IMG/VR virus record: IMGVR_UViG_3300022937_000009
Location: 37,437 to 101,436 of that record
Length of the DNA stretch: 64,000 nucleotides
From: a virus
Strand: one strand, 5' to 3'
Shown: piece by piece, positions 1 through 64,000 of the stretch
Layout of the letters: the number at the start of each line of letters is the position of its first letter
Numbering within the stretch: the first letter of the stretch is position 1
Notes under the pieces: generated by a model
The model's database searches: none
What the model was told of the DNA's origin: nothing
The model's input: the letters and a program-made list of their open reading frames with translations, nothing else
Made by a program: the position numbers and the translations under genes

Positions 1-7
1 TACCAAA

Positions 8-466
8 CTATCTTACTCCTAATTCTTTTTCGGTCATAATCACAAATTCCCAACCTCTATCTGCACAAAATTGTCTTGCTGCTTTCCATTTTGCGTCATT
101 AACACCAAAAGCTTTAACTTCGTTAAGATACCTTCTTGAAATTCTTCCTGTTTTAGTATTATTTCTATTTTTTGGATCTGGTGGTAATGTTTGTTTATAT
201 GGTTTAATTTCAATCATAATAGTTTGTAGTTTACCATCAGGACTCTTTTTATGTACTATCACATCTGGAAAATATCTGTGTATCCTACTATCTATAGGTG
301 ATCTGTATGGAACAATTACTTCTTCTGATTGCCACCATATTGTATCAGGATGCTCATCAACAAATTTAAAGAACTTAAATTCCCATAAAGATCTATAAAT
401 TATGCGCGTCGGGTCTCCTTTGTACTTTGCAGGATTCTTTGGGCGAAATCTACCCTTATAAGCCAT
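8..466 (-). CDS. 4: gp4-like head completion protein (nuclease fold)
   Basis: The 152-aa product resembles T4 gp4 (also called gp50/4), which acts on filled heads before tail joining. Its N-terminus begins MAYKGRFRPKNP and continues through KGDPTRIIYRSLWEF and WWQSEE, all characteristic of the family. A PD-(D/E)xK-type nuclease core is readable: D68 in YFPD, then E86 and K88 in IEIKP, with E29 as a possible further acidic residue. An in-frame ATG 15 codons upstream exists, but the start at 466 is preferred. It has a GAGAAG ribosome-binding site six bases upstream and matches the family N-terminus. The gene is transcribed opposite to everything else in the window and has its own late-promoter box at 515-522. 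The stop codon lies at the window edge, so downstream context is unknown. Confidence 0.88.
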   Translation of the reverse strand: MAYKGRFRPKNPAKYKGDPTRIIYRSLWEFKFFKFVDEHPDTIWWQSEEVIVPYRSPIDSRIHRYFPDVIVHKKSPDGKLQTIMIEIKPYKQTLPPDPKNRNNTKTGRISRRYLNEVKAFGVNDAKWKAARQFCADRGWEFVIMTEKELGVR

Positions 467-487
467 AATATTCTTCTCACTACTCCA

Positions 488-495
488 TATAAATA
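488..495 (+). promoter_or_regulatory. T4-type late promoter box TATAAATA
   Basis: This is an exact match to the T4 late -10 element, 66 nt before the tail-tube-cap gene at 562. It lies inside the divergent gap between gene 4 and the baseplate operon. Confidence 0.7.
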
Positions 496-514
496 ATTGA
501 AAGATATCCAATGT

Positions 515-522
515 TATTTATT
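515..522 (-). promoter_or_regulatory. Late promoter box AATAAATA (minus strand)
   Basis: The plus strand reads TATTTATT, so the minus strand reads AATAAATA. The box is 48 nt before the gene 4 start at 466. It matches the NATAAATA form of the late box described for T4-like cyanophages. It lies to the right of the plus-strand box, so the two transcripts would overlap by about 20-30 bp. Confidence 0.5.
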
Positions 523-561
523 AAAACTATTGGAAAATAATTTTACGTAAAAGAGAATTCT

Positions 562-1707
562 ATGTCTAACAATATGCCAGAAATAGTGCGCTTCAGGCGC
601 TCCAATGATTCAAGGATAACAACCTTTTCGTTTCCTAGTAAACCATTGCCTCATGGATTTCAAATGATTTTCCAAGATTATTCTTATGAAAAATTTGCAG
701 CTTCTACTACAGCTTTAGGTACCACTACTACAAATAATGATGATGGTTCAACAACAAGTACAACACGATTTCAATCTAATAGAAATCTTGGACTAGTACC
801 AGAAAGAAATTCTGTAACAAATAGCAATACAGGCTCAATTGAACTTCCATTTCCTAGAACTTTAAGAGATAATACGGGTACACAAGTTACTGCATTTGAA
901 AGAGATTTCGTTGTTGAAAGAATAACTGCGGGCCTTGCTGGAGCAACAGGTGGTCAAGATATTGGCCAAGCAATGAAAAATATTGGTGAAATGGCAAGTC
1001 AAGCATTGAGTAGTGCGCTCGCGGCTGGTACAAACGCTGCACAAAATGGAATTGGTAATGCTTTTGCTGGTGCTATTTCTGATGCAATGAATGTTGACAC
1101 TGGTAAAGCAATGGCTATTGGTTCATATCTTGCACGAAAATATTTAAGTGGAGATCTTGCAAAAACTGCAGGTGCTGTTACTGGTCGTGTTGTTAATCCT
1201 CAACAAACATTAGCATTTGAAGGCGTTAACTTAAGAGAGTATTCTTTTGAATGGGATTTATTTCCAGCAAATAAAGCAGATACTGATCAAATTACAAATA
1301 TTGTAAACTTCTTAAAATCTAAAATGTTACCACGAACTGAAGGAATTGGAGGAGTTCAAGGATTAGATAAAGCATTTTTAAAATATCCTTCTGTTGTTGA
1401 ATGTAGCTTATTAGGTGTGCAAGAAAAACACTTCATGAGATTTAAAAGATGTATGATTGATAATGTAACAGTAGATTATACTGGCGGTGGTGCTAAAGTA
1501 GGAATTATTAAAGGTGGTGTACCAGCTTCTATTACGCTTAGTATATCATTTAAAGAACTTTCTATTCAAACTGCAGATGATTATGAACAATTATTGCCTT
1601 CTGGAGTTACAACAGCGTCAGCTGAAACTCCAAATGAAAGTGATTTTCAAGAAGTAGGTAACCCAGTACGACCAGCAACTACTTCAACAGGAACAGGAAA
1701 CCCATAA
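562..1707 (+). CDS. 48: Baseplate tail-tube cap (gp48-like)
   Basis: The 381-aa product is close in length to T4 gp48 (about 364 aa), the protein that caps the baseplate and nucleates tail-tube polymerisation. The N-terminal region contains SKPLPHGFQMIFQDYSY. The C-terminal half contains REYSFEWDLFPANK, followed by FLKYPSVVECSLLG and a final block with SITLSISFKELSIQT. This is the gp48/gp54 tail-tube-fold region. A low-complexity Ala/Gly-rich helical insert lies around residues 130-190, and the last ~30 residues are a disordered Thr/Pro tail. The start has an AAAGAG ribosome-binding site. The stop overlaps the next ATG (TAATG), which suggests coupled translation with gp53. T4 has two paralogues (gp48 and gp54); only one is seen here, and gp54 is the alternative name. 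Confidence 0.82.
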   Translation: MSNNMPEIVRFRRSNDSRITTFSFPSKPLPHGFQMIFQDYSYEKFAASTTALGTTTTNNDDGSTTSTTRFQSNRNLGLVPERNSVTNSNTGSIELPFPRTLRDNTGTQVTAFERDFVVERITAGLAGATGGQDIGQAMKNIGEMASQALSSALAAGTNAAQNGIGNAFAGAISDAMNVDTGKAMAIGSYLARKYLSGDLAKTAGAVTGRVVNPQQTLAFEGVNLREYSFEWDLFPANKADTDQITNIVNFLKSKMLPRTEGIGGVQGLDKAFLKYPSVVECSLLGVQEKHFMRFKRCMIDNVTVDYTGGGAKVGIIKGGVPASITLSISFKELSIQTADDYEQLLPSGVTTASAETPNESDFQEVGNPVRPATTSTGTGNP

Positions 1708-2081
1708 TGAAATACTTCGAAAAATTTCCAATAATTAATTATCAAGGTCGAAGAGTACGTGATATTACTCGTCGAACAGCCTTTAAAAGAGCAATTGCAA
1801 ATAATCCTTATGTGTATTATCCTTATACTGTAAAAGAAGGTGAGCGCGCTGAAGATGTCGCAAGATTCTATTATGGTTCTGTTGATTATGTTTGGTTAGT
1901 TTATATGGCAAATAACATTGTTGATCCTTATCATGAATGGCCAATGGATCCTCAAACATTTAATGATTACCTTGTAGAAAAATACACAGAATTATCTGGA
2001 GAGGTTGGCGAGGATGTTATTGATTGGTTAAGAGATCCTGATAATGATGAAAATATTATTTACTACGTAAGGCAGGTATAA
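1707..2081 (+). CDS. 53: Baseplate wedge subunit gp53
   Basis: This 124-aa protein matches the conserved core of T4 gp53, which joins wedges around the hub. The family signature is readable: YEKFP-like start (MKYFEKFPIINYQG), then ANNPYVYYPYTVKEGERAE and FYYGSVDYVWLVYMANN. The segment of about residues 40-85 has the LysM-like form described for gp53, ending in DPYHEWPMD. It is shorter than T4 gp53 (about 196 aa), lacking the C-terminal extension. It is translationally coupled to the upstream cap gene by a TAATG overlap and is followed three bases later by the next start. Confidence 0.88.
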   Translation: MKYFEKFPIINYQGRRVRDITRRTAFKRAIANNPYVYYPYTVKEGERAEDVARFYYGSVDYVWLVYMANNIVDPYHEWPMDPQTFNDYLVEKYTELSGEVGEDVIDWLRDPDNDENIIYYVRQV

Positions 2082-2084
2082 CAG

Positions 2085-2345
2085 ATGGCAGCAGTAGACG
2101 AAATTATTTTAGCACCTGAATCGTTTAGAACGATTTATTTACGTAGAGAAGACCGTGTTATTATGCGTACAGAACAAGGTCGTAAAATTATTATTAAACG
2201 TATTATTCCTGAAGAATGGAAACCTTATAGGTTATTTGATTATGAAAACGCATTAAACGAAAACAAAAAAGAAATTTTCTTATTCGATAACAGATACACA
2301 AGTCAAATAACTAAAGAATTTGTTGCTAATATTAGCGCTGAATAA
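2085..2345 (+). CDS. Small unknown protein in baseplate operon
   Basis: I do not recognise this 86-aa protein. It is charged, with no signal peptide or membrane segment. A central basic patch (RTEQGRKIIIKRII) is followed by an acidic and aromatic stretch (PEEWKPYRLFDYENALNE). It lies three bases after gp53 and five bases before the gp27-like hub gene, with an AAGGCAGG ribosome-binding site. The tight packing argues for a real gene with a baseplate role, either structural or as an assembly factor. Function is inferred only from position. Confidence 0.7.
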   Translation: MAAVDEIILAPESFRTIYLRREDRVIMRTEQGRKIIIKRIIPEEWKPYRLFDYENALNENKKEIFLFDNRYTSQITKEFVANISAE

Positions 2346-2350
2346 AAATT

Positions 2351-3766
2351 ATGTCAGATTTTAGTCCTTCATATTGTGAGATAACAAAAGCTATACTTAC
2401 TCCTTATGGAGCAGAAAATGCCGTGTCTCATGATATTAGTACAATTATTGGTGCTTGGCATGTTGAACATGGAATAGGTAGTGTTTCATTATCTGGAAGT
2501 ATAACTGTATTAGATAATGAAGGTTTATTAGAAGGCCTTCCATTAAGAGGTGAAGAAAGTTTAGAATTAGAATTTTTATGTGCTGATTTACAAACAAAAA
2601 GAGAAATTAAAGCACAAGTTCATAAGATTAATGATGTCGCTGCATCAAATACTAATAAAGGTACAACATATACAATTCACTGGATAAGCTCACAAAGTTG
2701 GGCCGGATTTAAAAGAAGTGTTTTAAAAGCATTTAGAGATAAAAAAATATCTACTATGTGCAAAGAAGTATTTGAACAATATATTAGTAGATTAGTAGAC
2801 TATAGTCCTTCAAGAGTTGAAACTTATCCCGAAGGTACTCAAGTTTGGAGTCTTCAAGGTAATCGCGAAAGAAAATTTATTCTTCAAGATACAGAAGGAA
2901 ATACTAATGTTATTATACCAGACTATATGCCTACGGAGGCAATTGGTTTTCTTTTAAAAAGAGCGCATTCAAATACTAACTCATCATCTTCTTCTTGGAG
3001 ATTTTTTGAAAGATGGGACGGATTTTATTGTGTAAGTGACGAATGGTTATATGAAAGAGGTATCAGCGCATCTCAAAGAAGAACAAGTCAATTTAATTAT
3101 AGTGCTCAAGTTGATATGGATCCAGAAAATGCGGAAGAACAAGTTAGATCATTTTCTTCATTTAAAAATAGTGAAAGATCAAATCCAGCACAATCATTAG
3201 TAAATGGTGCATATAGAAATACAATCATAGAAGTAGACTTACTTAAGCATCATGCAAGAAGATATAATTATGGATACAATGATTCTAGACAAGGAACTCA
3301 GTTTACAGATGTAACTGGTAATAAGAGTAGTTGGGCTACAGATATTCATACTCAACAATATGCCAATGATACATTTACAGATGAAAACGCAAAACAATAT
3401 ATGATGATAAGAGATTACAGAGATTTTTCAAATTCAATAAGTTTTCCAGAAGATAAACATTTTAGAGATATTATTGCAAGAAGAGTTATGTATAATCATC
3501 ACATGCACTCAACTGCAGTAACTGCAACAACTGACGGCCGCCTTGACGTTGGTGCGGGTGATGTAATAAATGTAAGAATACGAGAATTAAATCAAGGTTC
3601 AAATCAAATTGAAGATAACCCTCAATTAAGTGGAAAATATTTAGTGACTCATGTAGTAAATCAGTGTACAGAAGATCAACTTACAACAACTTTATCTTTA
3701 TATAAGTTTGGTTGGGCTGGTGCTGGTTCAGATACTAGATCGGGTCGTATGGGAGGACAGGGATAA
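2351..3766 (+). CDS. 27: Baseplate central hub protein (gp27-like)
   Basis: The 471-aa product lies directly upstream of gp5, as expected for the hub trimer that holds the spike. It has the two-half arrangement of gp27/gpD-type hub proteins. The N-terminal beta-rich part includes VSLSGSITVLDNEGLLEG and TTYTIHWISSQSWAGFKR. The C-terminal part includes DGRLDVGAGDVINVRIREL, then SGKYLVTHVVNQ and TTTLSLYKFGW, which resembles the late-control/gpD-type ending. T4 gp27 is about 391 aa; the extra length lies in a central region with a Ser-rich linker (NTNSSSSSW). The stop overlaps the gp5 start (TAATG), so hub and spike are probably translationally coupled. The family assignment rests on domain order and neighbourhood more than on close residue matches to T4. 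Confidence 0.75.
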   Translation: MSDFSPSYCEITKAILTPYGAENAVSHDISTIIGAWHVEHGIGSVSLSGSITVLDNEGLLEGLPLRGEESLELEFLCADLQTKREIKAQVHKINDVAASNTNKGTTYTIHWISSQSWAGFKRSVLKAFRDKKISTMCKEVFEQYISRLVDYSPSRVETYPEGTQVWSLQGNRERKFILQDTEGNTNVIIPDYMPTEAIGFLLKRAHSNTNSSSSSWRFFERWDGFYCVSDEWLYERGISASQRRTSQFNYSAQVDMDPENAEEQVRSFSSFKNSERSNPAQSLVNGAYRNTIIEVDLLKHHARRYNYGYNDSRQGTQFTDVTGNKSSWATDIHTQQYANDTFTDENAKQYMMIRDYRDFSNSISFPEDKHFRDIIARRVMYNHHMHSTAVTATTDGRLDVGAGDVINVRIRELNQGSNQIEDNPQLSGKYLVTHVVNQCTEDQLTTTLSLYKFGWAGAGSDTRSGRMGGQG

Positions 3767-5694
3767 TGAGAGGAATGGGAATACGAAATCCAATGTTTTT
3801 CATTGGAGTAGTTGAAGATAATAATGATCCGTCATTCCAAGGTCGTGTGCGAGTACGTGCTTTTGGTGCACATGGAACACACCAAGAAGTAGCCACAACA
3901 GATTTGCCTTGGGCAATTTGTGTTAGTGGTGCTTATACTGCTGATGATCCTTTACCTCCTTTAAATGCTTTTGTGTTTGGTATGTTTTTAGATGGTGATG
4001 AAGCTCAGCATCCTCTTATTTTAGGAATGATTCCAACACAATATTATGATGAGATGGATCCAGAACGAGATGGTTATGGAGTTATTCCTTTAGAAAATGG
4101 CGATATTCTTGCAAAAGGTTTTACACCAGAAGATTTTGGTGAGCACCAAAGATCAAAATCTGGAAGAGCAGAACATATCGATGAAACATATCATAGAGAT
4201 GTAAGTATTAATGCCGTTCAAAATCAAAACATAGCTGGTAGTGATCAAACATGGTCTCAGCCTTCTTCAGCATATAATGCAAAATATCCATATAATAGAG
4301 TTATTGAAACAGCAAGACATCATATCGAATTAGATGATACACCTGGTGGTGAGCGCATTATGATTCATCATGATTCAGGTGCATTTATTCAAATTGATTC
4401 TCGCGGCACAGTTACAGAAAGAGCAGAAGCAGATAGATACGAAATTAATATTGGAACAAAACATGAATCTTCAGGACATCAAGTAGTTACTATTAATGGT
4501 AATGCGCATGTATATGTAAAAGGTAATAAAACCGAAGAGGTTATGGGAGATTATAAACTCTTAGTGCATGGTAACTCTGAATTTAATGTTGGTCAGAACT
4601 TGTTTATGACTTCTGGACAAAGTTTACAAGCAAGAGGTGCAACATTAAAACTCGAAGCAAACGCAGATGTAATGACGCTTTATGCAAAAGATGAAATTCA
4701 ATTTGAAGCAGATAAACAATTAAATTTTGTATCTGCAAATATTAAAAATACAGCATTAATGAATTATGATGTATATTCAAATAAGAGTATTAAATTTACA
4801 ACATTAAGAGATATTCATGCTCAGGCATCGAATATGGTATTAACAGCAACAGGTCTAATACCACCTTCACCTTTATCTGGATCAATTACAGGAACGCCTG
4901 GTTTTAGTTTAACAACACCATTTGTAAGTATATTATCAGCCAATGGAAGTTTCTCAGGATTATGGAATGCAGGAGTTGTTAATGCCGGTATTCTTACAGC
5001 AACAACTGGTAATATCGAAACTGCAAATATTAGTGCGTCAACAACATTAGTTGGAAACTTTGGAACAGTAAACACATCGATATTGGCTGCACCTCTACCC
5101 ATTAGTTCAGCACCAGGAAGTCCTTGCGCACCTGGACCTGGAAGACTGGTTGGTATATCTGCACCTTCTATTGCATTACCAACAATACCTTTATTAACAC
5201 CACCTACACAGAGTTTATTAGCTGTTCCGCCATTACCAGTTAATATATTCTCAGGATATGCATATCCATCACCTAATGGAAATATAGTTGATTTCTTTGC
5301 TGGTGTATTAACAAGTCCTTTCTCTGTAATAGGAATTCCAAACCCATTAACACAAGGTGGATATGGTATTGCAAGAGTTCAAATACCAGAACCTGTTAGT
5401 GCAGCTACAACAATACAACCAAAAGGTTATTTTGCAATGGGATATAATTCAGGTTGGTCGTCTCCTCCTGGCGATACTGCAAAATCAGATGGACAAAAAA
5501 GTTCAATATTATCTAATTTAACAAATCCTTTTGAGTCAATAGCAAGTATTGGAAATGACATAATAGAAGGATTAGATAATTTACTTAGCTTTAATTCAGA
5601 TGGTTCAGTACAAACTGGAAATACCGATACAATAACGGTTGATAGTGGTACTTCACAAACTGTCGATGCAAACGGAAATATCATAGAGGGATAA
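3766..5694 (+). CDS. 5: Baseplate spike protein gp5 without lysozyme domain
   Basis: This 642-aa spike protein starts with the gp5/VgrG OB-fold domain at about residues 1-110 (NPMFFIGVVEDNNDPSFQGRV through HPLILGMIPTQY). A linker leads directly into the segment that in T4 gp5 follows the lysozyme (about residues 170-235: RVIETARHHIELDDTPGGER, MIHHDSGAFIQIDSRGTV). It then enters a beta-helix-like repeat region (about 235-360; VTINGNAHVYVKGNK, EVMGDYKLLVHGNSEF). The T4 lysozyme insertion with its Glu-Asp-Thr active site is absent. The last ~280 residues are a Pro/Gly/Ser/Thr-rich region without a recognised fold. A wall-degrading function appears to be moved to the next gene, which ends in an M15 peptidase domain. 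Confidence 0.85.
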   Translation: MRGMGIRNPMFFIGVVEDNNDPSFQGRVRVRAFGAHGTHQEVATTDLPWAICVSGAYTADDPLPPLNAFVFGMFLDGDEAQHPLILGMIPTQYYDEMDPERDGYGVIPLENGDILAKGFTPEDFGEHQRSKSGRAEHIDETYHRDVSINAVQNQNIAGSDQTWSQPSSAYNAKYPYNRVIETARHHIELDDTPGGERIMIHHDSGAFIQIDSRGTVTERAEADRYEINIGTKHESSGHQVVTINGNAHVYVKGNKTEEVMGDYKLLVHGNSEFNVGQNLFMTSGQSLQARGATLKLEANADVMTLYAKDEIQFEADKQLNFVSANIKNTALMNYDVYSNKSIKFTTLRDIHAQASNMVLTATGLIPPSPLSGSITGTPGFSLTTPFVSILSANGSFSGLWNAGVVNAGILTATTGNIETANISASTTLVGNFGTVNTSILAAPLPISSAPGSPCAPGPGRLVGISAPSIALPTIPLLTPPTQSLLAVPPLPVNIFSGYAYPSPNGNIVDFFAGVLTSPFSVIGIPNPLTQGGYGIARVQIPEPVSAATTIQPKGYFAMGYNSGWSSPPGDTAKSDGQKSSILSNLTNPFESIASIGNDIIEGLDNLLSFNSDGSVQTGNTDTITVDSGTSQTVDANGNIIEG

Positions 5695-5695
5695 C

Positions 5696-7258
5696 ATGGC
5701 AGGGACTTGTGTAGACAATACAGATCAAACAGTAAGAAATAGATTATTATTATCTAATACTGGGCCTACGGTAAATTCCGAAGGTGCATATACTTTAAAC
5801 CAAATTGATGTATTTGCACAAGAACTTGCTGATAATATGCTTAAAGAAGCGGAAAATAATCCGATTCAAATTGCAGAAAATAAATTTGGTAATGCTTTCT
5901 ATGATTCAGTTAATTATTTAAATGGATCATTTCGTAATCGTATGCAAGGTGCTTTAGGAGATTTTCCTGATTTAGAAAAAAGATGGAACTCTGGTAATAT
6001 TACAAATTTAGAAGGTGCTGATTTTTTAAATGTTAAAAATTATACGCCTGATGGAATAGTCAATGAAAGAGATTATGTAAAACTTGCTCGAACACTCGAT
6101 GCATATTATAAAGATTCATTTGCGCAAAGTATCATGGGTGGCTTTTGTCAATCCATGCAAAATATCTTTCAACAAATAGAATCTTTCTATGATTTACTTG
6201 ATGAAGTCAATGCAATTATTGCTGATGCGATGGCATTTATTGATAAAATTCGTTCATATGACGGACTAACAGAGCTCACAGCACAACAGATTATAGACAA
6301 AATCATTAAAGAAATTAAAGATAAAATTCTAGAAGTTGTCGATAAAATTATACAAGAAGTTGAAGATGCTCTTTCTAATTTTGATATTGAAGCAATAGTA
6401 GGTGAAATCAAAGCAGGCCAAGCTAAAGGCGTTAAAGCAATAATGACAATTAAAGAACTTCAGTGTCAAAACTTTACAAAAGAAAATAAAGACCAACTTA
6501 AAAGAAAGTTATCTAATCTAATTGACTATGCGGTAAGTCTTTTTGAAAATCCAAATTTAGAACAAATCCAATTCATGGTGTTTAGATTCTGCGCATTAGC
6601 TGCAAATATAGAATTATTACTTAGAGATATTAAAAAACCAATGGACGATTATGGATTTAGATATTCGCGCATTGTTAATAGATTAAAAGCAATTTCAAAT
6701 GTTAATTCATCAACAGCTATAAGAAATGGAGGCATAAGGTTTTCAGAAGAAAAACGACAAGAATCCATAAATAGTTTAAGAGCGCTTTGGGAAGATGAAG
6801 GTAGAAGAAGAATTACTCCTACAGGAGAACAACCTGTTACTATTAAACCTATAACTGCTGCTGAATATAAAAACATTCCAAAATGTGGTCAAGTATATGA
6901 AGGAACACACGAATGGTTAAAAGTAGCACGTGGGGAAGATGATCCATTTCATAATGATAATGTCGGAATCAATGCCTATCTTAAAATTGATTTAGATGTA
7001 AAAGTATATCTGACAAGAATAAGAGATGATATAGGTGGAACATACGAAATTATTGATGGCTGGGTAAGTAAAGAATGGAATGAAGCACAAGAAAATGATC
7101 CAGATAACAGTCACTTGAGCGGTTTGGTTATAGATATTAAAAAGGACATGGATGATGTTAATGCATTCACTGAAGCTGCTTATAAACATGGTTTTAAAAC
7201 AGTTGTAGAATATGACGAGCATATTCATTTAGACTTAAGAGAGTTGCCAGTAGTATGA
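5696..7258 (+). CDS. Hub-associated protein with C-terminal M15-type peptidase domain
   Basis: The 520-aa product has two parts. Residues 1-~390 are mostly helical, with a strong coiled-coil run at about 160-240 (many Ile, Lys, Glu and Asp), and have no family I can name. Residues ~400-520 read as a DD-peptidase domain of the M15 (VanX/hedgehog-type) family. H473 and D480 in SHLSGLVIDI have the His-x6-Asp spacing of that family. E508 and H511 in DEHIHLDL give the ExxH general-base and metal-ligand pair. The zinc site is therefore complete. The likely role is cleavage of peptidoglycan cross-peptides during DNA injection, as a virion-borne substitute for the lysozyme missing from the neighbouring gp5. 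Its stop overlaps the gp25 start (ATGA). The catalytic call is from motif reading only. Confidence 0.75.
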   Translation: MAGTCVDNTDQTVRNRLLLSNTGPTVNSEGAYTLNQIDVFAQELADNMLKEAENNPIQIAENKFGNAFYDSVNYLNGSFRNRMQGALGDFPDLEKRWNSGNITNLEGADFLNVKNYTPDGIVNERDYVKLARTLDAYYKDSFAQSIMGGFCQSMQNIFQQIESFYDLLDEVNAIIADAMAFIDKIRSYDGLTELTAQQIIDKIIKEIKDKILEVVDKIIQEVEDALSNFDIEAIVGEIKAGQAKGVKAIMTIKELQCQNFTKENKDQLKRKLSNLIDYAVSLFENPNLEQIQFMVFRFCALAANIELLLRDIKKPMDDYGFRYSRIVNRLKAISNVNSSTAIRNGGIRFSEEKRQESINSLRALWEDEGRRRITPTGEQPVTIKPITAAEYKNIPKCGQVYEGTHEWLKVARGEDDPFHNDNVGINAYLKIDLDVKVYLTRIRDDIGGTYEIIDGWVSKEWNEAQENDPDNSHLSGLVIDIKKDMDDVNAFTEAAYKHGFKTVVEYDEHIHLDLRELPVV

Positions 7259-7671
7259 CAATAGATATTAAAACACCTGCTACTAAAAAGCAGAACTTAT
7301 ATTCAGATTTTAAGAAAGATCTGACTATTAGTCCTATCTCTAAAGACTTAGCGCTTATTAAAGATGAAGACGCCGTTAAAGAATCTATAAAAAATTTAGT
7401 ACTCACAGATCCTGGTGAAAGATTGATGCAACCATATATTGGTGGAGGCATAAGAGGTTTACTATTTGAAAATATTACACCAGGAACACTAAATCTTATT
7501 AAAAGCAGAGTAGAAACTACAATTAAAACTTATGAGCCTCGAGCTCAGTTAATTGATGTAACTGTAAGTTCAAGTATTGACGATAATAGAGTAGATGTAG
7601 TAATAAGATTTTATGTAAGAAATTCAGATATTCCAGTCACTTTGGATTTAATTTTAACAAGGATAAGGTAA
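7255..7671 (+). CDS. 25: Baseplate wedge subunit gp25
   Basis: The 138-aa product matches gp25 (132 aa in T4), the lysozyme-like-fold wedge protein also conserved in type VI secretion as TssE. It shows the expected block NLVLTDPGERLMQPYIGGGIRGLLFE, with an N-terminal SPISKDLALIKDEDAVKESI. The conserved EPR triplet is at residues 94-96 (YEPRA), followed by the final beta-strands IRFYVRN and LDLILTRI. It contacts gp6 in the inner baseplate ring, and gp6 follows one base later. The start overlaps the stop of the peptidase gene (ATGA), so the two are likely coupled. Confidence 0.92.
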   Translation: MTIDIKTPATKKQNLYSDFKKDLTISPISKDLALIKDEDAVKESIKNLVLTDPGERLMQPYIGGGIRGLLFENITPGTLNLIKSRVETTIKTYEPRAQLIDVTVSSSIDDNRVDVVIRFYVRNSDIPVTLDLILTRIR

Positions 7672-7672
7672 G

Positions 7673-9547
7673 ATGGCCAGCGTAAAAACACCTATAACAG
7701 AATTGGATTTCGATTCAATTAAAACACAACTGAGAACTTATCTCAGTACACAAACTCAATTTAAAGATTATAATTTTGAAGGTTCTAACCTCAGTGCATT
7801 TCTCGATGTTCTAGCATTTAATACTTTCCAAAATAACTTTTATACTAACATGGCTCTTAACGAAATGTTTCTTGACTCGGCCGTCTTAAAGAACTCAATC
7901 GTTTCTCATGCAAAAGAATTAAACTATATTCCAAGATCACGCAAAAGCGCAAGAGCAAAAGTTCGTGTAACAATTACAGATGAATATGAAACTGCATCAA
8001 CACTTACCATTCCTACATATTCAAATTTTACTTCAAACTTCCAAGGTGATTTATTTAATTTTGTAACAGATAAATCATACGTTGCAAGACGTACAGCACC
8101 TGGTGTTTATATTGCAGAAGACGTAGAAATTTTAGAAGGACAAATGCTTTCATCATTCCAAAGAGAAGGATTTATTGTTGATGAAGATGGCGTATTAAGA
8201 GTTCAACTTACAAATAATGAAGTTGATACGGATTCACTTGTTGTATTCGTCGACGCAGAAGCAACTGAAGACCAAAACGTATTTACAAGAGCAACAACCA
8301 TTTATGGTGTTAAAGCGACAGACCCAGTATTCTATTTAGAACCTTATCTTGATGATAGATACTCAATTTATTTTGGTAAAAATGAATTTGGTTTGCAGCC
8401 AGAAGAATACGAAGATGTTCGTGTAAGATATCGTATTTGTTCAGGTGCTGAAGCCAATGGTGCAAATAGTTTCTCAGCATCTTTTATTGATGGAGCTACA
8501 ATTAGTATTGAAACAATTGAAGCGGCACAGGGTGGTGAAGAAAGAGAAAGTATGGAATCAATTAGATACTTTGCTCCTAAAGCTTTACAAATTCAAGAAC
8601 GTGCAGTAACTAATAGTGATTATGAAGTTTTATTACAACAAGCATTCCCAGAAATTACTGCGGTATCTGCTTACGGTGGTGAAGAACTTGATCCGCCTCA
8701 ATACGGTAAAGTTGCGATATCAGTTTACATATCAGATAATACAACACTTATATCTTCTACGCTTGCGAATGCTTATATTAAATATCTTTCAGATAAAAGC
8801 CCATTAGGTATTGAACCATTCTTTGTTCAAACTAAATTCTATTATGCTGATATTACTGTAAATGCAACATATAGTAATAAATTAACAGATAAAAGTCCTG
8901 GTGAGCTTGAACAACTTATTAGAAACGCAATACAAACATATTCCGACGATAAGCTTGAAAACTTTAATAGAACATTAAGAGAATCTAAACTTTCAGGTAT
9001 AATCGATGATGTGGATTCTGGTATTCAAAGTAATGATATTGTTATTCAACCTATTATAGAATATTCACCTGTTGTTAATGTAGAAGCAGCTCCATCATTT
9101 AAATTTGAAACACCATTAATAAAGCCATACCCATATAGAGCAGCAAATGGTTTTTCAGATTTTAAACCAGCAGTTAAATCAAGTCCATTTGATATCGCAG
9201 GAGTTTGCGTTTATTTGTCTGATGATGGTGTAGGAAATATGATGACTGTCACAGATGACGCAACTAATCCACAGATTGTAAATCCGAAAGCCGGAGTAGT
9301 TGATTATAATACAGGTTTAATTAAACTTACAAACTTCGTTGTAGAATCTTATAACGGTTCTGGAATTAAAATTATGGTAAGACCTCGTAATGCTGATATT
9401 AAAGCACCACAAGGACGAGTGTTTATAATAAGAGATAACGATGTTGTTGTAAATATGACGTTAGAAGAAGAAACATCACCAAGCAATATTACTTCAAGTT
9501 CTACTATAGGCTCATTAAGCTCAGTCTCTAGTGGTGGAAGTTATTAA
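7673..9547 (+). CDS. 6: Baseplate wedge subunit gp6 (baseplate J-like)
   Basis: The 624-aa product corresponds to T4 gp6 (660 aa), which dimerises to form the continuous inner ring of the baseplate and is related to phage P2 gpJ. The N-terminus carries the gp6/J signature: FDSIKTQLRTYLSTQTQFKDY is followed by NFEGSNLSAFLDVLAFNTF and AKELNYIPRSRKSARA. The middle contains the J-like ring segment PKALQIQERAVTNSDYEVLL. The C-terminal ~200 residues form a beta-rich region ending in a Ser/Thr-rich tail. It starts with a good ribosome-binding site (AAGGATAAG) overlapping the gp25 end. Confidence 0.9.
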   Translation: MASVKTPITELDFDSIKTQLRTYLSTQTQFKDYNFEGSNLSAFLDVLAFNTFQNNFYTNMALNEMFLDSAVLKNSIVSHAKELNYIPRSRKSARAKVRVTITDEYETASTLTIPTYSNFTSNFQGDLFNFVTDKSYVARRTAPGVYIAEDVEILEGQMLSSFQREGFIVDEDGVLRVQLTNNEVDTDSLVVFVDAEATEDQNVFTRATTIYGVKATDPVFYLEPYLDDRYSIYFGKNEFGLQPEEYEDVRVRYRICSGAEANGANSFSASFIDGATISIETIEAAQGGEERESMESIRYFAPKALQIQERAVTNSDYEVLLQQAFPEITAVSAYGGEELDPPQYGKVAISVYISDNTTLISSTLANAYIKYLSDKSPLGIEPFFVQTKFYYADITVNATYSNKLTDKSPGELEQLIRNAIQTYSDDKLENFNRTLRESKLSGIIDDVDSGIQSNDIVIQPIIEYSPVVNVEAAPSFKFETPLIKPYPYRAANGFSDFKPAVKSSPFDIAGVCVYLSDDGVGNMMTVTDDATNPQIVNPKAGVVDYNTGLIKLTNFVVESYNGSGIKIMVRPRNADIKAPQGRVFIIRDNDVVVNMTLEEETSPSNITSSSTIGSLSSVSSGGSY

Positions 9548-9569
9548 TTTTTAAAAAGAGAATGTACTA

Positions 9570-11912
9570 ATGGATGTACAAAAGGATATAGCATTTTTTA
9601 TCAATCAGCAATTTCCTAATATCTATAGGGAAGATGGTCCTGAGCTTGTACAACTTGCTAGAGATTATTATAAATGGCTTGAGAGTGATTCAAAACAATC
9701 TCATTATAATTCGAGAAGAATGTTCGAATATAAAGATGTTGATACAACTCTTAAGTCAATGCTTATATTCTTTCAAAAGAAATATCTTGCAGACCTTAAA
9801 TTACAAACTAATGTAGTAAATATTCTCGTTAAAAATATTTTAGATCTTTATAGACGCAAAGGAACTCCCGCAGGTATAGAATTATTTTTCTCTATTTTTT
9901 ATAGAGAATATGATACTGATATTATCTATCCTGCTAAAAGGATGCTTAAAGTTTCTAACAGTGTTTGGAAACAAGGTATTTACTTACAAATGTTTCCTAA
10001 TGATAATTACTTTTTATCAAAAACCGATGTTGAATATACATACGCAGATTTAATATCACGTAATATTACAGGTTCAGCTTCAGAAGCAAAAGCTGCAGTT
10101 TCTAAAATTAACTTTATTATTTTAAATGGTATTAAAACACCTATCATTTATATCGATGAAGTTCAAGGACAATTTGAAAAATACGACGATATTTTTACAA
10201 ACATTAATGGTGAAGTTGTTTCATTTGGTAGAATAAATGGTTCGCTTAATGGGATTACAATTGATTTAGATAATGAAATAAGAGGGACAACAGGAAATAA
10301 AATTGGTGATAAGTATTCTCTTAATTCAGAATATGGAGCTGGCGGTGAAGTTATTGTTACTGGATTGCAAGATAAACTTACAGGACAAATTGAATATGAA
10401 TTAGAAAACGGTGGATATGGGTATAGTGTTAATACGACAAGACTTATTGTAAGTAATCAAACTCTTGTTTTAGATAATGAAGATTTAGAATTTACTCCGT
10501 ATGAAAGAATACAAGACACAGCAGGAACAGAAGGATATGTAGTTGGTCAAAGTACTAGCGCAATTGGTGTTTATGTAACAACAGGAACAAATTTTAGAGC
10601 TGATAGAGCAATTCAAACGCTCGACAGAAATCCAAATGTCTCTTTAACTTTTGATGTATACGGTGATTTAAATTCAAGTTCACCCGGCGCACTTTTTCCT
10701 GATACATCAAATCCTAATGATGTTATCGTAGAAGGTTTAACAAATACTTCTGTTGCATCTGTAATTACAGATCCTTTAGCACCATTTTTACCAACATTAA
10801 TTAATGCTCCTGATTATGAAGCTACTGCTCCTATGTCAGGTACTGCTTCACCAGTTAATTTATCAACAGCATTAGAAGATGCATTTGATATTCAAGATTT
10901 AACAATTGGTAAAATTACAGGATTCATTAATGTAAATCCTGGTGATGAGTATACAAATGACGTTTTTGCAAGAGTAAAAGACGATGTCTTTATTAACTTT
11001 GATAGAAGAAATCAAATATTAAGATTTACAGATCCAGGTGATGCTGGTGTTTTCAACTTAAATGAAATTATTACAGAAAAAACAACTGGTATACAAGGTG
11101 AAATAACAAAAACAAATACAGAACAAGGATGGATAAGTGTTATTCCATTTGATTATTATGGCTTCTCTGGATCTAATCCAATTATAAGAGCCAATGGCGA
11201 TGAAATTGATGTAATTGGTAAAGAAATTGATTATAACACAAGACCTCTTGGTGATAATGCAATAATGAATACTGAAACACAATTTGCAACAGGTAGAATT
11301 GCAACAGTAGGCATTGAAAATTCTGGTTTTGGTTATGTTGATGGAGCAGATGTACAAATCGTTGATTCAACTGGAGAAATTCAAGCGGTTGGAATAATTA
11401 GTGCGTCTTCACAGGGAAGAACATCAGGCTATTGGTCAGATTATAGTTCACACTTAAATGGTTATCAAAAAACATTAGCTGCCGATGGCGAAGATGTATA
11501 TTATCAATCTGGTCAAAGAGTACAAGACAGCGATTTTTATCAAGAGTATTCGTATCAAATTAAATCAACTCTTGATAAAAGTCAATATGAAAAATTATTA
11601 AAACAAAATGTTCACCTAGCTGGTTCAAAAATGTTTGGTGATTTTATTTACAAAACATTAGTTAACTTCAATACTAAACCAAGATTCTTGAGAATGTTTA
11701 ATGATGATGGATCAGGTTCACCATTAGATATTGCAAACTTAGTAGATTTAGAAGCATCTGTAACAAACTTTACTGTTGATTCAACAACAGTAACTGCAGA
11801 TCACGTTAACAATGGTGGGTGGACTGGTGTGGCTGGATCTGATCCCGAAACTATGGGTGTAAGTAATACAACTGGTAATTATCCAAGTACAACAACAATT
11901 ACGGTAACTTAA
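9570..11912 (+). CDS. 7: Baseplate wedge protein, gp7-like
   Basis: This 780-aa protein occupies the gene 7 position directly after gp6. Its N-terminal helical segment (FFINQQFPNIYREDGPELVQ, then DYYKWLESD and LYRRKGTPAGIELFFSIFYR) matches the wedge-initiator type found in marine T4-like phages. The remainder is beta-rich. Two short Gly/Tyr segments (YELENGGYGYSVNTTRLIVS and VGIENSGFGYVDGADVQIVD) look like copies of one repeat. Near the C-terminus is a charged helical region (DFYQEYSYQIKSTLDKSQYE). T4 gp7 is about 1032 aa, so this is a shorter version. The gp7 name depends on position and the N-terminal similarity. Confidence 0.68.
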   Translation: MDVQKDIAFFINQQFPNIYREDGPELVQLARDYYKWLESDSKQSHYNSRRMFEYKDVDTTLKSMLIFFQKKYLADLKLQTNVVNILVKNILDLYRRKGTPAGIELFFSIFYREYDTDIIYPAKRMLKVSNSVWKQGIYLQMFPNDNYFLSKTDVEYTYADLISRNITGSASEAKAAVSKINFIILNGIKTPIIYIDEVQGQFEKYDDIFTNINGEVVSFGRINGSLNGITIDLDNEIRGTTGNKIGDKYSLNSEYGAGGEVIVTGLQDKLTGQIEYELENGGYGYSVNTTRLIVSNQTLVLDNEDLEFTPYERIQDTAGTEGYVVGQSTSAIGVYVTTGTNFRADRAIQTLDRNPNVSLTFDVYGDLNSSSPGALFPDTSNPNDVIVEGLTNTSVASVITDPLAPFLPTLINAPDYEATAPMSGTASPVNLSTALEDAFDIQDLTIGKITGFINVNPGDEYTNDVFARVKDDVFINFDRRNQILRFTDPGDAGVFNLNEIITEKTTGIQGEITKTNTEQGWISVIPFDYYGFSGSNPIIRANGDEIDVIGKEIDYNTRPLGDNAIMNTETQFATGRIATVGIENSGFGYVDGADVQIVDSTGEIQAVGIISASSQGRTSGYWSDYSSHLNGYQKTLAADGEDVYYQSGQRVQDSDFYQEYSYQIKSTLDKSQYEKLLKQNVHLAGSKMFGDFIYKTLVNFNTKPRFLRMFNDDGSGSPLDIANLVDLEASVTNFTVDSTTVTADHVNNGGWTGVAGSDPETMGVSNTTGNYPSTTTITVT

Positions 11913-11913
11913 T

Positions 11914-12765
11914 ATGGCAGTAATGAGAATACAATCAGATGGAGATCCTTATCCAGCAAGAGCAGGAGTTACTGTATTAACTAATGATGGTACAACTGCT
12001 CGCGGTGGGTTTGGTGGTGGTAATACTATTTCAGATCAAACTCACGATTTTCAGTTTGAATATAGAGGTGGACAAAATACGTCTAATCCTCATTTGACAA
12101 CATTAGGAGCAATGGGTATCGCTAATAATGGTGTTGTATTATTTAATCCAAGTGCTGCACCTGGACCTTTACCAGGATCACAAATTCAACCACCTCAAGG
12201 TTTTACATATAATGCAGTATTTAATGAATCTGCGTATGGTGTAGATGCATGTGGTGGACATCCTGAGGAAAATGGTGAGTATCATTATCACTCAGGTTCA
12301 TTTTTAATCAACGGTTGGAATAACGCAAAATTTTATGGTTCAAATTCTTATTATAATGATAGCAATTATTCAGGAGATAATTTTAGACATCCTGACGGAC
12401 ACAGTAAAATATTAGGTTGGTGTTTTGATGGCTATCCTTTATATGGACCATACAGTTATGCGGATCCTGCAGATAATACAAGTTTAGTAAGACAAATGTT
12501 AAGTAGTTGGAGAACTCTTGCAACAGAAGCGACGGGTAGAGGATTTACATATGCTCAAGAACCGGCAGGAAGTTTTATAAACGATTATGAGTTTGTAGAT
12601 GGATTAGGAGATCTTGACGAATATAATGGAAGATACCTTGCGTCAACTCCTGATTATCCAACTGGAACTTACGCGTATTTTTTAACTTTTGCAAATGGTG
12701 ATTTTAATACACCGGCTTTCCCATATATTTTTGGGTTAAGTACAAGAGAACAACGCGGTGCATAA
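11914..12765 (+). CDS. YHYH-domain virion-associated protein
   Basis: The 283-aa product contains the two hallmarks of the YHYH family (Pfam YHYH type). One is the motif Y123-H-Y-H126 after CGGHPEENGE. The other is GWCFDGYPLYGP, with G173-P179. The family is of unknown biochemical function, but its conserved His, Cys and Asp residues suggest metal binding. In cellular genomes I associate it with secreted proteins in metal- or redox-related contexts. No signal peptide is seen. The gene starts two bases after the gp7-like gene and is followed by two genes that carry copper-type cupredoxin domains. This makes a virion metal-binding role plausible, though it remains inference. Confidence 0.75.
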   Translation: MAVMRIQSDGDPYPARAGVTVLTNDGTTARGGFGGGNTISDQTHDFQFEYRGGQNTSNPHLTTLGAMGIANNGVVLFNPSAAPGPLPGSQIQPPQGFTYNAVFNESAYGVDACGGHPEENGEYHYHSGSFLINGWNNAKFYGSNSYYNDSNYSGDNFRHPDGHSKILGWCFDGYPLYGPYSYADPADNTSLVRQMLSSWRTLATEATGRGFTYAQEPAGSFINDYEFVDGLGDLDEYNGRYLASTPDYPTGTYAYFLTFANGDFNTPAFPYIFGLSTREQRGA

Positions 12766-12768
12766 TCA

Positions 12769-12776
12769 AATAAATA
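12769..12776 (+). promoter_or_regulatory. Late promoter box AATAAATA
   Basis: This late-type box lies in the 38-bp gap, 27 nt before the start of the cupredoxin-containing tail protein gene at 12804. Confidence 0.5.
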
Positions 12777-12803
12777 TTAATTTAGAATTTTAGAGGAAAT
12801 GCT

Positions 12804-14483
12804 ATGGCCAAGCAAATAATTAATATCGGAGCATCAGCAAACGATGGATCAGGAGATCCAATACGTAATGCATTCGATAAAACAAACGATAACTTTAATG
12901 AATTATATTTCGCATTAGGTAGCGCTACTAACGCTACTTCAATGTTTAATGCTCAAGGAGAACTTGATTTTCCAGGAGCCTCTCATAAAATATCATTCTA
13001 TTATGATACAATAGCAGATCTTGAAGCTGTTGATGCGAGTACATATCATGGTGCAATAGGACACGCACATGATACTGGAAAACTTTATTATGCTCACAAC
13101 GGAGCATGGCAACAACTTGCGAATTATTCTGACATTAGTGGAATTTCGGTAACCTCAGCATTTACAACAATATCAGTTTCTGGCCAAAATGATATTGAAG
13201 CAGATTCAGCTGATGATACTCTAACATTCATTGCGGGTACTGGAATTCAAATTACAACTAGTGATACTAATGATTCTATTACTATTACTGCAACAGGCGG
13301 TGGTGGTAGTGGATCTTCAAGTTTTGTAGGTTTAAGTGATACACCAGGAACATTAGGTTCAGCTCTTCAATACGCAAGAGTAAATTCAGCAGGTAATGCT
13401 TTAGAATTTGCTACATTACCAACAATGTATTCTAATTCTGACGTTGACGCGCATCTAAATCAAAGTAATCCAACATCAGGCTATGTACTTTCTTGGAATG
13501 GTTCAGATTACGCTTGGGTAGCACAGTCAGGTGGTAGTGGTGGTTCGGTTGCTATGACTGACATTACTGATACGACAATTACAAATCCACAAAGTGGAGA
13601 TATTCTAAGTTATTTCCCAAATGATAGTACATGGAGAAACGTAACATTCACTCCATCTTTCGCAGATATAGACCAACAACCAGCAGATTCAGCTGATAAA
13701 GCGTTATTTGAAAATAGTTTCCGTAATGCAGCAACAGTATTAACAGTATCAGCAAATGGTACATCCGCATATCGTTTTGACCAATATGGAACAACAGACA
13801 ATCCAACTATTTACGTAAAAGCTGGTACAACTGTTGGATTTGATATGTCTTTCGATTCAGGTGGTACACACCCGCTTAAAATTCAAACAAGCGGTGGAGC
13901 AGATTATAATACAGGATTAGTTGCTTTACAAGAAGGTAACATATACGAAGAAGCTAATGCTCAAGGCACTTATTCAGGAACATTATTCTGGAAGATACCA
14001 GCATCAATTTCTGGCAATTACAAATATCAATGTGCATCACATTCGGGAATGACAGGAACAATCGTTGTTGAAGCTGCCGCAGGTGGTGGAGGCGGAGGCG
14101 GAAGTTCTGCTACACGTAATACAGAAACAGAAACAACGGCTTCAATTGCAGACGGTGCAGCAGGTAATGTTGCTTTTGCAGATATCGGTAAATCATATGT
14201 TTTATATGAAGTTACAACTGATAAAGCAGCATGGGTACGTATCTATGATGAAGTTGCATCAAGAACAGCTGATGCAAGTAGAACACAAGGTCAAGATCCG
14301 GCTGAAGGATCTGGTGTAATCGCAGAATTTATTACAGGTGGTGCAACCACTGTTAAAGTTACACCAGGCGTATTTGGCTGGGTAGGAAACAGTGAATCAA
14401 CTGTTCCAGTTTCAGTAACAAATTTAAGTGGTTCGACAGGAACCGTACAAGTAGATATAACAGCATTAACATTAGAGACTTAA
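12804..14483 (+). CDS. Tail/fibre protein with embedded cupredoxin domain
   Basis: The 559-aa product has at least four parts. The N-terminal module (NIGASANDGSGDPIRNAFDK then NDNFNELYFALG, residues ~6-40) is a common attachment segment of T4-like marine tail proteins. Next is a beta-rich region with a Gly-rich linker. Residues ~310-425 form a cupredoxin fold with a complete type-1 copper site: H356 (GGTHPL), C410, H413 and M416 (YQCASHSGM). The C-x2-H-x2-M spacing is that of amicyanin. A Gly-rich hinge (GGGGGGSS) leads to a C-terminal beta-domain. Copper-domain presence is seen in the sequence; actual metal binding is inferred. It follows a late-promoter box and is followed three bases later by the protease gene. 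Confidence 0.75.
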   Translation: MAKQIINIGASANDGSGDPIRNAFDKTNDNFNELYFALGSATNATSMFNAQGELDFPGASHKISFYYDTIADLEAVDASTYHGAIGHAHDTGKLYYAHNGAWQQLANYSDISGISVTSAFTTISVSGQNDIEADSADDTLTFIAGTGIQITTSDTNDSITITATGGGGSGSSSFVGLSDTPGTLGSALQYARVNSAGNALEFATLPTMYSNSDVDAHLNQSNPTSGYVLSWNGSDYAWVAQSGGSGGSVAMTDITDTTITNPQSGDILSYFPNDSTWRNVTFTPSFADIDQQPADSADKALFENSFRNAATVLTVSANGTSAYRFDQYGTTDNPTIYVKAGTTVGFDMSFDSGGTHPLKIQTSGGADYNTGLVALQEGNIYEEANAQGTYSGTLFWKIPASISGNYKYQCASHSGMTGTIVVEAAAGGGGGGGSSATRNTETETTASIADGAAGNVAFADIGKSYVLYEVTTDKAAWVRIYDEVASRTADASRTQGQDPAEGSGVIAEFITGGATTVKVTPGVFGWVGNSESTVPVSVTNLSGSTGTVQVDITALTLET

Positions 14484-14486
14484 TAG

Positions 14487-16916
14487 ATGGCAATCGACGA
14501 GTCATTAAAATTTTTACCACCAGAAGAACTTTATAGAGTTATTCCTCATGAAGCAGATTCTAATGGTAGAAAAAATCACTCAATCCGTTTAAGCGAAGGA
14601 ACCGACTGCGACGCTTTTTGTGAAGATTTAAATTCACAAGGATTTGAATGTATTGCTAATCCTAGCATGTTTCATAGAATATGTGTATTTAAATTTACCG
14701 AAGAAGAAGCGAATACTATTTCAGAAAGAGATGATGTTGTTAGTGTAAATGTCGAACAAGATAAAGTACTTTATAGTTATAACCCACAAAATCGTAACGG
14801 TAAAACGACTGTTGAAACATACTTCGACACTTCTTATCCTTCAAGTACTTTTGATGGAACTGATTTTATTCCAGCTAAATTTTTCTGGGATACAAATACA
14901 ACAGCACCAACACCAAATGGAAGGCCTTTAGGTTTCTTTAATAACGCTCAGTTTGGTGGTGGAACTCAAGAAGATACTTACGCATCAACAAATACGACTA
15001 TATCTCATAATTTTGATGGAAGCACTGTTGATATTGTTATTGTAGACCCTAGTGGTGGTGCTCTTGAACAGCCATCGTGGGCTCAAGCACATCCAGATTT
15101 CAAAGACGCATCTAATAATTTTAGATTTGTTGCTGTTGATTGGGGTGATTATGATGCGGGAGTAACCAACGTAAGAAATAATCAAGTCACAAATGGTTGG
15201 ACAGACTTTGGTACACACGCACTTGGATGTGCATCAGTTGCAGCAGGTACTTATTGTGGTTGGGCAAAAAACGCAAACCTTTATTATGCTGATGCGACTT
15301 ATGATAATGAATTATCAATTTATGCAGCAATTCTTGCATGGCATCAAGCAAAACCAGTTAACCCAGATACAGGTAAACGAAACGCTACTATCGTAAACAA
15401 TTCTTGGGGTTACGCTGATGATGTAAGAGCTGAGAATATTATACCTATCGAAGAAATTTCTTCTTTTAACGCATTTGATGATGATGGAAATCAAACAACA
15501 GTAACTAGACCAGGTGGTGGTTGGGGAAGTGATTACTCAGATTTCATAGACAACGGATTCAATGTTGTTAACACGACTGGTGCTAATGGAACTGATAAGT
15601 GGGGAATCGCAACTTTTCGTTCAAACTCTTCTAGGGATACTGTTTGGGATGCTGTTTTAAATTTCTTTAATGGTGTTAACGGGATTTATATGTTCTTCGC
15701 ATCTGGTAATTCTCCAGTTGTTTTTGCAAGAACAGACCAGCCTCAGTATAATAATCAAATCTTTATGGATTCAAATTATTTTTACTATGACTTAAACGAA
15801 TCCACTGGCAGTAATAAAGTTACTGCTACTGAAAACACTTATGCTCCTGTAACTGGTACAGAATATACTCATAGGTGTGAGTATCTCGGTAATCGCTATT
15901 CATTTTATGTTTCATCATATCAGTTTAGTACAACAAACCCATTAATGGAGCATTATCCCGCAAGAGGTCCAGCGATTGATGCAATAGGACAAGGAAGAGG
16001 TTCATGGTGTGCGACATCTGTTTATAATGTTAAAACTGACTCAAATGGATTTGAGTGGGGAACATTTTCTGGAACTTCAGCGGCATGTCCAAATGTGGTT
16101 GGTGCAGTCGCATTAATGCTTGATCATTATTATCATGGAGAAGGCGGAGCATCTTGGCCAAGTATCGCAGAATTAAGAACCATGATAAGAAGTACTTTCT
16201 CTCAACACCCTCTTCCATTAGTAGAAGATTTAGGAAAAGATCGTAGTGGTAATGCAGTAAGTAAAACAAGTTTTCCTGCAGCGGGCACAGAAATGTGGGG
16301 ACATAGATTACAAGGTAGCTACCTTGTAAACCAAACTATGACTCAACGCACACAGTTAACAGAAAGAGTACAAGATAGAAACAGTTATAACGATAACTGG
16401 GCAGTTTCTGTAGGAGCTAACGGAACTACGGCTTATACCTTTACAGGAACTGTTGGAGCAGAAACATTTAGTAGTACTAATGATCCAATATTAGTTATAA
16501 GAAAAGGTGATACACTCACTTTTAGTATTAATGCAACAGGACATCCTATGTATATTAAACAATACAAAGGAAGTGTAGTACAAGGTTCTGCTGATGCTTA
16601 TAATACTGGTGTAACAAATAATGGAACTCAATCAGGATTTATGATTTGGGCCACCGACACTGTACCTGCAGGGCTCTATTATTATATTTGTTCGAACCAC
16701 GCTGCAATGGCTAATTATATTGTTATATTAAGTGAAACTGAATATTATTATTCAGGCAGTGGAATTATGGGCACAACTCCAAACACAAGAGTTTGGTTAC
16801 CTTGGTCAATAAGAATGGGAACAGCAGGAAAAACAAAGCAACCAAGAAGTATAACTTATACTTCTAGACCAGCAACAGGACAAACATATCCTAGGCGGAA
16901 GATTAGAGTAGCTTAG
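14487..16916 (+). CDS. Subtilisin-like (S8) protease with C-terminal cupredoxin domain
   Basis: The 809-aa product begins with a ~95-aa segment shaped like an I9-type propeptide. A peptidase S8 domain follows with all active residues: D187 (VDIVIVDPS), H244 (FGTHALGCASVAAG), oxyanion-hole N408 (FASGNS) and S531 (SGTSAACPNVVGAVALML). After about residue 630 comes a cupredoxin domain with H686 (ATGHPMY) and C735, H738 and M741 (YICSNHAAM), the same ligand spacing as in the preceding gene. There is no secretion signal, so it would act as part of the virion or inside the infected cell. Possible roles are processing of structural proteins or digestion of host surface proteins at adsorption. The final ~60 residues are basic. 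A virion location is inferred from its position among baseplate genes. Confidence 0.82.
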   Translation: MAIDESLKFLPPEELYRVIPHEADSNGRKNHSIRLSEGTDCDAFCEDLNSQGFECIANPSMFHRICVFKFTEEEANTISERDDVVSVNVEQDKVLYSYNPQNRNGKTTVETYFDTSYPSSTFDGTDFIPAKFFWDTNTTAPTPNGRPLGFFNNAQFGGGTQEDTYASTNTTISHNFDGSTVDIVIVDPSGGALEQPSWAQAHPDFKDASNNFRFVAVDWGDYDAGVTNVRNNQVTNGWTDFGTHALGCASVAAGTYCGWAKNANLYYADATYDNELSIYAAILAWHQAKPVNPDTGKRNATIVNNSWGYADDVRAENIIPIEEISSFNAFDDDGNQTTVTRPGGGWGSDYSDFIDNGFNVVNTTGANGTDKWGIATFRSNSSRDTVWDAVLNFFNGVNGIYMFFASGNSPVVFARTDQPQYNNQIFMDSNYFYYDLNESTGSNKVTATENTYAPVTGTEYTHRCEYLGNRYSFYVSSYQFSTTNPLMEHYPARGPAIDAIGQGRGSWCATSVYNVKTDSNGFEWGTFSGTSAACPNVVGAVALMLDHYYHGEGGASWPSIAELRTMIRSTFSQHPLPLVEDLGKDRSGNAVSKTSFPAAGTEMWGHRLQGSYLVNQTMTQRTQLTERVQDRNSYNDNWAVSVGANGTTAYTFTGTVGAETFSSTNDPILVIRKGDTLTFSINATGHPMYIKQYKGSVVQGSADAYNTGVTNNGTQSGFMIWATDTVPAGLYYYICSNHAAMANYIVILSETEYYYSGSGIMGTTPNTRVWLPWSIRMGTAGKTKQPRSITYTSRPATGQTYPRRKIRVA

Positions 16917-16924
16917 AGAATGAA

Positions 16925-16932
16925 GATAAATA
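16925..16932 (+). promoter_or_regulatory. Late promoter box GATAAATA
   Basis: This NATAAATA-type box lies in the 52-bp gap, 36 nt before the gp8 start. Confidence 0.45.
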
Positions 16933-16968
16933 AAACTAACAATCAAATTTTTTCAATGAGCTTATAAA

Positions 16969-18843
16969 ATGCCAGAAGTATTATCTAACAATTTTAAAAC
17001 GGATATCACAAGATTATTCATTGATGATATTAATAACAATGATTATTTCTTGTTTGTTTCCGCTATCGATTCTTTCGATCCAGTAGATTCTAAATTTTCT
17101 AAAAATGAATTTTTAGAAAGAACTTTGTTTGGCAAAAAAGTTGAAATCAATGATATTCATTTTATGATTAGATATCATCCTTGGCAGGTTGGTCAAGTGT
17201 ATGTTGAATATGATGATACAGTAGATTTAACAGATCAAAAATTCTATGCTGTTGTTGGACCTAACGATAATGAAACTGGTGATTATCGCGTTTATAAATG
17301 TTTGAATAATAATAATGGCGCAACAGTAACATCACCTCCTAATTATAATCCAACAACTACAAACCAAGTTTATGAAACAGCTGATGGGTACGTATGGAAA
17401 TATATGTATGTTATTAGTGAATTACAATTCGAAGCTTATAATGCTTTAGGTTATGTACCAATTATTGGAACTTTTAATACTAATCCAACTTTAGGTCAAG
17501 GATCAAAATTATCTGATATTGTTGTTACTAATCCATTAGACAATTCTGGATATGTTAAAGAAACGGGTGGATTAATTTCATCTCCATTTTATGATGGCAC
17601 TATGTTAGTAGATCCTTTTTCAACTTGGAGTCCTATTACAGGTTATTACGTTGGACAAAATATTTACACAGTAAATCCAAATGGCGTTGCAAATTTATTT
17701 GAAATACAATATTATTTTTATAATCAAAATACTGGTAACGCTGAAATACGAGTAGGTAATGAAAAAATTTATGGTAAAACACGAGGTGCAATAACTTTTG
17801 CAACTCAAGCAAATCCAGTTGTATGTACTTCAGTAGAACACGGGTTTGTAAATGGCCAATCAATTACATTTAGTAATGTCGTAGGAATGACAGAATTAAA
17901 TGGAAATAACTATTACGTACAAGTTTTATCTGCAGATACATTTGCCTTAAAGGCAGATAGAGGATTAAGTACAAATGTAGACGGTACTGGATTTACTGCA
18001 TATTCTAGTGGTGGAACATATATAACAGAAAGAGATGCAGTTGCTTCAGGTGTTGTTGGAAATGCTTCATTTAGTATTTTCCCAAGAGTAGATATTAAAG
18101 GAAATGGAAGAGGAGCAGTTGGTATTCCACAAATTCAAAATGGACAAATCACTTCAATCACTGTATTAAATCAAGGTAGTGGTTATGATAATATTACAGC
18201 AGAAGTTGTTGATCCAGCTTATGATTTTGATCCTGAAGATACAACAACTACTGACGTAAGAGCAGTCATAAGACCTCGTTTATCACCAGATGGTGGACAT
18301 ACATATAACGTATTAGAAGAATTTAGATGTAAGCATTTTAGTTTTTATGCTTATATTTCTGCCGATGATAATACTAGAATTGGAGATACAAATACTTATA
18401 CAGGTGTTGGAATTGTAAGATCACCAAGTTTTCATACATCAACACCAACAATTTTTGATAATAGAATTGCCATCACAACAGACGATATAGATAGATTAAC
18501 CGCAAATACAACAGTAACTCAATTAAATTCTGATAATGAAGTAGTTTTTTCTGCTAAAGTTCATGAAGTAGATGAAAGCGCGAATACGGCTTATTTAGCA
18601 GAATATATGGGTCCTTATGAAAGTAATCCAGACTCAGGAAATGGAGATACCTCTTTAGATTTAACATTACAACTTAGAAACGATACAGGTCAAACAATTA
18701 CTATAAATAGTCCAGTAGCATCTAATGTTGTATTTTCAAACTATGTTCAAAGAACAGGTGAGGTTTATTTCATGGAAGATTTCTTCCCATTAGCAAGAAC
18801 AGACCTATCAAGAGAAGAATTTAAGTTTGTATTGGAATTTTAA
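16969..18843 (+). CDS. 8: Baseplate wedge subunit gp8
   Basis: The 624-aa product matches T4 gp8 in its N-terminal half: the segment DYRVYKCLNNNNGATVTSPP, then ETADGYVWKYMYVIS, is the family signature. T4 gp8 is about 334 aa, so this one is almost twice as long. The added length is a central insertion of about residues 190-440. It includes a phage module with the pattern NPVVCTSVEHGFVNGQSI and GMTELNGNNYYVQVLSADTF, often seen in tail proteins. The C-terminus returns to gp8-like sequence (HVYNVLEEFRCKHFSFYAYI-type region, then VYFMEDFFPLARTDLSREEF). Its position next to other wedge genes supports the call. Confidence 0.8.
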   Translation: MPEVLSNNFKTDITRLFIDDINNNDYFLFVSAIDSFDPVDSKFSKNEFLERTLFGKKVEINDIHFMIRYHPWQVGQVYVEYDDTVDLTDQKFYAVVGPNDNETGDYRVYKCLNNNNGATVTSPPNYNPTTTNQVYETADGYVWKYMYVISELQFEAYNALGYVPIIGTFNTNPTLGQGSKLSDIVVTNPLDNSGYVKETGGLISSPFYDGTMLVDPFSTWSPITGYYVGQNIYTVNPNGVANLFEIQYYFYNQNTGNAEIRVGNEKIYGKTRGAITFATQANPVVCTSVEHGFVNGQSITFSNVVGMTELNGNNYYVQVLSADTFALKADRGLSTNVDGTGFTAYSSGGTYITERDAVASGVVGNASFSIFPRVDIKGNGRGAVGIPQIQNGQITSITVLNQGSGYDNITAEVVDPAYDFDPEDTTTTDVRAVIRPRLSPDGGHTYNVLEEFRCKHFSFYAYISADDNTRIGDTNTYTGVGIVRSPSFHTSTPTIFDNRIAITTDDIDRLTANTTVTQLNSDNEVVFSAKVHEVDESANTAYLAEYMGPYESNPDSGNGDTSLDLTLQLRNDTGQTITINSPVASNVVFSNYVQRTGEVYFMEDFFPLARTDLSREEFKFVLEF

Positions 18844-18858
18844 GGAAAGTAATACGAT

Positions 18859-21800
18859 ATGCCTATTAACACAAACCTAAACCAATCACCATATTTCGAC
18901 GATTTTGATCTCGAGAATCAATACTATCGTGTGCTCTTTAAACCTGGGTTTGCTGTACAGGCAAGGGAATTAACACAATTACAATCAATGCTCCAAAATC
19001 AAGTGGAGCAATTTGGCGATAATATCTTTAAAGAAGGTAGTATTGTTAAAGGTTGTTCTTTTACAAATCTTGATGATCTTAGATTCGTAAAACTTATTGA
19101 CGTTACAGGGTTCGATCCAACGTCTTATATTAGCAGAAGAGTTACAGAAACTATTCTCGGTCAAGAATTAGAACTTGATTATGTTTACGAAGTTACTGGT
19201 GCAAACTCTGGATTAAGAGCTCAAATTATTTCTGCTTCAAGAGGTTTTGAAACAAGACCACCAGATCTAAATACTTTTTATATTAATTATTTAACACCTG
19301 TTAATTCAGCTACATCAGATACAGAATTTAGAGCTGGTGAGCCATTAACCGTCACACTTTACAAATATAAAGTTGGTGTTACAAATACCGTATTTGCTTC
19401 AGAAACACAAAGCATTCCAGGTTTAGCTGTAACATCTCTTGCAAATCATGTAGGAAGATCTTTTGGTATTCAATCCGCTCCTGGTGTTATTTTCCAAAAA
19501 GGTCATTTCTTATTTGCTCAAGATCAAATATTAGTTGTATCCAAATATAATAATACGCCTGATGCAGTATCTGTAGGTTATTCAGTAACAGAATCAACTA
19601 CTAATGCGTTACAAGATAATAGTTTATATGATAATGCAAACGGTTCAAGTAACGAAAATGCGCCTGGTGCTGATAGATTAAAACTAATTCCAAATCTTGT
19701 TGTTTTAGATACAGCAGATGCCGATGTTGACGCTGATTTCTTTACACTTATTCGTTACCAAAACGGAAACGCTATTACTTTAAGAGACGTTTCTCAATAT
19801 AATGTATTAGGTGAAGAACTTGCTAGACGCACTTACGAAGAATCAGGTAACTACGTTTTAAAACAATTTCCATTATCTACAGATGATAGAGATGGTAATG
19901 TAAATGTTTTATTAGGAACAGGTACAGCATACGTAAAAGGTTATAGAGTAGAAAATTCTGGTGAACGTTCATTTACAATTGATCAGATTAGTTCAACAGA
20001 AACTCAAAATGCTCAATCAGTTTCATTTGATTATGGAAATTATCTTTCAGTTGTTTCTATTAATGGAACAGTAGATATTGATTGGACACCTGTTAATGTG
20101 CAAAATAGTGGTGGAAGTAATATTGGTACCGCTATTGCAATTAACGTTACACCTACAAGAGTTTATTTAACAGCAGTTACTTTAACAGGATCAAATACAA
20201 TATCAAATATTGCAAGACTCAGCGATGGCTCTGGTTATATTGAAGTTGATCCAAGAATAAGAGAAGCAGGTAGAAAATCTTTACTCTTTAATACTGGTAT
20301 GAGAAGTGTATTTGGAACAACAGATACATTGATTCCAGTAAGAGATCAAATTGCGGCAACACAAACAGGTAATGTTATAACACTTACAGCAAATCCTGGT
20401 GAAGATTTTGATGTTCACCAAAATGATATTCTTGTTGTTGATAATACAAATACAGTAATTCCAGTTTTAAGTACTTCACTTGCACTTAATAATAGTCAAC
20501 TCACAATTAATTTAGATCCTGCTGCAAGTTCAGCAACAAACGTTACATTATTCTATAATAAAAGATTAATTGGTTCGATTGCAGGTGTTGATCCCTATAA
20601 TAAAACAGTTGCAGAACCATACGTTAAAGTTAACTTTACAAGTTCGACAACTAAATACAGTTTAGGTTTTCCTGATGTATTTGCTATTACAAGTGTAGAA
20701 GATGCAAGCGGTGATGATTATACAAACAGTTTTGTACTTAAAAATAATCAGAAAGATACTTACTATGATATTTCATATATGGAATATATCCAAGGAAGAC
20801 CACTTCCTGCAAATGGAGTTTTAACTATTAAATTAAAAGTTTTCCAAGTAAGCACATCTTCTGGAGAATTTTATTTTACAATAAACAGTTATCCTAACTC
20901 ATTAGACAAATATGATATTCCAGTATATACTTCTTCTGTAGGTAATAGATTTAATCTAAGAGAATGCTTTGACTTTAGAGCATATATCAATAAAGATTCT
21001 GTAGTAGATTATAACGATACTACTCCAGCTTCTGCTGGTACGGTAACAACCGCAGTTGGTGCATATCCAATTAGTTTTTCAGATCTAGGTTCTCCATTAG
21101 TGCCTGCCTCAGCAGCAAGTGCAACAACAGATATTGAATATTATTTGTCAAGAATCGATGCAATCGTATGTGATTCTTATGGAGAAATAAGTTTAATAAA
21201 AGGTAAAGAAGCTAAAGAGCCTTCACCTCCTAGAGTAGAAACAGATAAACTTGTTGTTGCTGAAGTTAATATTCCTGGTTTCCCTGCACTCAGTTCTGCA
21301 GCTGCTAATACTGCGAAGAAAAGAGAATACGCGATTAAAGCACGTTCTACAGGAATTAAAAATTATACCATGAAAGATCTTCATTCTTTAGAGAAGAAGA
21401 TTGATAACATGGCTTATTATATTTCATTAAACCAATTAGAATCAGAAACACAAAATCTAAATGTTTTAGATGAAAATGGTTTAAACAGATTTAAAAACGG
21501 TTTTGTAGTTGATCCATTTAATGATCTCTCATTAGCAAATATTCAAGATCCATCTTTTAATGCAGCTGTTCCATTTAATCAAAAGATTTTAACACCTGCA
21601 GTTAAAACTTATTCTATGGATCTTAAATATAAAACAAGTACTGGAGCTTCGATCTTCCCAACAACATCAGATGCTAAAGTTGGAACACTCGGTCGTAATG
21701 CAAATGTTGAAATCATTAATCAACCTTATGCTTCAGGTTTCCGTAATGCAGTAAGTAACTTCTACAAATATCAAGGTGATGGAGTTATTTCTCCACCTTA

Positions 21801-24231
21801 TGATGCTGCATACGATACAACAACAAATCCAGTTACTATTGACATTGATATGTCAACAGCTTTCGAGGAATTTGTTGATAACATTCAAGAATTTTTACCA
21901 CTCACTGACACAACTCAAACAACTGAATTTAGAGAAGATGCTTGGAGTTGGGGAAGACGTATGGGTGGTCGCGGTCGTAGCGGAACAGAAGTTACGACTA
22001 TAACAACTCGAACAAGCGAAATTAGTGTATCACAAGGTTCAACACAAGAACAATTTGTTGGAGACTTTGTTTCTAATTTTAGTTTCAAACCATACATGGC
22101 CGGCCGTGACATTAAAGTTTATATGTCTGGCTTACGTCCAAATGTACGACATTATTTCTTCTTTGATGGTGTTGACGTTAATGCTCACGTAATTCCAGGT
22201 TCACCTGATAATACTGCAGGATCAATTAAACGTAATGGTTCTAAAGGTGACGCTGTTACAACAGATGCAAATGGTGTATTAAGAGCAGTATTTGCTTTAC
22301 CACCAGAAACATTCTTTGTTGGTGACAGAGTATTAGAAATTGCTGATGTTAATTTATATAATAGTATTGAAAGTGGTTCAACATCAAGAGGGTTTGTTAC
22401 TTATAGAGCATACAACTTTAGCGTTGAAAAAACAAGTTTAACAACATCAACTCGTCAACCAGAATTTGATGTTAATACAACGACAACTACAAGAAACGTT
22501 GCAAGAAGACCAAGAGGTCGTGACCCAATTGCTCAAACATTCTTTATTAAGAAAGGTATGGGACAAGGTTCAAACTCTGTTTACTTATCAGAGGTTGATG
22601 TATACTTCAAACGTGTAAGTGATACTAATGGTGTGTCATTACAGGTAAGAGAAGTTGTAAATGGTTATCCTTCAAATCAAATCGTTCCATTCTCAGTTGT
22701 ACACAAATTACCAACTGATTTAACAAACTCAGTATCTGACGATGCTTCGATCGCAACTACATTTGCGTTTGATACACCTGTAAGACTTGATGTTGAAAAA
22801 GAATATGCAATTGTAGTTCAACCAGATGCATCAGATCCTAACTACTTAGTATATACTTCTAAGGTAGGCGGCACAGATTTGACACCAGGAGTCACTCAGG
22901 GGGCTGCCATTGTACAGGATTGGGGAGATGGGGTATTATTCAGCTCTACCAATAATAGTGCTTGGAAGTCATACCAGGATGAAGATATGAAATTTACTTT
23001 ACGTAGACATAACTTCAACACTGCAACTGGTTCTGTCACAATGACAAATAACGATCATGAATTTTTAACAGTTGATAATATTACTGGAAGATTTATTCCT
23101 GGTGAAACAATTTATCAAACTAAATCACTTCAAGGTTCAACAAGTGCTACCGTTAACGTACCTATTAATACAAGTACGATGACAGGTACTGCGCTTGATG
23201 ATACGTATGCTGAAGAAGATTATATTCTTATCGCGAATGCAGGTAATACTCAATCAGATATTTTCCAAATTGTAAGTATTGAAAATGCTACGACACTTAC
23301 ACTTGACAAACCTGCACCTTTTGCAGTAAGTAATGGAACAGGTACACCAGTAGTTATCGGTAAACTTTCATACTACAATATTAATAATCCTTATGAAATG
23401 CATTTAGAAGAAAGCTCAGTTAGATCTGGTTCAGTATTTGCGGCGGGTGCAAATATATTAGGATTAGATAGTGGTAAACAAGCAAACGTAGTAAGTATCG
23501 ATAATATTAATCTTAGTTATATTCAACCGCTTATTAATAAGGCTGTTGATTCAACATCAAGAACATTAGTAAGAGGAACCTTTGTTCCACCTTCTGATGT
23601 AAATGTAACTTATAGTATGCCAATGTCATTTAATGATAATAATCATTTTAGTCAAAAAGGTGTAATTGTTTATAGTAAATCAAACGACCCAAATCGTTCA
23701 AAAGCTTTTGATATCGTAATTGAAATGGAAAATGATGCTAATGTAACATCAACTCCATTTGTAGATATTGAAACATCAAAACTATTAGCTTATGCATATA
23801 AGATTACAAATGACGCAGCAACTTCTTCTAAATATATTTCAAAATCTATTGAATTAGCTGCTGATCTTGATGCTGAAGATTTACACTTAATTGTAACAGG
23901 ATATCGTCCATCAGGATCTGATATTAAGGCTTATATTAGACCACAAAGTTCTTTTGATAGTGAGCCTTTTGATTCTGTAGATTGGATTGAGCTCGAATTG
24001 TTTGAAGGTGTTGGTGTATTCTCAAGTAATACTAATCTGCATGATTATAGAGAGTTTAAGTTTAGAGTATCTGATGATAACAAAGATGGAAATGGAGTTT
24101 TAACATATTCTAATGACGCATCAACCAACTGGACAGGATTCAGAAGATTTGCTATTAGAATAGATTTATTATCTCCTAATGTGCATAATGCACCAACATT
24201 AAGAGATTATCGCGGTATTGCATTAACCTAG
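18859..24231 (+). CDS. Large DUF4815-type virion structural protein
   Basis: The 1790-aa product starts with the N-terminal signature of the DUF4815 family of T4-like marine phages (LNQSPYFDDFDLENQYYRVL, then ARELTQLQSMLQNQVEQFGD and IFKEGSIVKGC). The family is found in virions and is usually annotated as a baseplate or tail structural protein. The rest is beta-rich. A short Arg/Gly run (RRMGGRGRSGTE) lies at about residue 1035, and a globular C-terminal segment ends in TLRDYRGIALT. No enzymatic motif is visible. It lies 15 bases after gp8. A short stretch at 22861-22985 uses CAG, GGG and GGC codons that are rare in the surrounding sequence. Confidence 0.8.
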   Translation: MPINTNLNQSPYFDDFDLENQYYRVLFKPGFAVQARELTQLQSMLQNQVEQFGDNIFKEGSIVKGCSFTNLDDLRFVKLIDVTGFDPTSYISRRVTETILGQELELDYVYEVTGANSGLRAQIISASRGFETRPPDLNTFYINYLTPVNSATSDTEFRAGEPLTVTLYKYKVGVTNTVFASETQSIPGLAVTSLANHVGRSFGIQSAPGVIFQKGHFLFAQDQILVVSKYNNTPDAVSVGYSVTESTTNALQDNSLYDNANGSSNENAPGADRLKLIPNLVVLDTADADVDADFFTLIRYQNGNAITLRDVSQYNVLGEELARRTYEESGNYVLKQFPLSTDDRDGNVNVLLGTGTAYVKGYRVENSGERSFTIDQISSTETQNAQSVSFDYGNYLSVVSINGTVDIDWTPVNVQNSGGSNIGTAIAINVTPTRVYLTAVTLTGSNTISNIARLSDGSGYIEVDPRIREAGRKSLLFNTGMRSVFGTTDTLIPVRDQIAATQTGNVITLTANPGEDFDVHQNDILVVDNTNTVIPVLSTSLALNNSQLTINLDPAASSATNVTLFYNKRLIGSIAGVDPYNKTVAEPYVKVNFTSSTTKYSLGFPDVFAITSVEDASGDDYTNSFVLKNNQKDTYYDISYMEYIQGRPLPANGVLTIKLKVFQVSTSSGEFYFTINSYPNSLDKYDIPVYTSSVGNRFNLRECFDFRAYINKDSVVDYNDTTPASAGTVTTAVGAYPISFSDLGSPLVPASAASATTDIEYYLSRIDAIVCDSYGEISLIKGKEAKEPSPPRVETDKLVVAEVNIPGFPALSSAAANTAKKREYAIKARSTGIKNYTMKDLHSLEKKIDNMAYYISLNQLESETQNLNVLDENGLNRFKNGFVVDPFNDLSLANIQDPSFNAAVPFNQKILTPAVKTYSMDLKYKTSTGASIFPTTSDAKVGTLGRNANVEIINQPYASGFRNAVSNFYKYQGDGVISPPYDAAYDTTTNPVTIDIDMSTAFEEFVDNIQEFLPLTDTTQTTEFREDAWSWGRRMGGRGRSGTEVTTITTRTSEISVSQGSTQEQFVGDFVSNFSFKPYMAGRDIKVYMSGLRPNVRHYFFFDGVDVNAHVIPGSPDNTAGSIKRNGSKGDAVTTDANGVLRAVFALPPETFFVGDRVLEIADVNLYNSIESGSTSRGFVTYRAYNFSVEKTSLTTSTRQPEFDVNTTTTTRNVARRPRGRDPIAQTFFIKKGMGQGSNSVYLSEVDVYFKRVSDTNGVSLQVREVVNGYPSNQIVPFSVVHKLPTDLTNSVSDDASIATTFAFDTPVRLDVEKEYAIVVQPDASDPNYLVYTSKVGGTDLTPGVTQGAAIVQDWGDGVLFSSTNNSAWKSYQDEDMKFTLRRHNFNTATGSVTMTNNDHEFLTVDNITGRFIPGETIYQTKSLQGSTSATVNVPINTSTMTGTALDDTYAEEDYILIANAGNTQSDIFQIVSIENATTLTLDKPAPFAVSNGTGTPVVIGKLSYYNINNPYEMHLEESSVRSGSVFAAGANILGLDSGKQANVVSIDNINLSYIQPLINKAVDSTSRTLVRGTFVPPSDVNVTYSMPMSFNDNNHFSQKGVIVYSKSNDPNRSKAFDIVIEMENDANVTSTPFVDIETSKLLAYAYKITNDAATSSKYISKSIELAADLDAEDLHLIVTGYRPSGSDIKAYIRPQSSFDSEPFDSVDWIELELFEGVGVFSSNTNLHDYREFKFRVSDDNKDGNGVLTYSNDASTNWTGFRRFAIRIDLLSPNVHNAPTLRDYRGIALT

Positions 24232-24242
24232 GAGATTTTGTT

Positions 24243-24428
24243 ATGACTAAATTAGTTCGAGACCCACATTCTAACGCGATAGTTAATAACGATATTGAGG
24301 CTCTGAATAAATATAAAGTAGAAAGAAGCTATTATAGAAAGGTCGATAAGCTTCAGCAAGATATTCTAGAGATCAAAAGAAGCATTATTACAATTTACGA
24401 AAAAATAGAAAAATTGGAAAATAGATAG
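24243..24428 (+). CDS. Small coiled-coil protein, unknown
   Basis: The 61-aa product is highly charged and largely helical. The second half (VDKLQQDILEIKRSIITIYE then KIEKLENR) has heptad spacing of Leu, Ile and Val typical of a short coiled coil. It has an AGGAG ribosome-binding site, follows the DUF4815-type gene by 11 bases and precedes an S74-tailed fibre by two bases. It could be a trimerisation or connector piece for the neighbouring large proteins. I do not recognise a family. Confidence 0.7.
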   Translation: MTKLVRDPHSNAIVNNDIEALNKYKVERSYYRKVDKLQQDILEIKRSIITIYEKIEKLENR

Positions 24429-24430
24429 AG

Positions 24431-25771
24431 ATGGCTAAACCAGCATTACCAAATATAACAACATCGCAAACTTTTCAAAACTGGTTTGATAAGACTAACG
24501 ATCTTGTTGATATTTTTAGAACAGATGCAATTACTGCATCCGCATTAGGCGACCAAACAACAGGTGATGCTACTCTTGTTGGTGACTTTACTGCAACTAA
24601 TTTAATTGCAAGTACTTTATTATCATCTGACACAATAGCCTCTCGTACTGGTGGACAAACAATACAATTTAATTCACCAATTCAAGTTAATGGTTCATCA
24701 GCAACAACAGCAATATTTAATTATGGTGCATCAGGCGGACAAGTAAGATTTACAAATGGTAGTGTAAGTTGGGATGTTGGTATGGAAAATTCCAATCCAG
24801 CAAACTTCATTATCGATACTGGTACAGGTGCTAATAAGTTTCAACTATCAACTGCCGGTACATTAACAGTTCCTGACGCAGTTGTAACAGGTTCTTTAAC
24901 TGTTGGAAGCTTGTCAATTGGTGGTGGTGGATCTGGATTAAGTTCAGACGATCTTACAGAAGGTACAACAAACTTATTCTATACAGATGATAGAGCGAGA
25001 GCAGCGTTTGGAGCAGGACAAAATATTAACATCACTAGTGGCGGTAATATTGAAACTATAGATGATGTACAATTTGAAAGCGTAACAATTAAAGATGGAG
25101 TTGCGACAAACGGATTTGATCCAAGTGGTCTTGGTACTCGTTGGTTATGCACATCAAGTGGTACAGGTCTATTAAGTGAAACTCAATTAGAACTTGAAAT
25201 AGGTAGAGGAACTCCTGGCGGAACTAGTGCTTGGACAAAAGTTTTACTTATTGACGGAACAAGATTCGTAACAGAAGGAAATCTTTATGTTAACGGTGCA
25301 AATGGTGTTAGATCAGAAAATGGAATAATTTGTGGTTCTTCAAGCGATAATTCAAAATTAAGTATATTTTATGGTGATGTGGCTTGGTATGAAGGTTCCA
25401 CAGCAAAAGCAAGAATTTATGAAAACGGAAATATCGTAACGGTAGGCGATATTACATCAAATGGTACACTGTCAGATCAAAGATTAAAAGAAAATATAGT
25501 ACCAATTAATAATGCGCTAGATACAGTACAACGAATTAACGGTTACACATTTAACTATAAAGACAACCCAGAGCAAAAATTACCAGGTGTAATTGCTCAA
25601 GAAATTGAAAAAGTTTTACCAGAAGTAGTATATGATGTGCAAAAAGAAGATGAAACATATAAAGCGGTAAGATATAGTAATATCGTACCTCTTCTTTTAG
25701 AAGCAATAAAAGAATTGACAGGAAAGGTAAATGATTTAGAAAATCGTCTTAATAACGGCGATAATTTGTAA
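24431..25771 (+). CDS. Fibre protein with C-terminal S74 intramolecular chaperone
   Basis: The 446-aa product begins with a segment shared by marine T4-like fibres (TSQTFQNWFDKTNDLVDIFR). It continues as a beta-rich stalk with the motif DDLTEGTTNLFYTDDRARAA and ends in a peptidase S74 chaperone. The cleavage motif LSDQRLKENI has S348 as the expected nucleophile with the following Lys. The chaperone helices follow (GVIAQEIEKVLPEVVYD and VPLLLEAIKELTGKVNDLEN, a coiled-coil end). S74 domains trimerise fibres and cut themselves off. The likely product is a trimeric baseplate-attached fibre. Confidence 0.82.
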   Translation: MAKPALPNITTSQTFQNWFDKTNDLVDIFRTDAITASALGDQTTGDATLVGDFTATNLIASTLLSSDTIASRTGGQTIQFNSPIQVNGSSATTAIFNYGASGGQVRFTNGSVSWDVGMENSNPANFIIDTGTGANKFQLSTAGTLTVPDAVVTGSLTVGSLSIGGGGSGLSSDDLTEGTTNLFYTDDRARAAFGAGQNINITSGGNIETIDDVQFESVTIKDGVATNGFDPSGLGTRWLCTSSGTGLLSETQLELEIGRGTPGGTSAWTKVLLIDGTRFVTEGNLYVNGANGVRSENGIICGSSSDNSKLSIFYGDVAWYEGSTAKARIYENGNIVTVGDITSNGTLSDQRLKENIVPINNALDTVQRINGYTFNYKDNPEQKLPGVIAQEIEKVLPEVVYDVQKEDETYKAVRYSNIVPLLLEAIKELTGKVNDLENRLNNGDNL

Positions 25772-25778
25772 TTGGTCT

Positions 25779-25786
25779 AATAAATA
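25779..25786 (+). promoter_or_regulatory. Late promoter box AATAAATA
   Basis: This late-type box lies in the 39-bp gap, 24 nt before the giant repeat-protein gene at 25811. Confidence 0.5.
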
Positions 25787-25810
25787 AAAAGAAACAGGGA
25801 AGACTAATCA

Positions 25811-28800
25811 ATGTCAAAAATTTCAGAACTAGGTACAATTACAGGTGCAAATACCAGGTCGGAAGACCTGTTCGTTATTGTTAACCTTGTTCAAGGTGAC
25901 GATGGTACCAAAAACATAACTCGTAAAGAATTAGTCGAAGCCATTCAATACGAGATTTTTTCAAGAATCACCATCACTGGAGGTACTATCTCCGGTGTTG
26001 TCATGTCAGATTCAAGACTTGATAATGTTATTATTGACAATTCAGATATTGAAGATACAGATTTTGTTCGTGGTAGTATTGATAGAACCGAAATAACAAA
26101 CTCTGACGCTAACAACATTGTAATGTCTTACTCTTCGTTCCAGCTTGGAACGATATTTGCTACAACAGCAAATACAATGACAATTACCAATTCTGATTTC
26201 TCAGATGGTACCGCAAATAATATTGTCATTACTCAATCAGAATTTAATGATGGTACTGGTAACAACGTAGTACTCAATAATTCAACCATTGATAGTTCAA
26301 CATTCCAAAATGGCGATATGTCTAATGTTGATGGTGATAATATTAGACTTGCTAATTCATCATTTACTGATGGCACAATCTCAAATTCTACAGCAAACAA
26401 TATTGTCATTACTCAATCAGAATTTAATGATGGTACAGTTAATAATACAGTCATTTCAAGTTCAGAATTCAATAGCGGTACAATGTCTACTGTTGTTGGT
26501 GTTGATGTATCTCTTTCAAATTCAGATATTACAACAACAGATATTAGTGCTTCTAATTTCTATGAAGGAAATATTAGTAATACTGTTATCACAACTTCAG
26601 AATTTAATGATGGTACAGTTAACAATACAGTTATTACTCAATCAGAATTTAATGATGGTACAGGCAATAATGTAGTACTTACAAATTCAACAATTGATTA
26701 TTCCGTATTCCAAAATGGATCCATTTCAAATACCTCATTTGCTGGTACAATGGACGGAGTGGTTGCTAACGATTTAACGATTACCAGTTCTTCAGCTGAT
26801 GGATTATCTTCAACAAATTCATCATTCGATAATGGTACACTTTCACAATCAACATTCTCAGGTGGTGTAATTGATTCATCTCAACTTGTTGACTTCGATA
26901 TGGAGCTTACTAAAGAGTTTGAAGCTCCTATTGATGAAGAAAGTTACTTTGCAATTCGAAATGAAAAAACTGGTGAAACAGAACAAATTTCTTACAAACA
27001 ATTATTCAACGAAGTATCAAAATCTACTCAATCAGCATTAAAAGTTTCTGTAGATGCTGCTAAAGGTAATGACGAATATCCAGGTACTGAATTACAACCA
27101 GTTCGTACACTTGAAAGAGCATGTGAACTTGCTTTAGAAAAAGCAGGTGGTTCTTATGATAGAAACTCATTAAACAACGCAGTTCATATTGAAGTAGGAC
27201 AAGGTACTTATTATACAAAAGGTGAACTTGCAATTCCAGATGATTGTGCGGTTACTTCTAAAGCTGGACAATATGCTACAGTTATTGAAGCACTTCCTGG
27301 TTATGAAAATAATAACTGTTGGTTAGTTGGTTCTGGTAACTACGTTCAAGGTTTTGCTTATATGAACTGGAAAATCGATAACTTCGATTATCCAGAAGGT
27401 GGATTCGCCGTTGCTTACAGACCTGGTGCTAAGTTACTCCGTTCACCATACATCAGAGACAGTTCTCAATTATCTAACTTTAACAGGGTAGATGTTGAAC
27501 CACCTCTAAACCCATATAACAGTAAAGGTACACTCGACGATTTAGGTAGAGAGTTTACATTAAGTAATGTGTCAGCTGTTAGCGGATTTGCAGTTGATGA
27601 TGAGATTACATTCTCATCTGGTGCAGTTGGTTTCGTATCTTATGTTTCTGAACTTGCTTCTGATAATAAGATTCACGTAAGAAACTTAAAGAACAACAAA
27701 GGTTTTGCGGTTGGAGATACTATTACATCTGAATCTGGTGGTACTGCTACAATCGACGCAATTGGTATCGACGACTTCCCTAACAGATTAGTTGGAAGAG
27801 GTGGTGGATGTCTACTTGCAGATAGAAGAGTATTAGACCCAGATTCATTATATACTTACGTATTATGTTTCGGTTTCACACCTCGTTCTCAAAACGGTAT
27901 GGGTTATGTTGCTCGAGACGGTGCTGGTGTTAACGGTATCGGTTCTCTATCCATTTTCGTACGATGCGCATTCTATGCATTGAATGGTGGACAAATGACA
28001 CTGAACAACTCAGGTACTCAGTTCGGTGACATCTCAATGAGAGCAAAAGGTACAACTCAGTTCTTCGCACCTAAATCAACTAACGCAACTATATTTGGTA
28101 ACACAGTATTTGCTGACACTATCGAGAATGCTTATGACGATATCGTTGATGATATGGTTGAATATCTCACTGCAAATTCAGCAAATGGTGGATTAGGTTA
28201 TACTGGTTATGATGCAGGTAAATGTGAAAGAGATAGTAGAATTATTGTTGATGGATTAGGATACGATATTGCACTTGATTCTAATTATTGGGGTAGATTA
28301 GCTGGTATTACTTATCGCTCACCAATTTCATACATTGTTCCAGGAGATCAATTAGAAGAAACTCTTGGCGCTAACCAATACTTGCAATCGCGCGTTGAAT
28401 CTATTTTTGAAGGTTCAACTGAAATTATTAATCGCGCAAATACTTCAATGCAAGAACTCTATAATGTTCTTCAATATGGTGAAGAAAATATGAACCCAAT
28501 TACATGGGTTGATTCTGGTAAAGTTGAAAGAACAGCAGCTAGAGAATTATTACAAGACAACAGATCATTTATCCAAGATGAACTTACAGATTGGATTGAC
28601 AATAACGACGAATTCTTTGCTTACGATAGTGTAAAATGTAGAAGAGATGTTACAGAATATATTTTACCTGCCGTTAAGTACGATATGTTATTAGAAACAA
28701 ACTATAATGCAGTAACTGCAGGTAATGCTTATTACATGAATGCTGCTAAGAAAGTTATTGATAAACAAAGAGATGAAACAATCTCTGCATATCGAAGACT

Positions 28801-31800
28801 TAAAGATCAAACAAACGAAATACTTGACGCAAACAGCTATATTGGTTCTGCAAGATCTGATGAAGCATTTGACGAAATTATTGGAATACTTGAAGGTGAT
28901 GGTGGAAGATTTGCACAAGTAGATGCTTCTTATACACCTACAGATGCGACATACGATCCAGTAACTGGAATTATGACAGTAACAATTGGTTCACATAATT
29001 TTGCAGTTGGTGATTCATTCTTTATCAAACCAAATGGAATGACATTTAGTTGTGGTAGTGGTGTAACAATTTCTCACCCAAGAACAACCGATCCTTTCTA
29101 TAACAAGCCATACGTTGTTCTTAATAAAACAGCAACAACAGTAACTGTTCAAGCAGGTGACGCAAATGGTTATACAGGTGCTCATACATTTGTGAGTGCT
29201 TATAAAGATGCAATAACTGCAGCTTCTGATGTTGCATGGACTCCTATAGATGGAACATACGATGCAGAAACTGGTATTGCTGTACTTACACTTGCTGGTA
29301 GACATGGATTAAGTGTTGGAGATAAAGTAATTCTCAAGCCTGGAAGTATTTCATTCTCTTGTGAGGGTGATGGTACAGTCACAACACTATCGCATCCAAG
29401 AGTTGGAGATCCTGCTTACAGAAGTCCTCTAGAAATTGAAGCAACAACTCCAACATCAATTACAATTAATGTTGGTCCTGCGGCTTATGTTGCTCCACAT
29501 ACTTTTGTAAGTGCAGACGTAAATTCAGTTATTCTTGCAAGTTCTAAAATAAGATTCTCTGATAATACAAATATTATTTCAAGTAAGCGTAACGCACGAA
29601 TTCAATTACAGAATAACAAAAACTTTATTCAAGATCATATGATGGGTTATATTGATTATAACTACTTCAGATATGATTCAGAAAAATGTGAAAGAGATGT
29701 TATTCAGCACATTTTACCAGCAATCGAAAGAGATATTATTACTGGTACAAACTTTAATGCTAAACAAGCAGGTGTTGCATACAGACAAGGTAATCAAGGA
29801 ACATTAAGAAACTGGTATAACGAAAGACCAGAAACAGTTGGTGCCTTTAACGAATTAAAACAACTTATTGCTAATAACACTATTACTGATGCTGCATCAA
29901 TTCATAGATCTGACGAGTCATTTAGACAACTTATTGATATTGTAGAAAGTAAAGGTAAATCATATACTCCAACTAATGGAACATACGATCCATTAACTGG
30001 TATTACAAGTCTTACAATTGGTGCTCACGACTTTAAACAAGGTGATAAAATTGTATTAGATGATTTAAGTTTAACTTGGCAGTGTGGTTCTCCTTCTGTT
30101 AATATTGTGCATCCAAGACCCACAGATCCTGCCTACAGGACTCCTTTAACAATTAATAAGGTTACCTCAACCACAATTGAATTTAATGCTGGAGATGCCG
30201 GTGGTTATACTGGTGCACATACCTTTGTAGCTGCTGATGCTGATTGTGTTAAAGCAGCAACATATATTCCAACATTCTCATTATCAACTGCTACATACGA
30301 TCCTATCACAGGAGAATTTGAAGCAACAATCGGGCAACACTCATTTGTAGTTGGTGATTATGTAGAAATTAAACCAGAGAGTGTTGTATTTGAATGTAAT
30401 AGTATTGAAATCGTTCATCCAAGACCTACAGATCCAGCGTATAAAACACCTGTAAAAATTACAGGAATTACTTCTACAACAATTACGATGAATGTTGGAG
30501 ATGCTAACGGTTATACTGGTGCACATACCTTTGTAAGAGCAGATGACGATTGTATTGTTGGAGATCCTATCATTTGGACAGATCCTTCAAATTACTTACA
30601 ATATTATACACCAACAACAGCTACATACGATCCAGTAACTGGAATCAGTGTCGTAACGATTCCAGGACATAATTTATTAGTTGATGATTATATTGAATTT
30701 GCTCCATACAGTTTAACATTTACTTGTGCTTCTGATGGTAATGCAACAGAACATTCATACCCAAGAAAAGGTGACGGCAACTATAATACTCCAATGAGAA
30801 TTACAACTGTTGCTGGTGATGATATTACAGTAAATGTTGGAGTTGGTGCTGGTGGTGCTCATACATTTGTATCTGCAGCAAATCATGCTGTTGCTAAAGT
30901 AACATATAATTCAGACGGACAAAGAGCTGCAGAGCAATTACAAATCAATAGGAACATGATTCAAGACGAAATCATGGCTTATTTAGATGATAATTATTTT
31001 GTATTTGATGGAGCAAAATGTTCAAGAGATACAGGTTTAATTCTTGATGCAATACGAAGAGATGTTGCAACAGGTTCAAATTATAACGCAGTGTTTGCAG
31101 GTCTTTCATATCAACTTGGTTCAGGAAGTATTAATCTAGTTGTTTCAGATCAATTACCACAAACTACTGGTTCGATTAATTTCTTAAAATCAGAAATTGC
31201 AAATGAATTAACAGGAAATTCTTTAACAAGAGCAAATGCAGCATTCGATGAAATAATTGATATTCTAAATAACGGTACTGGTAATGCTGATGTTCTTACA
31301 TTTGGAACAAACACTGTAAGCGCAAATCATACAACCGCAAGAACTGCATTACAATTAAACAAAGCATTCCTAGCAGCTGAAGTTACAGCATATATTGCTC
31401 AAACTTGGCCAAATCTTGTATATGATGTTGCTAAGTGTGAAAGAGATACAGGATTCTTGATCGACGCAGTTTCTTGGGATATCCAACATGGTTCAAACGC
31501 AGCTTCTGTAAACTTCGCTAGAATGTATTATGATAATGCAATTTCTGTATTACCAGGTGATCAAATTTTACCAACTGCTAAAACATGGGCACACATTGCA
31601 GAAGTATGTTATCAAATTGTTAGAGACCAAGCAGTTTCAGTAACAAGCGGTAATGCTGCAACACAAGATGTTTCACAAACAGATGCAGGTATTGCAGTTG
31701 CTAATAAAGTTAAAGAATTAGTAGAAATTACAACTAACGTTATTAGAGACAATACACTTACTTGGTTACCAGAATATGTAGAACCAATTATTGAAACTGG

Positions 31801-34800
31801 TTATGCTGATGCAGTTAATAAGATTGATGGACAAACAGAGGTTCTTCAAGATGACGTTATCGGTTATGTAAGAAGAGAATGGAAAGGTTTACCATACGAT
31901 AAAGCGACATGTAGAAGAGATGTTGGTCTTATTATTGACGCCGTTTCTAAAGATATTATCTATGGTGGTAATGCTAATACTATTGAAGCAGCAAAATACT
32001 ACTTTAGATTAGATAATGAAATTTCTGCTGATTTAGAACAACTCAGATCAATTAACGTTCTTCCAATTGAAGTTTCAGGACAATTTAGAGATACTGCTGA
32101 AACATACAAGACAGCAAACGTTTCAGGTTTACGTACTTTAATTAATATTCTTCCTGAAGAGCAACGCATACCTACAAAACTTGCATTCCAAAGATTAGCT
32201 GATGTTGCAAGCGATGTTGTACAAGAAATTTCAATTACTCCTTCAGCAAATAATGTTCCAACACAAGATACTTCTGGAACACCGGCTGACGCGGCAACAG
32301 GTACTGCGGTACATGATCTTATAGAAATTATTGCTAATGTAGTAGATGACGCATCTGACGAAAACTTAACTACAACACAAGTTGATCCTACAGTTGATTC
32401 AAATAGAACACAAGCACGTAAGCAAATTCAATTAAACAAAGACTTTATTGCTGCCGATACGATTGCATACTTAAGAGACAAATACTTTACTTTCGATGGA
32501 GATAAGTGTAAGCGTGATATCGAAACAATTGTTAAAGCAGTTGCAAGAGACGTATTAGCAGATTCAAACTTCAATTCAGTCTTTAATGGATTAGCATATC
32601 GTTCAGGTACTGCTGGAACAAATCTAGTTGTGAATGAACAACTTACAGAAACAATTAAAGGTGTTGAATACGCTAGAGACATCGCGGTAAGATCGATTAC
32701 TGATGATGGTGCAAGAGAAAGAGCACAAGCAGCATTTAATGAAATTATTGATATTATGGGTAATAATACTCCTGATACAATATCATTTGGAGCTGCTTCA
32801 CAAGCTGGTGCTAATGGCATCAACGCAAGAGAACAATTACAAAATAACAAAGCATTCATGCAAGCTGAAATGACTGCTTGGATTGCACAAAACTATGGTT
32901 CACTAGTTTATGATTCAGCTAAGTGTGAAAGAGATCTTGGATATATTATTGATTCAGTAACTTGGGATGCAATGCACGGTGGTAATGTAGCTTCAAGATG
33001 GAATGCTAATATCTACTTCGAAAACGCAGTAGCAATATTACCTGAAGATCAAAGAGCTCCAACCGCTGCAGCATTTGCTCATATCGCAACGGTTGCTGAA
33101 TTAGTTGTTCAAGATTCTGCAGTAACAAAAACTACTGGTAATGCTGAAAATCAATCATTCGCATCTGGTAATGCAGGTGCTGCAATGGCATTAAAAGTTA
33201 GACAAATGTTTGAATTAGTTTCTGATGCCATAGATAATGATGGTATTGATAGTTTACCAGCTGAAGAACTTCCAAATCTTGCAGGTTATCAAGCAGAATA
33301 TCAAACAGCTTATGCTCAACTCGTTACTTCAATATCAGGTATTCAAGATGGAATTCTTACTTATCTTGCAAGATTCTTTGAAATTCTTCCTTATGATGAA
33401 GATAAATGTAGAAGAGATATTGGATATGTTCTTGATGCAGTATCACATGATATTCAATACGGTGGTAATGCAGCAACATTAAATGCCGCTTATATGTATT
33501 TTGATAATGCAGTAAGTACACTACCAGTATTCCAGAGAGAAGCAAGTAAGAAAGCATTTACTCATGTATCAAATCTTGTTGAGCAATGTGTAAGAAGACT
33601 TGATGTAGATCAAACAGATTGGGTTAAGCGTAAGTTTGGTGTAAGTACAGCAACTTATAGTCCAACCACTGGAGAAACTGTTATTACAACAACTTCACCT
33701 CATTATATGAGTGTTGGCGATCATATTATTATCGCAGAAGAAGGTATAACATTCGAGTGTGGTTCACCTGCTGTTCAAATTTCTCATCCAAGAAGAACCG
33801 ATCCTGCATTTAAGAAACCTCTTGAAATTACAGCAGTAACTTCAAATACATTTACTGTAAATACTGGATATGCAAAACAATACACAGGTGCACATACTTT
33901 TGTAAGTGCAATACCTAATGCAATATTACAAATTGATGGTAATATAGAAAAACAAGATCAGACACAAATTGCTGGTAGCCCAGAAATCGCAATAAGAGCT
34001 CAAAACCTAGTTAAGATTGTTGCCAATGTCGTAGATAAAGGATCTTACGTTTCATTCCCAGATCGCGTAGATCCTGTACAAACATGGCAAAGAACTCCAT
34101 ACGTAGCATCTAAAGAATTGATTGAAGATGAAAGCGTTAACCTAGCCGCTTCGATCTTAAATTATATTTCTAATGTTCATAACGGATTGAGTTTCCCTGA
34201 ACAAAGGTGTAGAAGAGACATTGGATACTTAATCGATGCTATCTCTCATGATATTCAATATGACGGAAACTATGCAACACGTATCGCAGCTCAAATTTAC
34301 TTCGATTGGGGTGTGAGCGTATTACCTGCAGATACAAGAACTCAAACTGCTGATGTATACAACTACTTAGGAACAGTTCTTGATGCGGTTGTTCAAGAAG
34401 ATGGAAGTATTGCAAATACAACATATACTGATACACCATTTGATACAACAGGTACACCAGCAACTGCGGTTGAAGGTGCAAGAGTTTCTGACTTAATCGG
34501 AATTGTAGAAGATGTTATCAGAGCAAATTCACTTGATTCAATGCCTGGTTTAGTACAACCTACAACAGCTTGGGTTGCTTCAGACGTTATAGGTGCAGCT
34601 CAACAGATTGATGATAATCTTGAAATTCTTGCTAACGATATGATTGAATATATCAATACAGAATTTGATGTTCTTGATTATAACAGAGATAAGTGTAGAA
34701 GAGACGTAGGTTACTTACTTGACGCATTCTCTTATGACTTGAACTATGGCGGTAATATCGCATCAAGATGGAATGCAGATTTCTACTTCTGGAATAATCA

Positions 34801-35950
34801 ATATAGAGTCCCTGAAGATCAAAGAGTTGCAACAGCAAAAGCTTATAAGCAACTCGGTGTAATTTGTAAAGATATTGTTGTAGGAAAATATCCAAATCAG
34901 GTTGCTCTTGGCGAACTTGGAACTCAAGTTGAAGCCGAAAAAGTACAAAATCTTGCTAATATTTTCTATAAGACACAATTCTTTAAAGATACTAAGTACT
35001 TACCTGCTAAAGAAGAACCAGATTATACATACTCAGGAGATCAATTCACAAGTGCTCAATTTATTCTTGAGCAAAATAAACTCGATCTTGCATTTGATGT
35101 TGTAAGATTTGTTAATAGCACATACGACTTTATCGATATTGGATTAACAAGAAGAGATGGTTACAACTTGCTTGAAGCTATTACAAACGACTTCAGATAT
35201 GAAGATGCTTCTGCAGGTACACCAGTATATGGAGACGTAGCAGGATCTCAAAAATCAACAAGATCATTTACTGCAGCATTCTTCGATCAGAAAGGACAGC
35301 ACACATTCCCAGTATTTAATCCATCTAATGCGGCTTATAAGTATCAAGGAAGTGTTGAACAACTTTCAGATCTTGCGGCAATAACAGGACAAAAACCAAA
35401 CCATGCATATATTGTTGCATCTAACTATGCAACTAATCATTTCGCTGGAGATATATATTACTGGAACGGAACAACATGGGTACTAGATGGACCTAATGAT
35501 ACATCGTTATTAGATGCCTTCACTGGTGCTTGGGATAGAATGAGAGATTATATTGTTGATAATCTATCACCTAACTCACAGCATGACTTAATGGTTGAAG
35601 GATTATTTAATGATTGTCTAAAAGATAATATCTTAAGACCTGAAACTCTAGTATTTGGTTCCTTGGTAGAATCTATTGCTCACCAGTTTAATGGTGCATC
35701 CGCGGGTGTTAACAGAAATGCTCTACCTCTAAACTTTAGAAACTTAGGTTCTGCTATATCAGCGGTAGCTTCGGTACTAAGTGAAGACGGTGGTAGAATT
35801 AGATGGTCTGGTGCGGATGAATTGAATAACCAATACTTCGCAAGAGGTCTAAGAATTAATGGTAGAACAGGTCGAATTGAAGGACGACCATTTACATCTT
35901 CTGTAAGAAAACTTGCAAGAAGAGCTTCAAACAGTAGAGCAGTAATTTAA
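25811..35950 (+). CDS. Giant repeat virion protein (3379 aa)
   Basis: Several regions can be distinguished. Residues 1-65 are a conserved head (SKISELGTITGANTRSEDLF). Residues ~65-365 form a repeat-rich beta-helix-like stretch with units such as VITQSEFNDGTGNNVVL. Residues ~405-750 begin with the right-handed beta-helix entry motif VDAAKGNDEYPGTELQPVRT, common in pectate-lyase-like phage proteins. Residues ~800-3120 carry twelve helical units centred on (K/T/R)C-x-R-D followed by an I/L-x-D-A-x-x-x-D pattern, the last without Cys. Interspersed are six copies of a ~95-aa beta-module (ATYDPVTGI, SHPR-x2-DP, YTGAHTFV). No S74 domain or enzymatic triad is seen. It is presumably a large baseplate-attached fibre or adhesin; function is not established by motif. 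Confidence 0.85.
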   Translation: MSKISELGTITGANTRSEDLFVIVNLVQGDDGTKNITRKELVEAIQYEIFSRITITGGTISGVVMSDSRLDNVIIDNSDIEDTDFVRGSIDRTEITNSDANNIVMSYSSFQLGTIFATTANTMTITNSDFSDGTANNIVITQSEFNDGTGNNVVLNNSTIDSSTFQNGDMSNVDGDNIRLANSSFTDGTISNSTANNIVITQSEFNDGTVNNTVISSSEFNSGTMSTVVGVDVSLSNSDITTTDISASNFYEGNISNTVITTSEFNDGTVNNTVITQSEFNDGTGNNVVLTNSTIDYSVFQNGSISNTSFAGTMDGVVANDLTITSSSADGLSSTNSSFDNGTLSQSTFSGGVIDSSQLVDFDMELTKEFEAPIDEESYFAIRNEKTGETEQISYKQLFNEVSKSTQSALKVSVDAAKGNDEYPGTELQPVRTLERACELALEKAGGSYDRNSLNNAVHIEVGQGTYYTKGELAIPDDCAVTSKAGQYATVIEALPGYENNNCWLVGSGNYVQGFAYMNWKIDNFDYPEGGFAVAYRPGAKLLRSPYIRDSSQLSNFNRVDVEPPLNPYNSKGTLDDLGREFTLSNVSAVSGFAVDDEITFSSGAVGFVSYVSELASDNKIHVRNLKNNKGFAVGDTITSESGGTATIDAIGIDDFPNRLVGRGGGCLLADRRVLDPDSLYTYVLCFGFTPRSQNGMGYVARDGAGVNGIGSLSIFVRCAFYALNGGQMTLNNSGTQFGDISMRAKGTTQFFAPKSTNATIFGNTVFADTIENAYDDIVDDMVEYLTANSANGGLGYTGYDAGKCERDSRIIVDGLGYDIALDSNYWGRLAGITYRSPISYIVPGDQLEETLGANQYLQSRVESIFEGSTEIINRANTSMQELYNVLQYGEENMNPITWVDSGKVERTAARELLQDNRSFIQDELTDWIDNNDEFFAYDSVKCRRDVTEYILPAVKYDMLLETNYNAVTAGNAYYMNAAKKVIDKQRDETISAYRRLKDQTNEILDANSYIGSARSDEAFDEIIGILEGDGGRFAQVDASYTPTDATYDPVTGIMTVTIGSHNFAVGDSFFIKPNGMTFSCGSGVTISHPRTTDPFYNKPYVVLNKTATTVTVQAGDANGYTGAHTFVSAYKDAITAASDVAWTPIDGTYDAETGIAVLTLAGRHGLSVGDKVILKPGSISFSCEGDGTVTTLSHPRVGDPAYRSPLEIEATTPTSITINVGPAAYVAPHTFVSADVNSVILASSKIRFSDNTNIISSKRNARIQLQNNKNFIQDHMMGYIDYNYFRYDSEKCERDVIQHILPAIERDIITGTNFNAKQAGVAYRQGNQGTLRNWYNERPETVGAFNELKQLIANNTITDAASIHRSDESFRQLIDIVESKGKSYTPTNGTYDPLTGITSLTIGAHDFKQGDKIVLDDLSLTWQCGSPSVNIVHPRPTDPAYRTPLTINKVTSTTIEFNAGDAGGYTGAHTFVAADADCVKAATYIPTFSLSTATYDPITGEFEATIGQHSFVVGDYVEIKPESVVFECNSIEIVHPRPTDPAYKTPVKITGITSTTITMNVGDANGYTGAHTFVRADDDCIVGDPIIWTDPSNYLQYYTPTTATYDPVTGISVVTIPGHNLLVDDYIEFAPYSLTFTCASDGNATEHSYPRKGDGNYNTPMRITTVAGDDITVNVGVGAGGAHTFVSAANHAVAKVTYNSDGQRAAEQLQINRNMIQDEIMAYLDDNYFVFDGAKCSRDTGLILDAIRRDVATGSNYNAVFAGLSYQLGSGSINLVVSDQLPQTTGSINFLKSEIANELTGNSLTRANAAFDEIIDILNNGTGNADVLTFGTNTVSANHTTARTALQLNKAFLAAEVTAYIAQTWPNLVYDVAKCERDTGFLIDAVSWDIQHGSNAASVNFARMYYDNAISVLPGDQILPTAKTWAHIAEVCYQIVRDQAVSVTSGNAATQDVSQTDAGIAVANKVKELVEITTNVIRDNTLTWLPEYVEPIIETGYADAVNKIDGQTEVLQDDVIGYVRREWKGLPYDKATCRRDVGLIIDAVSKDIIYGGNANTIEAAKYYFRLDNEISADLEQLRSINVLPIEVSGQFRDTAETYKTANVSGLRTLINILPEEQRIPTKLAFQRLADVASDVVQEISITPSANNVPTQDTSGTPADAATGTAVHDLIEIIANVVDDASDENLTTTQVDPTVDSNRTQARKQIQLNKDFIAADTIAYLRDKYFTFDGDKCKRDIETIVKAVARDVLADSNFNSVFNGLAYRSGTAGTNLVVNEQLTETIKGVEYARDIAVRSITDDGARERAQAAFNEIIDIMGNNTPDTISFGAASQAGANGINAREQLQNNKAFMQAEMTAWIAQNYGSLVYDSAKCERDLGYIIDSVTWDAMHGGNVASRWNANIYFENAVAILPEDQRAPTAAAFAHIATVAELVVQDSAVTKTTGNAENQSFASGNAGAAMALKVRQMFELVSDAIDNDGIDSLPAEELPNLAGYQAEYQTAYAQLVTSISGIQDGILTYLARFFEILPYDEDKCRRDIGYVLDAVSHDIQYGGNAATLNAAYMYFDNAVSTLPVFQREASKKAFTHVSNLVEQCVRRLDVDQTDWVKRKFGVSTATYSPTTGETVITTTSPHYMSVGDHIIIAEEGITFECGSPAVQISHPRRTDPAFKKPLEITAVTSNTFTVNTGYAKQYTGAHTFVSAIPNAILQIDGNIEKQDQTQIAGSPEIAIRAQNLVKIVANVVDKGSYVSFPDRVDPVQTWQRTPYVASKELIEDESVNLAASILNYISNVHNGLSFPEQRCRRDIGYLIDAISHDIQYDGNYATRIAAQIYFDWGVSVLPADTRTQTADVYNYLGTVLDAVVQEDGSIANTTYTDTPFDTTGTPATAVEGARVSDLIGIVEDVIRANSLDSMPGLVQPTTAWVASDVIGAAQQIDDNLEILANDMIEYINTEFDVLDYNRDKCRRDVGYLLDAFSYDLNYGGNIASRWNADFYFWNNQYRVPEDQRVATAKAYKQLGVICKDIVVGKYPNQVALGELGTQVEAEKVQNLANIFYKTQFFKDTKYLPAKEEPDYTYSGDQFTSAQFILEQNKLDLAFDVVRFVNSTYDFIDIGLTRRDGYNLLEAITNDFRYEDASAGTPVYGDVAGSQKSTRSFTAAFFDQKGQHTFPVFNPSNAAYKYQGSVEQLSDLAAITGQKPNHAYIVASNYATNHFAGDIYYWNGTTWVLDGPNDTSLLDAFTGAWDRMRDYIVDNLSPNSQHDLMVEGLFNDCLKDNILRPETLVFGSLVESIAHQFNGASAGVNRNALPLNFRNLGSAISAVASVLSEDGGRIRWSGADELNNQYFARGLRINGRTGRIEGRPFTSSVRKLARRASNSRAVI
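26219..26661 (+). repeat. Direct DNA repeats in giant repeat gene
   Basis: A 38-bp sequence at 26219-26256 recurs exactly at 26399-26436. Twenty-nine bases of it recur at 26633-26661, and shorter partial copies lie between. They encode the TQSEFNDGT unit of the beta-helix-like region. Confidence 0.85.
28220..35190 (+). repeat. Twelve coded C-x-R-D helical repeats plus six beta-modules
   Basis: Copies of the C-x-R-D unit start near 28220, 28634, 29684, 31016, 31434, 31908, 32504, 32921, 33404, 34205, 34691 and 35143 (the last without Cys). The ~95-aa beta-modules begin near 28930, 29236, 29960, 30275, 30603 and 33640. They share the HPR-x2-DP and GAHTFV motifs; two occur as a pair after helical copy 2, three in a row after copy 3, and one after copy 9. 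Confidence 0.85.
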
Positions 35951-35969
35951 ATTAATATAGGATAAAATA

Positions 35970-36392
35970 ATGCCAACAACAATTACAACTTCTCAGGCAC
36001 CTGACGCAAAACCAGTTGCCGTCAATTTAGTAGTATCGACAAACTGGCAAGTCATTATTGAAGTTCCTCAGTACGAGGTTCCTGAACTAGTTTTTGGTGG
36101 ATCAACAACTGTTGAACCAGGTGTTGGTGAAGTTATTTCACCTCTAATTTTGTGTAACACAACCGCAAACACAGTCAATATTGACGTAAGAGTACATAGG
36201 GACGATGTCAACCAAGAGTTTTATATCTTGAGATTATTGCCTGTGCCAGGTTATCAAACAATTCCAATTCCTTTGAATGGCCAATTCTTAAAGAGTGGTG
36301 ATACGTTAGAAATCAAAGCTGACACAGATTTAGCTGTACATTCAACATTATCATTTACACTTGGTCAATCTGAGGAAGATGACGTTGTTTAA
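35970..36392 (+). CDS. Small beta-rich virion protein, unknown
   Basis: The 140-aa product is beta-rich with no membrane segment. The middle part (SPLILCNTTANTVNIDVRVH) and the end (LKSGDTLEIKADTDLAVHST) have the look of an immunoglobulin-like or jelly-roll sandwich. It sits between the giant repeat protein and the collagen-like fibre, with an AGGA ribosome-binding site. It could be an adaptor joining fibres to the baseplate. I do not recognise a specific family. Confidence 0.7.
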   Translation: MPTTITTSQAPDAKPVAVNLVVSTNWQVIIEVPQYEVPELVFGGSTTVEPGVGEVISPLILCNTTANTVNIDVRVHRDDVNQEFYILRLLPVPGYQTIPIPLNGQFLKSGDTLEIKADTDLAVHSTLSFTLGQSEEDDVV

Positions 36393-36395
36393 TGA

Positions 36396-36403
36396 AATAA
36401 ATA
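36396..36403 (+). promoter_or_regulatory. Late promoter box AATAAATA
   Basis: This late-type box lies in the 39-bp gap, 28 nt before the collagen-like fibre gene. Confidence 0.5.
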
Positions 36404-36431
36404 TTATAATGATTAACGGAGAATAATTTAA

Positions 36432-39400
36432 ATGTCCTTTGGAACACTAACAGGAAAAAGTCAGTTAATAGGCTTTGGTAATCCTCAAGCCTATCCGATT
36501 ACACTCGACCCAGTTGCTTATGAGGGTGCGGTTGTCTATGCTGATAATGATAAATTATATTTTTCTGATGGTACACAATGGATTGAATTATTAAGCGGTG
36601 GTACAGGAACCACAGTTGACGCTATTCTTCCATTCGCATTTATTCGAGTTGACGGAACAGGTAATATTACAGGTACCGGAATTTCATCTTCGAATTGGGA
36701 TGCAGGTAATGGCACATTAGACTTTACTTTTGATACTGCTCAACCTGATACTGATTATACTGTTGTCACTGATGGTGAATTGAATGATGATGCTCGTTTA
36801 GTATCAATTCAAAGTAAAACAGTAAATGGTTTTGAAGCTTCATTCTATGACAGCAATGGTAATGTAACAACTCCGTCTACATCAAGTGCATTTGCTATTA
36901 TGGTATTTGCATCTGATCCTGTTAGTCAAATAGGACAAGGACAGCAAGGTATCCAAGGTGCCACTGGTGCTCAAGGTTTACAAGGTTCTTATGGTCCTGG
37001 TTTTAATATTATCGGTTCAATCGCGGGTCCTGGTGACCAATCTTCATTAAATACAGCATTTCCAGGTGCAACAACAGGTCAAGCAGTTGTTGATCAATCT
37101 GACGATACACTTTGGGTTTATGATGGATCTGTTTGGGTTAACATTGGTACATTCCGCGGTGTTCAAGGTTTCCAAGGCCCACAAGGTATTCAAGGTGTTC
37201 AAGGTCCTTTAGGTAATGAAGGTATTCAAGGGGAAAGAGGTTTCCGTGGTTTCCAAGGTGTTCAGGGTTGGCAAGGAACACAGGGTGTTCAAGGTGATTT
37301 AGGTTTCCAAGGTATACAAGGTTTTAGAGGACCTCAAGGTGTACAAGGCATTACAGGTATCCAAGGTGATTTAGGTTTCCAAGGTATACAAGGACGTATT
37401 GGTCCACAAGGTGTTCAAGGCATTACAGGTATTCAAGGTGATACTGGTACTCAAGGTGCTACTGGAGACTTTGGTGGTATCACATATGATTATACTTATT
37501 CAAATAATACAGTAGATTCAGATCCAGGAACTGGTATCGTTAAATTCTCAAGTACTAACTTGGCCGCTGTTGGTCTTTATATGTATGTTGATGATGAAGA
37601 TGATGGCGGTGTTGGAGTTATGGACGGTATCGCCACTGAATTAGCTGGCGTCGGTGGTCCTATTAAAGGTTATGTTAGAGCAGTTAACGGTAATAACATA
37701 TATGACCAAGTATTATTCAGAATTGAAGGTGTTACAGACAGAACAGGTTACTGGCAATTTGATGTTGTAAGAGTTTCAGGTGTAACTGGATTAACTAACG
37801 GAACTGATATTAGACTTTCCTTCATGAAAGAAGGTGAGCAAGGTATCCAAGGTACAACTGGTATTCAAGGTACTACAGGTACACAAGGCCCGCAAGGAAC
37901 ACAGGGTCTTCAAGGTTTACAAGGCCCACAGGGCACAACTGGTATTCAAGGTAATACTGGTATTCAAGGAACACAAGGTACAAGAGGACCTCAAGGTGTT
38001 CAAGGTTTACAAGGCATTACAGGTTTACAAGGTGTTCAAGGTAACACAGGTGATTTCGGTGGAATCACATATGATTATACCTATAGTGATAACGTAGCCG
38101 CTGCCGATCCTGGTATAGGCTTCTTAAGAATTAATAATATCGCCTTTGCTTCAGCAACGCAAATATACATCGATGATCAAGACGATGGTAGCACAAATGT
38201 AATGGACGGTTTAATGACCGATCTTGCTGCTTCAAGTTCTGGTGTTAAAGGCTATGTAAAAATTATACAAGCATCTAATGTTAATAATTTCGTAACATTT
38301 AGAATTGATGACATTGTAAATGGAACAGGTTATTGGGTACTTGATGTCGCTAAAATGAATGGTATTAATTCATTATCAGATGGCGAAGATATTCGTGTAA
38401 CCTTCTCAAGAACTGGTGATCAAGGTACACAGGGTATTCAAGGTATCCAAGGTCTATTAGGTATTCAAGGTATTCAAGGGCTTCAGGGAGTACAAGGTGA
38501 AAAAGGTATCCAAGGTGATACTGGTATTCAAGGTTTCCAAGGTATTCAAGGTGAAGCAATTCAAGGTGTACAGGGCGTTCAAGGAACGACTGGTATTCAA
38601 GGTTTACAAGGGTTACAGGGTAACGCTGGTGCAACTGGTGCACAAGGTATTCAAGGCCTACAGGGCACAACAGGTATTCAAGGTCTACAAGGACTTCAGG
38701 GTGAGCAAGGACAATATGGTGGTTTAACTTGGATATGGAACTTTAGTAATAATATTATTGGTGGAACAGATCCTGGTACAAATAATTTCAAATTCAATAA
38801 TGCTAATCCAACATTAGCAACATTAATTACACTTGATGATATTCCTCTTGACCAATATACTCAAGAGATTGATGATTTCTTAGATTGGATTGCGTCTCAA
38901 CCAGGAACAGTTAAAGGTTATTTAAAAGTTCAAGAAGGTAATTACAACGATGGGTCTGGTCCTGCTGGTCACCATTGGTTAGTTTATGAAATTACAGATT
39001 GGACTTGGGATTCAGGTTCTAAGAACTACGGTTACTTTGATGTTAATTATGTAGATGGTAATGTAACAAGCTGGGAAATCTCTGTTAATCAGGTTCATGG
39101 TCCTGCCACATTAATTACATTTATTCCACGCGGTCCTGCTGGTATTCAAGGTATTCAAGGTATTCAGGGCGTTCAAGGTTTACAAGGAAGAACTGGTGCT
39201 GGTACACAGGGCCCTCAAGGTTTACAAGGTTCATTAGGTTTACAAGGTGCTGAAGGTTCATTCGGTGGTGTTACATTCGATTATACCTTCTCAACAGATA
39301 CAATTAATAACGATCCTGGTGTTGGTTACTTAAAATTCAACAATAGTTCATACTCATCTGTCACATCAATGTATATTGATGACAGAGACGATAACTTTGT

Positions 39401-41684
39401 TGATATTCAGCCATTCATAAGAACAGTTGATGACTCTACAAGTCCTATTAAAGGACACTTTAAAGTTACTAAGAAATCACAACCAGAAATATTCCAAATC
39501 TTTACGATCAGTGCATTAGCAGAATTAACTGGTTATTTTAATATCACTTGTGCTTTTGTAAGTGGTAATGGAACATTTGCAAATGACGAAGACGTAACAA
39601 TTACATTCGCAAGAACTGGTGATACAGGTGCTACGGGTTCAACTGGACCTCAAGGTGTTCAAGGTTTACAAGGCACAACAGGTATTCAAGGTCTACAAGG
39701 TCGCGATGGTGCTGGTGCACAAGGTATTCAAGGCCTACAGGGCACAACAGGTATTCAAGGTTCTGATGGTGCAACTGGTGGAGTTGGTCCTCAAGGTATT
39801 CAAGGTTTACAAGGTGCTGATGGAGCACAGGGTGCAGGTGGTTTCCAAGGACCTGGTGGTGTTGGCGCTCAAGGTATTCAAGGTATTCAAGGTTTAACTG
39901 GTGCTCAAGGTATCGGTGGTGTTGGAGCAGGTGGTTTCCAAGGTGCCACGGGTGCTCAAGGTATTCAAGGTATTCAAGGTTCTGATGGTTCAGGCGGTAC
40001 ACAAGGTCCTCAAGGTTTACAAGGAACAAGTGCAATTGGTGCGCCAGGACCTCAAGGTATTCAAGGTATTCAAGGAACATCTGGTATTGGTGGACAGGGT
40101 GTTATCGGTGTTCAAGGTGTTCAAGGTTTACAAGGACCATTAGGTCTACAAGGTTTAATAGGAGCTCAAGGATCAGGTGGAGTGGGTCCTCAAGGTACGC
40201 AAGGTCCTCAAGGTATTGATGGAACAACAGGTACTGGAGTTCAAGGTCTTACTGGTATTCAAGGACCTCAAGGTGTTCAAGGACCATTTGGTTTAGGAGC
40301 TCCTGGTGTTCAAGGGTATCGTGGTTTCCAAGGTTTCCAAGGAACTGTTGGTGGCGATGGTGGGGCTGGTATTCAAGGTGCGCAGGGTGCAAATGGATTC
40401 CAAGGTGTTCAAGGTGGATTTGGAACAGGCTTACAGGGTATCCAAGGAACAACAGGTATTCAAGGTCCGCAAGGTCTAGATGGTGGTTCTGGTGGTTCTG
40501 GTCCACAAGGTACTGCTGGTGCACAGGGTGTTCAAGGCTTTAGAGGTATTCAAGGTTTTTCCGGTCAAGGTACTTCAGGTGGTCAAGGACCAGCCGGTCC
40601 TCAAGGTGCGGACGGTTTAGCTGGTGCAGCCACACAGGGTCCTGCAGGTGTAGCAGGTCCACAAGGTACTAGAGGTTTCCAAGGTTATACTGGTACTCAA
40701 GGTGCATTTGGTTCAGGTTCGGCAGGCCCACAAGGTTTTGCTGGTTCACCTGGTGTTCAAGGCTTTAGAGGTATTCAAGGTTATATCGGTTTCCAAGGTA
40801 TTCAAGGTGTTTCTGGTGTTACTGGTTCAGGTCTTCAAGGTCAGACCGGTACACAAGGTCCTCAAGGTACAATAGGTTTCCAAGGTCCAGCTGGTTCGGC
40901 TTCAGGTGTTAATCCTGTAGATATTAATACTCAAAACTCTGTTCTTCAAACAACAGCTTCTATGAAGCCAACCTTTGTAACTAACGGAAGTGGTGTTCGT
41001 GACTTATACATCATGTCTTCTGTAAGATACAATGGTACAAGAAATATTACACTTAACTTAAATACCGATACTATCATATATGAAAATGCTGACTTTATAA
41101 GTGTAACAGCAACATCAATGACACTTGGTGGATCCACAATTACCTCATGGCCATCAGGCGGTGGTGGTTCATTCGATGGAACCGCTACAAATACAGTATC
41201 TTCTGGTAAGATTGTATTCCAAGATGGTTCTAACGGTGGAGGCGGTTCAGCATATTTCGGAACTGGTGAAGATGTTCAGTTCTATGATAACGGTACTTCA
41301 ATGTACATTGATTTTGACGCCTCTCATGATCTCATAATGAGAGAAGGAACAACTACAAGATTTACATTCGATACAGGAACAGGTGATTTTACAGCAACAG
41401 GTAACGTCACAACAAATTCTGACGAAAGATTAAAAGAAAATATACAAACACTTGAAAGTTCGCTTGATAAAGTAAAAGCTTTACGAGGAGTTTCATATAA
41501 TAAGATAGATAACGAAAGACATGAAATTGGTTTAATTGCGCAAGAAGTAGAAAAAGTTCTTCCTGAAGTTGTTGGGCTTACAAGCGAAGGATATAAATCA
41601 GTTTCTTATGGAAACATTGTCGGATTATTGATTGAAGCTATTAAAGAACAACAAAAACAAATTGACGAATTAAAGTCAAAATAA
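36432..41684 (+). CDS. Collagen-like tail fibre with S74 chaperone
   Basis: The 1750-aa product has an N-terminal globular head (residues ~1-165). Long Gly-X-Gln collagen-type tracts follow, dominated by GIQ, GVQ and GLQ triplets. Four related ~120-aa globular domains interrupt the tracts, starting near nt 37473, 38058, 38718 and 39264. They share a GG-(I/V/L)-T-(Y/F/W) opening, a D-PG segment and an acidic D-D-x-D motif. The longest uninterrupted collagen tract runs from about nt 39620 to 40890. The C-terminus is a beta-domain followed by an S74 chaperone (NSDERLKENI, S1663) and a coiled coil. The protein should form a trimeric, flexible rod with bulges. It is followed by the clearest terminator in the window. 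Confidence 0.87.
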   Translation: MSFGTLTGKSQLIGFGNPQAYPITLDPVAYEGAVVYADNDKLYFSDGTQWIELLSGGTGTTVDAILPFAFIRVDGTGNITGTGISSSNWDAGNGTLDFTFDTAQPDTDYTVVTDGELNDDARLVSIQSKTVNGFEASFYDSNGNVTTPSTSSAFAIMVFASDPVSQIGQGQQGIQGATGAQGLQGSYGPGFNIIGSIAGPGDQSSLNTAFPGATTGQAVVDQSDDTLWVYDGSVWVNIGTFRGVQGFQGPQGIQGVQGPLGNEGIQGERGFRGFQGVQGWQGTQGVQGDLGFQGIQGFRGPQGVQGITGIQGDLGFQGIQGRIGPQGVQGITGIQGDTGTQGATGDFGGITYDYTYSNNTVDSDPGTGIVKFSSTNLAAVGLYMYVDDEDDGGVGVMDGIATELAGVGGPIKGYVRAVNGNNIYDQVLFRIEGVTDRTGYWQFDVVRVSGVTGLTNGTDIRLSFMKEGEQGIQGTTGIQGTTGTQGPQGTQGLQGLQGPQGTTGIQGNTGIQGTQGTRGPQGVQGLQGITGLQGVQGNTGDFGGITYDYTYSDNVAAADPGIGFLRINNIAFASATQIYIDDQDDGSTNVMDGLMTDLAASSSGVKGYVKIIQASNVNNFVTFRIDDIVNGTGYWVLDVAKMNGINSLSDGEDIRVTFSRTGDQGTQGIQGIQGLLGIQGIQGLQGVQGEKGIQGDTGIQGFQGIQGEAIQGVQGVQGTTGIQGLQGLQGNAGATGAQGIQGLQGTTGIQGLQGLQGEQGQYGGLTWIWNFSNNIIGGTDPGTNNFKFNNANPTLATLITLDDIPLDQYTQEIDDFLDWIASQPGTVKGYLKVQEGNYNDGSGPAGHHWLVYEITDWTWDSGSKNYGYFDVNYVDGNVTSWEISVNQVHGPATLITFIPRGPAGIQGIQGIQGVQGLQGRTGAGTQGPQGLQGSLGLQGAEGSFGGVTFDYTFSTDTINNDPGVGYLKFNNSSYSSVTSMYIDDRDDNFVDIQPFIRTVDDSTSPIKGHFKVTKKSQPEIFQIFTISALAELTGYFNITCAFVSGNGTFANDEDVTITFARTGDTGATGSTGPQGVQGLQGTTGIQGLQGRDGAGAQGIQGLQGTTGIQGSDGATGGVGPQGIQGLQGADGAQGAGGFQGPGGVGAQGIQGIQGLTGAQGIGGVGAGGFQGATGAQGIQGIQGSDGSGGTQGPQGLQGTSAIGAPGPQGIQGIQGTSGIGGQGVIGVQGVQGLQGPLGLQGLIGAQGSGGVGPQGTQGPQGIDGTTGTGVQGLTGIQGPQGVQGPFGLGAPGVQGYRGFQGFQGTVGGDGGAGIQGAQGANGFQGVQGGFGTGLQGIQGTTGIQGPQGLDGGSGGSGPQGTAGAQGVQGFRGIQGFSGQGTSGGQGPAGPQGADGLAGAATQGPAGVAGPQGTRGFQGYTGTQGAFGSGSAGPQGFAGSPGVQGFRGIQGYIGFQGIQGVSGVTGSGLQGQTGTQGPQGTIGFQGPAGSASGVNPVDINTQNSVLQTTASMKPTFVTNGSGVRDLYIMSSVRYNGTRNITLNLNTDTIIYENADFISVTATSMTLGGSTITSWPSGGGGSFDGTATNTVSSGKIVFQDGSNGGGGSAYFGTGEDVQFYDNGTSMYIDFDASHDLIMREGTTTRFTFDTGTGDFTATGNVTTNSDERLKENIQTLESSLDKVKALRGVSYNKIDNERHEIGLIAQEVEKVLPEVVGLTSEGYKSVSYGNIVGLLIEAIKEQQKQIDELKSK
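36945..40890 (+). repeat. Collagen-type (Gly-X-Gln) coding repeat tracts
   Basis: Nine-base units of the form GGT-ATT-CAA recur through this span and encode GIQ/GVQ/GLQ triplets. Four globular-domain segments break them up. The repeats are likely to be recombination-prone and to vary in number between relatives. Confidence 0.9.
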
Positions 41685-41736
41685 TTTATACTATGCAGTA
41701 AGGGTGACTTGCTCAACAATAATTATAAAAACATTG

Positions 41737-41760
41737 AAGGGCATTTTATATGCCCTTTCT
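41737..41760 (+). terminator. Rho-independent terminator after collagen-like fibre
   Basis: AAGGGCAT and ATGCCCTT form an 8-bp stem around a five-base loop, followed by the T-rich tail TCTT. It lies 53 bases after the stop at 41684. Confidence 0.72.
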
Positions 41761-41768
41761 TATAAATA
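41761..41768 (+). promoter_or_regulatory. T4-type late promoter box TATAAATA
   Basis: This is an exact late -10 box that begins directly after the terminator and lies 31 nt before the gene at 41800. Together they reset transcription between two late units. Confidence 0.7.
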
Positions 41769-41799
41769 ACTAATAAAGATTTAGAAGGTTTCATCACCA

Positions 41800-42135
41800 A
41801 TGGCATCAAGAGCTAATATTTACATAGACAAGGGTACGGATTTCAGAACAACAATTGAATTGTTCGACGAAGACGACCAAGAGCTTTTTCACTCAACCTA
41901 CAATTTCTACAGTGGGATGAAAAAGTTATACTCAGACGCAAGTCCTGTTGCGACCTTTTCAATCGAGAAAACAGCAAATAACGACGTCACACTTATTTTG
42001 AGTGATACTCAAACTGCAGCTCTCAAGCCAGGTAAATACCAATATGATGTAATCATGGAAAAAACCACAGGAGAATTGACCAAAATAGTTGAAGGCTTAG
42101 CGATTGTAGTTGACACTATTACGGAGGTTTCGTGA
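41800..42135 (+). CDS. Small virion protein, probable fibre-operon head gene
   Basis: The 111-aa product opens with ASRANIYIDKGTDFRTTIEL, an N-terminus I associate with short proteins preceding fibre genes in marine T4-like phages. It is beta-rich, with YSGMKKLYSDASPVATFSIE in the middle, and has no membrane segment. It resembles the small beta-sandwich N-terminal domains (BppU-like) that attach fibres to baseplates; this is a weak comparison. Its stop overlaps the next start (GTGA), so the two proteins are likely made together. Confidence 0.72.
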   Translation: MASRANIYIDKGTDFRTTIELFDEDDQELFHSTYNFYSGMKKLYSDASPVATFSIEKTANNDVTLILSDTQTAALKPGKYQYDVIMEKTTGELTKIVEGLAIVVDTITEVS

Positions 42136-45100
42136 GTATAAAGGTTAAGGTTAACTCCTCGAAATCTATTCGAGCAGTACCTAAACAAGATACTACCACA
42201 AGTATCGTTGCTCCAGGAGAAAGAAAACCTGTAATCGTTCCTGATTCAGTTGTTCTTGGTATTGATACGATTGGTGCATATGTTCAAGCAGTTGATGCTG
42301 GGCAAGGTATCATTGTAACACCTGAAAGCGATACTGAACTTGCTAATCTCGTTATTTCCCACGCAAATACATCAGTTGAAATCTCAACAAATAATGATGT
42401 ACTCGAATTTACACGAAATGTTGATATTGATCAATTTGGTCATGTCACAAATTTCTATAATACAAGTTTATCTCCTTTAAACTTTACTGCTAACAGCACA
42501 AATATTCAAGCAAAAGATATTACATTAGGTAATACTTCATTAACTATTGGCGAATCAACGACAGAAATTACTGGTTTAACAAGAGTTGATGTTGGAGAAC
42601 TTACTCTAACACAAGATGGAATATTAGGTGTAGATGATATTCGTTTAGTTCCTGGAGAAGTTGACGACGTTATTAACGTTACTGATCACAGAATATCAAA
42701 TCTTAAAAACCCAATTTTTCCACAAGATGCTGTTACAGTTAACTATTTAGAACAAGAATTAGGACAGGTCGGAGATCCTGTTGACCCAGAAGATGTTGCT
42801 AACAAAAGATACGTAGATAATGCGCAATTAGATATGTTAGCAAGAAATGTTGTTCTTGCAGCAACAACCGTAGATTTAGGTGGAACCTATACTAGTGGTA
42901 ATTCTTCTTTCTCCGACACAATTAATTTATCACCAGCAGCCGTTATCGATATAGATGGTGTAACTGACTGGGAACTTGGTGATGGATTGTTAGTCAAAGA
43001 CCAGACTGACCCTAAACAGAATGGCCGTTATGAGTTGATTCAAGTTGGCGCCTTAGCTGATGATTGGATTTTCCAGAGAGATCGGTATACTGATGAAACC
43101 TCAGAGTATGGACTTACTCTGTCCGAAATACCTGGATCTTTTGTATTTGTAACAGATGGTACTCTTAACGGCCAAACTGGGTGGGTTGCAACAGTTGGAG
43201 ATGCAGAAACATTTGCATTAAATACTGACGATATTATCTACAAACAATTCCAAGGAAAGGGTTTAGATGGTAGAGGTTTAACTCTTACTGATAACACTCG
43301 ATTTGATATAGATTATACTCAAACCTTCGAACAGATTAATGGAAAAGACGATAGTCTTATTATATCATCAAATGTCGTAGATGTCAATAGTTCTGGTGGA
43401 TTTATTATTCCAGTTGGTACAACTTTAGAAAGACCAACACCAGATCAAGGAATGATTCGTTATAATACATCAGATTCAAGATTTGAAGCATATAATGGAA
43501 TAGCATGGACAGGTTTAGGTGGTGTAGTTGATGTCGATCAAGATACTAAGATTATTGCTGAAAATAGTCCAGGATCAGATAACGACCAATTAAAATTCTA
43601 TACTGCAAATACTGTTGTAATGCAACTTCAATCAGATGGTGATTTATATTTTGGTTCGAATCTTAATAAGTTAGTTATTGACTATAATTCTGGTGATGCA
43701 ACATTTAAAGGTCTAGTCAATTTTGATTCTACTGGTGCTATTGTAATTCCAGACGGTACCACAGCAGAAAGACCAACTGCAGAACGTGGTATGATTCGAT
43801 TCAATATTTCGGATCAACAATTTGAAGGATATGATGGAACTGCTTGGAAAGGTCTTGGTGGTGTTATTGATGTCGATCAAGACACGAAAATTATTGCAGA
43901 AAATACACCAGGTAGTGATAATGACCAATTAAAATTCTTTACAGCAAACACTGAAAGATTAAGATTAGATACCGACGGCGATTTTAAATTTGGTGATGGT
44001 CTAGATAAATTTACTATAGATTGGGCAACTGGTGCTGTTGATATTAACAGCAGTTTAGAAGTTGATACACTTAATCTCACCGGCCTTACTCAAAATCGCG
44101 TTGTATTTGTTGGTGCAAATGGACAATTAGTAGACGATAATAGATTACGTTTTTCTGCCAATACTTTTACGGTTGAAGGTAATGCAGACATTCATGGTAA
44201 TCTTACTCTCGGCGGAAATATTCGAATTGGTGATGCCAATGTAGATACAATTAACGTTGTTGCCGATTTTACTTCTGACTTAATTCCAGACGCAACACTT
44301 ACATATAGTTTAGGTTCTATTAATAAAAATTGGAATAGAGTATTTACACCTACACTTAAGAGTGATAGCGGTGTTATAACAATAGATGAAACTGGCGCAT
44401 TAAATATTCCTGTAGGTTCAACAAGTGATAGACCTACACCTACGACTGGTATGCTACGTTATAATACGACTGATGCTAGGTTTGAAGGATATGACGGAAA
44501 TATTTGGGCTGGGCTTGCAGGCTCAGTTATTGACGTTGACCAAGATACAAAAATTATTGCTGAAACTTCACCAAATGCTGATAATGACGAATTACAATTC
44601 TTTACCGCCGGTGTACAAAGATTCTATGTTTCTAATAATGGTGTTATCGCCACTGCAGCAAATACTGATTTAACGTTTGATCCAAGCGGTAATATTAATG
44701 TTAGTAATAATATTATAACAGGTGTTGGTGATCCTGTCAACCCTTCTGATGCAGTTAATTTAAGATTTATTAATGACAATTTCAGTTCGAACTTAGACAT
44801 TACAGATGGTGCTAATACAGGAGTAATTGACTTACTCGATTCACCTAGAATTTATATTGGTACAGGTTTAGAATTAGGTGCAAATACAGATCTAGCCAAT
44901 AACGAATTTGAAATCGGTCTTGAAGATACTGGCGTAACCGCAGACCTATACGGTACTGATGGATTTACTCCTCGTATTCGAGTTGATGCTCAAGGTCGTA
45001 TTACATTCGCGACAGAAATACCAGTAGAATTACAAGCGAACGCGATTCCTGACTTTACAGAAACTGTACACGACCTTGTCGGTGAAATGATGAGGAATAA

Positions 45101-46106
45101 TACTGAGTTAGGTATTAGTGTAGTAGGTGATGATGCAAACGATAAGATTGATTTCAGAACAAATGATTTCGTAATTAATTTAACTGGTGATATACTTGGT
45201 TCAAATACTGTTGTTCATAACTCAAACGTTGAAATTGCAACATCGCTTGATTATACTAATTTATATACAACATTAGATCAAAGATATTTAGAAGTTGCTG
45301 GTGATACTGCAACAGGTGATATTGCGGCCCCAAGATTTTTAGATGCAGATGCTAATACTTTTTATGGTGATTTTGATGGCACGTCTAGAATTAATAGATT
45401 AGAACTTGGTTACGATCAAAGTTTTGGTTTACTATCAATGCAAGCTGGTTCCAATACTTGGAACTACTTATATTCTCAAGGTGTAAATATTGGTTTCCTT
45501 GATGCAGCCTCTACTTTAGGTGCATATTTTGATATTTCACAAGGAAATTTCCATGTCGCAGGAAACCTTAGAGCTAACGTTTTTCAAGATAGAAATAATA
45601 TTGTATATAATTTAAATCCTAGTGGTTCAGGAAGTAGATTATATGAAATTGATGTAGATAATTTTGTAGAAGTTGGCAATTACATAGAAGTTGGAAACGA
45701 TTTAAGAATTACAAGTAATCAGATCTATACACCAAGTGTTTTAAATATAGACACTAATGGATCTGAAGTTAATGTTAATAATTCACAAATTACAAATCTT
45801 GTTGATCCTACAAATGCTCAGGACGCAGCAACAAAATATTATGTAGATACAGAAATTACAAGTCTAACATTAGGCGGTATTTCTATATCTGCACCTACTG
45901 GAAATACAGATGTTATTCAGTTAGGAGAAACTCTATTCTTCCAAGAAGGTGAAGGAATAGATATTACTGCTAGTAACAATCAAATATTGATTGCTGGCGA
46001 ATTAGCAAATAACACCAATATTGGTATTGCATCCTTTAACATAAATAACTTTACAGTTACAGGTGGAGATGTCACCGTAACTACTCTTGACGGAGGAACT
46101 TTTTAA
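42132..46106 (+). CDS. Large fibre protein (1324 aa), GTG start
   Basis: Translation starts at a GTG with a strong ACGGAGG ribosome-binding site, overlapping the previous stop. The protein is beta-rich. Three repeats of about 70 aa begin near nt 43400, 43740 and 44400; each contains the pattern ERPTP or a variant, then GMIRYNTSD, and VIDVDQDTKIIAE. Near residues 1050-1190 it carries two copies of the YD-x-N/D-x5-Y fibre unit (FLDADANTFYGDF and FQDRNNIVYNLNPSG) found 24 times in the 3437-aa fibre downstream. A further motif (FTPRIRVDAQGRITFATE) resembles a unit in the next gene. No S74 end is present. It is probably a long tail fibre component. Confidence 0.78.
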   Translation: MSIKVKVNSSKSIRAVPKQDTTTSIVAPGERKPVIVPDSVVLGIDTIGAYVQAVDAGQGIIVTPESDTELANLVISHANTSVEISTNNDVLEFTRNVDIDQFGHVTNFYNTSLSPLNFTANSTNIQAKDITLGNTSLTIGESTTEITGLTRVDVGELTLTQDGILGVDDIRLVPGEVDDVINVTDHRISNLKNPIFPQDAVTVNYLEQELGQVGDPVDPEDVANKRYVDNAQLDMLARNVVLAATTVDLGGTYTSGNSSFSDTINLSPAAVIDIDGVTDWELGDGLLVKDQTDPKQNGRYELIQVGALADDWIFQRDRYTDETSEYGLTLSEIPGSFVFVTDGTLNGQTGWVATVGDAETFALNTDDIIYKQFQGKGLDGRGLTLTDNTRFDIDYTQTFEQINGKDDSLIISSNVVDVNSSGGFIIPVGTTLERPTPDQGMIRYNTSDSRFEAYNGIAWTGLGGVVDVDQDTKIIAENSPGSDNDQLKFYTANTVVMQLQSDGDLYFGSNLNKLVIDYNSGDATFKGLVNFDSTGAIVIPDGTTAERPTAERGMIRFNISDQQFEGYDGTAWKGLGGVIDVDQDTKIIAENTPGSDNDQLKFFTANTERLRLDTDGDFKFGDGLDKFTIDWATGAVDINSSLEVDTLNLTGLTQNRVVFVGANGQLVDDNRLRFSANTFTVEGNADIHGNLTLGGNIRIGDANVDTINVVADFTSDLIPDATLTYSLGSINKNWNRVFTPTLKSDSGVITIDETGALNIPVGSTSDRPTPTTGMLRYNTTDARFEGYDGNIWAGLAGSVIDVDQDTKIIAETSPNADNDELQFFTAGVQRFYVSNNGVIATAANTDLTFDPSGNINVSNNIITGVGDPVNPSDAVNLRFINDNFSSNLDITDGANTGVIDLLDSPRIYIGTGLELGANTDLANNEFEIGLEDTGVTADLYGTDGFTPRIRVDAQGRITFATEIPVELQANAIPDFTETVHDLVGEMMRNNTELGISVVGDDANDKIDFRTNDFVINLTGDILGSNTVVHNSNVEIATSLDYTNLYTTLDQRYLEVAGDTATGDIAAPRFLDADANTFYGDFDGTSRINRLELGYDQSFGLLSMQAGSNTWNYLYSQGVNIGFLDAASTLGAYFDISQGNFHVAGNLRANVFQDRNNIVYNLNPSGSGSRLYEIDVDNFVEVGNYIEVGNDLRITSNQIYTPSVLNIDTNGSEVNVNNSQITNLVDPTNAQDAATKYYVDTEITSLTLGGISISAPTGNTDVIQLGETLFFQEGEGIDITASNNQILIAGELANNTNIGIASFNINNFTVTGGDVTVTTLDGGTF
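46040..46047 (+). promoter_or_regulatory. Possible late box CATAAATA inside upstream gene
   Basis: This NATAAATA match lies 93 nt before the start at 46141, within the coding end of the upstream fibre. It could serve the next gene, which otherwise has no box in its 34-bp gap. A chance match is quite possible. Confidence 0.3.
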
Positions 46107-46109
46107 CCT

Positions 46110-46121
46110 GCCTATATAGGC
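46110..46121. other. 12-bp perfect palindrome GCCTATATAGGC
   Basis: It lies in the 34-bp gap between two fibre genes, just before an AAGGGA ribosome-binding site. It may be a weak hairpin or a protein-binding site; no function is evident. Confidence 0.4.
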
Positions 46122-46140
46122 GTGAAAAAGGGACATATAT

Positions 46141-48843
46141 ATGTCAACATTGATTAAGCTTAAAAGAAGTGCCGTTGCCGGTCGCGTGCCTACTATTGCC
46201 CAATTGGAGTTGGGCGAACTTGCGATCAATACACAAGACGGTAAAATCTTCATTAAACAATACGATTCAGTTTCAAATACTGAAAGCATCGTAGAGTTTA
46301 GTGCTGACCCGAACGATCTTCTTGCTTTAATCAAAACAGTTGACGGCGCAAATTCAGGTTTAGATGCAGACCTCCTCGATGGATTAGATTCCACTCAATA
46401 TTTAAGATCAGACGTTGATGATACGTTTGCTGCTAATTTAACAATTACAGGTGATCTTACAGTATCAGGTAATACTACTTACGTTAATACAGAAACGATT
46501 CAGTTATCTGATAACATTATTACTCTTAATGCAAATCATACAGGTGCTCCAACTCAAGATGCTGGTCTTGAAGTTGAAAGAGGAAGTTCAAATAATGTAG
46601 TACTTCAATGGAATGAAGCAAGTGATTATTGGGAAATTGCTTCAGGTGGTGTAACAGGTAGAATATTAACCACAGGTGATGAAGGATCAGGTAGTGGTTT
46701 AGATGCTGATACATTAGATGGTCAAGAAGGTACATATTATTTAGATTGGACAAATACAACAAATAAACCAGATCCTAAGATTGATGTTGTTATTACTGGT
46801 GACGTAGAAGGAAGTGGAAACACAACACTTACAGATGTTACTGATGGTACAATTAACATCAATTTAGAACTTACCGATACTGGAGTAACTCCAGGAACTT
46901 ATGGTAATGCTTCTCAAATTCCTATTGTTACTGTAGATGTTGATGGAAGAATTACAGCTCTTTCGAATACTGCAGTTGCTGGAGTAAATGCGACTCAATG
47001 GTATTCAGCAAATAATACGTATTCAATTGAAACTGGCGATGGTTCAGTATTCAACACAGTTATTGATACCTTTGCAGATATTACTACAAATGATATTACA
47101 GCAAATAATATTATAGTTTCTGGATTAGTAGATGGACGTGATATTGCTGCCGATGGTGCTAAACTTGATTTATTAGAAGATGGATTAGATCTTACACTTA
47201 CTGGCAAAGTAACAGGAACTGCATCATCTAACACGGGTGTAATGACTCTTGTTACTGAATTAGCAAACACAACCGTTACTCCAGGAACTTATGGTAGTTC
47301 AACACAAATTCCTATTTTTACTGTTGATGAAGATGGACGATTAACTGCAGCAAGTAATACTTCAGTTGCAGGTGTCGATGATTTTGTCTATACAGTAGCA
47401 AACAATACGATATTACTTACAACAGGTGATGGTTCTAATTTCCATGTTAAAACTACAACAGCAGTTGAATTATCTGGTAAAGTTACAGGTACTGCTTCAT
47501 CATCTAATGGAACAATTCAAATTGCAACAGAACTGGCAAATACAGGAGTAATTGCTGGTACATACGGAACTGCTTCTCAAATTCCAGTTATTACAATTGA
47601 TGAAGATGGTCGTATCACAAGTGCAAGTAACACTGCAGTTGCCGGTGTTGACGCAACAAACTGGTATTCAGCAAATAATACATTTGCAATTCAAACTGGT
47701 GATGGTTCGACATTTAACACAGTTATAGATTCATTTAATGATATAAGTGCTAATAACATTACAGTTGCAGGTTTAGTTGATGGAAGAGATATTGCAGCTG
47801 ATGGTACAAAGCTTGATGGAATTGAAGCAGGTGCTACAGCTGATCAGTCAAATACTGAAATCTTTAATGCTGTTCTTTCGTTAGATGGAACAGGATCAGG
47901 ATTAGATGCCGATTTATTAGATGGTTTACATGCATCTGATATTCTATCTCAAGCAGCGAATACTGCGGCCGGTGGTGTTGGTAATGGTCTTGTTACTATT
48001 ATTGGAAATACAGGACTAACTGGTAGCGGAAGTTTTAATCTTAACGATTTTTCAAATACATCAATTATTATTCAACACGCTGATACATCATCAGTTGCTG
48101 ATGTTGATAATTCAAACGGTAATGTATTACAAGACATTAGTTTTGATACTTATGGCCATGTTCAAACTGTAGGTTCAATAGATTTAGACACAAGATATTA
48201 TACAGAAACAGAAACCGACGGTTTACTTGATCTTAAAACAGATAAAACAACACAGATTATAGCTGGTGCTGGTCTTACTGATGGTGGACCTTTGTCTGCA
48301 AACGTAACAATTAGTCACGCAGATACAAGTAGTGTAGCAAATGTTGCAGTAACTGGTAATGATGTTATTGAAAGTTTAAATTTCGATACTTTTGGCCACG
48401 TCTTATCACATACAACTAAAACATTAAGCTTCCTAACTCAAGCACAGGCAGATGCACTATATGTAAATGTTACTGGTGATACAATGTCCGGTGCACTTAC
48501 AGTTGCAAATACAATTTCTTTAGAAGCTGCTACATTTGATTCAGAAGAAAAATTATCGATAGGAACATCTCAATTTACTGCTTACAGTTTTGACGCAACA
48601 CTATATGGTGGTGCTGAAATAATTGTTGTAGCACAATTAGGAAATTCTAGACATATTAGTAAGCTGCTTATAACACATGATGGTGCAACAGCTTATGCAA
48701 CTGAGTTTGGTGAAATAACAACTGGCTCTGTTTTAGCAACATTTGATGTTGCATATAATAGTGGAAACATAGATTTTAAGATTACACCAGCAAATAGTAG
48801 TCTTAAATATTACAAGATGCAAATAACATTAATAGATATTTAA
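46141..48843 (+). CDS. Tail fibre protein (900 aa) with Mtd-like N-terminus
   Basis: The N-terminal segment (IKLKRSAVAGRVPTIAQLEL then GELAINTQDGKIFIKQ) is the small attachment domain known from Mtd-type and many marine phage fibres. It is followed by DGLDSTQYLRSDVDDTFAAN and a GDLTVSGNTTYVNTETI module that is near-identical to one in the 3437-aa fibre. Three copies of a ~40-aa unit (GTYG-x-A/S-x-QIP, then D-x-DGRIT or a variant, then SNTAVAG) follow between nt 46860 and 47660. The last ~100 residues form a globular beta-domain ending YKMQITLIDI. It is probably a trimeric fibre or a fibre's proximal half. Confidence 0.8.
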   Translation: MSTLIKLKRSAVAGRVPTIAQLELGELAINTQDGKIFIKQYDSVSNTESIVEFSADPNDLLALIKTVDGANSGLDADLLDGLDSTQYLRSDVDDTFAANLTITGDLTVSGNTTYVNTETIQLSDNIITLNANHTGAPTQDAGLEVERGSSNNVVLQWNEASDYWEIASGGVTGRILTTGDEGSGSGLDADTLDGQEGTYYLDWTNTTNKPDPKIDVVITGDVEGSGNTTLTDVTDGTININLELTDTGVTPGTYGNASQIPIVTVDVDGRITALSNTAVAGVNATQWYSANNTYSIETGDGSVFNTVIDTFADITTNDITANNIIVSGLVDGRDIAADGAKLDLLEDGLDLTLTGKVTGTASSNTGVMTLVTELANTTVTPGTYGSSTQIPIFTVDEDGRLTAASNTSVAGVDDFVYTVANNTILLTTGDGSNFHVKTTTAVELSGKVTGTASSSNGTIQIATELANTGVIAGTYGTASQIPVITIDEDGRITSASNTAVAGVDATNWYSANNTFAIQTGDGSTFNTVIDSFNDISANNITVAGLVDGRDIAADGTKLDGIEAGATADQSNTEIFNAVLSLDGTGSGLDADLLDGLHASDILSQAANTAAGGVGNGLVTIIGNTGLTGSGSFNLNDFSNTSIIIQHADTSSVADVDNSNGNVLQDISFDTYGHVQTVGSIDLDTRYYTETETDGLLDLKTDKTTQIIAGAGLTDGGPLSANVTISHADTSSVANVAVTGNDVIESLNFDTFGHVLSHTTKTLSFLTQAQADALYVNVTGDTMSGALTVANTISLEAATFDSEEKLSIGTSQFTAYSFDATLYGGAEIIVVAQLGNSRHISKLLITHDGATAYATEFGEITTGSVLATFDVAYNSGNIDFKITPANSSLKYYKMQITLIDI

Positions 48844-48849
48844 TAAATA
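48842..48849 (+). promoter_or_regulatory. Late promoter box AATAAATA
   Basis: This late-type box overlaps the stop of the 900-aa fibre gene and lies 47 nt before the ATG at 48897. Confidence 0.45.
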
Positions 48850-48896
48850 GAAAAGTAATTACAATTTAAATCGCCTATCTGGGGAGAGTGAACCGA

Positions 48897-51800
48897 ATGG
48901 CAAATGACAAAAAATTTATAGTCAAGAATGGACTCTTGACTCCTGAAAATGCTGTTATTGGTAGTACTACCGATAATGGTGTTGATCAACTTCAAGTTAC
49001 AGGAACAACAAATTTATCAGGTGAAACTAGTATATCTAGTAATACCGCGTCGTCTGCCACTCTCGATGTTCATAATTTCTTAGGTGCTGGTTCTTCTACA
49101 ATCGTAGCCACATTCCGTGGTGATTCTGATGCTCTTCAAGTTAAAAATATTGGCACCGGCGATTATTCAATCGTTAACACTCAACAAAATAATGGTATTA
49201 TCTTCTATGATAGTACACCAGGTGTTGTTATTCAATATAATGGTAGTGACCGTTTAAATATTGATTCAACAGGAAATCACTTTACTGGTTTATCAACAAC
49301 AGATATTGATGGAAACAGAATTATTACCACGGCCGATGAGGGTCCTGGTAATGGTTTTGATGCAGACACAGTTGATGGTTTAGAAGCTTCTCAATTTGTT
49401 CGTGCTGATGTCGATGACATTATGGCTGGTAGTTATACCATTCAACAAAATTTAACAATTGATGGTGATCTTACAGTTTCAGGTAATACAACTTATGTAG
49501 ATACCGAAACAATTCTTTTATCGGACAATATTCTTACTCTTAATGCAAATCATTCTGGTGCACCTACACAAGATGCAGGTTGGGAAGTTAACCGTGGATC
49601 TTCAGCAAATTCTGGAGTTCTTTGGGATGAAACAAATGATTGGTTTAAACTCAACTCAGCTGGAACCGACTTAGGTCGTATTATTACAACAGCCGATGAA
49701 GGTGCTAATAATGGATTTGATGCAGATACGGTTGATGGTTTAGAAGGATACCAATTCTTAAGATCAGATGTTGATGATATTGCTGCAGGTAATATAACAA
49801 TTGAAGGTAATCTTACTGTTGGAGATAATGCAGGTCCTGCACAAATTACTCTTGCAGGAACAGGCGCAGATGGTGTTATCTATTCTAATAATGGCGATGC
49901 TGGATTCTTAGATTCAAATTCTAGTTGGTCGTTAAAAGTAGACCAAAATAGAGACGTATATATCGGAAGAGATTTAAGAACAGATAGACATCTTGTAGCA
50001 GATGAAAATATTACCGCGACAACTGGTAATATTTCAGCAACAGCGGGTTCAGTAAGTGCAGGAACAACAGTCGCTGCAGGAACAACAGTTACTGCAGGTA
50101 CAGACGTAATTGGACAAAGATTTTTAGATGCAGATAATAATAACTATTATGTAAATCCTGCTGATACTTCTGTAATGAATAATATAGGAATTGATGATGA
50201 TCTTTTCCATAATAATGATACAGATACAAAAGTTAATTTTACTGATGATACAATAAAGCTTAACACCGGTGGAGCAACAAGATTAACTGCAAATAATAGT
50301 GGCGTATATATTGGTAATATAGTTGCTACTGATATTACTGCAAATACTGTTACTGCTCTTAGTGAAATGGAAGCACCGAGATATTATGATCGAAATAATC
50401 GCGATTATTATGGTGATTTCCATGCTACTTCTCAGATGTCTGGTATTGATATTGATAACTTTATTAGGCATCGTTCAGATTTAAATACCTATATCGGATT
50501 CCCTAATGCCGATGAAGCTGTTATCTACACTGGTGGTACTGAAGCATTATTTGCTAATAACACAATTTTAAGAACGTATAGAACATTACAAGTTTCAAAA
50601 TTCCAAGATGCCGATGACCCAACATATGAAGTAGATCCAGCTGGTACTTCAGTAATGAACACCATAGGAATCGATGATTACATCTTCCATAATGGTGATA
50701 CAAATACTTATTTCGGATTTAACGCAAACGATAATATTCAATTCTTTACTGATGGTACTCAGCGTTTAGAAATTAACGGAACATTTATTACTGGTGCAGT
50801 CGACGGTTTCTTCCCGAACTTATATGCAGGTAGATATTACGACAGTGGTAATGCTACTTATTATGTCGATCCAGCTAGCAGCTCAAGATTAAATGATATT
50901 TCATTAGTTGGTGAAATTATTCACGACGGTGATGCAGATACTTATTTACAGTTTAATGCAGCAGATAGTTTTAGAGTAGTAACTGGTGGTTCTCAAAGAT
51001 TACTTGTTAATAATACTTATGTATTAGCAAATGATCAGATGCGTTCACCTATTTTCTACGATTCAAATAATACAGCTTATTATGGTAATTTTGCCGGCAC
51101 TTCGGTAATGAATGATATTGGTCTTGATGATTATATTGCTCACAATGGTGATACTGATACATACATCGGATTTCCGAATAATGATGAATTTGTAATTTCA
51201 ACCGGCGGAACCATAAGATTTACAGCTAATACTTCTGCAATCACAAGTACTCTTTCTATTACAGCTCCTACAATGTATGCTGGAATCTATTATGATTCAG
51301 ATAATAATGATTATTATTTTGATGGTTCAAGTACGACAACATCATTAACTGCTGCTGGTAAAATTTTAATTGGTAATGTATCTGATGCAGATAGAACAGA
51401 TGATAACACAGGTGATGGTGGTATCACGATTCAGCCAAATGCTGCAGGTACAAATTCAAATATTCAAATTAGTGGATCTAATGGTGGAGCTGCATTACTC
51501 AATTTAAATAGAATTGATATTGGAAATAATCCAACAAATGCATCTAATGTGTATCTTCAGTTTAATGCAGACGGAACTGCTGGCGGACAATTTAGAGGTG
51601 ATGCTTCTGGTAATCTTTATCAAGTTCTAAAAGCAAGTACTAACTGGGGATTCTGGACATCAGGTTATACTGAAGCATTAATTGTTGACGATAGCGCTAA
51701 TGTTATGGTCAATAACTCTACTGGTCCTACATATACAGCAAATGATAATACACCTCTTATAGGCGCAACAACAGACAATAAATTACATGTTGGTGGATCT

Positions 51801-54800
51801 GTTCAATTAGCTAGTTTAGACGATGCTTTTGTTGTTGGAAATGGAACTGCTACATTCTTAAAAGGTGATGAACTAGGATTTGGTTCAGGTGGTGGTTTCT
51901 ACATGGACAACACCACTACAGTTAAGATTCGAAACAATAAAGATTTTTCATCTAACGGCGATTTCTACGCTTCAACTTATTATGACGTTGATAATACAAA
52001 TTATTATGTAGACCCAGCTGGTGATTCACAAATGAATACTATCGACATTGATGACTATATTCGTCATCGTGGAGATACAAACACTTATTTTGGTTTTGAA
52101 GCTAATGATACATTCAGAGTTTGGACAAATGGAGTTCAAAGATTAAACATTGACAATGATTCCGCTGATTTCCAAGGAAATGTTTATGCACCTCGTTATT
52201 ATGACTCTGATGATAATACTTTCTTTATTGATGGTGATGGAACTTCTGTACTTAAATACTTAAATGTTTACAGTGGTGCAACCACTGGTGAATTAAATGT
52301 TGGCCGTAGCTCATCAGAACGTATTCGCCAGTATATTACAGATGGTATAGGTTACATTCAATATTGGCAAGACGAAACTGATACCACAGATCATTCTTTA
52401 AGATTCGAGATTCTATCTACATCAACTGGAACAAATACATTCCAATTTAACAGACCAATTCAGATTACTGGTGGCGGCGGTGGAATGTATGCTTCTATCT
52501 ACTATGATCAAGACGACAATAGATATTATTTAGATCCAAACGCAACAGGTAATGCCGGAAGTAATGCAGGTTTCTTTGGTGGAAATCTATCATTTGGTTT
52601 ACCTGGAAATGGAACAGCATCAAACGCAGAAGCTCAAAAAGGTAGATGGTTATCTATCGAAGGTAATGCAGATACTTCAGGTGAAGGTTCATCAAGAATA
52701 TTCTTCACAGAACATAACAGTTCAACAGGTTCAATGTCTGCTTATGGTATGTCACTTGGATATCGTGGTGGTGCTACAAGTATTGTTGGTTCTGATGGTA
52801 ATACTTGGACAGGTTTAACTCAAATCAATAACGGCGAATGGGGTATGTGGGGCCATGATGGTAGCGCAACCGGTCAATGGGCAATGAAAGGTCCAAGGTC
52901 TGGTAGCTTTGTTGTTGCTTCAGGCTCATTCCGCGCACCAATTTTCTATGATTCAAATAATACTAATTATTTTGTAGATCCAAATTCAGAATCTAGAATG
53001 GATACTATCAAACTTGATGGTAACGCTGTTGTATTAAGAGAGCCTACAGGAGATTATGGTTCATTTGCAGTAAGCGGTGGCGCAAGAAATGGATACTCAG
53101 GATTCAGTATTGATGACCGTTTTGTATTCATGCATGATGGCGCAAATCGTGTAGGTGTTTACAATGATGTAGATAATGAATGGATCTGGTACGCAGATCG
53201 CAACTCATACATGAGATTAATGTATAATGGTGGTGAACAAGCAAGAACAGACAACGGATACTTTAGAGCAAATAACCAATTACGTACTCCAATATTCTAT
53301 GACTTAAATAATACAGCATTCTATGTAGATCCTAACAATACTTCAAATATTCAAAACTTAATTGTTAATGGTACGTTCGAACAAGGTGGTTATTTACAAA
53401 ATAACCCAGTTGAATCTTATTGGTATCAACAAAGTACATATAGTTATAGCACATCACAAACACCTAATACACAATATTACTGGATTCCAGTTGGTGTTAC
53501 AAATAATGGTGGTGCAAAAGGTTTCTTAGAATATTACGCTAAAGACGATGTAAACTATAGTGGTAATGTTATTGGTAGAATTGTAATCAGTTCATGGAAT
53601 AGTAGTTCAATTTCTATTGACCATCATACAACTGGCCCACTCAATAATGGTACACCAAAAGTTCGTGTTGATAATAACAACCGAATTTGGATGCAAATGG
53701 ACAGCATCACTTGGGATTCATATGTAAGATGGCATTGGGTTGCAGTAAGTGGTATCACATTAGAAGATGGTTCAGGCAAACAATTAACAACACCAGCAAA
53801 CTCTATTGAAATCTTAACTGGTCAACAAGTAAGAGCAACTCTTGGAAATGTTACTGGTGCTACTGTTACGAATACAAGACATCACTTTGGTTCAATTGAT
53901 TCGAGACAAGATGTACGCTCACCAATTTATTATGATTTAGATAATACAGGATATTTTGGAGACTTTGCTTCTCGTTCAAGATTTAATACTTTAGAATTAG
54001 GAAACCAAGGTGCTCTAACAGGTTCTACTTCATATCCATTAGGAGTCTATCATAATAACAGATACTTAATTGGTTTCAGAAACAGTGGTGCTGATGCTAA
54101 CTATCCTTGGTTAGTCCACGATAATGTCAATGGTAAATCTGCATTTATTATTCACTTTAATGGTAAAGGCGATAGATTCTATGTTGATGAAGATGGTGAT
54201 ACAGTATTCTCAGGTGATATTACTGCAGACGAAATGTTTGCAAGAAGATTTGTAGATACAGATGATACGAACTTTTATGCTGATCCTGCAGGAACATCTA
54301 ATTTTGCAAGACTAACATTACCACAAAACCCAGTCGGTACCGCATACGCTAGTGTTGCAACACAACCTGACTATTATATTGGTCAGACAATGGGTAATGA
54401 CGATGCTTGGAAGATCTACGGCGAATCACCAAGTGGAACAAACACTGGCGCTCTCATCCTTCAATCTGAAGACGATTACGATGGTAATGAATCTATTCGT
54501 CATAGATTCAAGAGAACATACGGTGCTTACGACACGCGTGATAACTTAATCACATATTTTAACTATGTGTACTCACCAACAAGTTTCCGTGCTCCAATCT
54601 TCTACGATAGTAACGATACTAATTACTATGTAAATCCAGCATCTCAGTCACACATGAATACACTGACTCTTGCTGGTAATAGAATTGGTTTTATTAACTC
54701 AAGCTTTGATGCTGAAATTAGAGTATCTGATGCTAACCCAGATGGTACAGGTGCAACATTTGTATTCTGGGGAGATCAAGTAGAATATAATGCTGAAGTA

Positions 54801-57800
54801 GCAACTGAAGTATTCAGAGCAACAAGACATATGCGTGCTCCAATTTATTATGATTTAAATGATGCTAATTACTATTTAAATCCAAATGGTATTTCAATCT
54901 TAAACGATGTTCGTGCATCTATTTTCTATGATAGAAATGATACAAACTATTATGTAAACCCGGCTTCAAATTCTATTCTACATAATTTAGAATTAAGAAA
55001 TTACGGTTTAAGACTTGCGCGTAATTATACACACAATGGTATTTGGTTTAATGCCGGCACTGATACTAACCACGTATTGTGGAATGACTACTATGGTGGA
55101 CCAAATGCTAGAGGTGCAGCTAACTCAGGATTTGATGGAATACTTTGGAATACTTATCGTGGTATTCAAATACGCGGTGGCTCTAATGGTGCATACAACT
55201 TAATTCGTTCTACAAATTCAGGTAGCAACACCAACGATCACTATGTACAACTTTATGCTGCTAATGTTGAGCAATTAGGTACTCGTGCTGGTTATGGTTA
55301 TGCTCCTAATCAGATGCGTTCACCAATTTATTACGACTATAATGATACAAACTACTACGCTAATCCAGCTGGAACAACAAGATTCTATGAACAACGACTT
55401 ATATACAGATTACATATTGGTGATGAGTCTAATTTATATAATGGCGTACTTCAAGAAACACGTAGACCTGATTTAACAATTAAAGGACAATATCCTCAGT
55501 TGAACCTTATGTCATCTGAGATTAATAACAGTAATCACGGTCCTACATTAAGATTTACAGCCTATGATTCGGCTAACGCATCTTCAGGTAACCTAAAACA
55601 TTGGGTAATTGGTATTCCTGGTACAAATGCAACGATGTTGAGTTTTGGATATAGAGCAAATCCACCATCAAATAACCCACACTACGGTATTGGTAGAGGT
55701 TGGTCATCTGGTGATAATGTTGCTATTATGTGGCTACAAAATGATAGACACGTATATGCTGAAAACGACGTAAGAGCTGACATATTTAGAGATAGAAATT
55801 CTACTGGATACTATGTTGAGCCAAGCAATCTATCAGAACTCTATGATGTAAGACAAAGAGGTTGGTACACAAGAACATTCGCACACTCAGGTTCTGATTT
55901 TGCAAATGGTACAATTGTAAGAACAAGTATTCCTGCGACAGCAACTAACGGTGCTTCATTCGTACTTGAAGCAACAGGTAAATCTTATTCTGGTGATCCA
56001 CCATTTAGTTTTATTGCACAAGGTTATTTGTACAATAATACTATTATCAACTATTCTGGTCAACATTTTGGTAAAGCAGGATTTGGAACACTATATGCAT
56101 TTGAAAATGGTGGAGTATTATGTTTCTGGTGGCCAAGAGTATCTTATTGGAACTCCTTCACTGTTCACGTAAGAAATGCAAATGGCGATGATAGAAACTT
56201 AGTTACAAGTATTTCAAACTCAACATTGCCAAGTTATAGTAAAGGCGTAGGCATTACTATGAAGACCACAGCCGTGTATAACCAAAATATTGGTTCCGGC
56301 GCAATGTATGCAACAATTTACTATGATGCTAACGATGCTGGCTATTACGCAGATCCTAATGGCAATTCACAATTCTCTAGATTGTATCTAAATGCAGATC
56401 TTAGAATGCAAGGTGGCGCGCCTATTTACTTCTACACAAGTTCAGGTTCCTTACGTGGATATATTCGTGCAACTGAAACTAATGATTCTCACTTTGAATT
56501 TGCTACATCAGGTGGAGAGGACTTCATCTTCCGTGATGGTGGATTCGGAGGTTCTTGGAATCAAATTATTCGCGGTAACGGTCAAGTATTAATTGCTAGT
56601 CGTCTTGATACACCGATTATCTATGATAGGAATAATACTGGCTATTATGTTGACCCGAATGGTTCTACACAATTAAGAACAGTTTATGCTAATGATTGGT
56701 TTAGACCACAAGGTAACACCGGTCTTTATTTCCAATCTTATGGACATGGTTTATGGGCTCCTGAATCTGAAGGAAACTCATACGGTAACGTAGCTACATA
56801 CGGTAGCGGTAGAAACGGTTGGAGAGGTTATGGATTAGGTTCACGTTGGGTATTAATGAGTACTGGTGGAGATAATATCGGTATTCATGATAACTCTAGA
56901 ACTTGGATGTATTATTGGAATGGTAGTTATCACCAATATAATTATGGTTATCTGCAAGCTCAAGGTTCTATGAGAGCGCCTATCTTCTATGATACCAATG
57001 ACACTGGTTATTATTTCAATGGTGCTTCAGATAACAGTACAAGATTCCGTGGTGTTAATAACCTAACAATGGCATTCATGGGTCTTTCTGGTCAAACAAG
57101 ATCAAGTAAAGAATACTATGCAGCTAGACCTCGTATAACAGGAGATACAAACTACTGGACTGGTTCAGTCGGTTGGAGCCGGGTAAATATGAACACGGTT
57201 GCCGACTGGGGTTCAGGCTTCTTTGATTCATGGAGTAATCCACCTAACCAGCCTTCAGGTACATCACACTGGGTCGGTGTTCAAGCCTATCACTACACTA
57301 ATGGTTCAGCAAGATACGGTTGGCAGCTGGCTGGTGGTCCTATCTCAGGATTGTGGTTCCGTAATACTTGGTCCGGCTTTAGTAGCTGGAAGAAAGTCGC
57401 GATGCATGGTGTTAATGAATATTCTGGTTCATTCTACGCATCCATTTACTACGATTCTGATAATACTGGTTATTATTGCGATCCAAATGGTACCTCAAGA
57501 TTAAATGCGACTGATGCTAATGAACATTACACTTATGGTTGGTTCCGCAACAGAAACTCTGGTAATGGATTATATAACCAAGCTACCGGAATGCATTTCT
57601 ACTCCAATAATGGATACTACAAGTATGCAGGTGGAGGCTATAGTTATGGTGGTCTAGTAGCATATAGAAACTACGAATCAGATTTAAGAGGTTATGCAGG
57701 ATATTGGGACGGAAACGGTTTCGGTCTTCTTAATAGTTCTGGTAACTGGCAGGTTCGTATATTCTACGGAAATAGCCACATGGAGCTATACCGTGTTACA

Positions 57801-59210
57801 TACATGAATGATGCTCGCGCATATATCTTCTACGATCGTAATAACACTGCATATTATGCTGACCCAAATGGTAATTCAAGATTTAATGTAACAAGAACAA
57901 ATACGGCTTATGGTGGTAGTGATACTAATAAAGGTCGCTTGCAAGGATATGGAACATGGTCATCTGAATTCCATAAGATGGCTTACATATCATTCGACTG
58001 GAATGCTAACTATGATTATTACTACTATCATGGACTTTCCTCGACGGATATTAATGGTTCGTTTACAGATTCAATGTCACTTAACTCGTTTAATGACATT
58101 AACCTAAGACTTGACTCAAATAATAATAACGGAAACTCTTATGTACGTATTCACGACAATGGTTCTGGTAATTCACAGAACGTAGCATATATTGGTCGTG
58201 AAGGTGGAAACGCTATCGCATACTTCTATAATAGAGTTTATGGTTCTGTATTCTATGACCATGATAGTAGTTATTATGCTAATATGAATACCTGGTCTCG
58301 TTTCTGGGGTCTTGGAACATTCTATCTACGTAATAACTATGATGTTTCAACTAACCACGAATATGGTGTAGCGTTCGCTAACAACCAATCAACTGCTTAT
58401 CGTGTATATCGTGAAGGCGGTGGTTGGAGCTATCCATATCCTGACTTACGTATCGCATTCCATACTGGTTTGAAATTTGGTGCTAACCCATCATATGAAG
58501 GTATGCGTTTCTATACTGATTATAACATGGCAAGCTTGGTATGGCAGTTCAACGGTGGTTCGAACTACTCTTACCAGTATCGTTGGAACAACTTAACTGG
58601 CTATCACGGTATTTACTCTGGTATTAACGGCGCTCACTTCTATCCTAACAACGCATCTTACGGTTCTTGGAGAGTTCAAGGTTCTCGTAACGGTTGGGGT
58701 GGTATGCAGTTTGATAACAACATCTGCTTGATGATGAACTATACAGAGCATGGTTTCTATAGTACATCGTTTGGTTGGAGATTATATCTAAACGGTTCAG
58801 TATATACACCAGGTAACGTTGTTGCTTATTGGTCAGATAGAAGATTGAAAGAAAATATTCAAGAACTTCCAAGAGGTGAAGGTCTTGATACGATCATGAA
58901 ACTGAAACCAAGTCGATTTAATTGGAAGAAAGAAGCCGAACAAGTAACAGCTGGTGTTATTGAAGGTGGAATGGAAGAAGTCGCTGTTATTGCTCAAGAA
59001 ACACAAGATGTAATACCTAATTCTGTAGTTATAAATAAAGCTGGTAACGGCGGCAAAGACAAAATTATGGTTGATGGTGAGGAGCTTAAAGACTTCCTCA
59101 CAGTTAACTATGACAAGATTACACCATTCTTAATACAAGCAGTTAAAGACTTAAAATCAGAATTAGATGAATTGAGAGAAGAAGTAAAATTTTTACGAGG
59201 AGACAAATAG
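48897..59210 (+). CDS. Giant tail fibre (3437 aa) with YYD repeats and S74 chaperone
   Basis: The ATG at 48897 is chosen over a GTG nine bases upstream. The GGGGAG ribosome-binding site is correctly spaced for the ATG, and MANDKKFIVKNGLLTPENAV is the family-typical N-terminus. A stalk module (GDLTVSGNTTYVDTETI) is followed by 24 copies of a unit with the core I-(F/Y)-YD-x-(N/D)-(N/D)-T-x-YY-x-(D/N)P, from about residue 400 to 3130, separated by variable globular inserts. One insert at about nt 57120-57410 (VGWSRVNMNT, SGFSSWKKVAMHG) resembles pyocin-knob receptor-binding tips. The protein ends in an S74 chaperone (WSDRRLKENI, S3313). It is the best candidate for a main receptor-recognising long fibre. 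Confidence 0.85.
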   Translation: MANDKKFIVKNGLLTPENAVIGSTTDNGVDQLQVTGTTNLSGETSISSNTASSATLDVHNFLGAGSSTIVATFRGDSDALQVKNIGTGDYSIVNTQQNNGIIFYDSTPGVVIQYNGSDRLNIDSTGNHFTGLSTTDIDGNRIITTADEGPGNGFDADTVDGLEASQFVRADVDDIMAGSYTIQQNLTIDGDLTVSGNTTYVDTETILLSDNILTLNANHSGAPTQDAGWEVNRGSSANSGVLWDETNDWFKLNSAGTDLGRIITTADEGANNGFDADTVDGLEGYQFLRSDVDDIAAGNITIEGNLTVGDNAGPAQITLAGTGADGVIYSNNGDAGFLDSNSSWSLKVDQNRDVYIGRDLRTDRHLVADENITATTGNISATAGSVSAGTTVAAGTTVTAGTDVIGQRFLDADNNNYYVNPADTSVMNNIGIDDDLFHNNDTDTKVNFTDDTIKLNTGGATRLTANNSGVYIGNIVATDITANTVTALSEMEAPRYYDRNNRDYYGDFHATSQMSGIDIDNFIRHRSDLNTYIGFPNADEAVIYTGGTEALFANNTILRTYRTLQVSKFQDADDPTYEVDPAGTSVMNTIGIDDYIFHNGDTNTYFGFNANDNIQFFTDGTQRLEINGTFITGAVDGFFPNLYAGRYYDSGNATYYVDPASSSRLNDISLVGEIIHDGDADTYLQFNAADSFRVVTGGSQRLLVNNTYVLANDQMRSPIFYDSNNTAYYGNFAGTSVMNDIGLDDYIAHNGDTDTYIGFPNNDEFVISTGGTIRFTANTSAITSTLSITAPTMYAGIYYDSDNNDYYFDGSSTTTSLTAAGKILIGNVSDADRTDDNTGDGGITIQPNAAGTNSNIQISGSNGGAALLNLNRIDIGNNPTNASNVYLQFNADGTAGGQFRGDASGNLYQVLKASTNWGFWTSGYTEALIVDDSANVMVNNSTGPTYTANDNTPLIGATTDNKLHVGGSVQLASLDDAFVVGNGTATFLKGDELGFGSGGGFYMDNTTTVKIRNNKDFSSNGDFYASTYYDVDNTNYYVDPAGDSQMNTIDIDDYIRHRGDTNTYFGFEANDTFRVWTNGVQRLNIDNDSADFQGNVYAPRYYDSDDNTFFIDGDGTSVLKYLNVYSGATTGELNVGRSSSERIRQYITDGIGYIQYWQDETDTTDHSLRFEILSTSTGTNTFQFNRPIQITGGGGGMYASIYYDQDDNRYYLDPNATGNAGSNAGFFGGNLSFGLPGNGTASNAEAQKGRWLSIEGNADTSGEGSSRIFFTEHNSSTGSMSAYGMSLGYRGGATSIVGSDGNTWTGLTQINNGEWGMWGHDGSATGQWAMKGPRSGSFVVASGSFRAPIFYDSNNTNYFVDPNSESRMDTIKLDGNAVVLREPTGDYGSFAVSGGARNGYSGFSIDDRFVFMHDGANRVGVYNDVDNEWIWYADRNSYMRLMYNGGEQARTDNGYFRANNQLRTPIFYDLNNTAFYVDPNNTSNIQNLIVNGTFEQGGYLQNNPVESYWYQQSTYSYSTSQTPNTQYYWIPVGVTNNGGAKGFLEYYAKDDVNYSGNVIGRIVISSWNSSSISIDHHTTGPLNNGTPKVRVDNNNRIWMQMDSITWDSYVRWHWVAVSGITLEDGSGKQLTTPANSIEILTGQQVRATLGNVTGATVTNTRHHFGSIDSRQDVRSPIYYDLDNTGYFGDFASRSRFNTLELGNQGALTGSTSYPLGVYHNNRYLIGFRNSGADANYPWLVHDNVNGKSAFIIHFNGKGDRFYVDEDGDTVFSGDITADEMFARRFVDTDDTNFYADPAGTSNFARLTLPQNPVGTAYASVATQPDYYIGQTMGNDDAWKIYGESPSGTNTGALILQSEDDYDGNESIRHRFKRTYGAYDTRDNLITYFNYVYSPTSFRAPIFYDSNDTNYYVNPASQSHMNTLTLAGNRIGFINSSFDAEIRVSDANPDGTGATFVFWGDQVEYNAEVATEVFRATRHMRAPIYYDLNDANYYLNPNGISILNDVRASIFYDRNDTNYYVNPASNSILHNLELRNYGLRLARNYTHNGIWFNAGTDTNHVLWNDYYGGPNARGAANSGFDGILWNTYRGIQIRGGSNGAYNLIRSTNSGSNTNDHYVQLYAANVEQLGTRAGYGYAPNQMRSPIYYDYNDTNYYANPAGTTRFYEQRLIYRLHIGDESNLYNGVLQETRRPDLTIKGQYPQLNLMSSEINNSNHGPTLRFTAYDSANASSGNLKHWVIGIPGTNATMLSFGYRANPPSNNPHYGIGRGWSSGDNVAIMWLQNDRHVYAENDVRADIFRDRNSTGYYVEPSNLSELYDVRQRGWYTRTFAHSGSDFANGTIVRTSIPATATNGASFVLEATGKSYSGDPPFSFIAQGYLYNNTIINYSGQHFGKAGFGTLYAFENGGVLCFWWPRVSYWNSFTVHVRNANGDDRNLVTSISNSTLPSYSKGVGITMKTTAVYNQNIGSGAMYATIYYDANDAGYYADPNGNSQFSRLYLNADLRMQGGAPIYFYTSSGSLRGYIRATETNDSHFEFATSGGEDFIFRDGGFGGSWNQIIRGNGQVLIASRLDTPIIYDRNNTGYYVDPNGSTQLRTVYANDWFRPQGNTGLYFQSYGHGLWAPESEGNSYGNVATYGSGRNGWRGYGLGSRWVLMSTGGDNIGIHDNSRTWMYYWNGSYHQYNYGYLQAQGSMRAPIFYDTNDTGYYFNGASDNSTRFRGVNNLTMAFMGLSGQTRSSKEYYAARPRITGDTNYWTGSVGWSRVNMNTVADWGSGFFDSWSNPPNQPSGTSHWVGVQAYHYTNGSARYGWQLAGGPISGLWFRNTWSGFSSWKKVAMHGVNEYSGSFYASIYYDSDNTGYYCDPNGTSRLNATDANEHYTYGWFRNRNSGNGLYNQATGMHFYSNNGYYKYAGGGYSYGGLVAYRNYESDLRGYAGYWDGNGFGLLNSSGNWQVRIFYGNSHMELYRVTYMNDARAYIFYDRNNTAYYADPNGNSRFNVTRTNTAYGGSDTNKGRLQGYGTWSSEFHKMAYISFDWNANYDYYYYHGLSSTDINGSFTDSMSLNSFNDINLRLDSNNNNGNSYVRIHDNGSGNSQNVAYIGREGGNAIAYFYNRVYGSVFYDHDSSYYANMNTWSRFWGLGTFYLRNNYDVSTNHEYGVAFANNQSTAYRVYREGGGWSYPYPDLRIAFHTGLKFGANPSYEGMRFYTDYNMASLVWQFNGGSNYSYQYRWNNLTGYHGIYSGINGAHFYPNNASYGSWRVQGSRNGWGGMQFDNNICLMMNYTEHGFYSTSFGWRLYLNGSVYTPGNVVAYWSDRRLKENIQELPRGEGLDTIMKLKPSRFNWKKEAEQVTAGVIEGGMEEVAVIAQETQDVIPNSVVINKAGNGGKDKIMVDGEELKDFLTVNYDKITPFLIQAVKDLKSELDELREEVKFLRGDK
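50120..58290 (+). repeat. 24 coded YYD-type fibre repeats
   Basis: The unit has the pattern (F/Y)YD-x-(N/D)-(N/D)-x-x-(Y/F)(Y/F)-x-(D/N)P-x-x-x-S. I counted 24 copies by reading the protein. Spacing varies from about 30 to over 200 residues because different domains sit between the copies. Confidence 0.85.
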
Positions 59211-59213
59211 ATT

Positions 59214-59621
59214 ATGGCACTCATTAAATCATATGAACTAAACTCTGGATTAGAATGTCCTGAAGCATATCACGTTATTCATAATGTTGAAACGAAAAAA
59301 CGTGTTGTTGATGACCAAGATCCAGGTGGTGTAAGACCAGACAATTCACCAGATCATGCGTGGAAAGCTGGTTATTACGGAAGAGTATCGGTTGTAGTAT
59401 ATGCTAGTAGAGCAGCTCGAGAAGCTGGTAAACAAGCAATTGCAGCATACGCACAATATCCTACTGATGTTCCTGGAGGAGACTTTCAAGGAGAAATTAA
59501 TATTATGCAAGTAGAGGATATGAATTTTACAATTGACCTAGCATCAGAAAAAAGTATTATAGAACAAGGTTATGATCACCTAATGACTCTACCTACTTGG
59601 TCTGATGCGGTTAACGATTAA
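59214..59621 (+). CDS. Small protein, unknown, late fibre operon
   Basis: I do not recognise this 135-aa protein. It starts ALIKSYELNSGLECPEAYHV and contains a helical middle (SRAAREAGKQAIAAYAQYPT). There is no signal peptide or membrane segment. It starts three bases after the giant fibre stop, with its AGGAG ribosome-binding site inside that gene's end. It is therefore co-expressed with the fibre and could be a fibre adaptor or assembly factor. Confidence 0.7.
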   Translation: MALIKSYELNSGLECPEAYHVIHNVETKKRVVDDQDPGGVRPDNSPDHAWKAGYYGRVSVVVYASRAAREAGKQAIAAYAQYPTDVPGGDFQGEINIMQVEDMNFTIDLASEKSIIEQGYDHLMTLPTWSDAVND

Positions 59622-59622
59622 T

Positions 59623-59630
59623 TATAAATA
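59623..59630 (+). promoter_or_regulatory. T4-type late promoter box TATAAATA
   Basis: This exact late box lies in the 44-bp gap, 35 nt before the start at 59666. Confidence 0.68.
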
Positions 59631-59665
59631 ACAAGTAATTAAAATTATTACGGAGAAATAAAAAA

Positions 59666-60106
59666 ATGGCACTTACATATACTTGGAAAGTTAAAGGTCT
59701 TCGAAAGCAAGACCAAGTTAACAGTGAAGGCGCTACATTAAATGGCGCGGTCGTTCAGACATACTGGGAATGCGAAGGTACCGATGAAAACGGTAATACT
59801 TCTGTGTTCTCTGGTGCAACTCCTTTTTCAGCAGAAAATGTTCCAGCAGGTACATTTGTTGCTTTCGAGGATTTAACAGAAGAAACTGTTCTTGGTTGGA
59901 TCAGAAACGTTGTTGAAGGTGACGGCGGCTATATGGATCATATCGAAGAGCGCATTAGACATGAGATTGGTAAAGTTACTATCGAAGATGCACAAATGCC
60001 TTGGGCCCCTGAAGAAGTAACACCAGTTCCTAATGATAATCTTGAAACTGAAGTGGAAGCTGAAGCAACATCAGGCGGTAATACTGACATTATAGACTCA
60101 GAATAA
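59666..60106 (+). CDS. Small paralogue A, probable DUF7936-type protein
   Basis: The 146-aa product opens with LTYTWKVKGLRKQDQVNSEG and has a middle segment VPAGTFVAFEDLTEETVLGW. It shares this pattern with the next gene (TYTWEILSLKTQNTVNSSGE, then LADFIAFESLTEAKVVEW), so the two are tandem paralogues. This looks like a small family of virion-region proteins in T4-like marine phages that I associate with DUF7936. The function is unknown. The last ~30 residues are acidic and probably disordered, absent from the paralogue. Confidence 0.72.
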   Translation: MALTYTWKVKGLRKQDQVNSEGATLNGAVVQTYWECEGTDENGNTSVFSGATPFSAENVPAGTFVAFEDLTEETVLGWIRNVVEGDGGYMDHIEERIRHEIGKVTIEDAQMPWAPEEVTPVPNDNLETEVEAEATSGGNTDIIDSE

Positions 60107-60119
60107 TAAGGAATAAGAA

Positions 60120-60452
60120 ATGACTTATACTTGGGAAATTCTTAGTCTTAAAACACAAAACACTGTTAATTCCAGTGGTGAATCTTTAACGGATGCAGTA
60201 TTAACTATTAATTGGAGAAGGCATGCAGATAATGGTGCAGGAAACAAAGTATCTATTACTGGTCAATGCCTTCTATCTTCAGAATCTGTATCATTAGCAG
60301 ACTTTATAGCGTTTGAAAGTCTTACTGAAGCTAAAGTTGTAGAATGGCTTGAATCAAAACTTGGTGCAGAGCTTATTGCTGATTATGACAGTTCTTTAGA
60401 GAAAAAATTAAATCAAGACATCGCAACCGATCGAAGCGTTCCTTGGCTTTAA
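60120..60452 (+). CDS. Small paralogue B, probable DUF7936-type protein
   Basis: The 110-aa product is a shorter copy of the upstream gene, with the same TYTW opening, central FIAFESLTE block, VEWL helix and final PW. It lacks the acidic tail. It begins 13 bases after paralogue A, behind an AAGGAATAAGAA ribosome-binding region. It is the last gene before the sigma70-promoted cassette. Function is unknown. Confidence 0.7.
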   Translation: MTYTWEILSLKTQNTVNSSGESLTDAVLTINWRRHADNGAGNKVSITGQCLLSSESVSLADFIAFESLTEAKVVEWLESKLGAELIADYDSSLEKKLNQDIATDRSVPWL

Positions 60453-60459
60453 AATAATC

Positions 60460-60467
60460 AATAAATA
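60460..60467 (+). promoter_or_regulatory. Late promoter box AATAAATA
   Basis: This late-type box lies immediately upstream of the sigma70 promoter and 70 nt before the gene at 60538. The cassette may therefore be read both early and late. Confidence 0.4.
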
Positions 60468-60470
60468 ATA

Positions 60471-60499
60471 TTGACATTTAGTTAAACACGTGTTATAAT
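60471..60499 (+). promoter_or_regulatory. Consensus sigma70 promoter with extended -10
   Basis: TTGACA at 60471-60476, a 17-bp spacer and TATAAT at 60494-60499 form a perfect consensus promoter. TGT precedes the -10, giving an extended -10 (TGn). The predicted start is near 60506, with a ~32-nt leader to the ATG at 60538. This is the only such promoter I noticed in the window. Confidence 0.85.
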
Positions 60500-60506
60500 A
60501 ACACGT
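60488..60506. promoter_or_regulatory. Palindrome over the -10: possible operator
   Basis: ACGTGTT, ATAAT, AACACGT is a perfect 7-bp inverted repeat with a five-base centre. It covers the -10 element and reaches the expected transcription start. It could be an operator for a repressor. No nearby regulator gene is visible in the window. Confidence 0.5.
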
Positions 60507-60537
60507 AGAATAGTATGATTTATATCATGGAGATATT

Positions 60538-61584
60538 ATGCACGATTTACGGCATTATGGCCTAGTCCATTGGGCGTTGAAAAGAGGCGGGAGTATTCAT
60601 CCTGTCATATTGCCAAAAGAGTTAACTGGCGAAACAGGGATCATGAATCCATCAATATTTTTCCATAAAGGAAAATTATTGCTTAATGTTCGACATGTTA
60701 ATTATACTCTTTATCATTCAGAAGGTAAAAAGTTTCCCCATACTTGGGGACCACTTCAATATATCCATCCGGAAAACGACGTATCTTTAACAACACATAA
60801 TATTATGTGTGAATTAGATGCGCATTTAAATATCGTTCCAGGATCAGCAAATCGAATTAAGATGAATTTAGATACAGGTGAACCAACCTGGAACTTTATT
60901 GGTCTTGAAGATGGTAGATTGTTTGCTTGGGAAGATAGACTTTTTCTTTGTGGTGTTCGTCGTGATTGTTATGACGACAAAGGTAAAGGTCGAATGGAAA
61001 TGTGTGAAATAGAATTTATTGATGGTGTATGGCAAGAAGTATCTCGAAATCCAATTCCTGCACCAGGAGATGATGGAACATATTGTGAAAAGAATTGGAT
61101 GCCAATTGTCGATATGCCTTGGCATTTTGTAAAATGGTGTAATCCTACAGAAGTTGTAAAATATGATATTAATACACGAACAACAACCACAGTTCATTTA
61201 GACGAATCTCAATTTCGCCCAGATATTTTCTTTAGAGATTTAAGAGGAGGAACTCAAGTACTTCCTATTGGTGATGGCCGACATATGTGCTTTACACATG
61301 AAGTTGATTTATCTAAAGATATATTTCATAGAAAAGATGGCCACTATAATCATCGTATAATCGTCTGGGACAAAGATTGGAATCTTATTAAGTGGACTAA
61401 TGATTTTCATTTCTTGGGCACTCAGATTGATCCAGTAACAGGATATGAATATAATATTGAATTTGCTACTGGTATGCAATTTGTAAACGGCCAAGTTCTT
61501 ATCGTTTTTGGATATCAAGATAATGGAACTTTTATATTGAGAATGCCAGAAGATCTTTTCTTTGAATTTGTGAGTAGAGGATAA
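60538..61584 (+). CDS. Five-bladed beta-propeller, GH130-like glycan enzyme
   Basis: The 348-aa product has the Trp/Asp-rich repeating blades of a glycoside-hydrolase-type beta-propeller. Features typical of GH130 mannoside phosphorylases are visible. These are an early MNPSIFFHKGKLLLNVRH blade, GLEDGRLF with E124, D125 and R127 (the usual motif is ED-P-R), and KNWMPIVDMPWHFVKW. The opening HDLRHYGLVHWALKRGG has no signal peptide, so it acts in the cytoplasm or virion. The expected chemistry is phosphorolysis, hydrolysis or transfer on mannose-type glycans; the exact substrate cannot be read. It leads the sigma70-promoted cassette and is followed three bases later by a TPR-methyltransferase fusion. 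A related non-enzymatic propeller is the alternative. Confidence 0.62.
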   Translation: MHDLRHYGLVHWALKRGGSIHPVILPKELTGETGIMNPSIFFHKGKLLLNVRHVNYTLYHSEGKKFPHTWGPLQYIHPENDVSLTTHNIMCELDAHLNIVPGSANRIKMNLDTGEPTWNFIGLEDGRLFAWEDRLFLCGVRRDCYDDKGKGRMEMCEIEFIDGVWQEVSRNPIPAPGDDGTYCEKNWMPIVDMPWHFVKWCNPTEVVKYDINTRTTTTVHLDESQFRPDIFFRDLRGGTQVLPIGDGRHMCFTHEVDLSKDIFHRKDGHYNHRIIVWDKDWNLIKWTNDFHFLGTQIDPVTGYEYNIEFATGMQFVNGQVLIVFGYQDNGTFILRMPEDLFFEFVSRG

Positions 61585-61587
61585 ATT

Positions 61588-62820
61588 ATGTTGCAAGAAT
61601 TATTGAATGAACACGTACTCGATCCTAAAAATCCAGAAAAGCTTTTTCGTTTAGCACAAGAATATGATGGATTAGAACAAGGAGCTATGGCAGTTTCTTT
61701 ATATCTTAAAACTGCAGACTTAACTAATGATAAACAACTTCAATATAAATGTATGATATTACTTGGTAAGTCATATGAAAGACAAGGTGGAAGAAACTTT
61801 ACTGTTGAAGGTGCTTATCACGATGCTGCGGCTTTAATGCCAGATAGACCAGAAGCACATTTCTTTTTATCAAATCATTATTGCGAAAGAGGAATGTGGA
61901 AACAATGTCTAACTCATGCAAATCTAGGATTAATGGCCGAAAGAGTATTACCTGAAATTCATGTTGGTTATCCAGGAAGAAAAGTTTTAGCCTTTCTTAA
62001 TTCAATGGCTACTTGGTATATTGCTGGTCAACAATCTGGTAAACACAAATTATTTGATTTAAAACATAAAGTTATATTAGAGGGTGAACTTAAAAATAGA
62101 GCTGAGCAAATGCTTAAGCAAATTGGATATCCTGATACTATTCCTTATAAAAAACACGACGAACATCGACTTAAGCATACGTTTCCAGGCTTACAAAGTA
62201 TAATAAAAAATTATTCTAAACATTTTCAAGATATGTTTGTCTTAACTATGTTGAATGGTAAAAGAAATGGAACTTACTTAGAAATAGGATCTGGTCAGCC
62301 ATTTATTCATAATAATACAGCTTTACTTGAAACTAAATTTGGTTGGAAAGGTATTTCTGTTGATAATTCTCCAGCATTATGTTATCAATTTAAAGAAGAA
62401 AGAAATAATACGGTTATATGTTTAGATGCAACAGAAACAAACTGGGAAGATTTATTTGAAAAACATTGTGTAGAACCAACATTTGATTATTTACAAATAG
62501 ATTGTGATGAAGCATCTTTAGACATTTTAAAGAAGCTTCCATTCAATACTCACAAATTTGGTATTATAACATTTGAACATGATTGTTATCGATTAGGAAC
62601 AGAAATACGCGATGAAGCAAGACAAATATTAATGCAACATGGATATAAATTAGTTGTTAGCGATGTTGGATTTACTCCAGAACATTCTTATGAAGACTGG
62701 TATGCACATCCAGATTTAGTTGATATTCCATCTAAATTATTAGCGACATCTAATCATGTTAATTTTATATTTGATTATTTTATGGAACCTTTAACAGAAA
62801 AAAATGAGTTACAAATATGA
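61588..62820 (+). CDS. TPR protein with C-terminal FkbM-like methyltransferase
   Basis: Of 410 residues, about 1-125 are TPR-type helical repeats (LFRLAQEYDGLEQGAMAVSL, then KCMILLGKSYERQ and PEAHFFLSNHYCERGMW). The C-terminal part from about residue 215 reads as a class I SAM-dependent methyltransferase of the FkbM type. Motif I is YLEIGSGQ (E232-Q237), and the acidic motif YLQIDCDEA (D305-E308) stands where FkbM has an IDVEG-like sequence. A later segment (FGIITFEHDCYRLG) fits the fold's fourth strand. FkbM proteins methylate sugars in polysaccharides or natural products. TPR-plus-sugar-enzyme fusions are common in phage glycan genes. The stop overlaps the next start (ATGA). Confidence 0.68.
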   Translation: MLQELLNEHVLDPKNPEKLFRLAQEYDGLEQGAMAVSLYLKTADLTNDKQLQYKCMILLGKSYERQGGRNFTVEGAYHDAAALMPDRPEAHFFLSNHYCERGMWKQCLTHANLGLMAERVLPEIHVGYPGRKVLAFLNSMATWYIAGQQSGKHKLFDLKHKVILEGELKNRAEQMLKQIGYPDTIPYKKHDEHRLKHTFPGLQSIIKNYSKHFQDMFVLTMLNGKRNGTYLEIGSGQPFIHNNTALLETKFGWKGISVDNSPALCYQFKEERNNTVICLDATETNWEDLFEKHCVEPTFDYLQIDCDEASLDILKKLPFNTHKFGIITFEHDCYRLGTEIRDEARQILMQHGYKLVVSDVGFTPEHSYEDWYAHPDLVDIPSKLLATSNHVNFIFDYFMEPLTEKNELQI

Positions 62821-63569
62821 TTACAGTAATAGCAACAGGTGGATTTGATCCAATTCATTCTGGACATATTAAATATTTAAAAGATGCAGCAACCTATGGA
62901 ACAAGACTTATTGTAGGTATTAATTCTGATGAATGGCTCATAAGAAAAAAGGGTAAAAACTTTATGCCTTGGTATGAGCGAGCATCAATTGTAAATGGAT
63001 TAGCAAGTGTTGATAATGTAATGGATTTCGACGATTCAGATGATACAGCAATTGATTGTATAAGAAAAGTAAAAGAAAAATTTCCAAATGACACAATTGT
63101 TTTTGTAAATGGTGGAGATAGAACAAAAGAAAATATTCCAGAAATGATTTTTGATGATGTTGAGTTTGAGTTTGGTGTAGGCGGTTCAGAAAAATCAAAT
63201 AGTTCAAGTTGGATTTTAGAGGAATGGAAACACCCAGTCACAAAACGAAAATGGGGAACATATAAAGTATTAAATAATAATACAACTTGGCAAGTAAAAG
63301 AACTTTCCTTTACTAAAGGAAGATCTTTAAGTGATCAAAAACACTCTCATAGATCTGAACATTGGCACGTAGTCAGTGGTAAAATTAAGATGGATTTAGA
63401 ATATCCAAATGGTGATAGATTAACAAAAACATATAATACTGGTGAGAGTATAGATATTCCTGTTAATACTTGGCATAAAGCAACTAATATTAGTAATGTT
63501 GATGCTAAAGTTATTGAAGTTTGGTTAGGAAATATTCTTACTGAAGATGACATCGAAAGACGAGACTAG
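62817..63569 (+). CDS. Cytidylyltransferase-like / cupin fusion
   Basis: The 250-aa product has two domains. Residues 1-~140 are a nucleotidyltransferase with the GGFDPIHSGH motif (HSGH at 14-17), and later a GGDRTKENIPE segment and SNSSSWIL, as in TagD/HldE-type sugar- or polyol-phosphate nucleotidyltransferases. Residues ~150-245 are a cupin of the mannose-6-phosphate-isomerase type. Metal-site residues H176, H178, E181 and H182 lie in the HSHRSEHWHVVSG region, and H220 lies in the second motif (IDIPVNTWHKATN). The likely job is activating a sugar- or polyol-phosphate to a nucleotide sugar. The architecture parallels bifunctional PMI/GMP proteins but with a different transferase fold. The substrate is unknown. 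Confidence 0.75.
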   Translation: MITVIATGGFDPIHSGHIKYLKDAATYGTRLIVGINSDEWLIRKKGKNFMPWYERASIVNGLASVDNVMDFDDSDDTAIDCIRKVKEKFPNDTIVFVNGGDRTKENIPEMIFDDVEFEFGVGGSEKSNSSSWILEEWKHPVTKRKWGTYKVLNNNTTWQVKELSFTKGRSLSDQKHSHRSEHWHVVSGKIKMDLEYPNGDRLTKTYNTGESIDIPVNTWHKATNISNVDAKVIEVWLGNILTEDDIERRD

Positions 63570-63570
63570 T

Positions 63571-63578
63571 TATAAATA
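63571..63578 (+). promoter_or_regulatory. T4-type late promoter box TATAAATA
   Basis: This exact late box begins two bases after the glycan cassette stop and lies 43 nt before the start at 63622. A second TATAAAT lies 12 bases downstream. Confidence 0.68.
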
Positions 63579-63621
63579 GAACTATAAATTAAATTAACAC
63601 GCTAATAGTCAGGAGACGAAG

Positions 63622-64000
63622 ATGGCGATTAAAGTAGGTTCACAAACTGTTATCAATAACAGTTTTGCATTAGAAAACGTTGCAGAATTTGAAGGATTAT
63701 TTACTAATTTTCATCCTCTTGTAAATGCAATTACCACAGATATAGATTTCACAAAACCATTCGTTACGCTGGCAATGACCAGCAATGTTACGTTTACTAC
63801 ATCAAATAGAAACACTGGAAAGCAAGTTACTTTATTGCTTGACACAAGTACAACACCATACGCGCCTACTTGGCCTTCAGAAGTTAAATTTCCAACAGCA
63901 ATTACATGGTCCTCAAATAGATTTTGGACAGTTACTTTAACTTGTTGGGATGCTTCTACTGTTAGAGCAACAGCACTTCCTTATGATGCGGCTGGTACAC
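63622..64000 (+). CDS. Virion-type protein, partial (3' end beyond window)
   Basis: An open frame from ATG 63622 (AGGAGACGAAG ribosome-binding site) runs off the window edge with 126 codons seen. It begins AIKVGSQTVINNSFALENVA and is beta-rich with many Thr, Asn and Phe residues. It resembles N-terminal fibre or tail-structural modules and follows a late box. I cannot name a family, and its length is unknown. Confidence 0.7.
   Translation, partial: MAIKVGSQTVINNSFALENVAEFEGLFTNFHPLVNAITTDIDFTKPFVTLAMTSNVTFTTSNRNTGKQVTLLLDTSTTPYAPTWPSEVKFPTAITWSSNRFWTVTLTCWDASTVRATALPYDAAGT

Follow-up and report, generated by a model that had tools for sequence, protein, structure and literature searches.

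Iron, zinc and calcium are the metals known from phage tails, and Ig-like modules are shuffled among tail proteins. One domain family linked to tails, the YHYH domain (PF14240), is treated in PMC7824862 as a predicted Zn-dependent tail hydrolase, and no report of cupredoxins in virions was found in the open-licence PubMed Central literature. Here we compare with such systems a locus from a 64,000-nucleotide stretch of viral DNA (the window; positions 37,437 to 101,436 of IMG/VR record IMGVR_UViG_3300022937_000009) that encodes a YHYH protein, a baseplate-like protein and a subtilisin-like protease, the latter two bearing predicted cupredoxin domains.

Gene Order and Domain Content

In the ORF list of the window the three open reading frames are consecutive and uninterrupted (Table 1). 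A sequence-only reading had placed three adjoining genes with these domains in a baseplate region, and the ORFs agree with it, as do the Pfam, PHROG and PDB-profile matches; in the profile searches and structure predictions that it called for, PF14240 and PF00082 scored above their cut-offs, and the cupredoxins were recognized by PDB profiles and by a model of the second domain. The middle protein matches PHROG 677 (baseplate wedge tail fiber protein connector) with an E value of 1.1e-44 and, over residues 3-41, the N-terminus of T4 gp10 in the PDB (phmmer, E 8.8e-4), while PF07880 reached 23.1 bits, under its cut-off of 25. No DNA-level match of the window to phage records was obtained, the best-listed match of the DNA polymerase was to cyanophage S-RIM12 (45.7%), and the stretches scanned held no tRNA genes.

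Table 1. Features of the locus, in coordinates of the window
Feature	Position	Strand	Basis
YHYH-domain protein, 283 aa	11914..12765	+	PF14240; PHROG matches
YHYH signature, residues 123-126	12280..12291	+	intact in window protein
H163 to D172, invariant core of YHYH domain	12400..12429	+	alignment of 95 rows
gp9/gp10-like baseplate protein with predicted cupredoxin domain, 559 aa	12804..14483	+	PHROG 677; T4 gp10 N-terminus
Predicted cupredoxin domain 1, residues 301-425 of gp9/gp10-like protein	13704..14078	+	homology to domain 2; PDB profile match
Putative copper ligand His356	13869..13871	+	column is H in 130/139 copies
Putative copper ligand loop C410-x2-H413-x2-M416	14031..14051	+	C 125, H 125, M 127 of 139 copies
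Pro-subtilisin (S8) with C-terminal predicted cupredoxin, 809 aa	14487..16916	+	PF00082; Foldseek subtilases
Propeptide-like domain, residues 21-90	14547..14756	+	model strand-helix-strand-strand-helix-strand, block pLDDT 75-91
Catalytic acid D187	15045..15047	+	D 59, E 33, gap 7 of 99 non-redundant relatives
Catalytic H244	15216..15218	+	H 98/99 relatives, gap 1
Oxyanion N408	15708..15710	+	N 99/99 relatives
Catalytic S531	16077..16079	+	S 97/99 relatives, gap 2
Predicted cupredoxin domain 2, residues 636-760 of S8 protein, putative ligands H686, C735, H738, M741	16392..16766	+	alignment, model
C-terminal tail RPATG...PRRKIR	16866..16907	+	tail-motif match among ORFs

The Cupredoxin Domains and Their Putative Copper Ligands

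The two domains are 31% identical (BLASTP E 3e-13). PF00127 gave 15.8 bits (19.0 for the domain alone) against a cut-off of 21.2, so that in Pfam the cupredoxin call is sub-threshold, and the predicted assignment rests on PDB profile matches and on the model of domain 2. A profile of the viral domain matched copper proteins in the PDB, namely nitrite reductase 9cck (E 3e-6), plastocyanin 1b3i (E 3e-5) and amicyanins. The domain 2 model is a beta-sandwich of nine strands, and over residues 641-750 nine of the 11 ten-residue blocks have a mean pLDDT of at least 90, the remaining two reaching 79 and 76. Foldseek paired it with nitrite reductase 2dv6 (E 7e-6), but with an rmsd of 7.1 over 134 columns and no range given, and the chain list used for VIA-align hardly covered this part of the S8 protein. 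Domain 1 would share the fold by homology only. For a cellular origin of the cupredoxin, a single weak bacterial match was recovered.

Both domains fit His ... Cys-x2-His-x2-Met, that is, four type-1 ligands in order, and the complete ligand sets claimed earlier for genes two and three are indeed present (H356/C410/H413/M416 and H686/C735/H738/M741), C410 being the sole cysteine of the gp9/gp10-like protein. Loss of the ligands in all relatives, which would have spoken against that claim, is not what was found: with copies of less than 60 residues left out, the quartet is intact in 123 of 139 distinct viral copies at a median identity of 31%, a count that favours ligand-bearing copies, as the profile was seeded from them, although ligand-free ones were still recovered. 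By conservation the four columns rank 4th to 7th of 110, and a random draw of columns would put all four in the top seven with a probability of 6e-6. Moreover, the cysteine and the second histidine are retained or lost jointly, with no mixed case in 135 scorable copies. In cultured cyanophages HP and CxxHxxM are present in nine of nine gp9/gp10-like proteins that bear a cupredoxin, most of these regions having been picked via cupredoxin matches; a stretch of S-PM2 that missed the baseplate genes was left out. Copper loading of the viral cupredoxins appears probable.

The Subtilisin-Like Protease

The S8 protein scores 49.4 bits against PF00082 (cut-off 21.8, E 5e-13), its model matches subtilases in Foldseek (E 1.6e-8), and VIA-align superimposes residues 27..577 of the model on pro-subtilisin E (3whi_B, Z 23.1, rmsd 3.7, 306 residues aligned). 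The range aligned to this unprocessed pro-subtilisin begins within the propeptide-like domain. A protease with its catalytic residues had been read from the sequence, and D187, H244, S531 and N408 are all in place. The canonical subtilase motif puts the catalytic acid at D187 rather than at D182, which is invariant. Across 99 non-redundant relatives (S8 regions shorter than 300 residues left out) the histidine, the serine and the oxyanion asparagine are never substituted, and glutamate replaces the catalytic aspartate in 33 of 92 scorable relatives. This residue record suggests that the S8 protein is probably an active protease. Its C-terminal tail motif recurs in 48 ORFs, of which 46, near-copies included, are S8 ORFs; the tail is possibly a virion-docking tag.

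The YHYH Protein

The first gene product matches PF14240 at 127.8 bits (cut-off 25, E 6.7e-37) and PHROG 2576, a family of no known function, with an E value of 8.5e-109, as well as four baseplate wedge or virion PHROGs and one further PHROG. Its model (pLDDT 74.9, pTM 0.78) found two Foldseek matches in the PDB, the best with an E value of 7.8, and none of 11 chains at Z >= 2 in VIA-align, and neither its sequence nor its profile matched PDB sequences; such poor matching is no proof of a new fold. Against a viral structure library the matches were YHYH proteins of cyanophages and two giant-virus records.

The YHYH signature that had been pointed out in this gene is there. The relatives tell against its value as a mark of metal binding: the complete motif occurs in just 10 rows of a 95-row alignment that includes the query, with H124 in 28 rows and H126 in 11. 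These rows comprise 94 distinct ones, drawn from 120 ORFs with matches outside about 150-330 residues left out, plus the query, whose addition means that the window may count twice. H163, S164, D172, D224, D235 and N238 are present in all 95 rows, query included. As its histidines vary, the motif was rejected as a reliable mark of metal binding among viral proteins, and the standing of the gene as a metal-signature member is not supported.

Linkage in Related Loci

The related loci were at most the best 80 matches for each query, and they are not independent of one another. Among these matches, an S8 domain lies in the gene next to the gp9-cupredoxin at 42 of 45 testable loci (20 of 23 after de-duplication), and a cupredoxin is fused to or adjoins S8 at 57 of the 79 loci that a search with the S8 profile retrieved. 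When all loci are pooled, including those drawn with the cupredoxin gene, 68 of 99 non-redundant S8 proteins have a fused or adjoining cupredoxin and 31 have none, four of the latter lying near the start of their locus. By comparison, the best 80 loci drawn with YHYH include a cupredoxin in 12 and an S8 domain in seven. The conserved unit is thus cupredoxin plus S8, to which YHYH is loosely linked, and a fixed trio is rejected on these counts. The position of the cupredoxin varies: it may lie at the C-terminus, lie at the N-terminus or interrupt the S8 domain. A quick S8 tree requires at least 15 changes of arrangement (26 of its 96 inner branches are unsupported, and the row standing for the window sits on a long branch). 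The structure alignments A4 and A5 hold 26 selected rows each.

In the cultured phage S-SCSM1, the depositors' label of virion protein is attached to a protein with each of the domains S8, cupredoxin and YHYH. By hand count the label is on 48 genes, and 45 proteins were detected by proteomics according to PMC9602691; the three proteins named there as non-structural bear it, and some genes predicted to be structural lack it, for example SSCSM1_17, 209, 211, 215 and 245. We infer that the label reflects mass spectrometry, so that the presence of the module proteins in virions is indirectly supported, through homologues in S-SCSM1. Taken as a whole, the sequence-only reading kept its baseplate context, ligand sets and protease residues, and the virion labels on homologues speak for it; its YHYH gene as a metal-signature member of a trio is not supported as stated.

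Possible Roles of the Locus

Starting from the folds assigned here, the conservation of ligands and of catalytic residues, and the observed genomic coupling, we tentatively propose that marine T4-like viruses carry on the baseplate a protease module equipped with cupredoxins, a reading about which we are slightly more doubtful than convinced. The gp9/gp10-like protein would dock on the baseplate via its N-terminus and display a cupredoxin with a type-1 copper site, and the neighbouring gene would supply a pro-subtilisin, also bearing a cupredoxin (C-terminal here), that is held inactive by its propeptide until assembly. The cupredoxins may serve as copper-stabilized beta-sandwich modules that build the outer part of the baseplate, or the tail-fibre region, and dock it, and the protease, its propeptide gone, might trim host-surface proteins near the receptor during adsorption; a host-surface substrate is possible, with doubt prevailing. 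The module is favoured because the ligands are among the most conserved residues in so divergent a domain, with cysteine and histidine lost together, and because the protease residues are constrained, a propeptide-like domain is present, cupredoxin and S8 are linked and S-SCSM1 homologues are labelled. Counted against it are the ten copies without both cysteine and histidine, the glutamate substitutions, the 31 S8 proteins without a cupredoxin partner, and the cultured phages S-H38 and S-CREM1, where a gp9/gp10-like gene precedes the S8 gene and no cupredoxin was detected in the former.

Somewhat unlikely, in our view, is that the S8 protein is an assembly protease, cleaving itself and tail-fibre or baseplate proteins in virion maturation with the cupredoxins as passive scaffold. 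The propeptide architecture, the place of the gene inside the baseplate gene run and the persistence of S8 with cupredoxin through changes of arrangement would all suit such a role; the virion label on the S-SCSM1 homologue tells against it, though a spent protease could remain in the particle. We regard as unlikely the redox or copper-sensing role suggested by the sequence-only reading, in which copper or electrons would be captured or exchanged by the type-1 sites where the particle meets the host, thereby triggering a baseplate change or oxidative damage. Complete ligand sets under strong constraint would be expected for this, as would many sites per particle, which are likely because baseplate proteins are multimeric; yet the proteins run through Pfam, part of the record's ORFs, included no redox partner or copper-handling gene, the site could have a structural function alone, and copies free of ligands exist. 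Metal-free, Ig-like adhesion modules with vestigial ligands would agree with the shuffling of the domain among tail proteins and with the copies devoid of ligands, but ligand conservation and joint loss are hard to account for without a metal, and this very unlikely reading was rejected on the joint loss. An origin as host plastocyanin acquired as a photosynthesis gene, for which plastocyanins among the PDB matches and the carriage of petE by cyanophages (PMC3037559) were counted, was rejected as extremely improbable, as the domain is embedded in baseplate and protease polypeptides, petE is a gene of its own in S-SCSM1 (SSCSM1_151), and PF00124 (photosystem reaction centre) had no match in the window's record or, among 16 related ones, in 15; these records may all be incomplete.

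If the sites of the tentatively proposed module bind copper, a widespread ocean virus group would have blue-copper centres in its infection machinery, copper would join the metals of phage tails, and infectivity would be tied to marine copper chemistry. The protease coupled to them would represent a new kind of tail enzyme. As there are cyanophages in culture that carry these domains, copper binding is open to direct testing. A bolder extension, rather unlikely at present, is that many marine T4-like virions are copper proteins, in which numerous baseplate type-1 centres are coupled to a subtilisin carried by the particle, and in which the capture of copper, its redox state or its release gates host-surface proteolysis or baseplate triggering.

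Comparison with Known Systems

The window YHYH protein belongs to the same family as the predicted PF14240 tail hydrolases, is likewise linked to tail or baseplate and has an intact signature, whereas most aligned viral rows are without the signature histidines and no solved fold was found for it. The gp9/gp10-like protein may resemble T4 gp9/gp10 and cyanophage 'gp9' (T4-GC398) in its N-terminus, and it has their gene-order place ahead of gp8; unlike the T4 proteins it bears a predicted cupredoxin domain, the same one that is borne, unnamed in the annotations examined, by cyanophage gp9 genes. With plastocyanin- and amicyanin-type cupredoxins (PF00127) the viral domain would share an all-beta fold and the ligand order, its ligand-loop length being presumably that of amicyanin, but it falls under the Pfam cut-off, is a module within baseplate and protease proteins and has a proline after the first histidine. 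Lastly, the S8 protein is like pro-subtilisin, PCSK9 and proteinase K in its propeptide-like and catalytic domains, its D/E-H-S residues and its oxyanion asparagine, and unlike such subtilases the viral S8 sits in a baseplate gene run, with a predicted cupredoxin fused or inserted and glutamate taking the place of aspartate in 33 of 92 scorable relatives.

The baseplate gene run

The gene region around the three genes is a T4-like baseplate run (see table), within a virus record of 101,436 bases of which the window is part. Gene-order comparison places the wedge gene after the trio at the position of gp8 in cyanophages; its protein also matches PF16190 (E1_FCCH, E 1.1e-10), a domain named from the ubiquitin-activating enzyme.

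Genes of the baseplate run and further observations in the window
Feature	Position	Remarks
gp5-like spike gene	3766-5694	Pfam matches under cut-off
Short gene	7255-7671	presumably gp25-like
Baseplate wedge gene	7673-9547	PHROG 219; which we take to be gp6-like
Further wedge gene	9570-11912	PHROG 17744
YHYH gene	11914-12765	first of the trio, (+)
gp9/gp10-like gene with cupredoxin	12804-14483	second, (+)
S8 (subtilisin family) gene with cupredoxin	14487-16916	third, (+); acid position 187 at 15045-15047; C-terminal tail at 16866-16907
Wedge gene after the trio	16969-18843	PHROG 438
S74 protein	24431-25771	
Pentapeptide-repeat protein	25811-35950	3379 aa
Collagen-like repeat protein	36432-41684	1750 aa; PF01391 E 6.6e-80; S74 chaperone domain at C-terminus
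S74 protein	48888-59210	

Domains and residues of the three proteins

The sequence-only reading had named a YHYH protein, a cupredoxin tail protein and a subtilisin-cupredoxin, and HMM searches and structure prediction agree: YHYH and subtilase matches exceed the Pfam cut-offs, the gp9/gp10-like N-terminus of the second protein is sub-threshold in Pfam and clear in PHROGs, and cupredoxin domains occupy residues 301-425 of the second protein and 636-760 of the third. In the AlphaFold model of the third protein (mean pLDDT only 60.6; 354 of 809 residues below 50), a propeptide-like domain precedes a subtilase core, and the C-terminal domain is all-beta and modelled with confidence. Foldseek matched this model to subtilases (E 1.6e-8) and to the copper nitrite reductase 2dv6 (E 7e-6, rmsd 7.1, aligned range not given), while VIA-align, the chain list of which is scarcely a test of the cupredoxin part, returned PCSK9 (5vla_A, Z 24.9, rmsd 3.0, 292 residues) and pro-subtilisin E (3whi_B, Z 23.1, rmsd 3.7, 306 residues).

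The complete type-1 copper ligand sets that had been read in both cupredoxins are retained in relatives. In all, 203 copies were collected from the window and 254 loci. Of the 139 distinct ones, 123 have the quartet HCHM and two HCHQ; it is incomplete in two cut-short copies and wholly or partly lost in 12. In stellacyanin, Gln serves as the fourth ligand. Cys and the second His are both kept in 125 copies and both missing in 10, never one alone (gaps in four). Fisher values are overly optimistic here owing to kinship. All four ligands persist in 31 of the 41 copies below 50% identity. Ranked by conservation, the ligand columns stand fourth to seventh of 110, behind Gly, Pro and Tyr columns, and a PDB search with a 16-copy profile found nitrite reductases, plastocyanins and amicyanins.

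In 99 non-redundant S8 relatives the oxyanion Asn is invariant, the catalytic His is kept in 98 (one gap) and the catalytic Ser in 97 (two gaps), and the acid position is Asp in 59, Glu in 33 and a gap in seven. With Pfam alone, PF00082 was detected at E <=0.01 in 16 of the 20 relatives in one alignment (A1). Glu thus replaces the catalytic Asp of subtilisins in 33 of 92 scorable viral proteins, for example at the related loci L037, L027 and L105. As degeneration would be expected to yield mixed residues, this strict choice of Asp or Glu suggests that the viral S8 proteins are working enzymes, one subgroup being Glu-His-Ser. A conserved C-terminal tail, RP(T/S/A)xG...PRxx(I/V), is common to many S8 proteins and could possibly be a virion-docking tag; the motif is absent from all 11 cupredoxin-ended sequences among 115 distinct S8 tails, and S8 ORFs make up 46 of the 48 ORFs matching a stricter form of it.

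The first protein does carry the YHYH signature noted earlier, but the motif occurs in just 10 of 95 aligned rows (query included), YGGE standing there in 43, whereas H163, S164, D172, D224, D235 and N238 are invariant. From these alignments, the functional core of the domain is likely to lie around H163/D172/D224/D235 rather than at the signature.

Genomic coupling

Comparison with relatives for co-conservation of the trio had been suggested as a check: the cupredoxin-S8 pair is conserved, but YHYH is only loosely linked to it. At loci drawn with the gp9-type query, S8 lies in the gene 3' of the first cupredoxin ORF in 42 of 45 testable cases (20 of 23 after de-duplication; 12 further loci are cut off); two of the three exceptions have neither domain and one a second cupredoxin. 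Among the S8-profile loci listed, cupredoxin is fused or adjacent in 57 of 79; some rows of that query alignment contain cupredoxin, but the patterns scanned were S8 motifs. Pooled non-redundant S8 proteins give 68 of 99 (19 C-terminal, 13 inserted, four N-terminal, 32 adjacent), with at least 15 changes of arrangement on a quick tree. All ten insertions mapped (two from one contig) fall at a site equivalent to residues 341-344 of the window protein, past the NNSWG strand (304-308) and ahead of N408. The best 80 YHYH-drawn loci include cupredoxin in only 12 and S8 in seven, which argues against tight linkage of YHYH.

Virion evidence and proposed function

In the cultured phage S-SCSM1, depositors' 'virion protein' labels fall on S8 (SSCSM1_228), cupredoxin (SSCSM1_231) and YHYH (SSCSM1_15) proteins. 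We counted 48 such labels against 45 proteins reported from mass spectrometry (PMC9602691), so the labels appear to follow that set but do not match it exactly. For S-SM1, the T4-GC969 protein is reported from virions (PMC3037559); its gene lies upstream of gp9, and the part examined has a YHYH stretch.

The explanation tentatively preferred is that the cupredoxins would be docked, copper-stabilised modules of the baseplate and that a particle-borne protease would act on a host-surface protein. That the protease instead serves in maturation is rather unlikely, yet close to the preferred explanation. A redox or sensing role for copper would be the bold case, and an improbable one.

Comparison with cultured phages

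Seventeen phage regions, most chosen through protein matches to window genes, contain nine gp9/gp10-like genes with a cupredoxin, and HP and CxxHxxM are kept in all nine; in the gp9/gp10-like genes of S-H38 and S-CREM1 no cupredoxin was detected, and an S8 gene is next in both. A subtilase has a C-terminal cupredoxin in S-H9-1, ACG-2014e and S-CAM4, and a subtilase gene adjoins a cupredoxin gene in P-SSM2 and S-SSM7. The gene after gp9 encodes YHYH-CxxHxxM cupredoxin-YHYH in S-ShM2 (locus L092, 10959-14516; CxxHxxM without the HP pair) and S-SSM4 (L268, 6307-9768). In P-SSM7, S-P4 and S-CAM8 it has two such stretches: one with CxxHxxM that overlaps a YHYH match, the other degenerate and lying between YHYH stretches. 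For S-SM1 and S-RIM2 the sole stretch found was degenerate. The partner of the cupredoxin is thus a subtilase or, in other phages, a YHYH domain. A protein with a cupredoxin (HP and CxxHxxM) also occurs in P-SCSP2, a 37-kb cyanophage recorded as Autographiviridae (L093, 6989-8302), so the domain extends beyond T4-like viruses. This domain combination and setting were not found described in the open-licence PubMed Central literature; the domains themselves are known.

Follow-up and report, generated by a model that had tools for sequence, protein, structure and literature searches.

A probable glycan-tailoring operon behind the tail-fibre gene of a T4-like phage, with an early-type promoter amid late genes

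Our analysis supports a model whereby three adjacent genes in an apparently lytic marine phage form an operon that is likely to make and methylate a mannose-type modification. The window, that is, the whole stretch of DNA analysed here (64,000 nucleotides), runs from base 37437 to base 101436 of a virus record 101,436 bases long (IMGVR_UViG_3300022937_000009). As judged from gene order across relatives, the core of the cassette is the pair formed by gene 1 and gene 2, and gene 3 is an optional precursor module. We have a good degree of confidence in a glycan-tailoring operon with early plus late transcription. We hold more tentatively, as a conjecture that may well be wrong, that in a widespread lytic T4-like lineage this pair, fixed in the receptor-binding locus, rewrites the glycan recognised by the phage's own fibre, with an early promoter that shifts among three gaps.

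Behind a tail-fibre gene (48888-59210; product of 3,440 amino acids) and all on the plus strand come the small gene gpA (59214-59621), which begins 3 bp past the tail-fibre gene, an exact late box, TATAAATA (59623-59630), located 43 bp upstream of the next gene, and two genes for DUF7936 proteins, D1 (59666-60106; PF25590, E 2e-13) and D2 (60120-60452; PF25590, E 5e-16). The three open reading frames described in an earlier note on this DNA are all present on the same strand: gene 1 (60538-61584), a propeller with the GH130/GT108 fold as identified by fold and invariant residues; gene 2 (61588-62820), which by fold and domain matches combines TPR helices with an FkbM-type SAM-methyltransferase domain; and gene 3 (62817-63569), in which a cytidylyltransferase/RfaE-like domain (PF01467) is joined to a mannose-6-phosphate-isomerase-type cupin (PF01050). 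Genes 1 and 2 are separated by 3 bp (61585-61587), and the start and stop codons of genes 3 and 2 overlap in an ATGA (62817-62820). A second exact copy of TATAAATA (63571-63578, plus strand) lies 51 bp upstream of the gene behind the cassette and starts the next late unit.

Gene 1 is, on its modelled structure, a member of the GH130/GT108 superfamily by fold, not a member of the GH130 family. Its AF2 model (pLDDT 83.7) has a five-bladed propeller fold; the best Foldseek match in the PDB is the mannoside synthase Uhgb_MS (E 5.6e-10), followed by Leishmania GDP-Man-dependent mannosyltransferases (MPT, GT108) and then GH130 phosphorylases, and, ranked by E-value, the top 31 PDB matches are all GH130/GT108 enzymes or annotated glycosidases with that fold (TM 0.42-0.66). 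The fold search alone worked: a PDB sequence search with the gene-1 profile gave nothing up to E 10, and a profile comparison with GH130 (hhalign) was weak (E 0.009). Because Pfam GH130 (PF04041, cut-off 26 bits) matches 10 of 38 gene-1 homologues (best E 1e-4) and not the window protein, we file gene 1 under the superfamily by fold; the label "GH130-like" given to it previously thus holds for the fold and fails for the Pfam family. Residues N37, E124-D125-x-R127 and D328, invariant in 38 gene-1 sequences, occur in the same order as the mannose-site and catalytic residues of GH130, which in Teth514_1789 are N28, E97-D98 and D287 (PMC4264767); D328 aligns weakly with the GH130 Asp (hhalign), and the Asn and EDxR are paired by motif and order only. 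From the model, gene 1 is a probable beta-mannosyl transferase or phosphorylase. A phosphorylase or mannosidase of this kind might instead degrade beta-mannosides in host glycans, releasing mannose-1-phosphate and serving energy supply or receptor removal, with the methyltransferase acting elsewhere. GH130 enzymes are among the fold matches and are mostly catabolic phosphorylases (PMC8950772), but the top fold match is a synthase, and a gene that is invariably paired with a methyltransferase, often with a sugar-activating gene as well, has a biosynthetic look, which makes a degradative role unlikely. We also considered and discarded a cellular origin of gene 1: in all eight genome contigs matched, gene 2 stands alongside gene 1, and five of them, in MAG bins, have the complete gene order of the virus. 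Nor did Pfam GH130 give a match in 61 genomes from the order that surrounds a Rhodobacteraceae bin.

The AF2 model of gene 2 (pLDDT 93.2) matches the TPR helices of OGT/SPY, that is, an O-GlcNAc transferase-like half, and a SAM-methyltransferase. Its earlier description as TPR-FkbM is borne out for these two folds, whereas the FkbM score of the window protein (PF05050, 18 bits, E 0.003) falls below the Pfam cut-off of 22.7 bits. Among 31 homologues, 10 match FkbM (best E 5e-6), and TPR is also matched. A PF05050 search of the genomes of four relatives returned no match, so this Pfam model lacks the sensitivity needed for this branch. The description of gene 3 as a nucleotidyltransferase-cupin fusion is solid. 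The first domain (about residues 1-135) scores 52.7 bits against PF01467 (cut-off 21; E 6e-14), has an invariant HSGH (HxGH motif) and finds cytidylyltransferases in the PDB; the cupin part (about residues 136-250) scores 79.2 bits against the type II mannose-6-phosphate isomerase cupin PF01050 (cut-off 23.6; E 4e-22, residues 138-248). The heptose-1-phosphate adenylyltransferase model TIGR02199 (HldE/RfaE) gives 70.6 bits, below its equivalog cut-off of 181.5, and the bifunctional GMP/PMI model TIGR01479 gives 71.9 bits over the C-terminus only, below its cut-off of 372.95. The fold of gene 1 and the PMI-type cupin of gene 3 are two independent pointers to mannose, and together the folds and domains back the proposal of a set for sugar activation, transfer and methylation.

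Genes 1 and 2 are inseparable in our sample. A search of IMG/VR by gene 1 gave 80 loci, in every one of which gene 2 directly follows gene 1. A search by D1, in which the best 80 matches sample the near half of the clade, found genes 1 and 2 behind D1-D2 in 78; among these, nearly all loci with sufficient sequence have gene 3 too, and two D1 loci (L230 and L231) have no cassette. A presence-or-absence comparison across relatives, which the earlier note had proposed, thus came close to invariant presence among the best D1 loci, which the note, if paired with virion-only roles, counted against its reading; its idea of an inserted set is not supported by these counts. In freshwater relatives and Synechococcus phage DSL-LC02, the pair has FkbM, radical-SAM/SPASM or DUF6445 domains fused to it, and two loci (L072 and L074) have an FkbM domain on gene 1 itself; these fusions support a joint function of genes 1 and 2. 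Gene 3 was rejected as a core member, since 60 of 80 gene-3 loci are without genes 1 and 2, and some relatives keep the pair with only a cupin or without any gene 3. One checked gene-3 locus lacking genes 1 and 2 has GT8 and sulfotransferase genes alongside.

The perfect sigma70-type promoter reported upstream of gene 1 is there, TTGACA-N17-TATAAT at 60471-60499 on the plus strand, with an extended -10 (a TG precedes it), 67 bp upstream of the gene 1 ATG. It belongs to the same class as the promoters of the replication genes and is retained in relatives, in line with its earlier designation as early-type. The perfect motif occurs 11 times in the record (G000) at contig positions 1-31 kb, among others upstream of the genes for UvsY, DNA polymerase, clamp and dUTPase, and the cassette promoter is the single sense-strand copy in the late region. 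Four long relatives have 5-25 copies each, and a reversed control has none. Scored with a spacer matrix built from 55 promoters of the window phage and related viruses, with the cassette promoters left out, its spacer reaches 5.55 bits against a class median of 5.15 (p 0.003). Among distinct relatives with a gene-1 identity of at least 72%, which are not independent samples, the promoter is kept in 35 of 35 (32 perfect, three with one mismatch) at a site that varies, upstream of gpA, D1 or gene 1, 54-99 bp from the start codon.

A functionless chance match in front of a purely late cassette could be argued from the AT-rich DNA, in which the region has 27 loose matches against 22.6 expected, and from the two other perfect matches in the window (three in all with 16-18 spacing, against 0.20 expected), which are antisense and fall within tail-gene coding sequence. 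We discarded those two as promoters on that ground, and likewise perfect "promoters" 1.8 kb downstream in relatives, which lie inside gene 2 and appear to be spelled by a conserved protein stretch, IDN-5-residues-YN. A chance origin is very improbable for the cassette promoter, given a perfect motif with the class spacer that recurs in all 35 nearer relatives in three alternative gaps; judged by this comparison, the promoter is real rather than accidental. Most of the more distant marine relatives (60-67% gene-1 identity) and the freshwater group are without it, so it is a clade feature, and early expression would not be universal. A 19-bp inverted repeat, ACGTGTTATAATAACACGT (60488-60506, plus strand), overlaps the whole -10 and is perhaps an operator. 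Only two of 500 shuffles gave a repeat of equal length; the repeat is not uniform among relatives, RNA folding z-scores are weak, and as a general operator it was rejected, being significant in the window and not in several relatives.

Early expression would also fit a cassette that puts sugar on phage DNA, as the glucosyltransferases of T4 do. We regard this as the least probable of the readings, because the cassette is tied to tail-fibre genes and not to nucleotide-modifying genes, and because, to our knowledge, TPR-FkbM proteins are not among the known DNA modifiers.

Late transcription is suggested by boxes on either side of the cassette. A late box had been claimed beside the gene-1 promoter; only the variant AATAAATA (60460-60467, plus strand) is found there, and the exact TATAAATA begins at 59623 and 63571. 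Across relatives, (N)ATAAATA occurs within 110 nt upstream of D1 in 41 of 43 (background, 0.05 per 110 nt) and upstream of gene 1 in 38 of 45, in only three of them as the exact TATAAATA; a late box stands upstream of the gene that follows the cassette in each of 32 and upstream of gene 2 in none of 45. No intrinsic terminator was found on the sense strand of the interval between D2 and gene 1. From these elements, the cassette probably has two phases of transcription, an early one driven by its own promoter and a late one that reaches it by read-through.

What the enzymes act on is approached through the neighbouring fibre genes. In the marine clade the order is tail-fibre gene, DUF7936 genes and then cassette. 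In distant freshwater relatives, which are without D1-D2 and without gene 3, gene 1 starts 43-55 bp past the stop of a collagen-like tail-fibre gene in 12 of 14; this gene, recognised with PHROG for two loci and with tblastn for the rest, belongs to another family than the marine one. The pair sits between tail-fibre genes in DSL-LC02 and is sited elsewhere in S-SCSM2R. The best reading of these arrangements is that the cassette is genetically tied to the receptor-binding fibre, a recurrent link that the earlier note did not have when it weighed host surface against virion. Since the tail-fibre gene and the pair go together, the target is most likely a host surface glycan bound by the fibre, whose alteration would bring about exclusion, although as the main target we favour it only tentatively. 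Almost as likely, and in absolute terms a possibility of somewhat lower standing, the enzymes act on a protein of the virion, be it the tail fibre or another one, with gene 1 adding the sugar, gene 2 docking the fibre by its TPR half and methylating the product, and gene 3 supplying the precursor. In favour of a fibre substrate is the position of the pair, which comes right behind the tail-fibre gene in two settings whose fibres are unrelated and lies between such genes in DSL-LC02, as are the late boxes upstream; the OGT-like TPR of gene 2 and the radical-SAM/SPASM fusions in relatives fit a protein, for instance the fibre, as target, radical-SAM/SPASM domains being usually peptide-acting. 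Virion decoration, however, needs no early promoter, yet the nearer marine relatives retain one, and gene 1 retains 48-50% identity next to fibres of different families, which speaks for a glycan, rather than one fibre protein, as the substrate. It is the early promoter, together with this switch of the neighbouring fibre's family where gene 1 stays conserved, that inclines us to the host glycan.

In our model of a host-glycan target, unmodified host RNA polymerase would read the operon early, along with the replication genes, via the sigma70-type promoter. The cupin of gene 3 would make mannose-6-phosphate and its other domain would activate a sugar or polyol phosphate; gene 1, to go by its fold and motif, would transfer a mannose-type sugar from a sugar-1-phosphate or NDP-sugar donor to a glycan acceptor; and gene 2 would O-methylate that sugar or a neighbour, its TPR half docking substrate or partner. 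The altered host glycan would block superinfection early. Late in infection, read-through from the box upstream of D1 would transcribe the cassette again, and the modification would prevent new phage particles from adhering to debris or to the cell being lysed. The retained promoter looks as if the sugar were needed both early and late, and we suggest exclusion between co-infecting marine phages as a selective force.

By its baseplate genes the phage belongs with the T4-like myoviruses, its nearest neighbours being Sinorhizobium phages phiN3/phiM12 and Caulobacter phage Cr30. Together with DUF7936 relatives that Roseobacter phages carry in the tail-fibre region and three related contigs in a Rhodobacteraceae bin, these neighbours make an alphaproteobacterial host likely, as far as gene content can tell. 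A near DNA search for the window across the phage collection gave no match.

Relatives of single genes and phage-borne sugar clusters are already known. Gene 1 shares its fold with Uhgb_MS, Teth514_1788/1789 and Leishmania MTP of GH130/GT108 (Foldseek E 6e-10 to 1e-7) and, in order, the invariant Asn, Glu-Asp-x-Arg and C-terminal Asp of these enzymes. It differs from them in that the GH130 EDPR becomes ED(G/A/C)R, identity to solved members is 10-14%, the window protein falls below Pfam detection, and a methyltransferase gene always accompanies it. The same pair occurs in two Synechococcus phages, S-SCSM2R (PQ898602) and DSL-LC02 (OR032571), in which a gene-1 homologue with 43% identity, annotated as "MGP protein" or "beta-mannosyltransferase", overlaps a TPR/FkbM gene; unlike the window, these phages lack D1-D2 and the third gene, and the partner has DUF6445 or radical-SAM/SPASM. 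The LPS gene clusters of cyanomyoviruses, which lie near hli/phoH and vary between phages (PMC3037559), are likewise phage-borne surface-sugar genes in T4-like marine phages, whereas the cassette is small, keeps a constant place behind the tail fibre and is equipped with its own early-type promoter. In the open-access literature searched, we found neither the cassette nor a fixed fibre-linked pair nor an early-type promoter of shifting position. The sugar genes of phages are commonly regarded as variable cargo; here the pair stays at the tail-fibre locus in freshwater as well as marine phages. Together with an early-type promoter that the nearer relatives keep, at shifting sites, within a late block, this offers a testable idea of why lytic phages would alter glycans early. 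The serotype-converting glycosyltransferases of temperate phages, of the gtrABC type, are prophage membrane systems. Like them, the cassette would change the receptor and exclude superinfection, but it is a set of soluble enzymes, and the T4-like phage that carries it is apparently lytic. If our model is true, the pair gives a lytic phage its own form of serotype conversion, one that is coupled to the fibre.

Several sigma70-type promoters, including the one before gene 1 (the GH130/GT108-fold propeller gene that opens the cassette), are overlapped in the spacer or the -10 element by inverted repeats whose placement varies (60488-60506 in the window; positions 8127, 15560, 27680 and 30784 of G000, the contig of the same record). 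These repeats, exemplified by ACGTGTTATAATAACACGT and, in relatives, by AACATACGAAAGTATGTT and ATAACACAATAGTGTGTTAT, may be operators; they are not uniform. Two further perfect matches to TTGACA-N17-TATAAT lie antisense, on the minus strand, within a large tail gene (43359-43387 and 44712-44740). Similar matches occur in the genomes of relatives, and such copies probably arise simply because the encoded protein sequence is conserved. In the freshwater relatives L073 and L079-L084, a hairpin with a 14-bp stem, TACTATCATTT...AAATGATAGTA, lies between the tail fibre gene and gene 1 and reaches the gene-1 start codon; it may function in controlling gene-1 translation or in ending fibre transcripts.

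Downstream of the cassette, two to four genes per locus encode proteins that resemble one another, measure at least about 130 aa and belong to no known family (63622 onward in the window; 11085-12987 in the related locus L005). Among freshwater relatives and cyanophages, homologues of gene 1 or of the methyltransferase gene 2 are joined to FkbM, radical-SAM/SPASM or DUF6445 domains (L072, L074 and L077; L003, 10947-13097). Homologues of gene 3, the cytidylyltransferase-cupin fusion, are found in other phages (L090, L096 and L119) within long runs of genes for proteins of 180-320 aa, with a GT8 glycosyltransferase and a sulfotransferase among them in L096; these runs are further phage sugar clusters.
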